From: Unio delphinus
Lineage: Eukaryota > Mollusca > Bivalvia > Unionida > Unionidae
Direction of reading: 5' to 3'
NCBI GenBank assembly: GCA_029339505.1
Contig: JAQISU010000118.1
Span: 5,073,501-5,137,500 of the forward strand
Length of the DNA: 64,000 bases
Shown here: one piece after another, positions 1-64,000 of the stretch
Layout of the letters: every line of letters starts with the position of its first letter
Numbering within the stretch: position 1 is the stretch's first letter
Program-made: the position numbers and the translations under genes
The notes under the pieces: generated by a model
What the model was told of the DNA's origin: nothing
Database searches by the model: none
Seen by the model: only the letters and a program-made list of their open reading frames with translations

Positions 1-870
1 TATTTCCCTAGGAATGAGGGTTAAATATTTGGATCATTATTAATAGTGGTAACCATATTTATTTGGGTCTGAGATATTGAAATTCACTATAAAAATACCT
101 AGCCTACCTGATGTTTAACCACATTCCTTATTATAATTTTAGTAACAGATTGTTCTAACAATGAGCTTTTGTCCTACATCATGGCTCTCCATTTTATTAA
201 AATACATAATCTTATTTATTTGAGAAATCAGTCATTCTAGCTTAAACACTTTTAGGCAGAATCTGCCTTATTGTTGCACTGAGTATTTGATTTGGGTGAA
301 ATTATTTATTCAAATTATTACTCACTGAAAATAAAAAGTGCTATTAAATAATATTTTTGGACAAAAACATAAATTTGGAATTACAGTGAATACTAATGAA
401 TACATCTTTGACTATATTATTGTGATTAATTGAAAGACTATTAGTACATCATCACACTTCAGGCTACTGGTACATCAGTACAATAAAAACTACAGGCACA
501 TCAACACCTTTAATACTCGACCACACTTAATCTTAATTTGAACACCACAGAAACTTAATTAGATTGTTATTTATTAGGACAATGATATTTTAACTATTAG
601 GGATTTAAATATCAGTACTGTAAGTTCTTTTTCAATTTCCTTTTAGTATTTTAGGGAAATAAATTATTTGTTGAATGTTACAACATTTTTTAGTGTTTGC
701 TTTATTCTGTTACATAGTTTAAGACCATAGAGGTGTAATACTACCACATCTGTCAATCATGTACTGTCTATTTTCTTTCCAATGGACTACTACCCACTCT
801 CAAGTGAGTCTCTATTGGATTTTTTGTAATAAAGTCTGGAAATGCTATGCTTGTCTAACAATAATGTGTA
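1..870. other. AT-rich non-coding stretch, probable intron
   Basis: No exon, RNA gene or tandem array is visible here. The sequence is AT-rich and almost free of CpG, like the rest of the first 20 kb. If the minus-strand CH-domain gene described at 2017-2166 continues, this is its intron downstream of that exon. I looked on the minus strand for the rest of the CH domain and found none. Confidence 0.5.
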
Positions 871-936
871 TGTTGTGTAATGGTTTGTGATGGTTTGTAA
901 TGGTTTGTAATGGTTTGTGATGGTTTGTGATGGTTC
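871..936. repeat. 10-bp minisatellite
   Basis: About six tandem copies of tggtttgtra, where r alternates g and a. The array ends abruptly at tggttcatta. Short open frames crossing it on both strands are by-products of the repeat. Confidence 0.9.
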
Positions 937-1047
937 ATTACCTTGGCCACCTTTACTCCATAACAAGTACAAATATTATAACTGCTATGATTTTACTTTC
1001 CTTCAAACAAAACTTTCATTACATTTTTGCTATGACCCTAAAATTAG

Positions 1048-1760
1048 TCTCTTATAAAGTGTATAACATTCAAATGATCTCTAATAAAGTGTATACCATT
1101 CAAATGATCTCTAATAAAGTGAGATACATTCAAATGATCTCTAATAAAGTGTATACCATTGAAATGATCAATAATAAAGTGTATATCATTCAAATGATCT
1201 ATAATAAAGTGTATACCATTCAAAAATGATCTCTAATAAAGTTACATAACATTCAAATGATCTCTAATAAAGTGTATACCATTCAAATGATCTCTAATAA
1301 GGTGAGATACATTCAAATGATCTCTAATAAAGTGTATACCATTCAAATGATCTCTAATAAAGTGTATACCATTCAAATGATCCATAATAAAGTGTATACC
1401 ATTCAAAAATGATCTCTAATAAAGTTACATAACATTCAAATGATCTCTAATAAAGTTTATACCATTCAAATGATCTCTAATAAAGTGTATACCATTCAAA
1501 TGATCTCTAATAAAGTGTATACCATTCAAATGATCTCTAATAAAGTGTACACCATTCATATGATCTCTAATAAAGTGTACACCATTCAAATGATCTCTAA
1601 TAAAGTGAGATAACAGTCAAATGATTTCCATTAAAGTAGTATAATATTCAAACGATCTCTAATAAAGTGAGACAACATTCAAATGATTTCATTTAAAGTA
1701 GTATAATAATAAAATCATCTTCAGTAAAGTGGTATAACATTCAAATTATGATCTCTGATT
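1048..1760. repeat. 30-bp minisatellite, about 23 copies
   Basis: The period is 30 bp, with core taaagtgtataccattcaaa followed by tgatctctaa. Some units have a 2-bp insertion (caaaaatgat) or carry gagata for gtatac. The two 32-bp variant units recur about 180 bp apart, which suggests a six-unit higher-order pattern. The right end decays gradually. A 100-codon plus-strand frame at 927-1229 exists only because 30 is a multiple of three. Confidence 0.93.
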
Positions 1761-1860
1761 GTGTAGAACATGCTATGGTAATATGTAAGGCACAGGTTAT
1801 CATGCAGCTGACATAACCTTCTTGTACAGTAACATGACATATCTGAATTTATGTAAACAG

Positions 1861-2060
1861 GCCTCTGGACACAGGGTGTCACTCAGGTGACATAAATTAA
1901 ACCTTATTTTACACCAACACAACATACCTGTACTTTGTGTTGTAGAGAAGCCTCTGGACACAGGGTGTCAGTCAGGTGACATAAATTAAACCTCATTTTA
2001 CACCAACACAACATACCTGTACTTTGTGTTGTAGACAAGCCTCTGGACACAGGGTGTCAA
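1861..2060. repeat. 89-bp tandem repeat that includes an exon end and splice donor
   Basis: The segment starting gcctctggacacagggtgtc occurs at 1861, 1950 and 2039, giving a period of 89 bp. The intervening block carrying acatacctgtactttgtg occurs twice. On the minus strand that block is the 3' end of the CH-domain exon plus its donor (ACAG then GTATGT). The exon end has therefore been tandemly copied downstream into the intron. The second donor copy lies at 1928/1927. Confidence 0.9.
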
Positions 2061-2166
2061 TCAGCTGACACAAGACCTGTCCCTCCTGCAGGGTAACCAC
2101 ATTTGCTTCACCCTCACTTTTTGGCCTTACATCACTTAGAACTGAGTTCACCCAGTTCATGTACAC
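2017..2166 (-). CDS. Internal exon encoding the start of a calponin-homology (CH) domain
   Basis: This minus-strand exon has exactly 50 open codons, phase 0 at both ends. The acceptor is a pyrimidine-rich tract ending TATTTTCCAG just above 2166. The donor is ACAG followed by GTATGT below 2017. It reads VYMNWVNSVL at the start and VLCQLIDTL near residues 31-39. The W-V-N-x-x-L motif, then an L-x-x-G-x-x-L-C-x-L-I-x-x-L pattern, is typical of the first helices of a CH domain, an actin- or microtubule-binding fold. The residues before the second motif include an acidic loop. Family knowledge suggests a dixin-type or other N-terminal CH protein, but I cannot assign one. The rest of the CH domain must lie in exons left of the window. 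The exon is boxed between two tandem arrays, one of which contains copies of its 3' end. Confidence 0.75.
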
Positions 2167-2187
2167 CTGGAAAATACAAAGTGGAAT

Positions 2188-3712
2188 AAAGGACTTTATT
2201 ACAGTCTAGTCTTCTTAAATGGGATTTTATTTATATGACTAAAGGACTTTATTACAGTCTAGTCTTCTTAATAGGATTTTCATTTATATGACTAAAGGAC
2301 TTTATTACAGTCTAGTCTTCTTAAATGGATTTTCATTTATATGACTAAAGGACTTTATTACAGTCTAGTCTTCTTAATGGGATTTTCATTTATATGACTA
2401 AAGGACTTTATTACAGTCTAGTCTTCTTAATGGGATTTCATTTATATGACTAAAGGACTTTCTTACAGTCTAGTCTTCTTAATGGGATTTCATTTATATG
2501 ACTAAACAACTTTATTACAGTCTAGTCTTCTTAATGGGATTTCATTTATATGACTAAAGGACTTTATTACAGTCTAGTCTTCTTAATAGGATTTCATTTA
2601 TATGACTAAAGGACTTTATTACAGTCTAGTCTTCTTAATGGGATTTCATTTATATGACTAAAGGACTTTATTACAGTCTAGTCTTCTTAATAGGATTTTC
2701 AATTATATGACTAAAGGGCTTTCTTACAGTCTAGTCTTCTTAATGGGATTTCATTTATATGACTAAAGGACTTTATTACAGTCTAGTCTTCTTAATAGGA
2801 TTTTCATTTATATGACTAAAGGACTTTATTACAGTCTAGTCTTCTTAATAGGATTTTATTTATATGACTAAAGGACTTTCTTACAGTCTAGTCTTCTTAA
2901 TGGGATTTCATTTATATGACTAAAGGACTTTATTACAGTCTAGTCTTCTTAATAGGATTTTCATTTATATGACTAAAGGACTTTATTACAGTCTAGTCTT
3001 CTTAATAGGATTTTATTTATATGACTAAAGGACTTTCTTACAGTCTAGTCTTCTTAATGGGATTTTCATTTATATGACTAAAGGACTTTATTACAGTCTA
3101 GTCTTCTTAATAGGATTTTCATTTATATGACTAAAGGACTTTATTACAATCTAGTCTTCTTAATGGGATTTTATTTATATGACTAAAGGACTTTATTACA
3201 GTCTAGTCTTCTTAATGGGATTTTATTTATATGACTAAAGGACTTTATTACAGTCTAGTCTTCTTAATGGGATTTTCATTTATATGACTAAAGGACTTTA
3301 TTACAGTCTAGTCTTCTTAATGGGATTTTATTTATATGACTAAATGACTTTATTACAGTCTAGTCTTCTTAATAGGATTTTATTTATATGACTCAAGGAC
3401 TTTATTACAGTCTAGTCTTCTTAATAGGATTTTATTTATATGACTAAAGGACTTTATTACAGTCTAGTCTTCTTAATGGGATTTTCATTTATATGACTAA
3501 AGGACTTTATTACAGTCTAGTCTTCTTAATGGGATTTTATTTATATGACTAAAGGACTTTATTACAGTCTAGTCTTCTTAATGGGATTTTATTTATATGA
3601 CTAAAGGACTTTATTACAGTATAGTCTTCTTAATGGGATTTTCATTTATATGACTAAAGGACTTTATTACAGTATAGTCTTCTTCATGGGATTTTCATTT
3701 ATATGACTAAAG
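2188..3712. repeat. 51-53-bp minisatellite, about 29 copies
   Basis: The unit starts ggactttattacagtctagt, continues with cttcttaat, and ends with tatatgactaaa. Units differ by one or two bases in the ggatttt(ca)ttta segment, which gives several subtypes in mixed order. The array begins only about 22 bp above the acceptor of the CH-domain exon on the minus strand, so it occupies the 3' end of that intron. Confidence 0.95.
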
Positions 3713-3738
3713 TCAATAGTAGGTTGATCCTTTGGTAA

Positions 3739-4425
3739 ACAAGTGATCATTGACAATGCCAACAAACCAAGATTTGGCAAGCTAATAATCATTGACAATG
3801 CCAACTGACCAAGATTTGGCAAACTAGTGATTGTTGACAATGGCTATTGACCAAGCAGCATAAGACAGTGATCACTGACATTACCAAATGACAAGCACTG
3901 TGAGATAGTAATCACTGACAATGCCAATTGACAAAGCTATGACATGCTAGTAATTGTTAACAATGGCAACTGACCAAGCTTTGGCAAGCTAATAATCACT
4001 GACAATGCCAACTGATTAAGAATTGTGTGGCAGTAATCACTGACAATGCCAACTGACCAAGTTTTACAAGCTAGTAATCAATGCCAACTGATCAAGATTT
4101 GACAAGCTAGTGATCACTGACAATAACTACTGACCAAACATTGGCAAGCTATTTATTACTGACAATGCCATTGGATCAGGCTTTGATAAGGTATTAATCA
4201 CTAACAATGCCAATTAACCAAGCTCTGGCAATCTAGTGTACACTGAAAATGTCAATTGGACAAGCTAGTAATCACTGACAATACCAACTGACCAAACAGT
4301 ATGAGAAAGTCATCTTTAACAATGGCAACTGACCAAGTTTTGGCAAGCTAGTATCACTGACAATGCTAACAGACCAAGCTCTGGCAAGCAAGTGACCACC
4401 AACACTGCTAACTGACCATGCAATG
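3739..4425. repeat. Degenerate 42-43-bp minisatellite, about 15 copies
   Basis: Diverged units share the cores actgacaatgccaactgacc and tttggcaagctagtaatc. Indels are frequent, so the period wanders around 42-43 bp. It looks older than the neighbouring 53-bp and 33-bp arrays. The minus-strand frame at 4272-4574 is not a gene. Confidence 0.88.
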
Positions 4426-5287
4426 TGAAGGATCCTCTTAGCCATGTGAATCAGGTTATATATATTTAATTCCATTACATAATATTGTATTTGTAACTTT
4501 TTATAAAAACTAGATTTGACATTTTCCAGAAATTCAGTTAAGATCTGTTTGACCTGACTGTTTTTTATAATCAACTAATAGAAACTTTGTGTCTAATGCT
4601 GACCTAATTCCTGGCCTTGATTCAGAACCAGTGAGAGTTAAAGTAAACAACCTCTTTTATTTTTTCTCAGAGTAAGATTCATAAAGTAATAAAGGCCATA
4701 CTTGGAGTATGTAATAAATAACTTGCATCAATTAGGTTTTTTTTCCGGTGGACTGAACCATATCTGGGCATCTGTTTTGCATCTTAGATAGATTTATTAT
4801 TGATGTTTTGAGAAAGAATAGTCATTACTTGCCATAACCACTGGAGATGTCCAGGTGTTTTAAATTGTAACCAGTTCTTGGGGCTAATTATTTTATTTTC
4901 TTCAAATTATTTGGATTCCAACAGATTATTTATCCCTGGAAATACTTGTGCATTAAATTATTTCTTGGACAAGGACAGGTATCGAAATTTGAATCAAATT
5001 CAAACACTGGAATATTATTTTCTGTAATTCAACAAAGAACTGTTGACACATCAGTACAAGTTGTCCATAGCACATGTCATCACCTTCCATTTTGGATTTC
5101 AATGGTATTCAAACAGTTTCATCAGAACATTTTATTACTAGGACTTCAATTTTTTAATTCATGGATTATTTTTGGAATTGATTCATAAAACCATAAGTTC
5201 TTTGTCTCAATTTTACCGTTTTTCTACGGAATAAAATATTTGTAATTTTTTTTACAAAGCTTGTTGTCTTTAGTCTTATCTTGTTAC
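4426..5287. other. Non-repetitive AT-rich intron sequence
   Basis: About 860 bp of unique sequence between two arrays. It contains an 80-codon plus-strand frame (4946-5188) with no recognisable motif, no convincing splice sites and low CpG. I see nothing functional that I can support. Confidence 0.45.
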
Positions 5288-8035
5288 TCACACTGCCATA
5301 CAATACAATGGATTGAATAATCGCACTGCCATACAATGCATTGGACTGAATACTCACACTGCCATACAATGCATTCGACTGAATACTCACAATGCCATAC
5401 AATGCATTGGACTGAATACTCACACTGACATACAAAGCAATGGACTGAATATTCATATTGCCATGGAGTGAATATTCACACTGCCATACAATGCAATGGA
5501 CTGAATAATCACAATGCCATACAATGCAATGGACTAAATACTCACACTGCCATACAATGCAATAAACTGAATACTCACAATGCCATACCATGCAATGGAC
5601 TGAATACTCACACTGCCATACAATGCAATGGATTGAATATTCACACTGCCATACAATGCAATGGACTGAATACTACACTGCCATACAATTCAATGGATTG
5701 AATACTCACACTTCCATACCATGCATTGGACTGAATACTCACACTGCCATACAATTCAATGGATTGAATATTCACACTGCCATACCATGTAATGGACTGA
5801 ATACTCATACTGCCATACAATGCAATGGATTGAATACTCACACTGCCATATAATACAATGGATTGAATATTCACACTGCCATACAATATAATGGACTGAA
5901 TATTCACACTGCCATACAATGCAATGGACTGAATACTCACACTGCCATACAATCCAATGGATTGAGTATTCACACTGCCATACAATATAATGGACTGAAT
6001 ACTCTCACTGCCATACAATGCAAAGGATTGAATACTCCCACTGCCATACAATGCAATGGACTGAATATTCACACTGCCATACCATGTAATGGACTGAATA
6101 TTCATACTGCCATACAATGCAAAGGACTGAATACCCACACTGCCATACAATACAATGGACTGAATATTCACACTGCCATACAATGTAATGGACTGAATAC
6201 TCACACTGCCATACGATGCAATGGACTGAATACTCACACAGCCATACAATGCAATGAACTTAATACTCACACTGCCATACCATGCAAATGACTGAATACT
6301 CACACTGCCATACGATGCAATTGAGTGAATACTCACACTGCCATACAATACAATGGATTGAATAATAACACTGCCATACAATGCATTGGACTGAATATTC
6401 ACACTGCCACAATGCAATGAACTGAATACTCACACTGCCATACAATGCATTGGACTGAATACTCACACTGCCATACAATGCAATTGACTGAATATTCACA
6501 TTGCCATGGACAGAATACTCACACTGCCATACAATGTAATGGACTGAATAATCACAATGCCATACAGTTCAATGGACTGAATACTCACACTGCCATAAAA
6601 TGCAATGGACTTAATACTCACACAGCCATACAATGTAATGGACTGAATACTCACACTGCCATACAATGCAATGGACTGAATACTCACATTGCCATACAAT
6701 GCAATGGACTGAATATTCACACTGCCATACCATGCAATGGACTGAATACTCACACTACCATACAATGCAATGGACTGAATATTCACACTGCCATACCATG
6801 CAATGGACTGAATACTCACACTGCCATACAATGCAATGGACTGAATATTCACACTGCCATACAATGCAATGGACTGAATACTCACACTGTCATACCATGC
6901 AACGGACTGAATACTCACAATGCCATACAATGCAATAGACTGAATACTCACACTGCCATACAATGCAATGGACTGAATATTCACACTGCCATACCATGCA
7001 ATGGACTGAATACTCACACTGCCATACAATGCAATGGACTGAATATTCACACTGCCATACCATGCAATGGACTGAATATTCACATTGCCATGGACTGAAT
7101 ACTCACACTGCCATACAATGCAATGGACTGAATACTCACACTGCCACAATGCATTGGACTGAATACTCACACTGCCATACCATGCAATGGACTGAATACT
7201 CACACTGCCATACAATGCAATGGACTGAATACTCACACTGCCATACAATGCAATGGACTGAATATTCACACTGCCATACCATGCAATGGACTGAATACTC
7301 ACACTGCCATACAATGCAATGGACTGAATACTCACACTGCCATACAATGCAATGGACTGAATATTCACACTGCCATACCATGCAATGGACTGAATACTCA
7401 CAATGCCATACAATGTAATGGACTGAATACTCACACTGCCATACAATGCATTGGACTGAATACTCACGCTGCCATACAATGCAATGGACTGAATACTCAC
7501 AATGCCATACAATGCAATGGACTGAATATTCACACTGCCATACAATGCAATGGACTGAATACTCACAATGCCATACAATACAATGGATTGAATAATCACA
7601 TTGCCATGGACTGAATACTCACACTGCCATACAATGCAATGGACTAAATACTCACACTGCCACAATGCATTGGACTGAATACTCACACTGCCATACAAAG
7701 TAATGGACTGAATACTCACACTGCCATAAAATGAAATGGACTGAATACTCACAATGCCATACAATGCAATGGACTGAATACTCACAATGCCATACAATGC
7801 AATGGACTGAATACTCACACTGCCATACAATGCAATGGACTGAATATTCACATTGCCATGGACTGAATACTCACACTGCCATACAATGTGATGGACTGAA
7901 TACTCACACTGCCACAATGCATTGGACTGAATACTCACACTGCCATACACTGCCATACAATGCAATGGACTGAATACTCACAACGCCATACAATGATTTG
8001 ATACAATGATACAATGCAATGGACTGAATACTCAC
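5288..8035. repeat. 33-bp minisatellite, about 83 copies, open in several frames
   Basis: The unit is gccatacaatgcaatggact plus gaatactcacact, 33 bp long. Because 33 is eleven codons, several frames stay open. The plus strand reads an 11-residue repeat around HTAIQCNGLNT. The minus strand reads one around GSVSIQSIALY, including a 489-codon frame at 6496-7965. Shortened units that lose 'tacaatgcaatg' recur (for example near 6493, 7087, 7603 and 7855) and mark a higher-order pattern. Nothing supports translation: frames are open on both strands and there is no unique flanking coding sequence. Confidence 0.95.
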
Positions 8036-8336
8036 CTGCTTTAGTAAAGTATTCTGTATAATGAGTCATAAAGCAAACCCCCAAAGATACATTTGAAAAA
8101 TAAATCAATTAATTTGCTGAACTTTACGTCTGAAAAACAAAATTAATTATTTTTTTTGATCTATTATAAAAAAGCAAGCATTTTACTGATTACACCATCT
8201 AATTTCATAGGTACCACCTACCTATGCTGCAAACAACTGTAATGAATTTCACATTTCATTAAAATAAATCATAAGCAATGACTGGCATTAAGCTGAACAG
8301 GAAGGCAAAACTAAACTCATAAGCACATACACACAG
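8036..8336. other. Unique AT-rich sequence
   Basis: About 300 bp between two arrays. No coding, RNA or repeat feature is seen. Confidence 0.4.
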
Positions 8337-8625
8337 ACATAAATCTAGGAGTAAAATCAGGTTTTAAAAAAATATTTTGATTACATAAAACTAGGAGTAA
8401 AACCAGGTTTTAAAAACATATTAGTTTGATTACATAAATCTAGAAATAAAATCAGGTTTAAAAAAATATTTTGATTACATAAATCTAAGAATAAAATCAG
8501 TTTTTAAAAATAGGATTTTGATTACATAAATCTAGAAGTAAAAATCAGGTTTTAAAAAAATAATTTTGTGATTACATAATTCCAGGAGTAAAATCAGGTT
8601 TCTAAAAATATTATTATTTTGATTG
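8337..8625. repeat. About 46-bp minisatellite, six copies
   Basis: Units begin acataaatctaggagtaaaa and continue tcaggttttaaaaa, ending in ttttgatt. Length varies by a few bases through changes in the A-run. Confidence 0.88.
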
Positions 8626-8817
8626 TTGGCATACCAGCACAAACATTGCCTATTCATGTTCACTAAGAAATGTTTACAACATGAATTTGATTTGGGCATT
8701 TTTACATGACTATCCCAAAATCAGAGATTAAACTAATGGAAAGATATTTTACAAAGAATTCAATGGGAATCCATGATATACTATAACACCTTCAGATATT
8801 AATATATTTATAAATGC

Positions 8818-8916
8818 ATCATGAGTTCAAACCCAGCCAGACTCAAACTAAAAATGTTTAAGAATGGTACTAGCCAGTGTTCAGCATTTTTTAAGCTACA
8901 TTAAAAATCCAAAATG
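8818..8916 (+). mobile_element. Internally deleted SINE remnant
   Basis: The segment has a decayed B-box-like gagttcaaaccc and the linker aatggtacta. It then jumps to gttcagcatt and straight to the tail aagctacattaaaaatcca. These blocks occur in the same order in the full SINE copies at 27.6 and 28.3 kb, where about 180 bp more lies between them. I read it as an old copy with a large internal deletion. Confidence 0.65.
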
Positions 8917-8963
8917 CACACATTTATAAATCACTTTCAAACAAAAATTATGTGTATGTATAA

Positions 8964-8965
<2 letters not shown>

Positions 8966-9028
<63 letters not shown>

Positions 9029-9058
9029 CGTGTATGTGCGTGTGCATGCATTCGTGTG
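8966..9058. repeat. (GT)n microsatellite
   Basis: A pure GT run from 8966 to about 9024, then an imperfect tail with gcgtgcg and gtgcatgc. Confidence 0.97.
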
Positions 9059-9112
9059 TTGAAGGGTTAGGTGTGCAGTTAGGATAATTCAACCTGATAG
9101 GATAAGATATTT

Positions 9113-9550
9113 GTCAGTGCTGAGTCTTTGATAACACAGTTCATTGTCAGGGCCAAGTCTTTGATAAAACAGTTCATTGTCAGGGCCAAGTCTTTAATAA
9201 CACAGTTCATTGTCAGGGCCAAGTCTTTGATAACACAGTTCATTATCAGTGACTTGTCTTTGATAGCACAGTTCATTATCAGTGCCAAGTCTTTGATAAC
9301 ACAGTTCATTGTCAGTGACTTGTCTTTGATAACACAGTTCACTGTCAGTGCCAAGTATTTGATAACACAGTTTATTGTCAATGCCAAGTCATTGATACCA
9401 CAGATCATTGTCAGTGCCAAGTCTTTGATAACACAGTTCATTGTCAGTGACTTGTCTTTGATAACACAGTTCATTGTCAGTGCCAAGTCTTTGATAACAC
9501 AGTTCATTGTCAGTGACTTGTCTTTGATAACACAGTTCATCGCCAGTGGT
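9113..9550. repeat. Second, unrelated 33-bp minisatellite, about 13 copies
   Basis: The unit is cagttcattgtcagtgccaa plus gtctttgataaca. Two subtypes (gtgccaag and gtgacttg) alternate in the second half. Frames stay open on both strands (plus 9128-9559, minus 9079-9540) because the period is eleven codons. Sequence composition differs from the 33-bp array at 5288-8035. Confidence 0.93.
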
Positions 9551-10393
9551 TTGCACTGAATATTAATCCAGATAGATTTATAATGAGCTATTATAATTAT
9601 AAAGTCATCAATGATTTATCAAGCATTTTTCGTTTCAAATATATATTAAAACATATGTATTGATTTACATCCAACCAATAAAATCAATACATAATCATTT
9701 GATATGTTCTTCATGTGAATACAATCTTTGAGTATAGGTAAATACTGTACATTCCAATGTATCTATAAATTCAAGTATGATATTTACAGAAATAAAAAGA
9801 TTACGTTTTCTGTTTTTTAGTCCATATTCAAGTCGATGTGTTTAAGAACTTTCTTCTACTGACATTGTAAAACAAACATGTATAGCACTGCCACCACTAC
9901 AGGATTAGAAGTGAAAGTAAATTTTAAAATTTGATGGCTTTGTTTAGGTTTTCTTGAGGTTTTGAATTTTTTTTAGGTTCAAGACACAAAGCAAGTACAA
10001 GATTATCTCCATGGTGAGCAAAACATTTTATTAAAATAATTTAAGTATGCTATGTGTTTTTGTTGTAAAAAAAAAACAAAAAAAAAACAAAGTAAAAATG
10101 AAATACATAATTAAGAACCAAAAACCTAATAGTGAAAAAAAATATTCCAACTGCTAGGCTGGCTTAACAAAAAACTGCAAGAAAGCATTCATCATCTTTT
10201 CAAATATTTTATGTTTATAATTAATTTTGATTTCCTTCAGATTTATATGCTTGTTTTTTGTTTCTATGGTGAAAATGAATTTTTCAGTTTTTCATGGTTC
10301 TGGAGTTCCACTTCTAACCCTGCAGGCAATCAGAAACTATAACAAGAAACAAACATGCATAAAACTGACAACTAATGCTATTTCCAAAATAGC
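9551..10393. other. Unique AT-rich intron sequence
   Basis: It includes A-rich tracts around 10068-10100. No exon was accepted. A good minus-strand acceptor near 10326 is listed among rejected items. Confidence 0.4.
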
Positions 10394-10455
<62 letters not shown>

Positions 10456-10469
10456 GATGATGATGATGA
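10394..10469. repeat. (GAT)n microsatellite
   Basis: About 25 ATG/GAT triplets with one GAAGAT interruption. The same triplet forms the tail of the LINE fragment ending at 16084, but no LINE sequence is recognisable beside this run. Confidence 0.97.
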
Positions 10470-10886
10470 ACATTTTTCTTTAAATTCTGAGATAAAACTT
10501 AAATTAGCTAACTATCAAACAATTAAGTCATGCAAATATGTTAAAGTCTGAATGAAAATCTATGACTTGTTTCATCAACTTAAAGAGCTTCTAAACCATT
10601 TTTCTTATCAAACAGATCAAAACTATTAGTAATAATGTATGTTATCTTGAATTGGTGTGTCATACCAAGGATTCCTAACAAATTAACAAAGAATTGTGCA
10701 AGATTAGGTCCATAGAGTCAAATAAATGTTCATGATAAGGTGAACTTTATGAACACAACAAATTGATAAAATCAGTAATTACCCTCATAATTAAATTTTT
10801 GTACAGGTAATCTATACAATTCTATCCGTTCATTCAGAAATCCTGACTTGGATCAAACCATTCCAACACTAAGTTCAAGTCCAAAA
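10470..10886. other. Unique AT-rich intron sequence
   Basis: No coding sequence, repeat or RNA signal was seen. Confidence 0.4.
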
Positions 10887-11132
10887 CCTGTTTAAACAGA
10901 TGTGAAAACATTCTCTAATAACACTCCCATGTAATACCTGTTTAAACAGATGTGAATATATTTTCTAATAACACTCCCATGTAATACCTGTTTAAACAGA
11001 TGTAAAAACATTCTCTAATAAACTCCCATCTAATACCTGTTTAAACAGATGTGTAAAACATTTTCCAATAACATTCCCATCTAATACCTGTTTAAATAGA
11101 TGTGTAATTTTCCAATAACACTCCCATCTAAA
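10887..11132. repeat. 50-bp minisatellite, five copies
   Basis: Units start cctgtttaaacagatgtg at 10887, 10937, 10987 and 11037, with a final shortened unit. They continue with an attctctaataacactccca-type core. The small minus-strand frame at 10992-11216 follows from the repeat. Confidence 0.92.
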
Positions 11133-12018
11133 ACTTGACCAATCAGACATGTAATAATTAAGGGAATTTGGTAATCTATTGGTTTTGTATATACTCACAA
11201 GCAAAATCAAGGGCAAATACTAATATTGCTATAAAAGCATGAAATCTAAATTTGAAATATTATCTTTTTCTCTTTAAGAAAAACTGACTTTAAAAAAAAC
11301 AACATCTAAGCAAAGTGCTTTGTACTGAACAAGATGCTGTCAAACAATATCAAGGGAGGTAACCACTCTGAATATAGTAATTTAATCCTGGGATTACAAT
11401 TTTAGTTATGTATTTAAACAGCTATAATTGCAAGGGCAGAAGGCAAATGAAGTTAAATTTAAAAAGTGTCAATTATTAGAAATACAAACTATTTTTAGTA
11501 ACTGATAGTTTACAAATTGCCATAAACTTGAGTGGAACAATTCCCTTTAAGCCAACACGAGTACCTTGATTCTTTTACTGACACATTATATGCCTGCCCT
11601 GTGTTTAATAGTTCTAAATGTAGAGCTGCTTGGCAGTGGGGATTATTAATCAATGGCTTTCAATAACCTCGATCTTTGGTTAAGGTGTACACAGTGCTTA
11701 AAATGAACACTAATCCAATATCAGTGAATTATCAGACAGATCACTACAACTACAACCACTACAACTCTATTGAATCAACAACAAAAAATCCAGTCACTGT
11801 CATAAGTTAATATGTGGATTTGTATTGGATGTGTTTTATCAAACAAGTAATGACATGCTCTTTCATAGTAACTTAGTCTGCTTATTTTGTTTTATGATGA
11901 CCTGACAAGACTCTGCACTTGAAGTGGTACAATGAATTCCAGTACAGAAATGTCCATGTGTTCTTCAACATTCTTCAACACATCAAGTACATAAGGATGA
12001 TGACTGCAAAAACAGCAC
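11133..12018. other. Unique AT-rich intron sequence
   Basis: About 890 bp with no gene or repeat that I can support. Only a few CpGs are present. Confidence 0.4.
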
Positions 12019-12173
12019 ATATGCTGAACCAGTCTGATATCCTAGACCAGTCCACTACACATGCTGAACCAGTCTGATATCCCAGACTAATCCACTACAC
12101 ATGCTGAACCAGTCTGATATCCCAGACCAGTCGTACACATGCTGAACCAGTCTGATATCTCAGACCAGTCCAC
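12019..12173. repeat. 40-bp minisatellite, four copies
   Basis: atgctgaaccagtctgatat recurs at 12021, 12061, 12101 and 12139, the last after a 2-bp deletion. The linker is a variant of cccagaccagtccactacac. Confidence 0.93.
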
Positions 12174-12310
12174 TAATTTAAATACTAATGATATTAAATG
12201 TTTTAGAATATCAAGTTAGTGGCAAAATAGCTAGTCAGCAATAGTTGTGTTGGAAAACTCAATCGATAATGAAGACTTTCACTGACTGACAGATTTTATT
12301 TATATATCAC

Positions 12311-12333
12311 GCAGTGAATAAAATATTCACTGC
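12311..12333. other. Perfect short hairpin
   Basis: Ten bases (gcagtgaata) are followed by aaa and then by their exact reverse complement. It lies where the tRNA-like head of the adjacent SINE copy would be expected. It may be a chance product of decay. Confidence 0.6.
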
Positions 12334-12601
12334 ATGCATTTGAACCCTTGTTGAGTCATAACAAAGACATATAATAATGGTACTAGTAGATGCTTCGCTT
12401 GGTGCTCAGCATTAAGAGGTTACTGTTAGGACTGGTCAGCTTGGTGTCACGATAATGTAACTGGTTGGGACATGATGCCACATGTCTGCAGTATGATGCC
12501 CAATGCTAGATAACACTATAAGCTGCCACACTGCAGACACTGTAGCGATATGAATGATTTTTTTTTTTAAAGCTACATTAAAAATCCAAATGAAACACAA
12601 A
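12334..12601 (+). mobile_element. SINE copy with decayed head
   Basis: The body matches the copies at 27.6 and 28.3 kb in order: a degenerate B box (tttgaaccc), aatggtacta, cttggtgctcagcattaaga, ggactggtcagc, the gacatgatgcc block, gcagacactgtagcgatatg, and the tail aagctacattaaaaatcca. The tRNA-like 5' region is barely recognisable. No target duplication was found. Confidence 0.85.
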
Positions 12602-14252
12602 CCTTTTCACTACAATTTAAGCTGACAGTGGAAAAATTTGGAAGGTTTTACCAAAACAACACAAATCCTATGAAAATGAATATGAATGCTTGAAATAAAA
12701 CCCAGTAATGGAAGTGATGCTATGCACCCTCTTAACTTAGGGTTTAGAGAAATAAAAATGTGCATGGATCAGTAAAAATATACTTATGGAAATAATCTGT
12801 TGATCAGTGAATTCAGACATACCCTAATGACATACAATCAATAAGCACATATATATAAGTACATTGTTTTTGTATGTGTACACTGTGCTTATAAATGTAA
12901 ATGAAACACTGCAGGCTTTGAATTTTGTGTCCCCAAAAAATCGCCCAAAAATAAAAAATTAAAAAAAAATGAACATATTGTCAATCTAACCTAAAGTTCC
13001 ATTTTACTCAACAGTTAGGTCATTCACTATTGGTAGCTGAAGTGAGATTTGGATTTTCCAAGCAGTTTGAAATTCCCATAGATACTCAACAAATTTTCCC
13101 ACCAGAAACTCATTACCAGACTAAAAAGTATAGAACCTGCATTATTACACAAAAAAAAAGCTAACACTTTAATTAGTGAAAAAAGATTTAGATCAGTGAT
13201 AAACTTTGAGAGATTTTCTTCAGATCTAGTTAATACTGTTTACTCAAATTATTCAGAAAGAAAACTATTTCTTTCTGTGCAAGCATTTAAAAAATGGTCA
13301 TATCAATAGCTTTCTCTTTTCAATTACAAAAGGACTTGAAAAATGGTGTTGAAAGAAGCATTTTCATTGGCGACTGACTGACTGAACAATCTGCTGACAA
13401 GTGATTTAATCTACTACCTTCACAGTTGTGTTAAGAGCAAACAAATAAAACCATTTATCTTTTACGGTTTTAATTTTCAAAAGACTTCACACCTGAATAT
13501 ATCAGTCACATGATCAAGTCTAACTTGAAAGTTTTAACCTACATTGATTGGTAGTAAAACATTTAGACTGCTTTACAGGTGCAAATCTTAAAGCAGCTAC
13601 TGGTATTTAAACATTTAGACTGCTTTACAGGTGCAAATCTTAAAGCAGCTACTGGTATTTAAACATTTTACAAATTACAGTGTTAAAATTAGATAGTGAT
13701 TTTCATACTGCGTCCCATGGAGGGGGAGGGGCAATGTGTGTGACCCAAATACATGATATAAGTTTGGGAAAATTCAAATCTGAATATGAGAATGTAAAAT
13801 ATCCATTTTCTTTCACATTTCCAAACAAAAATACCTGATGCAAGTAAAACTCTCATATCACACAACACACTTTTAATAAAAATACACAAATTTCTGTCTT
13901 TATAATCCAACAGGATTCCAGTATAAACTTGTAGTTCCTGACTTCATTAATCACAATTACAGGAGGGTTTGAAGGTGATGCTAAGGTCATTCATGTTCAT
14001 CTATGCACTCAATAGAGATTGGATGATACTGTTGTTCAAGCATCAGTGAAAATCTTGTTAAATTTTTCAGAGTGAAATATATTCTTTTGCATCTTCCCCG
14101 ATGCAAGTTGGTGTCACTATGTCAACAGATGTCATTTACTTTAGAAAACTAATGTTACTATGATGTTTACAGTATTTGCAAAGTTTAAAATGCTCTCATC
14201 GGCTGCTGTGCTTCACAAAATTAAATTCAGTCAGCAAGGAGTTACAAAATCA
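12602..14252. other. Unique AT-rich intron sequence
   Basis: It contains one 52-bp tandem duplication (listed separately) and no accepted exon. The 73-codon minus-strand frame at 13689-13910 has no motif and no splice support. Confidence 0.4.
13557..13669. repeat. 52-bp tandem duplication
   Basis: The block starting acatttagactgctttacag is repeated exactly once, followed by the start of a third copy. A related 19-base string (gtaaaacatttagactgct) recurs alone near 16701, so this may be part of a dispersed repeat. Confidence 0.9.
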
Positions 14253-14335
14253 TATTGTTGTCTCACCATGGTAACCCAACTGCTATCTTTCCAACCTTAT
14301 TGTTCGCATCACCATGGTAACCCAACTGCTATCTC
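14253..14335. repeat. 46-bp tandem duplication
   Basis: accatggtaacccaactgct occurs twice, 46 bp apart, each time preceded by a tattgtt block. The plus-strand frame 14160-14522 crosses it and has no recognisable domain. Confidence 0.85.
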
Positions 14336-14520
14336 TGCAGCTACTGCTTTCATAAATCATCTTTACATGTATATAAAACATGGTAAATGGTCATTTAAAG
14401 TTTCCAGGGCTCAAAAAATAAAAAAAAAACTCCTGTTTCAAGACTGGTCACTACAAGGAGCAGCTGTGTGCTCCTTTTTTAAAAAAAAAATAGCAAAAAA
14501 TACTAAAAATGGAAAAACTT

Positions 14521-14681
14521 GATAAGAAAAACCATACTGTAGTTACAGAATGCAGGATCTGGATAAGACAATCCTATACTGTAGTTACAGAATGCAGGAT
14601 CTGGATAAGAAAAACTATACTGTAGTTACAGAATGCAGGATCTGGATAAGAAAAACCATACTGTAGTTACAGAATGCAATG
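14521..14681. repeat. 41-bp minisatellite, four copies
   Basis: gataag recurs at 14521, 14562, 14603 and 14645. The shared core is atactgtagttacagaatgc followed by aggatctg. Confidence 0.92.
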
Positions 14682-14947
14682 GGCAAAATCCTATTGATTC
14701 TACTACAACTACTGACAAATATTGAGTTCACGGAGTGAATTATTTGCACAACAAAATATAAGATAAGTCTACACTAAACTTTAATTTTATAAATAAAACC
14801 CATAATCTGATACATAAATCTTGAAGTTATTACATACTGAAAATTATTGGCAGAGTGGGGACAATCAATACACAAGATATGATCAGTGTGACAATCAAAT
14901 GTGTGCTATCAAATGTGTGCTATCAAATGTTTGTAAACTCCATGATA

Positions 14948-15272
14948 TGGGGCTTCTTGTACAAATAAAGCTGGGTATATATAATGCTACTGAATGGGAA
15001 TGGACCTTTGCCTACATTTAGATGATAAACCTATGTGTCTATATCACCTATCGTGGAAATGGACCTCTGCCTACAGTCAGATGATGGGGGCTTTTTGCTA
15101 CTCGGTGGGAATGGATGATTGCCTAAAGTTAGATGATAGGAGGCTTTCTATTCAAATAAAGCTTGATGTCAATATTGCTATTGTTAGAAATGGACCTTTG
15201 TCTACAGATACATAATAGGGGGCCTTCTGTACAAATAAAACTAGGTGTCTATATTGTTGGCATGATACTACA
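14948..15272. repeat. Degenerate roughly 80-bp repeat, about five partial copies
   Basis: Recurring blocks are cttctgtacaaataaa, a tgtctatattgct-type block, and gaaatggacctttgcctaca followed by agatgata. Individual copies have internal deletions, so the period varies. Open frames here (14821-15215) are not genes. Confidence 0.75.
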
Positions 15273-16084
15273 AGTATTCTACGACACTGATGGGCTGGCA
15301 GGCAGTGAAGATGAGCTTGCCACCTTAGTGAAGAACCTGGATGAAACATCTTCCAGATTTGACATAGAGATAATGCCAAGAAGACAAAGCTGATGACAAA
15401 TACTGAAATAGTAGCAAACAAATCTCAGCCAAGATTAAGTCAGAGGACAGAAACTGGAAACAGTGGGTCAGGTAAAATATCTTGGTTCCATAATCACCAA
15501 AGAGCAGCACAGATAACGGCAGCTATGTCGTAGCTAAGACACATCTGGAGAGACAAGAATATCTGTCTGAAAACTAAACTCAGACTACTGAGAGAACTAG
15601 TCATCTCAGTCTTTTGGATTCATGTGAGGCCTGGGCCCTAAGAGCAGAATTACAAGGAAGAATCCAGACACTTTAAATGAGATGCTACAGAACCATCATT
15701 GGCATCTCTTATATGGACCACATCACAAATGAAGAAGTGCTTAATAATAATACCATCAGGCACAAAGCAGGCCATTATGAAGACCTCCTCACCACTGTCA
15801 AAAAGAGAAAGCTGAAATGGTATGGCCATGTCGTGAGAGCCAAGAGTCTATCCACAACAGTACTGCAGGGTAGTGTCCACGGTGGCAGAAGGAGCGGTAG
15901 ACAGAGAAAAAGTCGATTGACGACATCACAGAATGGACCAGGAAAACTTTTACAGAAACACAGGCATTGGCACATGATCAAGACAAGTGGAGGGAACTGG
16001 TCAGATGTTCAGCAGCACAGTGCCTCAATGACTACACTAGGTCAAGAAACTGATGATGATGATGATGATGATGGTGATGATGAT
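15273..16084 (+). pseudogene. 5'-truncated LINE reverse transcriptase tail, RTE-like
   Basis: Fragments in shifting plus-strand frames match the C-terminal part of a non-LTR retrotransposon polymerase. They read DGLAGSEDELATLVKNLDE (15288 onward), a broken Q-x-KYLGS-like region near 15475, and then MRCYRTIIGISYMDHITNEE at 15677. Next come LKWYGHVVR (about 15812) and a G-G-R-R-x-G-R-Q-R-K stretch. The reading ends at a stop that runs directly into a (GAT)n tail at 16050-16084. Virtually no 3' UTR and a short-repeat tail are typical of the RTE clade. The endonuclease, RT fingers and catalytic palm are absent. At least two frameshifts and several stops make it dead. No flanking duplication was found. 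Confidence 0.85.
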
Positions 16085-16172
16085 AACTATTGTAGCAAAA
16101 TGGTTCAAAACAAACCTCCTCCTGTGTCCTTTTCTCTCTTCTCTCTGACATTTCTAGAATTAATATACAAAT

Positions 16173-16515
16173 TGTATTTTGTGTGTGTGTGATCAATTTG
16201 GATTATTAACATAGCTTTAAAAAAATTTCAGTCATATCACTACAATGTCTGCAGTGTGACAGTTTATAGTGATGCCTAGCATTGGGGCATCATGCCAAAG
16301 ACAGGTTGCATGATGTCCCACCCAGTCACAATTTCCTGACACCAGGCCAACTAGTCCTAACACTAAGCTCTTAATGTTGAGCGCCTAGTGAGGCAGCTGC
16401 TAGTAACATTTATATATTAGTCTTTGATATGACTCGGCCGGAGTTTGAACCCACAACCTACTTCATCTGCGGCAGACTCTAAATACTAGGCTACCGGAGC
16501 AGTCCTGTATTTTGT
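16173..16515 (-). mobile_element. Full-length SINE with 10-bp target duplication
   Basis: The body runs from 16505 down to 16183 on the minus strand. It has a tRNA-like head (gctccggtagcctagt A-box region, gggttcaaact B box) and the same core as the other copies. It ends in the aaagctatgttaa tail and an AC-rich 3' end. The 10-bp direct repeat tgtattttgt flanks it at 16173-16182 and 16506-16515. This is the hallmark of LINE-driven insertion. Confidence 0.9.
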
Positions 16516-19272
16516 AGTATACATTTGAATGTTGTATTCTGTTAGTTCTGGCCTACCATTATGAAAATAGTAGGTTTCCAGCTTGCCACAGACTTATAGT
16601 GCATACTCAAGTTCTCTGAGTTGGAATTTCTTGTTGAAGTTCAGTTATAAAACTCTTGCAAATTAATTTTACACACATCTGTCACATATCTTGACTTATT
16701 GTAAAACATTTAGACTGCTGTATATTGTATTAAGCGAGCCAGTCGCATTTCTTTTTCCATAATTTACTGTAATATAAAAACTAAAAGGCCAAATGAAAGT
16801 TGTTTTGAATGGGCAAATGTATTTGCCAGTAAGTTTTAAGCCAGAGTCAGATTAATTTATTTACAAAATCACAGAAATCACTTCTTTTGTGAGATAATGT
16901 AAATTTGTAATCTTTTAAGAAATAGTATGTACTGAAAAAGCGAATTTCCAACATAGGGATTATTACTTGGCCTAAAAGTCAAGTAGACTGCTTAATACGA
17001 TCCTAAGAAAGCCACCTAAATTTTTTAATCTACATATTTAATTTTTGCACAAGTTATTTCTATAATCTCTTTATATATGAAATAATGGTTAACAAATTAC
17101 AATGAGCTATTATACTCAGCCAAGAAAATGCCAACTTCATCAATCAAGCTTAACAAGCAATGGTAAATGTCACTTAGTGCAATTCATGATGTGCAAGGAA
17201 GGTATAGATGACATTACACTGGTTGTATGGAATGTACACTGCTTGGTGATTTTACTAGCTGGCATACACATGTACACCTATATCACTTGCTCTACACAGG
17301 CCATAACTGTAAATGCTTGCTTATAATTAGGGTCTAATTGGCATAGACCCAGATCTGATTTCACATAGTGCACTGACAGATCTGAGTGCATGCTAAGGTA
17401 ATCAGTACAACAAATAACATACAATAATGTGCTAGCATATAATGCAATGGAAGATCAGGGTGTATCTTTCAGGTGGATCAACTTATAAGTGCATATAAAT
17501 GGTAGATGCTTCAGAAAATTTAAAAATTCATTCTACTAATTTTTATATCAGTATTGCATTTAAATTCAAATATCTCAGTTTTAATTTATGTACCACACCT
17601 CCTTAAATTAACTGATCCAAATAATCTCATCAAGTTTGGATTACATAAAATAAAACTCAGTTCATGACTTGAGCTTAAGTGTAGAATGCAGTAATTGGAA
17701 TAGCGAAAATTAAGTCTACCTTAAAAAAAAAAAAACATTCAAATATCTCATGTCCAGACTTGACTTTAAGACATTTGTTGGAGAAATTGTTGCAAGGTCA
17801 ATCATATCATTGGAGTCCAGACTTATGTTTAAATTCAGTCTTACGTTCTGTTATTGAAAGTTAGGCCAGCCTTATTCAAGATCTTTGTTGTAGTCTAAGA
17901 ACAAATATATTTCTCTGTGTCATAAATGTACTGTTTTTTCTATCATAAATATACACTGAACCATGGATCTCTCTGTAAAATGACCCTCAAACACATATCT
18001 TAGCTGCTTAGCAAAGTCCATCAAAAAGCAATCAACCTCTTGACACAAGCAAGTGATAAATTATATACTATTCAATCTACTTTTTCTCTTACTCAAATAT
18101 AGCAAAATTTACCCTCTCTATACCCATAATTGTTGAGATAACCTTGCACTATTCTTTTGTTATATGGCTGATATATTGATAAAATTGGAGAGTCATTATA
18201 AATAGACACCATGACCAAGAAAACAACACAAGTATTGACTATTATGTATAATGATAGGTAAGAGGATATCATTTAATAATAATGTGGTGTCTAACTGGGC
18301 CGTTTTCTATCAACTGGTGTGGGGTTGAAATTTATAATAAAAAATAATTATGATAACTAAAAGAGCTCTCATGAAATATGATACTTTGAACTGAATGTAC
18401 TAAACTGTTATCATTATACTATCTTAAATCTGAATAATTTCTACACATTTATCCAAACATTTTTGTCATAAAAGCTAAGTTGCAAAATGTACATATTATA
18501 TGTATAGCTGCTGCTTTTACTTAGAACTTGTCAAAGCAGATAATATAATATTTTAAATTTCTATATTTTATTATATTATTGAAAACAAAATATAGCCCCA
18601 ACTGAAGACAATATAACTACATTAGGAAAACATAGTTGTGACAAGAGACAATATAGCTACATTAAGAAAAAAAATGTGGTACTATCAAGAACTGTAAAAC
18701 AACTGCAAATGCATACATTATTGGCCTGATTCTTTTTGCAAATGCCCACTGCATTATATTTTTCCAATAAAATGATTGCTAACACAACCATTCTAGACCT
18801 GATTGTTTTTCATCTAAATACTAACTGCATGATGTTGAACATATTTTTGCAATACAGTGATATAAAAAATAATAATAAATCTTTACATCCACTCAATACT
18901 TCATCCATTGTCCAAAAATATGCAGCTCTTATCATTTCCTTCTCAAACGAAAGATTACATAGTTGCTATCTGGAAGCTGTATATTAAACAACTTCTGACA
19001 ACTTCCAATGAGATACCTCATTTAAAAATACAACTGTAGAATTAAAAGAGGAAATATATGCAACCAACTGCATGTAATATAGAAAATCGGCATGTAAATT
19101 GGATCATCCTTTGAATCAGTGTCTAATATCCTGGATGATTAAATCATCCAGTCTCATCAGCTACAACCATGCATCAGGAATCATAGAGCATCTATTTTAA
19201 GTTTTTATTATGAACCCTTTATACTAACTTATAAGTGGAATCCAACTGCAAATAACAAAGATCCAGATCTGC
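16516..19272. other. Unique AT-rich intron sequence
   Basis: About 2.75 kb with very few CpGs. Small frames at 17102-17326 and 18736-18987 lack motifs and splice support. Nothing else is supported. Confidence 0.4.
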
Positions 19273-19340
19273 TGTAGCATATCAGTGTAGCATATCAGTA
19301 TAGCATATCAGTGTAGCATATCAGTGTAGCATATCAGTGT
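19273..19340. repeat. 13-bp minisatellite, five copies
   Basis: tagcatatcagtg recurs at 19275, 19288, 19301, 19314 and 19327, with one a-for-g variant. Confidence 0.92.
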
Positions 19341-20100
19341 CTTTGTTCTTTATTCTACTTATTACTCCAAATAAACTGTACAGATCCAGATCTGCCATCA
19401 CATGATATAATGGTTGATCTGGGTATGTGTGGTTTGCAGTTTGACTCGTCTTATAAGCAAGTACACATGCTACTTCTCTATTATTATAAAATATCTTAAC
19501 TTTGGATGTGTTTACAGGCATATTGAGTGCTGGGCATCTAAAGAAGGACCATGCATACATAATCTTTTCAATAAAAAAAAACTATCATGCTGAGAGAAAA
19601 AAAATCATGCATATATTGTACAACATACAGTTACCTGGCACCTGCTCATATCATCTGATCTAATCAATTATCTGCCATAAGGAGAAAATGCCAATTAAAA
19701 TAAAATCTTTTTCTACTTCTACATGTAGTAAGTGACCACTGTAAAACAAGTCATTGTTACATATAGGTCACGTTACATACATAACATTACAATGTTATAT
19801 ATGCTATCATGTATACATCACCTATAAATTAATTCCTTCATTTATGTTCAAAATCATACAATATAATGTAATTTTTTATTTTTGTTAAAATTTGTTTACA
19901 CATATATGGCATGAAATTAACTACCAAGGCATGATGTGCACTGATATTGATGTGTGTTGTGTATGTAGTAAATAGCATATGCGACATGAAAGTAAATATT
20001 GATTCAAGTACTTAAAGTTACGTCATTACTGTCCCTATAATATCGCAATATCATTTACTTTGTAAATGTTGGCTTTGAAAGTATAAAAAAACACACACAA
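19341..20100. other. Unique sequence where CpG depletion ends
   Basis: CpGs are rare up to roughly 19.95 kb and become common from about 20.0 kb. A 79-codon minus-strand frame (19321-19560) is listed under rejected items. Confidence 0.4.
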
Positions 20101-20720
20101 AAAACGGCATGAAAATAAGTCTTAGCATACAGTTTATTGTTTAATTACTCCAAACTGCGATAACAAAAATATACAATCATCCTAATATTGATGGATCTCG
20201 ACAACGTATACTTCTGCAGCGATTCGCATGTCCGAGCCTGTATAAGTGGTATTGGTTTTAGACAAGTGAATATGGAACAGCGATTATAATGTTTTGCTTA
20301 CCACTTGGTTTCTCTGAAAAAAAATTGCATGACGCCTTTATAGTGATGTAACAAATACTAACCTTTAAAACTGACATTTCAGCAATAGTTTAATCCATCC
20401 TAGCTTCGGAGATAATTTTCCAAGCCATGGGTATGTTGAAACAGGTCACTCTCACTTTTCAGATACCCGCCATGTGTAAACTAATCTGTTGAATTGGGAT
20501 ACCTGCTTAGTGACTGCGTAGGACAAAGTCCGAAACATTCCGTAGACAAACGTAAGCTATTATTAATGAGGACATACCCGTATCGATGTAAAGCTTGGAA
20601 AGCGAAGGTAGGCAGGTCCGAGTTTATTGTAGAATTAATAGGACTGCATTACAATACGCCAGAAATGAGAGATGTTTATGTCCATAGAACAAAGAGCAAG
20701 GACATATTATAAGAAAAAGA
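20100..20720 (-). promoter_or_regulatory. CpG-rich block, candidate promoter and 5' UTR of the CH-domain gene
   Basis: By eye, about twenty CpGs fall within roughly 550 bp, against about one per several hundred bp across the preceding 20 kb. In invertebrates with gene-body methylation, transcribed bodies lose CpG while promoters keep it. The sharp switch here therefore suggests a transcription start. The direction fits a minus-strand gene covering the depleted side. Possible minus-strand donors include CAG|GTATCC near 20500 and the AAG|GTTAGT at 20363. No clear TATA box was identified. Promoter activity is inferred, not seen. Confidence 0.35.
20363..20377 (-). CDS. Candidate first coding exon (MSVLK) of the CH-domain gene
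   Basis: On the minus strand the ATG at 20377-20375 has G at -3 and an in-frame TAA 12 bases upstream. Five codons read MSVLK, and AAG is followed by a near-ideal donor GTTAGT. The exon ends in phase 0, matching the phase-0 start of the CH exon at 2166. Together they would start the protein as MSVLK-VYMNW, a sensible N-terminal CH domain. The coding part is only 15 bases, so chance is a real alternative. The intron would be about 18.2 kb. Confidence 0.35.
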
Positions 20721-22315
20721 AAATTACATTATTTCCATTCATTGTTTCTAAAACAGATTTAATTTCCTATGTTATTAAATAATTGTCCGATATTACAAAA
20801 TTATTTTGAAAATACATCTGATTTCGTTTTGACAGACATTGATTGTCATGGAGTTTATTATATTAGAATCATAATTTTCAAACAGTATTGTGATTTTCAT
20901 ATATTATAAATATCTATCTTCTTATTTTAGTGGAAAACCATTTTGTAATATTAGGAAATAAGCCCCCCCCCCCCCCCCCCCCCTGAAAAGTATTAATATG
21001 ACAGGTTGGGGATAAAGCGAAATTAATACGGGTTGGAAGTGGAACAGGCAGAAGGCACGAAATTTAAAACCTGTGTTGTGAAAATTGTTTGCTCTAAACC
21101 AACCGAAAAACTGAAATGACCCATTCTGTACCTGGTATAAAGTTGTACATATTCAAAGCCTATGTTATCTTTATGTTATATTACCTCTTCTCATTGCTGA
21201 TCTAACAATTAATAATCTAAGAGATAGATTTGATTTCGACATTCCACAATTCTGGTTAGAAATAGCAAGGGGTTGTGTATTAGAATGCCATTATCTTTGT
21301 GGAACAGCACTCATGAATATGTAAGACTCGCCACATGCTTTGTGTCTTAAAACTTGTGAAACGTGAACCATCTCTGTATCCTATGAGACGAAGTACTTTA
21401 TCTTCTTTGCAATAATAGGAATAAGTGCAGCATTATAAATAATGTCGTATTGACTATCTAACCTGAAACTAAATATCATAATTTTCAGAGAGATCTTTTT
21501 TTCTAAATCTGAATCAACTAACTTTGCTTCCTACTTCCATTTTCATTTCAGTTATATTGCGGCCTAATTGTGAAGTGTTGAGATCTGATAAAGATTTTGT
21601 AAGGAATCCCAATCTTATTAAACTCATATATCCACAGTATTTTTGTCTGTCTGTATGTCTGTCTGTCTCACTCTTGCTCAGACACATCATGCAAATTCAT
21701 AACAATAATAATAACCATATTAAGAAGAAGAAGAAAAGAAAAAAGGAGACGAAGTAGTAGAAGAACAATGACAACAACAACAGTAATAGTACTAATATTA
21801 TTTATTTATTTGTAACTTTTTGAGTAAGGCCCAATTTATAATTATTGTCAACAAAAGGAATTGTTACATACAGACGATACTAAACACGTAGCAGAATGAT
21901 CTAAATTTAAATCATAATTATAACAGTACCGTACAGTACATGTTCCCACCCCCACCCCCACCCCACCCCACCCCGGTATTGACTAATCAAAATGAAATAG
22001 AAAGTTATGATGCTTTAGTTTTGATAAGTTCAGAACAACTGCTTACACACAAAATGCAGAACCGGTGTAGTTATATATATATGGTACGTTTTATCGATAG
22101 TTTGAAATCTAGTTTATTTTCCGAAAGGGAGCAGAAAAATCCTGGTGTGAAAATAAATCGTACCTTGGGGATCATCATCAATATTTTCTATTGTCTTCAA
22201 AATCTAAAGTAAAACATAGGTTTTGATCAGCCAATGCGAACCCATTGATTAAAATTAGATGCAACAATTTATTATTGGAACATAGATCACTTGCTATCAA
22301 ACCGTCGATTGATTG

Positions 22316-22318
<3 letters not shown>
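20721..22318. other. Intergenic DNA with simple repeats
   Basis: It holds a run of 21 C (20963-20983), TGTC repeats (about 21643-21668), purine-rich GAA/ACA tracts (21718-21782) and a CCCCA-type tract (21943-21976). The 90-codon frame at 21940-22212 starts in the CCCCA tract and has no motif. No gene is supported. Confidence 0.5.

Positions 22319-22361
<43 letters not shown>
22319..22361. repeat. (GA)n microsatellite
   Basis: About 21 GA dinucleotides following a gattgattgatt prefix. Confidence 0.97.
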
Positions 22362-22364
<3 letters not shown>

Positions 22365-22458
22365 CAGTTATTCTTTCCTCCAAAATTTATGATCTGTTTG
22401 GAAATTGTAACATTGTCATTTTTTGACACACGCCAATTCTATCAACAAATGTTATATA

Positions 22459-22614
22459 CAGTTTAGACTGAGCTAATAGCATTTATCATTTGACAATGGT
22501 TTATGTCAATTTAGACTGAGCTAATAGCTTTTATCATTTGACAATGGTTTGTGTCAGTTTAGACTGAGCTAACAGCTTTTATCATTTGACAATGCTTTAT
22601 GTCAGTTTAGACTG
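22459..22614. repeat. 48-bp tandem repeat, 3.2 copies
   Basis: cagtttagactgagctaata starts at 22459, 22507, 22555 and (partial) 22603. The second half is tttatcatttgacaatg. Confidence 0.93.
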
Positions 22615-23790
22615 TTGGAACATTCTTGTTAATTTGACAATGTTGCGTAAAAACACAGGTTGTCAGAAACTTTTATTTGAGAAATACGCCTGCCTTGTGC
22701 AAAAATACAGCTAGTTTCCAATGAGAATTGTAAAAGTTTGCTAGAATAATCTTAAACTCTCTTCAAGAGCTTCATAAAGGATTCAAAAAATAAATAAAGG
22801 ATATGAACATTTCTTACGCAGGATTTAACGGTATCCAACAGAAACTCACAAGACAGAAACTTAATGTCAATTTCTCATTGTCTTATGACGTCACTAAATA
22901 AATATTTGGCAGCCTACGTTATTTCATTGTACAGTTATAATTAAAGAGAGTATGTGAACAGTACAAGGGATGGTAGTTTTCTTGAAGAAAAGTATGATAA
23001 GATCAAGAAACAGGTGGTACGAGTCTGATGAAAACAAATTAAAAAATATTTCCTAACTCTCGGAAAGAGAAATTACACAGATATCACAATGTAAGGATTG
23101 ATTAAGGAAGATATAAGAAATTTAAGGTATATTAAATCAACATAAATAATTTTATGACAAAATTATAAAAAGCGGAAACTACGATATTTTGCAAACTCAT
23201 AAACTTCTTTTTGACATTGATAGAATAACATCTTTCGACTCGGCTTGATGGGATTTTTGGGGCAATTATATGAAATCATGTAAGTCTAGAGAACCCACTA
23301 GTCACTGATTCAAAATATTGTGTAATTAAGGCAACCGTGTAAATTTTGAATTACTTTGCATTAGTTTCTGATCTATACTGTCATGGTTTAAAATCAGATG
23401 CCATTCGACTAAGAAATATTAATAAAATGTTAATGGGAACAAAAATATGTCCAAAGTTGATATTAACTGATTAAAGTCCAATTATATTTTATTGTGAGTA
23501 TGTTTCTCTTTGAACTTGGAGGGTACGGTATAAATTAATTATTGCGCGAGGTTGGAATAAAGAAACTGCTTGGCTGGCGGAGCAAAAGAAATGTATCACT
23601 CTTTGGAAAAAATTACTTTGCTAGAAACTTTTAATTCTTGATTTTGCCTAGATTCTTTCATCTTTTTCAGCTTATCCACCCGAAATAGAAAACGAACTGA
23701 GGATATTATGTTTTTAGTTTATTTAGGGTGCTTAAATTGAGAGAGATACAAGATACACCCTGAAAACTTCTTTTAACCAATGGATATTAC
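22615..23790. other. Intergenic DNA, no gene seen
   Basis: AT-rich unique sequence with normal CpG frequency. A palindromic cAMP-response-element-type site (tgacgtca) lies at 22885-22892, without other promoter evidence. Confidence 0.4.
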
Positions 23791-23817
23791 GTAATGTTCA
23801 CTAGTAAATCATGGGTG

Positions 23818-24260
23818 GATTTAGGGTCATATCATAGTTATGGGCGCCCATATGCTAACATGCTGGGTCATAGGGGAAATCCTATCTTAAAATTGTCCTT
23901 AAGGGTAAATTGTAACATTGTTAGAGTTTACCTCAATATGCGCCGCCATAGGTACATATGTGAAATCATGTGTTAGCATTATCGTTGAGTTAACATGGGA
24001 ATGGCCTAATGGGGGTCAGACCTGTTTATAGGGTCAACTATTTTAGAGGGGTAAATAGGAATGAAAATGTTAAAAGTCTGAGCTATAATCCAAGACATCA
24101 CATATAATACCCAAGCACACGACATCTACATATTCCAGCACCATCATTTTGATTACTATCAAACAATCCAGTATACCACATATATTATCAAACAACCACT
24201 TTTAATATACTATCCATCAACTAGTTTTATGACAACGTACTATCCAACACCCACTTTTTA
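23818..24260 (+). repeat. Left terminal inverted repeat of the Polinton-like element
   Basis: Moving inward, the blocks are a tip at 23818-23842, ggaaatcctat at 23875, cgccgccatagg near 23941, aacatgggaatgg near 23993, and several complements of gttggatagta between 24170 and 24246. All recur in inverted order on the right side. Alignment by eye suggests roughly 65-75% identity with indels. The tip matches the 37-bp satellite unit in 22 of 25 positions. Confidence 0.65.
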
Positions 24261-24426
24261 TGACCAAGCAACACACGTCGCTCTTTATTGGAAAAGCATG
24301 CGCTTATGTGGAAGTGAAAAAATGACCAAGATCGATAGGAGAAGTGTGAAAGTGCATGTCCATAGACTTTTCGTTTTAAATCATTACAAACCAAGACAAC
24401 GCCATTTCCTGGTTAAAACATATATT

Positions 24427-24427
24427 T

Positions 24428-24465
<38 letters not shown>

Positions 24466-24520
24466 ATAATAATAATAATAATTAGAAGAAGAAGAAGAAG
24501 AAGAAGAAGAAGAAGAAAGA
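24427..24520. repeat. Compound (TAC)n-(AAT)n-(AGA)n microsatellite
   Basis: Three trinucleotide runs abut at about 24427-24465, 24464-24481 and 24484-24519. They create poly-L, poly-I and poly-R frames on the plus strand and poly-F on the minus strand, which are artefacts. Confidence 0.97.
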
Positions 24521-24537
24521 GGAGGAGTAGGGTGAAG

Positions 24538-24897
24538 AGAAGCACACACCAACAATTTCCAAAAAGCTGTCCACGAACAGTGAGTCAAACGCAGTAAAGT
24601 CCTCAGGTATCAATTCTTTATAATTTGTGTTTTTTCTCAGCTGATTATAAGTAATCAAATCACACCTGACGCTTACTTTGAAAACTTCTGCCAAGTTAGT
24701 CGATTAACCATGGATAGTTTCTGTACTCTGTTGCGAAAGAGCATCGAAGCGATTGATCCCCAGAGAAGTCATTGGATGTAAGGAATGGTCACGCAAGTCT
24801 GTCTTTCTGTCACTTTCCCGAAATCTTTTTTATCGGATATGAGAGTCCGTGCTTCTTCCAGATAATATTCCAGCTTTTCTTCTGGATTCAACGTCAT
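24538..24897 (-). pseudogene. Broken small gene of the Polinton-like element, unknown function
   Basis: A minus-strand frame of 42 codons (24897-24769) starts MTLNPEEKLEYYLEEARTLI and has even, protein-like composition. Further minus-strand coding-like sequence follows in another frame (24694 to about 24540), containing YNQLRKNTNYKELIPEDF, before running into the microsatellite. A shift and stops separate the two. They lie just downstream of the capsid-like gene in the same direction, so they probably belong to the same element. I do not recognise the family. Confidence 0.4.
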
Positions 24898-25020
24898 ACG
24901 TTGTCGTGCTGTGTATGACTAATATGTTTGATTAGACACCCATAACAATACAATATTCTTGTTCCATCTTTGTTTCTAAAATCATTTCTCTCAAACTGTT
25001 AATTTTAAGACTAATGCTAA

Positions 25021-25692
25021 ATTCTAAAAGATGAAGTTCAATGTGTTGTCCATAACTACTGCTAAATGGTGTTCTACAAGAAGGTGGCCCGATTTTATAG
25101 GACGGAAATGTCCCTGGTCCCTGCCTTCGAATAAAATGAAATCCCCATAAAACATAACATTCCGCATAACCGTTGTGCGAAATATCGTGACTGCTGTTGG
25201 TATATCACTGTCGAGTGACTTCAAACAGTGTCAGGTAAGAGCTCAAGTATTTTTTCTGGGCAAAGTTAGGTTCAAAGTGTCTGTTATACAACGTTTAGCC
25301 ATCTGGAGAGACTTCTATACTTGACACGTTAAGGTGTTGAAATTCGGAAGGATTTTGATCGATAACTCCGTTGAGGGTCGCATTGCTGCCGATGCCATTG
25401 AAAAAAACGTTATCTTTGATCTTAGGTCGGCGTCCAGAGGCAATGGTGAACGAGTTAACTTCCACAGGTCGTATCGCTTAATTTGGTGTCGTTCTGTTCA
25501 AAGTGTAACAGATGTCTCCCACTTTAGGTAAACGTCCAAGCGTTCTACATAGAATCGAGCTTCCTCGATGATGAGTTTTCACTCATTAACATTGGCAATT
25601 AAATGGAATACGGCATTAATTCGATTTAGTCACAGGCGCACGTCCATTTCATACAGCAGATACTTGCCGTGCAGCGACATGTACAAATGTAA
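25021..25692 (-). pseudogene. Broken capsid-like gene of Polinton/Maverick type
   Basis: One minus-strand frame (25692-25315) holds three internal stops, with coding-like sequence between them. It includes KYLLYEMDVRL near 25660 and EEARFYVERLDVYLKW near 25555. After a shift, two overlapping frames (25316-25021) carry a Y-L-x-S-Y-L-x-L-F-E motif, a D-I-S-x-x-x-Y block and GHFRPIKSGHL. From memory, these motifs in this order match the protein annotated as 'F54H12.2-like' in many invertebrate genomes. I associate that protein with Polinton capsids. The order of conserved blocks is right, but stops and shifts make the copy non-functional. No reconstruction was attempted. Confidence 0.55.
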
Positions 25693-26640
25693 TCAATTCA
25701 TCAGTTCTAAACTGTGACGAAACAGTTTGATTTTCTTTCGACGACTGTTAGATCCAGCATTGTTAAAGTCGGCAGCATCTGTCAATTCTGTGTCTTTGGA
25801 GACATCCACGTTGTCTCCTTTCATGGTGCCTTTGGGACATAAAGTGCTTTGTTCTGAAAATATATTGTAGAATATAATGTTCATTGTATCCCGATAAATT
25901 GTCACCATATGATAACGATAGCAGTCCTCGTAACGATGAATGACCTCTTCGCTCCAAATGTCGTCAGTGGAGTCTGATATCGATTCGGCCAAATCGGAAA
26001 TAGTGCGGGGTCCCTGAAATATTTTTTCCAATCCTCCGGGATTCTTAATACGATTGGCACAATACAATATAAGTTGATGTATGCACTTCTCGCAGGCCCG
26101 ATGAGCTACAAAGAAATTAGGGATGTGAATGTAGGTCTCTTGCGTGCATTCAAAATACAAAATGATATGGAAAACCACTTGTTTCTTTTATGTCTTGTGC
26201 TGATATTCCTTCTGGTCTTCCTCCAGTTAATTGTCATAATTTGCGGGTGGTATTTGATGTTAAAGTCCACGAACTGGTCACAAAAACTATGACACGGGTT
26301 AAACACATTGATCATGGAAGTTGCTAATTTGGACGATATATACTACGTTTGTTTTTATGAATGTCATCCACTAATAACGTTTCTACACGGCATGCTACAT
26401 TTAGAAGGTGAAACTTTGTACATATGAAGGTGGTGTTTCCATTAGGCATGTTAATCTCGTCATTGGATGTGCTGAATGTTGTCGATAACTTTAGAGGCTG
26501 TTGTTTCTGCCGGTGTACTAAACTCAATCCAGACGGTGGAATTCAATGTCGTGATGAATGGAGAGTCTCGAATGATCGTCCTCTTGCTGTTGTCATTTCA
26601 GTGTTGCTAACAAGGAATTCCTCATATCTGTGATGAAACC
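25693..26640 (-). pseudogene. Upstream broken coding fragments of the Polinton-like element
   Basis: The frame at 26178-25693 (161 codons) has an H-R-A-C-E-K-C motif at about residues 27-33 and a basic end (SRRKKIKLFRHSLELMN). It runs in the same frame into the capsid-like segment, with one TGA between. Above it, coding-like pieces in other frames appear at 26315-26106 and 26527-26324, with more up to about 26640. Even composition suggests one gene or two adjoining genes broken by indels and stops. Function is not recognised. The pieces may include the N-terminal part of the capsid-like protein. Confidence 0.4.
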
Positions 26641-26725
26641 TTCTACTTTCTGAGGTCTCACTTCAGATTTGAACTCATTAATTTTTACTGTGCAGGAGCA
26701 AATCTCTCTGATAACAGTTTTGCAG

Positions 26726-27140
26726 GAGTTATTCGAAGGTATAACTCAAATAAGAATATGGACTAAGCTACCTCATAAGGGAAAGGTCAAATTTTAGGAG
26801 AATGAACATCGAGATCCGGAATGCAAACAACGTCAAAGCAAAGGAAGGACATGGAAATGGATATACAGAGGTAAAGATGCATGATATCATTGTCAAGGGA
26901 ATAAACATTTGTCTTCAGAGTGTCCTAAGATAAAAGAGGACAAGCAAGGGAAGAAGAAGAAGCAGGAGAAAGAGGAAAACATGTAATCAGAATAAGAAGA
27001 AGAACCCATCCCCGTCAAGAAATGCACGAAATCAAGGTCACAAGAAGAAACGGTAGAAGAGGAAGAACCCATGGCATTGAATAAATTAGAAAATGAGACA
27101 GACGCAAAAGAATGAAAGAAATTAGAAAATGAATTCTTTT
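26726..27140 (+). pseudogene. Zinc-knuckle (gag/ORF1-like) fragment
   Basis: A plus-strand frame reads ELFEGITQIRIWTKLPHKG and then, after a stop, continues to YHCQGNKHLSSECP at about 26885-26926. This fits C-x2-C-x4-H-x4-C, except that the first cysteine position is a TGA. A lysine/glutamate-rich tail follows. An I-x-x-W-T-x-x-P segment before a CCHC knuckle is typical of LINE ORF1 or gag-like proteins. It lies on the opposite strand to the capsid-like gene and may be a separate insertion. The overlapping minus-strand frame is a shadow. Confidence 0.5.
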
Positions 27141-27609
27141 GATGTGTTGTGAAATTTGTATTGTGATTCAAAATAGAGAATATACCAATAACAACGTAAC
27201 TGTCACTTTGTCTTAATGTTGTTTACTACAGATAAGTGATATAAATACGCACTTACGCACATATATCATCAAATCATGGGGAAAAGGGATTTTGGATAAT
27301 GTTAATCGAATACAGGGTAGAAGAGGTGATGTTTTGGATATAATGTTTTCTTTCACAATACGTTTGGAATAGTTTTTTTGGGGTGTTGGATAGTATTGGT
27401 CTTGTTTGTGTCATTTTAAAACATTTAACATGTATTCTTATGATAGGTGTATATTTTTAAACACTACACAATATTTTTATGATAGTTTTTTTTATGGAAT
27501 GTTGGATAGTAGATAACTATTACCCTTGGTAAAGTATCGTAGATCCTGAAAGACTGTCGACTCTTTGAAGCCATACACTTTCGACTCTTCCCCCCCCCCC
27601 CGTTGTATT
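27141..27609. other. Inner right flank of the Polinton-like element
   Basis: No coding sequence is seen. It contains several gttggatagta-like blocks resembling the inner part of the inverted repeats, and a run of 12 C at 27590-27601 just before the LINE/SINE insertion. Confidence 0.45.
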
Positions 27610-27623
27610 TCCCTTACTAGTTC

Positions 27624-27941
27624 AACAGCTCCGGTGGCCTAGTGGTTAGATCATCTGCCGCTGAAGCGGGAGGTCGTGGGTTCGATCCCCGGCCGAGTTC
27701 ATACCAAAAACTTACAAAAATGGTACTAACAGCTGCCTCGCTTGGTGCTCAGCATTAAGAGGTTAGTGTTAGGACTGGTCGGCCTGGTGTCAGGATAATT
27801 TGACTGTGTGGGACATCTGTGGCATGATGGCCTAGTGCTAGACATAGCTATGAACTGCCTCATTGCAGACATCGTAGCGATATGACTGAAAAATTGTTAA
27901 AGCTATGTTGAAAATCCCAATCAAACAAACAAACAAACAAA
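27624..27941 (+). mobile_element. SINE at the 3' edge of the LINE
   Basis: Full length with a tRNA-like head: A box tggcctagtgg at 27635-27645 and B box ggttcgatccc at 27679-27689. The core and a (caaa)n tail follow. It begins immediately after the LINE's left 14-bp repeat and ends against the LINE 3' end, tail to tail. A diverged form of the same target (tcccttcaattcaa, 27942-27955) follows its tail. It may have used the same site before the LINE did. Confidence 0.9.
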
Positions 27942-28051
27942 TCCCTTCAATTCAATTTCAATTTGATCCCGAAGTTTCCATCCAATCAGCGTGGTCGGAG
28001 TTGATAGGAGACTGGGTGCTGCTCGAAAATTGCCCGTGCAGATGAAGTAAC

Positions 28052-30282
28052 TTATTTCTTTCCACCATTTTCGGTCCCGTGTGGCATTTTCTCTGGCATG
28101 TGCCGAGGTCTTTTTCCACTTGTTGGATCCAGGTTTTTTAGGTGCATTTCTTGAGACCTTCCAGGTCTCCGGTCTGGTGCGTCACAGGGCTCGATACAGT
28201 AGACGCCTCTCTTCCATTCGGCAGACATGGCCAAACCAGCGAAGCCTAGCACGTCTAATCAGTGATTCCACCGTCCACGTTTGGGATTCTGTCCAGAAGG
28301 TTTACTCCCAGTATTCGTCTGAGGCAGCGCAACGGCTCCGGTGACCTAGTGGTTAGAGCGTCCGCCCCGGAAGCGGGAGGTCGTCGGTTCGATCCCCGGC
28401 CGAGTCATACCAAAGACTTACAAAAATGGTACTAACAGCTGCCTCGCTTGACGCTCAGCATTAAGAGGTTAGTGTTAGGACTGGTCGGCCTGGTGTCAGG
28501 ATAATATGACAGGGTGAGACATCATGCTACATGTCAGTGGCCTGATGTCTCAGTGCTAGACATCACTATAAACTGCCTCACTGCAGACATCGTAGCGATA
28601 TGACTGAAAAATTGTTAAAGCTACGTTAAAAATCCTAAACAAACAAACAAACAAACAAACAAACTGAGGCAGCGCATTTGAAATACCTACAGCTTCTTGA
28701 GGTCCGCGTCTAGGAGGACCCACGTCTCTGCTCCATATAGGAGTATTGGGAGGATGAGAGTGCGGTATAGACGCACTTTGGTCACCACCGAGAGGGCCTT
28801 TTTCCTCCATATGCACCAAGCTAGTGACCCGAACGCAGACGTTGCCAGTCCCAGGCGATGCGAGATGTCGGTGGAGGCCGCTATAGATCTGCTTCGGATT
28901 ATGGACCCCAGGTATTTAAATTCCTCCACTTGCTGAAGATAGACTCCATTAAGGCAGACGGTCACAGGGGTGTTGTCCGATGTCATGACAACTGTTTTGG
29001 CGATGTTGATCTTTAACCAAAATCTGGCGGCTTCATCGGCGATTTCTTGCAGAATTTCTGTTGCTTCGACTTCGTCCTAAGTGAGAAAGGCACTATCGTC
29101 CGCAAACATTAGATCTGTGGCATGTTCATCGAACCATGCCCCAAAAGTGATCCTTCTACGTCCCAGGAATACCTTGCGCAGGACACAATCGACCACGATG
29201 TTAAGGAGGCTAGGTGAGAGCACGCATCCCTGACGAACGCCCGTTTTCACCGAGAAATCCTTCGTGTTTGCCCCTTGGATTCGAACTTGACTGGTTGACC
29301 CGTCATAGATGTTGGTAAGTAGCCGAATGTATTTTGGCGGGTATCCTTCCTCTTCCAGGGCTTTCCACAAGGCCGGGCGATGGATGCTGTCAAACGCTGC
29401 GGATAAATCAATGAACACCATGATTGTGCGTTTTCCACACCGAATTCTTTCCTCGAGGATTTGACGGAGCGTGAAGATCTGGTCGCAGCAGTTTCTTCCA
29501 GGTCGAAAACCTGCCTGTGCATCTCGTGCCGCTTCCCCCCGCCGTTTGAGTACCCTATGGATGATCTTCATAAATACTTTGCCAAGTATGGAGAGCAGGC
29601 TGATGCCCCGATAGTTCTTAAAGTCCTTTTTGTCGCCTTTCTTGAAGATTGGTACGATGATGACTTTCTTTCATGCTGTTGGTACCGCTTTCGATTGCCA
29701 TGTCAATCTCAGCAGGGCGTGTAATCTTTCGAGGATGATCTCTCCGCCGTATTTCAAGGGTTCTGGTGTCACTTCATCCATGCCCGGCGCCTTGTTGTTC
29801 TTCAGGTCTAAGATGGCAGTCCTTATTTCCTTCATAGACGATTCGGACTCATCAACTAGCGCAGATAACTCGTCCATGGCGTCCACCGATTCCATCGGTC
29901 CAGGGGGAGGGGGGGGGGGGCGTTGTGGTTGAGAAGGGTGCAGAAGAAGTCCTGCCAGCGGTCCAAACGTCCTGTGTTGGAGCTAATGAATTTTCCGGTC
30001 TTGTCTTTGATGTTTTTCTCAAACGGCCGAGATTTCCCGGCTAGTCGTCAAATGGTTGAGTAAAGGGTTTGGAATTCGTTCCGGTTGGCTGCCACTTCCA
30101 TATCTTTTGCGAGATCTTCCCAATACACGGCTCTATCCTCCTTCAAATGAACTCTGCCCAGTTTGTTGAGGCGTCTATATTCCGGTTGGTTATTTAACTT
30201 GCATTTCTTCCGTTTATCGATGAGAAACAAGATCTTTTTTTCGGATATCCAGGGTTGAACGTGCCGCTTCGTTGATGGACAC
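28052..30282 (-). pseudogene. LINE reverse transcriptase, broken by stops and a SINE
   Basis: On the minus strand, in order: a linker segment with VYWEDLAKDMEVAANRNEF (about 30130-30070), KDKTGKFI (about 29990), and the first RT block KAPGMDEVTPEPLKYGG (about 29790). Next are VPIFKKGD (about 29640), the palm with motif A AFDSI (about 29390), RQGCVLSP (about 29225) and catalytic FADD (about 29095). The thumb carries EFKYLGSII (about 28925). After the SINE comes the C-terminal RLRWFGHV region (about 28235). The main frame has a TGA near 29669 and a TAG near 29082. A run of G at 29903-29920 marks a shift relative to the linker frame. The catalytic residues are intact, so decay is recent. The endonuclease is lost by 5' truncation. 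The clade is not assigned. Confidence 0.9.
28332..28663 (+). mobile_element. SINE nested in the LINE, perfect 13-bp target duplication
   Basis: The head has A box tgacctagtgg (28342-28352) and B box ggttcgatccc (28386-28396). The 260-bp core is shared with the other copies, and the tail is aaagctacgttaaaaatcc with (aaac)n. Exact 13-bp repeats ctgaggcagcgca flank it at 28319-28331 and 28664-28676. It splits the LINE polymerase frame after the thumb region, so it is the youngest event in this nest. The head could fold like a tRNA, but it is not a functional tRNA gene. Confidence 0.93.
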
Positions 30283-30296
30283 TCCCTTACTAGTTC

Positions 30297-31167
30297 TAGA
30301 TAATAATTAAAATGTCGTGATGGATTGTATATGTACTGTTTTTGGATGGTAATCAAAAGGTTGGTGTTGGATTGTACGATGATTGTTTGAAATGTAACAA
30401 AAAGTAGGTTCTGGATACTAATTTTTTTAAAAAATGTGCGTTGGATATTAACAATACATTTTTCGTACGTCCCCATAAAATGTTTCAGTATGGAAATTTG
30501 CAATGGCAATTACAAAGTTACCATTATATTTTCCATTGTCCCCATAACCACTTTCCCCCCAATAAACAAGTTTGTCATTCTAAATAGGTATGTCTCTAAA
30601 ATACCATCCCCATGTTAAACCTGTATACAAACTTAACATAACGATTTCTCATACGTAAATAAGGTGGCTCATAATGAGGTCAGTTCCAACGATTTTACTA
30701 TGTCATCCCAACTGAGGCGAGCCACCTGTAACACTGGTACCATTTGTCTCCACAAACACTGTTGTTCCTAAAGTAGCAATTATACTTTAAACTGGTGGAC
30801 AAATATAACATAGGATTCCTGTGTGTCCCCTAAGAGTCCCCGGAATGTAACCCCTGTGAGCTAATGTTCATTCCTATGTGTCTCTCGATCGTCACATATA
30901 AATACTTGTGTGCATTCTTAAAAATTAAAACTTGGATGTTGCAGTGTTGGATGTGTGTTTGGAAAGTATAAAAAGTATGTGCTGAATTGTATTTGTAATG
31001 ATTTGGATTGTAGATGCAATAATGTATGTTCGACCTTATAAACATGTCTCACCATATCAGCACAGTTAACCTATACACACCTCTGACCCTATAATTCCAG
31101 CCCCTGTCGAACATATTGACCCATTTAACATAGGATTTCCAGTAAGACTCTACAGGTGCTACCACAC
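30297..31167 (-). repeat. Right terminal inverted repeat of the Polinton-like element
   Basis: It is the inverted counterpart of 23818-24260, with extra internal sequence. A second partial run of the same blocks (attcctatgtgtc, ccttataaacatgtctc) near 30860-31060 suggests a duplication inside the repeat. The outer end passes without a break into the 37-bp satellite at about 31168. Small frames here (30048-30618, 30830-31045) are not genes. Confidence 0.6.
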
Positions 31168-32094
31168 AATAATCAATGTGCTCCTACTGAACTGTGATAT
31201 TACCCAAAATCAATGTGCTCCTACTTAACTATGATATTACCCAAAATTAACGTGCTCCTACTTAACTATGATATTACCAAAAATCAACGTGCTTCTACTT
31301 AACTATGATATTACCCAAAATCAATGTGCTCCTACTTAACTATGATATTACCCGAAGTCAAAGTGCTACTACTTAACTATGATATTACCAAAAATCAACG
31401 TGCTTCTACTTAACTATGATATTACCCAAAATCAAAAGTGCTCCTACTTAACTATGATATTACCAAAAATCAACGTGCTTCTACTTAACTATGATATTAC
31501 CCAAAATTAACGTGCTACTACTTAACTATGATATTACCAAAAAATCAACGTGCTTCCACTTAACTATGATATTACCCAAAATCAATGTGCTTCTACTTAA
31601 CTATGATATTACCAAAAATCAACGTGCTTCTACTTAACTATGATATTACCCAAAATCAAAAGTGCTCCTACTTAACTATGATATTACCCAAAATTAACGT
31701 GCTCCTACTTAACTATGATATTACCCAAAGTTAATGTGTTGCTGCTTAACTATGATATTACCGAAAATTAGCGTGCTCCTACGTAACTATGATATTACCA
31801 AAAATCAACGTGATTCTACTTAACTATGATATTACCCAAAATCAAAGTGCTCCTACTTAACTATGATATTACCAAAACTCAATGTGATTCTACTTAACTA
31901 TGATATTACCCAAAATCAATGTGCTCCTACTTAACTATGATATTACCCAAAATTAACGTGCTCCTACTTAACTATGATATTACCCAAAAATAACGTGCTC
32001 CTACTTAACTATGATATTACCCAAAATCAATGTGCTTCTACTTAACTATGATATTACCCAAAGTCAAGGTGCTGCTGCTTAGCTATGATATTAC

Positions 32095-35000
32095 CCAAAA
32101 TTAACGTGCTTCTACTTAACTATGATATTACCCAAAGTCAATGTGCTGCTGCTTAGCTATGATATTACCCAAAGTCAATGTGCTTCTACTTAACTATGAT
32201 ATTACCAAAAATCAATGTGCTTCTACTTAACTATGATATTACCCAAAATCAATGTGCTCCTACTTAACTATGATATTACCCAAAATCAATGTGCTTCTAC
32301 TTAACTATGATATTTCCCAAAGTCAATGTGCTGCTGCTTAACTATGATATTACCAAAATCAATGTGCTTCTACTTAACTATGATATTACCCAAAATCAAT
32401 GTGCTCCTATTTAACTATGATATTACCCAAAATCAACGTGCTCCTACTTAACTATGATACTCCCAAAAATCAAAGTGCTTCTACTTAACTATGATATTAT
32501 CCAAAATCAAAAGTGCTCCTACTTAACTATGATATTACTCAAAATAAACGTGCTCCTACTTAACTATGATATTACCCAAAATTAACGTGCTCCTACTTAA
32601 CTTTGATATTCCCAAAAATCAAAGTGCTTCTACTTAACTATGATATTACCCAAAATCAAAAGTGCTCCTACTTAACAATGATATTACCCAAAATTAACGT
32701 GCTCCTACTTAACTATGATATTACCCAAAATCAATGTGCTTCTACTTACCTATGATATTACCCAAAGTCAATGTGTTGCTGCTTAACTATGATATTACCG
32801 AAAATTAACGTGCTCCTACGTAACTATGATATAAACAAAAATCAACGTGATTCTACTTAACTATGATATTACCCAAAATCAATGTGCTCCTACTTAACTA
32901 TGATATTGCCAAAAATCAACGTGCTTCTTCTTAACTATGATATTACCCAAAATCAATGTGCTCCAGCTTAACTATGATATTACCCAAAATGAACGTGCTC
33001 CTACTTAACTATGATATTACCCAAAATCAATGTGCTCCTACTTAACTATGATATTACCGAAAGTCAATGTGCTCCTACTTAACTATGATATTACCCAAAA
33101 TCAATGTGCTCCTACTTAACTATGATATTACCGAAAGTCAATGTGCTTCTACTTAACTATGATATTACCAAAAATCAACGTGCTTCTACTTAACTATGAT
33201 ATTACCCAAAATTAACGTGCTCCGACTTAGCTATGATTTTACCCAAATCAATGTGCTTCTACTTAACTATGATATTACCAAAAATCAATGTGCTCCTACT
33301 GAACTATGGTATTACCCAAAATTAACGTGCTTGTACTTAACTATGACATTACCCAAAATCAATGTGCTCCTACTTAACTATGATATTACTCAAAATCAAT
33401 GTGCTCCTACTTAACTATGATATTACCCAAAATTAACGTGCTCCTACTTAACTATGATTTTACAAAAAATCAACGTGCTTCTACTTAACTATGATATTAC
33501 CCAAAATCAAAGTGCTTCTACTTACCTATGATATTACCCAAAATTAACGTGCTCCTACTTAACTATGATATTACCAAAAATCAACGTGCTCCTTTTTAAC
33601 TATGATATTACCCAAATCAATGTGCTCCTACTTAACTATGATATTACCTAAACTGAACGTGCTTCTACTTAACTATGATATTACCCAAAATTAAGGTGCT
33701 CCAACTTAACTATGATATTACCCAAAATTAACGTGCTTCTACTTAACTATGATATTACCCAAAGTCAATGTGCTGCTGCTTAGCTATGATATTACCCAAA
33801 GTCAATGTGCTTCTACTTAACTATGATATTACCAAAAATCAATGTGCTTCTACTTAACTATGATATTACCCAAAATCAATGTGCTCCTACTTAACTATGA
33901 TATTACCCAAAATCAATGTGCTTCTACTTAACTATGATATTTCCCAAAGTCAATGTGCTGCTGCTTAACTATGATATTACCAAAATCAATGTGCTTCTAC
34001 TTAACTATGATATTACCCAAAATCAATGTGCTCCTATTTAACTATGATATTACCCAAAATCAACGTGCTCCTACTTAACTATGATATTCCCAAAAATCAA
34101 AGTGCTTCTACTTAACTATGATATTATCCAAAATCAAAAGTGCTCCTACTTAACTATGATATTACTCAAAATAAACGTGCTCCTACTTAACTATGATATT
34201 ACCCAAAATTAACGTGCTCCTACTTAACTTTGATATTCCCAAAAATCAAAGTGCTTCTACTTAACTATGATATTACCCAAAATCAAAAGTGCTCCTACTT
34301 AACAATGATATTACCCAAAATTAACGTGCTCCTACTTAACTATGATATTACCCAAAATCAATGTGCTTCTACTTACCTATGATATTACCCAAAGTCAATG
34401 TGTTGCTGCTTAACTATGATATTACCGAAAATTAACGTGCTCCTACGTAACTATGATATAAACAAAAATCAACGTGATTCTACTTAACTATGATATTACC
34501 CAAAATCAATGTGCTCCTACTTAACTATGATATTGCCAAAAATCAACGTGCTTCTTCTTAACTATGATATTACCCAAAATCAATGTGCTCCAGCTTAACT
34601 ATGATATTACCCAAAATGAACGTGCTCCTACTTAACTATGATATTACCCAAAATCAATGTGCTCCTACTTAACTATGATATTACCGAAAGTCAATGTGCT
34701 CCTACTTAACTATGATATTACCCAAAATCAATGTGCTCCTACTTAACTATGATATTACCGAAAGTCAATGTGCTTCTACTTAACTATGATATTACCAAAA
34801 ATCAACGTGCTTCTACTTAACTATGATATTACCCAAAATTAACGTGCTCCGACTTAGCTATGATTTTACCCAAATCAATGTGCTTCTACTTAACTATGAT
34901 ATTACCAAAAATCAATGTGCTCCTACTGAACTATGGTATTACCCAAAATTAACGTGCTTGTACTTAACTATGACATTACCCAAAATCAATGTGCTCCTAC

Positions 35001-35348
35001 TTAACTATGATATTACTCAAAATCAATGTGCTCCTACTTAACTATGATATTACCCAAAATTAACGTGCTCCTACTTAACTATGATTTTACAAAAAATCAA
35101 CGTGCTTCTACTTAACTATGATATTACCCAAAATCAAAGTGCTTCTACTTACCTATGATATTACCCAAAATTAACGTGCTCCTACTTAACTATGATATTA
35201 CCAAAAATCAACGTGCTCCTTTTTAACTATGATATTACCCAAATCAATGTGCTCCTACTTAACTATGATATTACCTAAACTGAACGTGCTTCTACTTAAC
35301 TATGATATTACCCAAAATTAAGGTGCTCCAACTTAACTATGATATTAC
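32095..35348. repeat. 1,627-bp tandem duplication inside the satellite
   Basis: About 32095-33721 is repeated as about 33722-35348, nearly identical, sharing rare markers such as 'gatataaacaaaaatc', 'gctccagctta' and 'gctccgacttagc'. The offset is 44 units minus one base. A difference at about 32458 (gatactccc versus gatattccc) shows slight divergence. Confidence 0.85.
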
Positions 35349-36500
35349 CAAAAATCAACGTGCTTCTTCTTAACTATGATATTACCCAAAATCAATGTGT
35401 TTCTACTTAACTATGATATTACCCAAATCAATGTGCTTCTACTTAACTATGATATTACCAAAAATCAATGTGCTCCTACTTAACTATGGTATTACCCAAA
35501 ATTAACGTGTTTGTACTTAACTATGATATTACCCAAAATCAATGTGCTCCTACTTAACTATGATATTATCCAAAGTCAATGTGCTGCTGCTTAACTATGA
35601 TATTACCGAAAGTCAATGTGCTCCTACTTAACTATGATATTACCCAAAATCAATGTGCTCCTACTTAACTATGATATTACCCAAAATTAACGTGCTCCTA
35701 CTTAACTATGATTTTACAAAAATCAACGTGCTACTACTTAACTATGATATTACCCAAAATGAACGTGCTCCTACTTAACTATGATATTACCCAAAGTCAA
35801 TAAGCTCCTACTTAACTATGATATTACCCAAAATTAACGTGCTCCTACTTAACTATGATTTTACAAAAATCAATGTGCTCCTACTTAACTATGATATTAC
35901 CCAAAATGAACGTGCTCCTACTTAACTATGATATTACCCAAAGTCAATATGCTCCTACTTAACTATGATATTACCCAAAATTGACGTGCTCCTACTTAAC
36001 TATGATATTACCCAAAGTCAATGTGCTCCTACTTAACTATGATATTACCAAAAATTAACGTGCTCCTACTTAACTATGATATTACCCAAAGTCAATGTGC
36101 TCCTACTTAACTATGATATTAGAAAAAATTAACGTGCTCCTACTTAACTATGATATTACCCAAAGTCAATGTGCTCCTACTTAACTATGATATTACCCAA
36201 AATTAACGTGCTTCTACTTAACTATGATATTACCCAAAATTAACGTGCTCCTACTTAACTATGATATTACCAAAAATCAACGTGCTCCTACTTAACTATG
36301 ATATTACCCAAAGTCAATGTGCTCCTACTTATCTATGATATTACCCAAAGTCAATGTGCTCCTACTTAACTATGATATTACCAGAAATTAACGTGCTCCT
36401 ACTTAACTATGATATTACCCAAAGTCAGTGTGCTGCTGTTTAGCTATGATATTACCCGAAGTCAATGTGTTTCTACTTAACTAAGATATTACCCAAAGTC
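34060..36500. repeat. Higher-order block copied at 44.89, 49.63 and 54.77 kb
   Basis: The rare marker agaaaaaattaacg lies at 36121, 46954, 51691 and 56835. The 72-codon frame marker lies at 34823, 45656, 50393 and 55537. Both sets give offsets of 10,833, 4,737 and 5,144 bp, so blocks moved as units. The left edge of the shared block is near 34060, where the upstream neighbour changes. Confidence 0.85.
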
Positions 36501-39500
36501 AATGTGCTCCTACTTAACTATGATATTACCCAAAATTAACGTGCTCCTTTTTAACTATGATATTACCCGAAGTCAATGTGCTGCTGCTTAACTATGATAT
36601 TACCCAAAATCAAAAGTGCTCCTACTTAACTATGATATTACCAAAAATCAACGTGCTTCTACTTAACTATGATATTACCCAAAATCAATGTGCTCCTACT
36701 TAACTATGATATTACCCGAAGTCAAAGTGCCTCTACTTAACTATGATATTACCAAAAATCAACGTGCTTCTACTTAACTATGATATTACTCAAAATCAAA
36801 AGTGCTCCTACTTAACTATGATATTACCAAAAATCAACGTGCTTCTATTTAACTATGATATTACCCAAAATTAACGTGCTCCTACTTAACTATGATATTA
36901 CCAAAAATCAACGTGCTTCTATTTAACTATGATATTACCCAAAATCAATGTGCTCCTACTTAACTATGATATTACCAAAAATCAACGTGCTTCTACTTAA
37001 CTATGATATTACCCAAAATCAAAAGTGCTCCTACTTAACTATGATATTACCCAAAATCAATGTGTTGCTGCTTAACTATGATATTACCGAAAATTAGCGT
37101 GCTCCTACGTAACTATGATATTACCAAAAATCAACGTGATTCTACTTAACTATGATATTACCCAAAATCAAAGTGCTCCTACTTAACTATGATATTACCA
37201 AAACTCAACGTGATTCTACTTAACTATGATATTACCCAAAATCAATGTGCTCCTACTTAACTATGATATTACCCAAAATTAACGTGCTCCTACTTAACTA
37301 TGATATTACCCAAAATTAACGTGCTCCTACTTAACTATGATATTACCCAAAATCAATGTGCTTCTACTTAACTATGATATTACCCAAAATTAACGTGCTT
37401 CTACTGAACTATGATATTACCCAGAGTCAATGTGCTGCTGCTTAGCTATGATATTACCCAAAGTCAATGTGCTTCTACTTAACTATGATATTACCAAAAA
37501 TCAATGTGCTCCTACTTAACTATGATATTACCCAAAATCAATGTGCTCCTACTTAACTATGATATTACCCAAAATCAAAGTGCTTCTACTTAACTATGAT
37601 ATTTCCCAAAGTCAATGTGCTGCTGCTTAACTATGATATTACCAAAATCAATGTGCTTCTACTTAACTATGATATTACCCAAAATCAATGTGCTCCTATT
37701 TAACTATGATATTACCCAAAATTAACGTGCTCCTACTTAACTATGATATTCCCAAAAATCAAAGTGCTTCTACTTAACTATGATATTACCCAAAATCAAA
37801 AGTGCTCCTACTTAACTATGATATTACCCAAAATTAACGTGCTCCTACTTAACTATGATATTACCCAAAATTAACGTGCTCCTACTTAACTATGATATTC
37901 CCAAAAATCAAAGTGCTTCTACTTAACTATGATATTACCCAAAATCAAAAAGGGCTCCTACTTAACTATGATATTACCCAAAATTAACGTGCCCTACTTA
38001 CCTATGATATTACCCAAAGTCAATGTGTTGCTGCTTAACTATGATATTACCGAAAATTAGCGTGCTCCTACGTAACTATGATATTACCGAAAATCAACGT
38101 GATTCTACTTAACTATGATATTACCCAAAATCAATGTGCTCCTACTTAACTATGATATTACCAAAAATCAACGTGCTTCTACTTAACTATGATATCACCC
38201 AAAATCAATGTGCTCCTAATTATCTATGATATTACCCAAAATCAAAGTGCTCCTACTTAACTATGATATTAACCAAAATCAACGTGCTTCTACTTAACTA
38301 TGATATTACCCAAGATTAACGTGCTTCTACTTAACTATGATATTACCCAAAATCAAAGTGCTCCTACTTAACTATGATATTACCAAAAATCAACGTGCTT
38401 CTACTTAACTATGATATTACCCAAAATCAGTATGCTTCTACTTACCTATGATATTACGCAAAGTCAATGTGCTTCTACTTAACTATGATATTACCAAAAA
38501 TCAACGTGCTTCTACTTAACTATGATATTACCCAAAGTCAATGTGCTCCTACTTAACTATGATATTACCCGAAGTCAAAGTGCTCCTACTTAACTATGAT
38601 ATTACCAAAATTAACGTGCTCCTACTTAACTATGATATTACCCAAAATCAATGTGCTCCTACTTAACTATGATATTACCCAAAATTAACGTGCTTCTACT
38701 TAACTATGATATTAACCAAAATCAATGTGCTCCTACTTAACTATGATATTACCCAAAATTAACGTGCTTCTACTTAACTATGATATTACCCAAAGTCAAT
38801 GTGCTCCTACTTAGGGGGCGCTCACTAGTAAGTATGTGTTTTTCGGATAGTGATGTATGTAAGGTGAAGTTTTTTGCATTTGTAACATGCACAATGGAGA
38901 TAATGTTGGCATATCTCAATGCTACTTTGATGTAATGTGGCTGATATTTCTTTGAATACTGCACTTGTGAAAATTGTATATGATCTAAGCACATGGTATA
39001 ACAAAATGAATGCTTCCATGTGCTTGAAATATTTGCCAGAATTAATCAAAAGTACACTAACTTTAGCAGTTATTAAACTAGGGAAAACGAATTTTGCTGA
39101 AGTAGTCAATAGCAGCTTCTGAAATTGCAATGAACAAATTACAAAACATCTGAAAAGTAATAAATAGTTATCGGACAATTTTTCTACAATTTACCTCTGA
39201 AGTCCAGGAAGTGAAAATGACCATGCGGAGCTAGCAGTTTTTTTTACATGAGCACATCTTAAGTTAGCCCAAGCTGTATACTCTAGAACCTAAAGTACAC
39301 CCATCAATCATACACAAAAAAGTGAATTGAAAGTTCTTCTCCCAACACCTAAGATATACAAAGTCTTTATTATATTGCCAGTATAACCAGTGAAGAAATC
39401 CCAGAAAATTATTTTTCTTTAAAATTCTAACCCTATGCAAAGTACGAAACTGTAGAGCGCCACCTTAACTATGATATATCCCAAAATTAACGTGCTTCTA

Positions 39501-42500
39501 CTTAACTATGATATTAACCAAAATCAACGTGCTCCTACTTAACTATGATATTACCTGAAGTCAATGTGCTCCTACTTAACTATGATATTTACCAAAATCA
39601 ACGTGCTCCTACTTAACTATGATATTACCTGAAGTCAATGTGCTCCTACTTAACTATGATATTACCTGAAGTCAAAGTGCTCCTACTTAACTATGATATT
39701 ACCTGAAGTCAATGTGCTCCTACTTAACTATGATATTACCTGAAGTCAATGTGCTCCTACTTAACTATGATATTACCCAAAAATAACGTGCTTATACTTA
39801 ACTATGATATTACCCAAAGTCAATGTGCTCCTTCTTAACTATGATATTACCCAAAATCAATGTGCTTCTACTTAACTATGATATTACCCAAAGTCAATGT
39901 GCTCCTACTTAACTATGATATTACCCAAAATCAATGTGCTTCTACTTAACTATGATATTACCCAAAATCAACGTGCTTCTACTTAACTATGATATTACCC
40001 AAAGTCAATGTGCTCCTACTTAACTATGATATTACCCAAAATCAATGTGCTTCTACTTAACTATGATATTACCCAAAGTCAATGTGCTCCTACTTAACTA
40101 TGATATTACCAAAAATCAACGTGTTCCTACTTAACTATGATATTACCCAAAGTCAATGTGCTCCTACTTAACTATGATATTACCCAAAATTAACGTGCTC
40201 CTACTTAACTATGATATCAACCAAAATCAATGTGCTCCTACTTAACTATGATATTACCAAAAATTAACGTGCTCCTACTTAACTTTGATATTACCCAAAG
40301 TCAATGTGCTCCTACTTAACTATGATATTACCCAAAATTAACGTGCTCCTACTTAACTATGATATTACCCAAAGTCAATGTGCTCCTACTTAACTATGAT
40401 ATTACCCAAAATTAACGTGCTCCTTCTTAACTATGATATTACCCAAAATCAATGTGCTTCTACTTAACTATGATATTACCCAAAGTCAATGTGCTCCTAC
40501 ATAACTATGATATTACCCAAAATTAACGTGCTCCTACTTAACTATGATATCAACCAAAATCAATGTGCTCCTACTTAACTATGATATTACCAAAAATTAA
40601 CGTGCTCCTACTTAACTTTGATATTACCCAAAGTCAATGTGCTCCTACTTAACTATGATATTACCAAAAATTAACGTGCTCCTACTTAACTATGATATTA
40701 CCCAAAGTCAATGTGCTCCTACTTAACTATGATATTACCCAAAATTAACGTGCTCCTTCTTAACTATGATATTACCCAAAATCAATGTGCTCCTACTTAA
40801 CTATGATATTATCCAAAATTAACGTGCTTCTACTTAACTATGATATTAACCAAAATCAATGTGCTCCTACTTAACTATGATATTACCAAAAATTAACGTG
40901 CTCCTACTTAACTATGATATTACCCAAAGTCAATGTGCTCCTACTTAACCATGATATTACCAAAAATTAACGTGCTCCTACTTAACTATGATATTACCCA
41001 AAGTCAATGTGCTCCTACTTAACTATGATATTACCCAAAAATAACGTGCTTCTACTTAACTATGACATTACCCAAAATCAAAAGTGCTCCTACTTAACTA
41101 TGATATTACCAAAAATCAACGTGCTTCTACTTAACTATGATATTACCCAAAATCAATGTGCTCCTACTTAACTATGATATTTCCCGAAGTTAATGTGCTG
41201 CTGCTTAACTATGATATTACCCAAAATTAACGTGCTTCCACTTAACTATGATATTACCCAAAACCAAAGTGCTCCTACTTAACTATGATATTACCAAAAA
41301 TCAATGTGCTTCTACTTAACAATGATATTACCCAAAATCAATGTGCTCCTACTTAACTATGATATTACCCGAAGTCAAAGTGCTACTACTTAACTATGAT
41401 ATTATCAAAAATCAACGTGCTTCTACTTGACTATGATATTACCCAAAATCAAAAGTGCTCCTACTTAACTATGATATTACCAAAAATCAACGTGCTTCTA
41501 CTTAACTATGATATTACCCAAAATTAACGTGCACTTACTTAACTATGATATTACCAAAAATCAACGTGCTTCTACTTAACTATGATATTACCCAAAATCA
41601 ATGTGCTCCTACTTAACTATGATATTACCAAAAATCAACGTGCTTCTACATAACTATGATATTACCCAAAATCAAAAGTGCTCCTACTTAACTATGACAT
41701 TACCCAAAATTAACGTGCTCCTACTTAACTATGATATTACCCAAAATCAATGTGTTGCTGCTTAACTATGATATTACCGAAAATTAGCGTGCTCCTACGT
41801 CACTATGATATTACCAAAAATCAACGTGATTCTACTTAACTATGATATTACCCAAAATCAAAGTGCTCCTACTTAACTATGATATTACCAAAACTCAACG
41901 TGATTCTACTTAACTTTGATATTACCCAAAATCAATGTGCTCCTACTTAACTATGATATTACCCAAAATTAACGTGCTCCTACTTAACTATGATATTACC
42001 CAAAATTAACGTGCTCCTACTTAACTATGATATTACTCAAAATCAATGTGCTTCTACTTAACTATGATATTACCCAAAATTAACGTGCTTCTACTGAACT
42101 ATGATATTACCCAAAGTCAATGTGCTGCTGCTTAGCTATGATATTACCCAAAATTAACGTGCTTCTACTTAACTATGATATTACCCAAAGTCAATGTGCT
42201 GCTGCTTAGCTATGATATTACCCAAAGTCAATGTGCTTCTACTTAACTATGATATTACCAAAAATCAATGTGCTTCTACTTAACTATGATATTACCCAAA
42301 ATCAATGTGCTCCTACTTAACTATGATATTACCCAAAATCAATGTGCTTCTACTTAACTATGATATTTCCCAAAGTCAATGTGCTGCTACTTAACTATGA
42401 TATTACCAAAATCAATGTGCTTCTACTTAACTATGATATTACCCAAAATCAATGTGTTCCTATTTAACTATGATATTACCCAAAATTAACGTGCTCCTAC

Positions 42501-42730
42501 TTAACTATGATATTCCCAAAAATCAACGTGCATCTACTTAACTATGATATTACCCAAAATCAATGTGCTCCTACTTAACTATGATATTACCCGAAGTTAA
42601 TGTGCTGCTGCTTAACTATGATATTACCCAAAATTAACGTGCTTCCACTTAACTATGATATTACCCAAAACCAAAGTGCTCCTACTTAACTATGATATTA
42701 CCAAAAATCAACGTGCTTCTACTTAACAAT
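35798..42730. repeat. Source copy of the roughly 21.4-kb-offset duplication
   Basis: This stretch, with MITE copy 1 inside, matches 57214 to the window end. The offset is 21,416 bp at 35798, 36121, 36481, 37061 and at the MITE. Beyond about 40.2 kb the offset falls to 21,268, a difference of exactly four 37-bp units, because the second copy lacks four units near 61.6 kb. Confidence 0.85.
38814..39464. mobile_element. 651-bp MITE, copy 1, Harbinger-like
   Basis: Non-satellite sequence sits inside a satellite unit and is flanked by TTA (38811-38813 and 39465-39467). It begins GGGGGCGCTC, and its end is the complement of GGTGGCGCTC, a 9/10 terminal inverted repeat. A 3-bp TWA target and GG-rich ends are typical of PIF/Harbinger. 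It encodes no transposase, and the 117-codon minus frame (38825-39178) has no recognisable domain. So it is a non-autonomous element. Confidence 0.75.
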
Positions 42731-45700
42731 GATATTACCCAAAATCAATGTGCTCCTACTTAACTATGATATTACCCGAAGTCAAAGTGCTACTACTTAA
42801 CTATGATATTATCAAAAATCAACGTGCTTCTACTTGACTATGATATTACCCAAAATCAAAAGTGCTCCTACTTAACTATGATATTACCAAAAATCAACGT
42901 GCTTCTACTTAACTATGATATTACCCAAAATTAACGTGCTCCTACTTAACTATGATATTACCAAAAATCAACGTGCTTCTACTTAACTATGATATTACCC
43001 AAAATCAATGTGCTCCTACTTAACTATGATATTACCAAAAATCAACGTGCTTCTACTTAACTATGATATTACCCAAAATCAAAAGTGCTCCTACTTAACT
43101 ATGACATTACCCAAAATTAACGTGCTCCTACTTAACTATGATATTACCCAAAATCAATGTGTTGCTGCTTAACTATGATATTACCGAAAATTAGCGTGCT
43201 CCTACGTAACTATGATATTACCAAAAATCAACGTGATTCTACTTAACTATGATATTACCCAAAATCAAAGTGCTCCTACTTAACTATGATATTACCAAAA
43301 CTCAACGTGATTCTACTTAACTTTGATATTACCCAAAATCAATGTGCTCCTACTTAACTATGATATTACCCAAAATTAACGTGCTCCTACTTAACTATGA
43401 TATTACCCAAAATGAACGTGCTCCTACTTAACTATGATATTACCCAAAATCAATGTGCTTCTACTTAACTATGATATTACCCAAAATTAACGTGCTTCTA
43501 CTGAACTATGATATTACCCAAAGTCAATGTGCTGCTGCTTAGCTATGATATTACCCAAAATTAACGTGCTTCTACTTAACTATGATATTACCCAAAGTCA
43601 ATGTGCTGCTGCTTAGCTATGATATTACCCAAAGTCAATGTGCTTCTACTTAACTATGATATTACCAAAAATCAATGTGCTTCTACTTAACTATGATATT
43701 ACCCAAAATCAATGTGCTCCTACTTAACTAGGATATTACCCAAAATCAATGTGCTTCTACTTAACTATGATATTTCCCAAAGTCAATGTGCTGCTACTTA
43801 ACTATGATATTACCAAAATCAATGTGCTTCTACTTAACTATGATATTACCCAAAATCAATGTGCTCCTATTTAACTATGATATTACCCAAAATTAACGTG
43901 CTCCTACTTAACTATGATATTCCCAAAAATCAAAGTGCTTCTACTTAACTATGATATTACCCAAAATCAAAAGTGCTCCTACTTAACTATGATATTACCC
44001 AAAATTAACGTGCTCCTACTTAACTATGATATTGCCCAAAATTAACGTGCTCCTACTTAACTATGATATTCCCAAAAATCAAAGTGCTTCTACTTAACTA
44101 TGATATTACCCAAAATCAAAAGTGCTCCTACTTAACTATGATATTACATAAAATTAACGTGCTCCTACTGACCAATGATATTACCCAAAGTCAATGTGTT
44201 GCTGCTTAACTATGATATTACAGAAAATTAGCGTGCTCCTACATAACTATGATATTACCAAAAATCAACGTGATTCAACTTAACTATGATATTACCCAAA
44301 ATCAATGTGCTCCTACTTAACTATGATATTACCAAAAATCAACGTGTTTCTACTTAACTATGATATCACCCAAAATCAATGTGCTCCTACTTAACTATGA
44401 TATTACCCAAAATCAAAGTGCTCCTACTTAACTATGATATTAACCAAAATCAACGTGCTTCTACTTAACTATGATATTACCCAAAATTAACGTGCTTCTA
44501 CTTAACTATGATATTACCCAAAATCAAAGTGCTCCTACTTAACTATGATATGACCAAAAATCAACGTGCTTCTACTTAACTATGATATTACCCAAAATCA
44601 GTGTGCTTCTACTTACCTATGATATTACCCAAAGTCAATGTGCTTCTACTTAACTATGATATTACCAAAAATCAACGTGCTTCTACTTAACTATGATATT
44701 ACCCAAAGTAAATGTGCTCCTACTTAACTATGATATTACCCGAAGTCAAAGTGCTCCTACTTAACTATGATATTACCAAAATTAACGTGTTCCTACTTAA
44801 CTATGATATTACCCAAAATCAATGTGCTCCTACTTAACTATGATATTACCCAAAATCAACGTGTTTTTACTTACCTATGATATTAACCAAAATCAACGTG
44901 CTCCTACTTAACTATGATATTCCCAAAAATCAAAGTGCTTCTACTTAACTATGATATTATCCAAAATCAAAAGTGCTCCTACTTAACTATGATATTACTC
45001 AAAATAAACGTGCTCCTACTTAACTATGATATTACCCAAAATTAACGTGCTCCTACTTAACTTTGATATTCCCAAAAATCAAAGTGCTTCTACTTAACTA
45101 TGATATTACCCAAAATCAAAAGTGCTCCTACTTAACAATGATATTACCCAATATTAACGTGCTCCTACTTAACTATGATATTACCCAAAATCAATGTGCT
45201 TCTACTTACCTATGATATTACCCAAAGTCAATGTGTTGCTGCTTAACTATGATATTACCGAAAATTAACGTGCTCCTACGTAACTATGATATAAACAAAA
45301 ATCAACGTGATTCTACTTAACTATGATATTACCCAAAATCAATGTGCTCCTACTTAACTATGATATTGCCAAAAATCAACGTGCTTCTTCTTAACTATGA
45401 TATTACCCAAAATCAATGTGCTCCAGCTTAACTATGATATTACCCAAAATGAATGTGCTCCTACTTAACTATGATATTACCCAAAATCAATGTGCTCCTA
45501 CTTAACTATGATATTACCGAAAGTCAATGTGCTCCTACTTAACTATGATATTACCCAAAATCAATGTGCTCCTACTTAACTATGATATTACCGAAAGTCA
45601 ATGTGCTTCTACTTAACTATGATATTACCAAAAATCAACGTGCTTCTACTTAACTATGATATTACCCAAAATTAACGTGCTCCGACTTAGCTATGATTTT

Positions 45701-48700
45701 ACCCAAATCAATGTGCTTCTACTTAACTATGATATTACCAAAAATCAATGTGCTCCTACTGAACTATGGTATTACCCAAAATTAACGTGCTTGTACTTAA
45801 CTATGACATTACCCAAAATCAATGTGCTCCTACTTAACTATGATATTACTCAAAATCAATGTGCTCCTACTTAACTATGATATTACCCAAAATTAACGTG
45901 CTCCTACTTAACTATGATTTTACAAAAAATCAACGTGCTTCTACTTAACTATGATATTACCCAAAATCAAAGTGCTTCTACTTACCTATGATATTACCCA
46001 AAATTAACGTGCTCCTACTTAACTATGATATTACCAAAAATCAACGTGCTCCTTTTTAACTATGATATTACCCAAATCAATGTGCTCCTACTTAACTATG
46101 ATATTACCTAAACTGAACGTGCTTCTACTTAACTATGATATTACCCAAAATTAAGGTGCTCCAACTTAACTATGATATTACCAAAAATCAACGTGCTTCT
46201 TCTTAACTATGATATTACCCAAAATCAATGTGTTTCTACTTAACTATGATATTACCCAAATCAATGTGCTTCTACTTAACTATGATATTACCAAAAATCA
46301 ATGTGCTCCTACTTAACTATGGTATTACCCAAAATTAACGTGTTTGTACTTAACTATGATATTACCCAAAATCAATGTGCTCCTACTTAACTATGATATT
46401 ATCCAAAGTCAATGTGCTGCTGCTTAACTATGATATTACCGAAAGTCAATGTGCTCCTACTTAACTTTGATATTAGCCAAAATCAATGTGCTCCTACTTA
46501 ACTATGATATTACCCAAAATTAACGTGCTCCTACTTAACTATGATTTTACAAAAATCAACGTGCTACTACTTAACTATGATATTACCCAAAATTAACGTG
46601 CTCCTACTTAACTATGATATTACCCAAAGTCAATAAGCTCCTACTTAACTATGATATTACCCAAAATTAACGTGCTCCTACTTAACTATGATTTTACAAA
46701 AATCAATGTGCTCCTACTTAACTATGATATTACCCAAAATGAACGTGCTCCTACTTAACTATGATATTACCCAAAGTCAATATGCTCCTACTTAACTATG
46801 ATATTACCCAAAATTGACGTGCTCCTACTTAACTATGATATTACCCAAAGTCAATGTGCTCCTACTTAACTATGATATTACCAAAAATTAACGTGCTCCT
46901 ACTTAACTATGATATTACCCAAAGTCAATGTGCTCCTACTTAACTATGATATTAGAAAAAATTAACGTGCTCCTACTTAACTATGATATTACCCAAAGTC
47001 AATGTGCTCCTACTTAACTATGATATTACCCAAAATTAACGTGCTCCTACTTAACTATGATATTACCCGAAGTCAATGTGCTGCTGCTTAACTATGATAT
47101 TACCCAAAATCAAAAGTGCTCCTACTTAACTATGATATTACCAAAAATCAACGTGCTTCTACTTAACTATGATATTACCCAAAATCAATGTGCTCCTACT
47201 TAACTATGATATTACCCGAAGTCAAAGTGCCTCTACTTAACTATGATATTACCAAAAATCAACGTGCTTCTACTTAACTATGATATTACTCAAAATCAAA
47301 AGTGCTCCTACTTAACTATGATATTACCAGAAATTAACGTGCTCCTACTTAACTATGATATTACCCAAAATCAGTGTGCTGCTGTTTAGCTATGATATTA
47401 CCCGAAGTCAATGTGTTTCTACTTAACTAAGATATTACCCAAAGTCAATGTGCTCCTACTTAACTATGATATTACCCAAAACCAAAGTGCTCCTACTTAA
47501 CTATGATATTACCAAAAATCAACGTGCTTCTACTTAACAATGATATTACCCAAAATCAATGTGCTCCTACTTAACTATGATATTACCCGAAGTCAAAGTG
47601 CTACTACTTAACTATGATATTATCAAAAATCAACGTGCTTCTACTTGACTATGATATTACCCAAAATCAAAAGTGCTCCTACTTAACTATGATATTACCA
47701 AAAATCAACGTGCTCCTACTTAACTATGATATTACCCAAAATTAACGTGCTCCTACTTAACTATGATATTACCAAAAATCAACGTGCTTCTACTTAACTA
47801 TGATATTACCCAAAATCAATGTGCTCCTACTTAACTATGATATTACCAAAAATCAACGTGCTTCTACTTAACTATGATATTACCCAAAATCAAAAGTGCT
47901 CCTACTTAACTATGACATTACCCAAAATTAACGTGCTCCTACTTAACTATGATATTACCCAAAATCAATGTGTTGCTGCTTAACTATGATATTACCGAAA
48001 ATTAGCGTGCTCCTACGTAACTATGATATTACCAAAAATCAACGTGATTCTACTTAACTATGATATTACCCAAAATCAAAGTGCTCCTACTTAACTATGA
48101 TATTACCAAAACTCAACGTGATTCTACTTAACTTTGATATTACCCAAAATCAATGTGCTCCTACTTAACTATGATATTACCCAAAATTAACGTGCTCCTA
48201 CTTAACTATGATATTACCCAAAATGAACGTGCTCCTACTTAACTATGATATTACCCAAAATCAATGTGCTTCTACTTAACTATGATATTACCCAAAATTA
48301 ACGTGCTTCTACTGAACTATGATATTACCCAAAGTCAATGTGCTGCTGCTTAGCTATGATATTACCCAAAATTAACGTGCTTCTACTTAACTATGATATT
48401 ACCCAAAGTCAATGTGCTGCTGCTTAGCTATGATATTACCCAAAGTCAATGTGCTTCTACTTAACTATGATATTACCAAAAATCAATGTGCTTCTACTTA
48501 ACTATGATATTACCCAAAATCAATGTGCTCCTACTTAACTAGGATATTACCCAAAATCAATGTGCTTCTACTTAACTATGATATTTCCCAAAGTCAATGT
48601 GCTGCTACTTAACTATGATATTACCAAAATCAATGTGCTTCTACTTAACTATGATATTACCCAAAATCAATGTGCTCCTATTTAACTATGATATTACCCA

Positions 48701-51700
48701 AAATTAACGTGCTCCTACTTAACTATGATATTCCCAAAAATCAAAGTGCTTCTACTTAACTATGATATTACCCAAAATCAAAAGTGCTCCTACTTAACTA
48801 TGATATTACCCAAAATTAACGTGCTCCTACTTAACTATGATATTGCCCAAAATTAACGTGCTCCTACTTAACTATGATATTCCCAAAAATCAAAGTGCTT
48901 CTACTTAACTATGATATTACCCAAAATCAAAAGTGCTCCTACTTAACTATGATATTACATAAAATTAACGTGCTCCTACTGACCAATGATATTACCCAAA
49001 GTCAATGTGTTGCTGCTTAACTATGATATTACAGAAAATTAGCGTGCTCCTACATAACTATGATATTACCAAAAATCAACGTGATTCAACTTAACTATGA
49101 TATTACCCAAAATTAACGTGCTTCTACTTAACTATGATATTACCCAAAATCAAAGTGCTCCTACTTAACTATGATATTAACCAAAATCAACGTGCTTCTA
49201 CTTAACTATGATATTACCCAAAATTAACGTGCTTCTACTTAACTATGATATTACCCAAAATCAAAGTGCTCCTACTTAACTATGATATGACCAAAAATCA
49301 ACGTGCTTCTACTTAACTATGATATTACCCAAAATCAGTGTGCTTCTACTTACCTATGATATTACCCAAAGTCAATGTGCTTCTACTTAACTATGATATT
49401 ACCAAAAATCAACGTGCTTCTACTTAACTATGATATTACCCAAAGTAAATGTGCTCCTACTTAACTATGATATTACCCGAAGTCAAAGTGCTCCTACTTA
49501 ACTATGATATTACCAAAATTAACGTGTTCCTACTTAACTATGATATTACCCAAAATCAATGTGCTCCTACTTAACTATGATATTACCCAAAATCAACGTG
49601 TTTTTACTTACCTATGATATTAACCAAAATCAACGTGCTCCTACTTAACTATGATATTCCCAAAAATCAAAGTGCTTCTACTTAACTATGATATTATCCA
49701 AAATCAAAAGTGCTCCTACTTAACTATGATATTACTCAAAATAAACGTGCTCCTACTTAACTATGATATTACCCAAAATTAACGTGCTCCTACTTAACTT
49801 TGATATTCCCAAAAATCAAAGTGCTTCTACTTAACTATGATATTACCCAAAATCAAAAGTGCTCCTACTTAACAATGATATTACCCAAAATTAACGTGCT
49901 CCTACTTAACTATGATATTACCCAAAATCAATGTGCTTCTACTTACCTATGATATTACCCAAAGTCAATGTGTTGCTGCTTAACTATGATATTACCGAAA
50001 ATTAACGTGCTCCTACGTAACTATGATATAAACAAAAATCAACGTGATTCTACTTAACTATGATATTACCCAAAATCAATGTGCTCCTACTTAACTATGA
50101 TATTGCCAAAAATCAACGTGCTTCTTCTTAACTATGATATTACCCAAAATCAATGTGCTCCAGCTTAACTATGATATTACCCAAAATGAACGTGCTCCTA
50201 CTTAACTATGATATTACCCAAAATCAATGAGCTCCTACTTAACTATGATATTACCGAAAGTCAATGTGCTCCTACTTAACTATGATATTACCCAAAATCA
50301 ATGTGCTCCTACTTAACTATGATATTACCGAAAGTCAATGTGCTTCTACTTAACTATGATATTACCAAAAATCAACGTGCTTCTACTTAACTATGATATT
50401 ACCCAAAATTAACGTGCTCCGACTTAGCTATGATTTTACCCAAATCAATGTGCTTCTACTTAACTATGATATTACCAAAAATCAATGTGCTCAAACTGAA
50501 CTATGGTATTACCCAAAATTAACGTGCTTGTACTTAACTATGACATTACCCAAAATCAATGTGCTCCTACTTAAGTATGATATTACTCAAAATCAATGTG
50601 CTACTACTTAACTATGATATTACCCAAAATTAACGTGCTCCTACTTAACTATGATTTTACAAAAAATCAACGTGCTTCTACTTAACTATGATATTACCCA
50701 AAATCAAAGTGCTTCTACTTACCTATGATATTACCAAAAATTAACGTGCTCCTACTTAACTATGATATTACCAAAAATCAACGTGCTCCTTTTTAACTAT
50801 GATATTACCCAAATCAATGTGCTCCTACTTAACTATGATATTACCTAAACTGAACGTGCTTCTACTTAACTATGATATTACCCAAAATTAAGGTGCTCCA
50901 ACTTAACTATGATATTACCAAAAATCAACGTGCTTCTTCTTAACTATGATATTACCCAAAATCAATGTGTTTCTACTTAACTATGATATTACCCAAATCA
51001 ATGTGCTTCTACTTAACTATGATATTACCAAAAATCAATGTGCTCCTACTTAACTATGGTATTACCCAAAATTAACGTGTTTGTACTTAACTATGATATT
51101 ACCCAAAATCAATGTGCTCCTACTTAACTATGATATTATCCAAAGTCAATGTGCTGCTGCTTAACTATGATATTACCGAAAGTCAATGTGCTCCTACTTA
51201 ACTATGATATTACCCAAAATCAATGTGCTCCTACTTAACTATGATATTACCCAAAATTAACGTGCTCCTACTTAACTATGATTTTACAAAAATCAACGTG
51301 CTACTACTTAACTATGATATTACCCAAAATGAACGTGCTCCTACTTAACTATGATATTACCCAAAGTCAATAAGCTCCTACTTAACTATGATATTACCCA
51401 AAATTAACGTGCTCCTACTTAACTATGATTTTACAAAAATCAATGTGCTCCTACTTAACTATGATATTACCCAAAATGAACGTGCTCCTACTTAACTATG
51501 ATATTACCCAAAGTCAATATGCTCCTACTTAACTATGATATTACCCAAAATTGACGTGCTCCTACTTAACTATGATATTACCCAAAGTCAATGTGCTCCT
51601 ACTTAACTATGATATTACCAAAAATTAACGTGCTCCTACATAACTATGATATTACCCAAAGTCAATGTGCTCCTACTTAACTATGATATTAGAAAAAATT

Positions 51701-54700
51701 AACGTGCTCCTACTTAACTATGATATTACCCAAAGTCAATGTGCTCCTACTTAACTATGATATTACCCAAAATTAACGTGCTTCTACTTAACTATGATAT
51801 TACCCAAAATTAACGTGCTCCTACTTAACTATGATATTACCAAAAATCAACGTGCTCCTACTTAACTATGATATTACCCAAAGTCAATGTGCTCCTACTT
51901 ATCTATGATATTACCCAAAGTCAATGTGCTCCTACTTAACTATGATATTACCAGAAATTAACGTGCTCCTACTTAACTATGATATTACCCAAAGTCAGTG
52001 TGCTGCTGTTTAGCTATGATATTACCCGAAGTCAATGTGTTTCTACTTAACTAAGATATTACCCAAAGTCAATGTGCTCCTACTTAACTATGATATTACC
52101 CAAAATTAACGTGCTCCTACTTAACTATGATATTACCCGAAGTCAATGTGCTGCTGCTTAACTATGATATTACCCAAAATCAAAAGTGCTCCTACTTAAC
52201 TATGATATTACCAAAAATCAACGTGCTTCTACTTAACTATGATATTACCCAAAATCAATGTGCTCCTACTTAACTATGATATTACCCGAAGTCAAAGTGC
52301 CTCTACTTAACTATGATATTACCAAAAATCAACGTGCTTCTACTTAACTATGATATTACTCAAAATCAAAAGTGCTCCTACTTAACTATGATATTACCAG
52401 AAATTAACGTGCTCCTACTTAACTATGATATTACCCAAAGTCAGTGTGCTGCTGTTTAGCTATGATATTACCCGAAGTCAATGTGTTTCTACTTAACTAA
52501 GATATTACCCAAAGTCAATGTGCTCCTACTTAACTATGATATTACCCAAAACCAAAGTGCTCCTACTTAACTATGATATTACCAAAAATCAACGTGCTTC
52601 TACTTAACAATGATATTACCCAAAATCAATGTGCTCCTACTTAACTATGATATTACCCGAAGTCAAAGTGCTACTACTTAACTATGATATTATCAAAAAT
52701 CAACGTGCTTCTACTTGACTATGATATTACCCAAAATCAAAAGTGCTCCTACTTAACTATGATATTACCAAAAATCAACGTGCTTCTACTTAACTATGAT
52801 ATTACCCAAAATTAACGTGCTCCTACTTAACTATGATATTACCAAAAATCAACGTGCTTCTACTTAACTATGATATTACCCAAAATCAATGTGCTCCTAC
52901 TTAACTATGATATTACCAAAAATCAACGTGCTTCTACTTAACTATGATATTACCCAAAATCAAAAGTGCTCCTACTTAACTATGACATTACCCAAAATTA
53001 ACGTGCTCCTACTTAACTATGATATTACCCAAAATCAATGTGTTGCTGCTTAACTATGATATTACCGAAAATTAGCGTGCTCCTACGTAACTATGATATT
53101 ACCAAAAATCAACGTGATTCTACTTAACTATGATATTACCCAAAATCAAAGTGCTCCTACTTAACTATGATATTACCAAAACTCAACGTGATTCTACTTA
53201 ACTTTGATATTACCCAAAATCAATGTGCTCCTACTTAACTATGATATTACCCAAAATTAACGTGCTCCTACTTAACTATGATATTACCCAAAATGAACGT
53301 GCTCCTACTTAACTATGATATTACCCAAAATCAATGTGCTTCTACTTAACTATGATATTACCCAAAATTAACGTGCTTCTACTGAACTATGATATTACCC
53401 AAAGTCAATGTGCTGCTGCTTAGCTATGATATTACCCAAAATTAACGTGCTTCTACTTAACTATGATATTACCCAAAGTCAATGTGCTGCTGCTTAGCTA
53501 TGATATTACCCAAAGTCAATGTGCTTCTACTTAACTATGATATTACCAAAAATCAATGTGCTTCTACTTAACTATGATATTACCCAAAATCAATGTGCTC
53601 CTACTTAACTAGGATATTACCCAAAATCAATGTGCTTCTACTTAACTATGATATTTCCCAAAGTCAATGTGCTGCTACTTAACTATGATATTACCAAAAT
53701 CAATGTGCTTCTACTTAACTATGATATTACCCAAAATCAATGTGCTCCTATTTAACTATGATATTACCCAAAATTAACGTGCTCCTACTTAACTATGATA
53801 TTCCCAAAAATCAAAGTGCTTCTACTTAACTATGATATTACCCAAAATCAAAAGTGCTCCTACTTAACTATGATATTACCCAAAATTAACGTGCTCCTAC
53901 TTAACTATGATATTGCCCAAAATTAACGTGCTCCTACTTAACTATGATATTCCCAAAAATCAAAGTGCTTCTACTTAACTATGATATTACCCAAAATCAA
54001 AAGTGCTCCTACTTAACTATGATATTACATAAAATTAACGTGCTCCTACTGACCAATGATATTACCCAAAGTCAATGTGTTGCTGCTTAACTATGATATT
54101 ACAGAAAATTAGCGTGCTCCTACATAACTATGATATTACCAAAAATCAACGTGATTCAACTTAACTATGATATTACCCAAAATCAATGTGCTCCTACTTA
54201 ACTATGATATTACCAAAAATCAACGTGTTTCTACTTAACTATGATATCACCCAAAATCAATGTGCTCCTACTTAACTATGATATTACCCAAAATCAAAGT
54301 GCTCCTACTTAACTATGATATTAACCAAAATCAACGTGCTTCTACTTAACTATGATATTACCCAAAATTAACGTGCTTCTACTTAACTATGATATTACCC
54401 AAAATCAAAGTGCTCCTACTTAACTATGATATGACCAAAAATCAACGTGCTTCTACTTAACTATGATATTACCCAAAATCAGTGTGCTTCTACTTACCTA
54501 TGATATTACCCAAAGTCAATGTGCTTCTACTTAACTATGATATTACCAAAAATCAACGTGCTTCTACTTAACTATGATATTACCCAAAGTAAATGTGCTC
54601 CTACTTAACTATGATATTACCCGAAGTCAAAGTGCTCCTACTTAACTATGATATTACCAAAATTAACGTGTTCCTACTTAACTATGATATTACCCAAAAT

Positions 54701-57700
54701 CAATGTGCTCCTACTTAACTATGATATTACCCAAAATCAACGTGTTTTTACTTACCTATGATATTAACCAAAATCAACGTGCTCCTACTTAACTATGATA
54801 TTCCCAAAAATCAAAGTGCTTCTACTTAACTATGATATTATCCAAAATCAAAAGTGCTCCTACTTAACTATGATATTACTCAAAATAAACGTGCTCCTAC
54901 TTAACTATGATATTACCCAAAATTAACGTGCTCCTACTTAACTTTGATATTCCCAAAAATCAAAGTGCTTCTACTTAACTATGATATTACCCAAAATCAA
55001 AAGTGCTCCTACTTAACAATGATATTACCCAAAATTAACGTGCTCCTACTTAACTATGATATTACCCAAAATCAATGTGCTTCTACTTACCTATGATATT
55101 ACCCAAAGTCAATGTGTTGCTGCTTAACTATGATATTACCGAAAATTAACGTGCTCCTACGTAACTATGATATAAACAAAAATCAACGTGATTCTACTTA
55201 ACTATGATATTACCCAAAATCAATGTGCTCCTACTTAACTATGATATTGCCAAAAATCAACGTGCTTCTTCTTAACTATGATATTACCCAAAATCAATGT
55301 GCTCCAGCTTAACTATGATATTACCCAAAATGAACGTGCTCCTACTTAACTATGATATTACCCAAAATCAATGTGCTCCTACTTAACTATGATATTACCG
55401 AAAGTCAATGTGCTCCTACTTAACTATGATATTACCCAAAATCAATGTGCTCCTACTTAACTATGATATTACCGAAAGTCAATGTGCTTCTACTTAACTA
55501 TGATATTACCAAAAATCAACGTGCTTCTACTTAACTATGATATTACCCAAAATTAACGTGCTCCGACTTAGCTATGATTTTACCCAAATCAATGTGCTTC
55601 TACTTAACTATGATATTACCAAAAATCAATGTGCTCCTACTGAACTATGGTATTACCCAAAATTAACGTGCTTGTACTTAACTATGACATTACCCAAAAT
55701 CAATGTGCTCCTACTTAAGTATGATATTACTCAAAATCAATGTGCTCCTACTTAACTATGATATTACCCAAAATTAACGTGCTCCTACTTAACTATGATT
55801 TTACAAAAAATCAACGTGCTTCTACTTAACTATGATATTACCCAAAATCAAAGTGCTTCTACTTACCTATGATATTACCCAAAATTAACGTGCTCCTACT
55901 TAACTATGATATTACCAAAAATCAACGTGCTCCTTTTTAACTATGATATTACCCAAATCAATGTGCTCCTACTTAACTATAATATTACCTAAACTGAACG
56001 TGCTTCTACTTAACTATGATATTACCCAAAATTAAGGTGCTCCAACTTAACTATGATATTACCAAAAATCAACGTGCTTCTTCTTAACTATGATATTACC
56101 CAAAATCAATGTGTTTCTACTTAACTATGATATTACCCAAATCAATGTGCTTCTACTTAACTATGATATTACCAAAAATCAATGTGCTCCTACTTAACTA
56201 TGGTATTACCCAAAATTAACGTGTTTGTACTTAACTATGATATTACCCAAAATCAATGTGCTCCTACTTAACTATGATATTATCCAAAGTCAATGTGCTG
56301 CTGCTTAACTATGATATTACCGAAAGTCAATGTGCTCCTACTTAACTATGATATTACCCAAAATCAATGTGCTCCTACTTAACTATGATATTACCCAAAA
56401 TTAACGTGCTCCTACTTAACTATGATTTTACAAAAATCAACGTGCTACTACTTAACTATGATATTACCCAAAATGAACGTGCTCCTACTTAACTATGATA
56501 TTACCCAAAGTCAATAAGCTCCTACTTAACTATGATATTACCCAAAATTAACGTGCTCCTACTTAACTATGATTTTACAAAAATCAATGTGCTCCTACTT
56601 AACTATGATATTACCCAAAATGAACGTGCTCCTACTTAACTATGATATTACCCAAAGTCAATATGCTCCTACTTAACTATGATATTACCCAAAATTGACG
56701 TGCTCCTACTTAACTATGATATTACCCAAAGTCAATGTGCTCCTACTTAACTATGATATTACCAAAAATTAACGTGCTCCTACTTAACTATGATATTACC
56801 CAAAGTCAATGTGCTCCTACTTAACTATGATATTAGAAAAAATTAACGTGCTCCTACTTAACTATGATATTACCCAAAGTCAATGTGCTCCTACTTAACT
56901 ATGATATTACCCAAAATTAACGTGCTTCTACTTAACTATGATATTACCCAAAATTAACGTGCTCCTACTTAACTATGATATTACCAAAAATCAACGTGCT
57001 CCTACTTAACTATGATATTACCCAAAGTCAATGTGCTCCTACTTATCTATGATATTACCCAAAGTCAATGTGCTCCTACTTAACTATGATATTACCAGAA
57101 ATTAACGTGCTCCTACTTAACTATGGTATTACCCAAAGTCAGTGTGCTGCTGTTTAGCTATGATATTACCCGAAGTCAATGTGTTTCTACTTAACTAAGA
57201 TATTACCCAAAGTCAATAAGCTCCTACTTAACTATGATATTACCCAAAATTAACGTGCTCCTACTTAACTATGATTTTACAAAAATCAATGTGCTCCTAC
57301 TTAACTATGATATTACCCAAAATGAACGTGCTCCTACTTAACTATGATATTACCCAAAGTCAATATGCTCCTACTTAACTATGATATTACCCAAAATTGA
57401 CGTGCTCCTACTTAACTATGATATTACCCAAAGTCAATGTGCTCCTACTTAACTATGATATTACCAAAAATTAACGTGCTCCTACTTAACTATGATATTA
57501 CCCAAAGTCAATGTGCTCCTACTTAACTATGATATTAGAAAAAATTAACGTGCTCCTACTTAACTATGATATTACCCAAAGTCAATGTGCTCCTACTTAA
57601 CTATGATATTACCCAAAATTAACGTGCTTCTACTTAACTATGATATTACCCAAAATTAACGTGCTCCTACTTAACTATGATATTACCAAAAATCAACGTG

Positions 57701-60226
57701 CTCCTACTTAACTATGATATTACCCAAAGTCAATGTGCTCCTACTTATCTATGATATTACCCAAAGTCAATGTGCTCCTACTTAACTATGATATTACCAG
57801 AAATTAACGTGCTCCTACTTAACTATGGTATTACCCAAAGTCAGTGTGCTGCTGTTTAGCTATGATATTACCCGAAGTCAATGTGTTTCTACTTAACTAA
57901 GATATTACCCAAAGTCAATGTGCTCCTACTTAACTATGATATTACCCAAAATTAACGTGCTCCTACTTAACTATGATATTACCCGAAGTCAATGTGCTGC
58001 TGCTTAACTATGATATTACCCAAAATCAAAAGTGCTCCTACTTAACTATGATATTACCAAAAATCAACGTGCTTCTACTTAACTATGATATTACCCAAAA
58101 TCAATGTGCTCCTACTTAACTATGATATTACCCGAAGTCAAAGTGCCTCTACTTAACTATGATATTACCAAAAATCAACGTGCTTCTACTTAACTATGAT
58201 ATTACTCAAAATCAAAAGTGCTCCTACTTAACTATGATATTACCAAAAATCAACGTGCTTCTATTTAACTATGATATTACCCAAAATTAACGTGCTCCTA
58301 CTTAACTATGATATTACCAAAAATTAACGTGCTTCTATTTAACTATGATATTACCCAAAATCAATGTGCTCCTACTTAACTATGATATTACCAAAAATCA
58401 ACGTGCTTCTACTTAACTATGATATTACCCAAAATCAAAAGTGCTCCTACTTAACTATGATATTACCCAAAATCAATGTGTTGCTGCTTAACTATGATAT
58501 TACCGAAAATTAGCGTGCTCCTACGTAACTATGATATTACCAAAAATCAACGTGATTCTACTTAACTATGATATTACCCAAAATCAAAGTGCTCCTACTT
58601 AACTATGATATTACCAAAACTCAACGTGATTCTACTTAACTATGATATTACCCAAAATCAATGTGCTCCTACTTAACTATGATATTACCCAAAATTAACG
58701 TGCTCCTACTTAACTATGATATTACCCAAAATTAACGTGCTCCTACTTAACTATGATATTACCCAAAATCAATGTGCTTCTACTTAACTATGATATTACC
58801 CAAAATTAACGTGCTTCTACTGAACTATGATATTACCCAGAGTCAATGTGCTGCTGCTTAGCTATGATATTACCCAAAGTCAATGTGCTTCTACTTAACT
58901 ATGATATTACCAAAAATCAATGTGCTCCTACTTAACTATGATATTACCCAAAATCAATGTGCTCCTACTTAACTATGATATTACCCAAAATCAAAGTGCT
59001 TCTACTTAACTATGATATTTCCCAAAGTCAATGTGCTGCTGCTTAACTATGATATTACCAAAATCAATGTGCTTCTACTTAACTATGATATTACCCAAAA
59101 TCAATGTGCTCCTATTTAACTATGATATTACCCAAAATTAACGTGCTCCTACTTAACTATGATATTCCCAAAAATCAAAGTGCTTCTACTTAACTATGAT
59201 ATTACCCAAAATCAAAAGTGCTCCTACTTAACTATGATATTACCCAAAATTAACGTGCTCCTACTTAACTATGATATTACCCAAAATTAACGTGCTCCTA
59301 CTTAACTATGATATTCCCAAAAATCAAAGTGCTTCTACTTAACTATGATATTACCCAAAATCAAAAAGGGCTCCTACTTAACTATGATATTACCCAAAAT
59401 TAACGTGCCCTACTTACCTATGATATTACCCAAAGTCAATGTGTTGCTGCTTAACTATGATATTACCGAAAATTAGCGTGCTCCTACGTAACTATGATAT
59501 TACCGAAAATCAACGTGATTCTACTTAACTATGATATTACCCAAAATCAATGTGCTCCTACTTAACTATGATATTACCAAAAATCAACGTGCTTCTACTT
59601 AACTATGATATCACCCAAAATCAATGTGCTCCTACTTAGCTATGATATTACCCAAAATCAAAGTGCTCCTACTTAACTATGATATTAACCAAAATCAACG
59701 TGCTTCTACTTAACTATGATATTACCCAAGATTAACGTGCTTCTACTTAACTATGATATTACCCAAAATCAAAGTGCTCCTACTTAACTATGATATTACC
59801 AAAAATCAACGTGCTTCTACTTAACTATGATATTACCCAAAATCAGTATGCTTCTACTTACCTATGATATTACGCAAAGTCAATGTGCTTCTACTTAACT
59901 ATGATATTACCAAAAATCAACGTGCTTCTACTTAACTATGATATTACCCAAAGTCAATGTGCTCCTACTTAACTATGATATTACCCGAAGTCAAAGTGCT
60001 CCTACTTAACTATGATATTACCAAAATTAACGTGCTCCTACTTAACTATGATATTACCCAAAATCAATGTGCTCCTACTTAACTATGATATTACCCAAAA
60101 TTAACGTGCTTCTACTTAACTATGATATTAACCAAAATCAATGTGCTCCTACTTAACTATGATATTACCCAAAATTAACGTGCTTCTACTTAACTATGAT
60201 ATTACCCAAAGTCAATGTGCTCCTAC
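39465..60226. repeat. 37-bp satellite array, middle segment
   Basis: Continuous 37-bp units for about 20.8 kb. A CTGAAGTC variant cluster (acctgaagtcaatgtg) follows the MITE at about 39550-39770 and recurs after the second MITE. From about 42.6 to 57.2 kb the array consists of blocks of about 4.7-5.1 kb repeated two to three times (rare marker attgcccaaaatta at 44031, 48842 and 53912). No other insertion was seen. Confidence 0.97.
56505..57910. repeat. 702-bp tandem duplication inside the satellite
   Basis: Markers caataagctcc (56512, 57214), agaaaaaatt (56835, 57537) and ctatggtattacccaaagtcag (about 57121, 57823) all repeat at 702 bp, 19 units minus one base. The junction near 57205 joins ctaagatattacccaaagtc to aataagctcc, a combination not seen at the other sites. 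Confidence 0.85.
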
Positions 60227-60229
60227 TTA

Positions 60230-60880
60230 GGGGGCGCTCACTAGTAAGTATGTGTTTTTCGGATAGTGATGTATGTAAGGTGAAGTTGTTTGCATTTGTA
60301 ACATGCACAATGGAGATAATGTTGGCATATCTCAATGCTACTTTGATGTAATGTGGCTGATATTTCTTTGAATACTGCACTTGTGAAAATTGTATATGAT
60401 CTAAGCACATGGTATAACAAAATGAATGCTTCCATGTGCTTGAAATATTTGCCAGAATTAATCAAAAGTACACTAACTTTAGCAGTTATTAAACTAGGGA
60501 AAACGAATTTTGCTGAAGTAGTCAATAGCAGCTTCTGAAATTGCAATGAACAAATTACAAAACATCTGAAAAGTAATAAATAGTTATCGGACAATTTTTC
60601 TACAATTTACCTCTGAAGTCCAGGAAGTGAAAATGACCATGCGGAGCTAGCAGTTTTTTTTACATGAGCACATCTTAAGTTAGCCCAAGCTGTATACTCT
60701 AGAACCTAAAGTACACCCATCAATCATACACAAAAAAGTGAATTGAAAGTTCTTCTCCCAACACCTAAGATATACAAAGTCTTTATTATATTGCCAGTAT
60801 AACCAGTGAAGAAATCCCAGAAAATTATTTTTCTTTAAAATTCTAACCCTATGCAAAGTACGAAACTGTAGAGCGCCACC
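60230..60880. mobile_element. 651-bp MITE, copy 2, Harbinger-like
   Basis: Same length, ends, TTA flanks (60227-60229, 60881-60883) and satellite neighbours as copy 1. I found one base change (about 60287, gttgtttg for gttttttg). It is a passenger of the array duplication, not an independent insertion. Confidence 0.8.
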
Positions 60881-63800
60881 TTAACTATGATATATCCCAA
60901 AATTAACGTGCTTCTACTTAACTATGATATTAACCAAAATCAACGTGCTCCTACTTAACTATGATATTACCTGAAGTCAATGTGCTCCTACTTAACTATG
61001 ATATTTACCAAAATCAACGTGCTCCTACTTAACTATGATATTACCTGAAGTCAATGTGCTCCTACTTAACTATGATATTACATGAAGTCAAAGTGCTCCT
61101 ACTTAACTATGATATTACCTGAAGTCAATGTGCTCCTACTTAACTATGATATTACCTGAAGTCAATGTGCTCCTACTTAACTATGATATTACCCAAAAAT
61201 AACGTGCTTATACTTAACTATGATATTACCCAAAGTCAATGTGCTCCTTCTTAACTATGATATTACCCAAAATCAATGTGCTTCTACTTAACTATGATAT
61301 TACCCAAAGTCAATGTGCTCCTACTTAACTATGATATTACCCAAAATCAATGTGCTTCTACTTAACTATGATATTACCCAAAATCAACGTGCTTCTACTT
61401 AACTATGATATTACCCAAAGTCAATGTGCTCCTACTTAACTATGATATTACCCAAAATCAATGTGCTTCTACTTAACTATGATATTACCCAAAGTCAATG
61501 TGCTCCTACTTAACTATGATATTACCAAAAATCAACGTGTTCCTACTTAACTATGATATTACCCAAAGTCAATGTGCTCCTACTTAACTATGATATTACC
61601 CAAAATTAACGTGCTCCTACTTAACTATGATATTACCCAAAGTCAATGTGCTCCTACTTAATTATGATATTACCCAAAATTAACGTGCTCCTTCTTAACT
61701 ATGATATTACCCAAAATCAATGTGCTTCTACTTAACTATGATATTACCCAAAGTCAATGTGCTCCTACATAACTATGATATTACCCAAAATTAACGTGCT
61801 CCTACTTAACTATGATATCAACCAAAATCAATGTGCTCCTACTTAACTATGATATTACCAAAAATTAACGTGCTCCTACTTAACTTTGATATTACCCAAA
61901 GTCAATGTGCTCCTACTTAACTATGATATTACCAAAAATTAACGTGCTCCTACTTAACTATGATATTACCCAAAGTCAATGTGCTCCTACTTAACTATGA
62001 TATTACCCAAAATTAACGTGCTCCTTCTTAACTATGATATTACCCAAAATCAATGTGCTCCTACTTAACTATGATATTATCCAAAATTAACGTGCTTCTA
62101 CTTAACTATGATATTAACCAAAATCAATGTGCTCCTACTTAACTATGATATTACCAAAAATTAACGTGCTCCTACTTAACTATGATATTACCCAAAGTCA
62201 ATGTGCTCCTACTTAACCATGATATTACCAAAAATTAACGTGCTCCTACTTAACTATGATATTACCCAAAGTCAATGTGCTCCTACTTAACTATGATATT
62301 ACCCAAAAATAACGTGCTTCTACTTAACTATGACATTACCCAAAATCAAAAGTGCTCCTACTTAACTATGATATTACCAAAAATCAACGTGCTTCTACTT
62401 AACTATGATATTACCCAAAATCAATGTGCTCCTACTTAACTATGATATTTCCCGAAGTTAATGTGCTGCTGCTTAACTATGATATTACCCAAAATTAACG
62501 TGCTTCCACTTAACTATGATATTACCCAAAACCAAAGTGCTCCTACTTAACTATGATATTACCAAAAATCAATGTGCTTCTACTTAACAATGATATTACC
62601 CAAAATCAATGTGCTCCTACTTAACTATGATATTACCCGAAGTCAAAGTGCTACTACTTAACTATGATATTATCAAAAATCAACGTGCTTCTACTTGACT
62701 ATGATATTACCCAAAATCAAAAGTGCTCCTACTTAACTATGATATTACCAAAAATCAACGTGCTTCTACTTAACTATGATATTACCCAAAATTAACGTGC
62801 ACTTACTTAACTATGATATTACCAAAAATCAACGTGCTTCTACTTAACTATGATATTACCCAAAATCAATGTGCTCCTACTTAACTATGATATTACCAAA
62901 AATCAACGTGCTTCTACTTAACTATGATATTACCCAAAATCAAAAGTGCTCCTACTTAACTATGACATTACCCAAAATTAACGTGCTCCTACTTAACTAT
63001 GATATTACCCAAAATCAATGTGTTGCTGCTTAACTATGATATTACCGAAAATTAGCGTGCTCCTACGTCACTATGATATTACCAAAAATCAACGTGATTC
63101 TACTTAACTATGATATTACCCAAAATCAAAGTGCTCCTACTTAACTATGATATTACCAAAACTCAACGTGATTCTACTTAACTTTGATATTACCCAAAAT
63201 CAATGTGCTCCTACTTAACTATGATATTACCCAAAATTAACGTGCTCCTACTTAACTATGATATTACCCAAAATTAACGTGCTCCTACTTAACTATGATA
63301 TTACTCAAAATCAATGTGCTTCTACTTAACTATGATATTACCCAAAATTAACGTGCTTCTACTGAACTATGATATTACCCAAAGTCAATGTGCTGCTGCT
63401 TAGCTATGATATTACCCAAAATTAACGTGCTTCTACTTAACTATGATATTACCCAAAGTCAATGTGCTGCTGCTTAGCTATGATATTACCCAAAGTCAAT
63501 GTGCTTCTACTTAACTATGATATTACCAAAAATCAATGTGCTTCTACTTAACTATGATATTACCCAAAATCAATGTGCTCCTACTTAACTATGATATTAC
63601 CCAAAATCAATGTGCTTCTACTTAACTATGATATTTCCCAAAGTCATTGTGCTGCTACTTAACTATGATATGACCAAAATCAATGTGCTTCTACTTAACT
63701 ATGATATTACCCAAAATCAATGTGTTCCTATTTAACTATGATATTACCCAAAATTAACGTGCTCCTACTTAACTATGATATTCCCAAAAATCAACGTGCA

Positions 63801-64000
63801 TCTACTTAACTATGATATTACCCAAAGTCAATGTGCTCCTACTTAACTATGATATTACCCGAAGTTAATGTGCTGCTGCTTAACTATGATATTACCCAAA
63901 ATTAACGTGCTTCCACTTAACTATGATATTACCCAAAACCAAAGTGCTCCTACTTAACTATGATATTACCAAAAATCAACGTGCTTCTACTTAACAATGA
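60881..64000. repeat. 37-bp satellite array, last segment
   Basis: The array continues to the last base of the window with the same unit types, so its true length is not known. A few private changes (catgaagtc near 61081, attatgatatt near 61660, catt for caat near 63645) distinguish it from its partner at 39.5-42.7 kb. Confidence 0.97.

Follow-up and report, generated by a model that had tools for sequence, protein, structure and literature searches.

Layout of the locus

We analysed a window of 64,000 nucleotides (C126:5073501-5137500) from the 2.505-Gb assembly of Unio delphinus, which comprises 1,246 contigs. In this window, two inverted arms enclose a decayed interior; the left arm ends in a short tip, and the right arm is followed by an array of 37-bp satellite units. 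The features, in window positions, are:

22994-23817, + strand: left flank, a decayed LINE (non-LTR retrotransposon) hosting the insertion, from blastn and tblastx to L038 (C95)
23818-23842, - strand: left tip, a single copy of the satellite core
23858-23891, + strand: box B, with an inverted counterpart at 31124-31157
23909-23967, + strand: box A region of the left arm, with a 25-mer at 23920-23944 (44/59 to the reverse complement of 30643-30701)
24082-24260, + strand: left subterminal repeats of the TACTATCCAACACC type (repeat families D7, I1 and I4)
24300-27380, no strand: decayed interior without recognised domain
27380-27510, + strand: start of the right subterminal repeats, cut by the nested insertion (repeat families D6, D11 and I18)
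27610-30296, no strand: later nested insertion, with 14-bp direct repeats TCCCTTACTAGTTC at 27610-27623 and 30283-30296 (repeat pair D3-D5)
30297-31160, - strand: right arm, with subterminal repeats, a box A region and two box B-like copies (from the left-arm alignment and blastn pieces)
31171-64000, + strand: 37-bp satellite array, continuing past the window to C126:5153214 (L010:5714)

The array counts 885.7 copies in the window by TRF and 1,171 units overall. It is about 48.5 kb long and stops abruptly at its far end; the 'at least 33 kb' of the original prediction holds as a lower bound. Of the 1,170 intervals between units, 1,062 have a spacing of 37, and by 3-kb bin the units are on average 0.916-0.945 identical to the consensus; this is the long head-to-tail array of similar units expected of satellite DNA. 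Near-identical 3-kb blocks lie 5,144 bp (98.3%), 9,881 bp (99.9%) and 21,416 bp (99.9%) apart, so that recent growth seems to have involved copying of multi-kilobase blocks; it is possible that these blocks are an assembly artefact. The array further contains eight copies of an inserted element of ~650 bp, seven in one orientation and one reversed in our reading of the alignment. A search of the genome with a 29-mer of the unit gave 96 exact matches, all on one strand within C126:5105500-5153214, and its reversed control has none. For exact matches, this rules out a genome-wide satellite; the pattern fits only 96 of the about 1,171 local units and is blind to diverged arrays.

Aligned in inverted orientation, 23818-24300 and 30297-31250 scored 52, and none of 500 shuffles came as high (maximum 34). 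Arm identity is modest, with the two best aligned pieces at 44/59 (75%) and 68/93 (73%). The colinear flanks that had been described beside the tip are real, box B and its counterpart being 76% complementary over 34 nt. The 'ggaaatcctat' box near the tip is also present, but it is not unique, as the right arm has a similar box (D14) near 30809 and some of the relatives have one too. The right arm is separated from its first subterminal repeats by the nested insertion, which carries a reverse transcriptase piece (RVT_1, E 2.3e-26) and, on our reading of its sequence, probably includes two SINE-like copies.

To characterize the interior, we searched 15 pieces against Pfam, namely nine of the 27 listed ORFs of at least 50 aa that fall entirely inside 24300-27380, plus six taken from two relatives. 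None of the 15 matched polymerase B, integrase, ATPase, protease or capsid, an absence that is weak evidence in an interior so decayed. The matches obtained were weak or unrelated: SNAPC1 (E 0.027, sub-threshold, in an interior ORF piece), DUF3915 (E 0.0038, on a low-complexity piece) and RVT_1 (E 3e-5, below the cut-off). A 164-aa piece compared with a protein database gave eight candidates, none at E 0.001. Interior pieces of 33-248 bp recur at about 70-85% identity in the C34 and C57 relatives, where pieces resembling the right arm follow downstream. The element is therefore one of a family whose members have subterminal repeats of about 25-30 bp.

The element had been called Polinton-like, a label that our results do not bear out. 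Polintons/Mavericks as described (PMC8097293) resemble it in their long terminal inverted repeats, while this element has neither a defining gene in the searched pieces nor the end motif. Its ends read GATTT...//...AAATC, whereas those given for vertebrate Mavericks are (AGT)2//(ACT)2 or (AG)3//(CT)3 (PMC8097293), motifs that were described for vertebrate forms. A degraded Polinton/Maverick from whose tip the satellite was born would agree with the long inverted arms and with the parts of the decayed interior that are common to other loci. We consider this very improbable, however, given the lack of a Pfam match to the five genes in the 15 pieces, best arm pieces that are only 73-75% alike, the GATTT ends and an interior of only about 3 kb.

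The left tip and the satellite unit

Comparison of 23818-23842 with the reverse complement of the 37-bp unit gave 22 of 25 identical bases. Among 200 dinucleotide shuffles of 23800-23899, the highest value was 18, and none reached 22. In 221,170 bases of non-array DNA (window positions 1-31170 plus L011-L029), matches of at least 20/25 to any phase or strand of the unit start only at 23814-23820. The central observation of the original prediction, that the left tip resembles the reverse complement of the satellite, was thus confirmed.

The two outer boundaries also agree in phase. Read outward, the left tip ends ...GACCCTAAATC / ...TAACTATGATATGACCCTAAATC, and the far end of the array finishes ...TTACCCAAAATC / ...TAACTATGATATTACCCAAAATC, such that the array stops, at the right boundary, in phase with the left tip. 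We then collapsed the array to one unit and aligned the right arm with the left tip region. The alignment extends over ~95 bp in the order box B, spacer of unequal length and unit, and its score of 42 was reached by none of 2000 shuffles (maximum 29). When the unit was kept and the proximal flank randomized, the mean score was 40.0 and 42 was reached in 15/2000 cases; with a random distal flank, the mean was 38.8 and 42 was reached in 207/2000. The collapsed score therefore rests mainly on the 23-bp core, with little contributed by box B or the far flank.

The empty site and other arm loci

A search of the genome with the DNA beyond the far end of the array returned C95 among five matching rows. 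The C95 locus, L038, also matches the left flank: by blastn, and in reverse-complement coordinates of L038, window positions 22994-23228 correspond to 61-304 (71%) and 23332-23774 to 1131-1573 (73%), while on the right L010:5761-5813 corresponds to 1649-1702 and L010:5911-6082 to 1846-2024. Similarity of the left flank is carried by tblastx to 23802, which is L038 position 1601. Alignments to L038 scored 219 for the left flank and 117 for the right, against maxima of 57 and 59 in 300 simple shuffles each. We read the host as a LINE because an ORF of L038 upstream of the flank matches contains a reverse transcriptase (RVT_1, E 1.7e-25).

In this paralogue both flanks are contiguous and in one orientation. 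Neither the right arm nor the left arm up to 24000 has a match in L038 at E 0.001, and the best 25-mer match of L038 to the satellite is 17. Since the flanks adjoin at C95 without arms or satellite, the element and the array together look like one insertion interrupting a LINE, with the array as its right edge; this is seen in one paralogue, of 70-83% identity. Between the anchors of the comparison, the joined flanks exceed the empty site by about 14 nt according to our arithmetic, which fits a target duplication or small indels. At ~73% identity to a single empty site, no clean target duplication was readable, including the 6-bp one of Polintons. ATGGG//CCCAT, outward of the core (5/7 nt, P 0.012), was considered as an extension of the inverted repeat and dropped, as the empty site suggests that it is LINE flank.

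We looked for the tip at other loci of the family. The box A 25-mer has 15 places in the genome at no more than three mismatches, and its control has none. The 14 other arm loci examined were 13 of the 14 other box A places (C214:4012228 was left out) and relative L023. None of the 14 carries the left tip; the best tip matches have 5-6 mismatches in 16 specified positions (six loci) or 7-9 in 21 (eight loci). The expectation that other copies would carry the tip unit, which the original prediction had set as its own test, was therefore not borne out. As these loci are distant and mostly decayed, the result weakens a birth of the satellite from the tip without ending it. Over 500 outward bases, no tip was found in L022, L025 or L026, and weak matches in L018 (6/300 shuffles), L024 (14/300) and L023 (4/300) were not counted as tips. 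A decayed tip in L024, the C57 relative, was rejected, its score outside box B being reached by 906/1000 shuffles.

The arm alignment (0/500 shuffles) and the empty site present the inverted arms around one insertion that define a long-TIR transposon, with the caveat that for each arm there are relatives that resemble it more closely than the opposite arm does. In a comparison with 16 relatives, the arms scored 80.5 against each other, and this was exceeded by 5/16 relatives with the left arm (up to 100.5) and by 7/16 with the right arm (up to 135). The arms are thus not obviously paired ends of one element. Judged from these alignments, the family is an old and varied one, and the two arms are perhaps not recent twins.

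These scores would suit a pair of neighbours without common origin: the remnant of an element on the left and, next to it, a satellite that had arisen or been inserted there, the tip match being due to chance. A simple model, under which about 11 to 485 chance matches of 22/25 are expected across 2.5 Gb, would also allow for this. Within a 500-bp region, however, the modelled chance of such a match falls to about 2e-6 to 1e-4, and, judged by the empty site, the two outer boundaries fall at a single LINE position; the array also stops in the tip's phase. We regard a chance juxtaposition as decidedly unlikely.

Origin of the satellite and known systems

The best reading of the locus, and a fairly probable one, is that the satellite was born from the terminal sequence of the element. 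A long-armed DNA transposon of unassigned superfamily would have inserted into a LINE copy, with a terminal unit of ~37 bp (GATTTnGGGTnATATCATAGTTA..., reading inward) at both of its ends. The right-end unit would have been duplicated in tandem and have grown by slippage or unequal exchange; later growth, by copying of multi-kilobase blocks, would have raised the number of copies to about 1,170. At the left, a single copy would have remained, and the outermost boundary would have stayed put, as expected of internal growth. The near-identical 3-kb blocks fit such local growth. We infer the direction from tip to satellite, the single tip as the ancestral state, a right end starting with one copy, the early steps and the recombination mechanism. 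The original prediction is supported in part: by an array within an apparent single insertion, as judged from the C95 empty site outside the window, by its end in the phase of the tip, and by an exact 29-mer found at this locus only. The Polinton label and the tip at other loci (0/14) find no support.

The order of events could also be reversed. The satellite would then have come first, as an array that the element carried or captured, and one unit would have reached the left end as a copy, through inverted exchange or conversion between the two ends. The absence of the tip from the 14 other arm loci is in keeping with this, as is a DNA search of the genome with the 111 bases of 23790-23900, which returned only itself; this search is insensitive to short matches and missed the array itself. 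In addition, the highest agreement of array units with the tip core is 21 of 23 bases, a score that 235 of the 1,171 units attain. Against it, the exact 29-mer is absent outside the array, so that no outside source is seen, and the left copy differs from the remaining 14 bases of the unit by three mismatches and a 2-nt gap. A recent conversion is therefore unlikely, while an old one could still account for the left copy. Overall, we consider a pre-existing satellite unlikely. For birth from the element end, the evidence leans towards a terminal ~37 bp, single at the left, that became a satellite of ~1,170 copies at the right, at one locus, where it is still bounded by the terminus of the element and the insertion boundary.

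By the time a satellite is noticed it has usually spread already, and its seed and place of origin are then difficult to recognize. At this locus, the seed stands side by side with the array and the boundary of the insertion, and the paralogous empty site gives an approximate picture of the DNA before the element arrived. If our reading is true, a satellite has been caught with its seed, birthplace and empty site in one genome. Comparison of individuals or sister species could then date the insertion and the growth separately, and the locus would allow us to ask why only one of two similar ends expanded.

An association of satellites with elements bearing terminal inverted repeats is familiar from other animals, including a MITE-driven satellite reportedly described in frogs by Scalvenzi and Pollet in 2014, which likewise ties such an element to a satellite. 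Among the literature matches listed, titles and abstract openings mention no satellite derived from the tip of a Polinton, and none made of an element's terminal unit and reported along with the empty site. A table gives CgiSat52, an oyster satellite, the label DNA/Polinton (PMC8268682). A review counts terminal inverted repeats among the sources of satellites and includes the case of a MITE in which a captured tandem repeat underwent internal expansion (PMC12628747); in our element, by contrast, the repeat lies at the very end. The tandem repeats of bivalve Helitrons/Helentrons are similar in that mobile elements carry or seed satellite-like arrays (PMC8268682, PMC12628747). Those arrays are described as central ones in rolling-circle elements, whereas here the arms are long and inverted and the array is terminal.

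A clear precedent is the Tetris foldback transposon of Drosophila virilis, in which the TIR-220 satellite grew from repeats inside the inverted repeats (PMC4079207). In Tetris, and probably here, arrays derive from terminal-inverted-repeat sequence and lie inside the element; at our locus, the unit resembles part of the inverted repeat (22/25 at the tip) and the empty site places the array within the insertion. The TIR-220 unit, of about 220 bp, is described as tandemly repeated inside Tetris from the outset, and its arrays there reach 66 copies (PMC4079207). Our unit consists of the terminal ~37 bp and has one copy at one end and ~1,171 at the other, with its exact pattern at one locus. As no other copy among the 14 arm loci carries the repeat in its inverted repeats, the locus works like the Tetris/TIR-220 type without being a proven member of it. 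Satellites from transposon inverted repeats being already known, one made of the terminal ~37 bp and still bounded by its own insertion would be a variant of this theme.

Block structure and an element within the array

Three pairs of 3-kb blocks inside the 37-bp satellite array are nearly identical, a pattern that stems either from blocks duplicated recently or from the assembly:
window 37189-40189 and +21416
window 43189 and +9881
window 49189 and +5144

The array also holds eight copies of a ~650-bp element, all at the identical position within the unit and one in reverse orientation, with short inverted ends (GGGGGCGCTC/GAGCGCC). These copies seem to have multiplied along with the array, and they lie in gaps at the following positions:
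window 38775-39466
window 60191-60882
six more, up to 76550 (coordinates running through the window and the fetched stretches L009 and L010)

A relative of this element was found in another fetched stretch (L013:7429-7857, 76% over 437 bp). Several further minisatellites lie nearby, in window 1048-9548, including:
window 2187-3712, 52-bp minisatellite array
window 5285-7953, 33-bp minisatellite array

Nested insertion and arm-like sequences

The nested insertion in the right arm is bounded on both sides by a 14-bp direct repeat:
window 27610-30296, containing a fragment of reverse transcriptase along with two SINE-like copies

About 3 kb beyond the array end, L010:8520-8740 is similar to the subterminal repeats (GGGTGTTGGATAGTA type) and is adjoined by a SINE-like copy. 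Elsewhere, an arm-like segment is present in three copies (L032, L033 and L034); these are closely alike and lie on a single contig, C171, which suggests a more recent subfamily.
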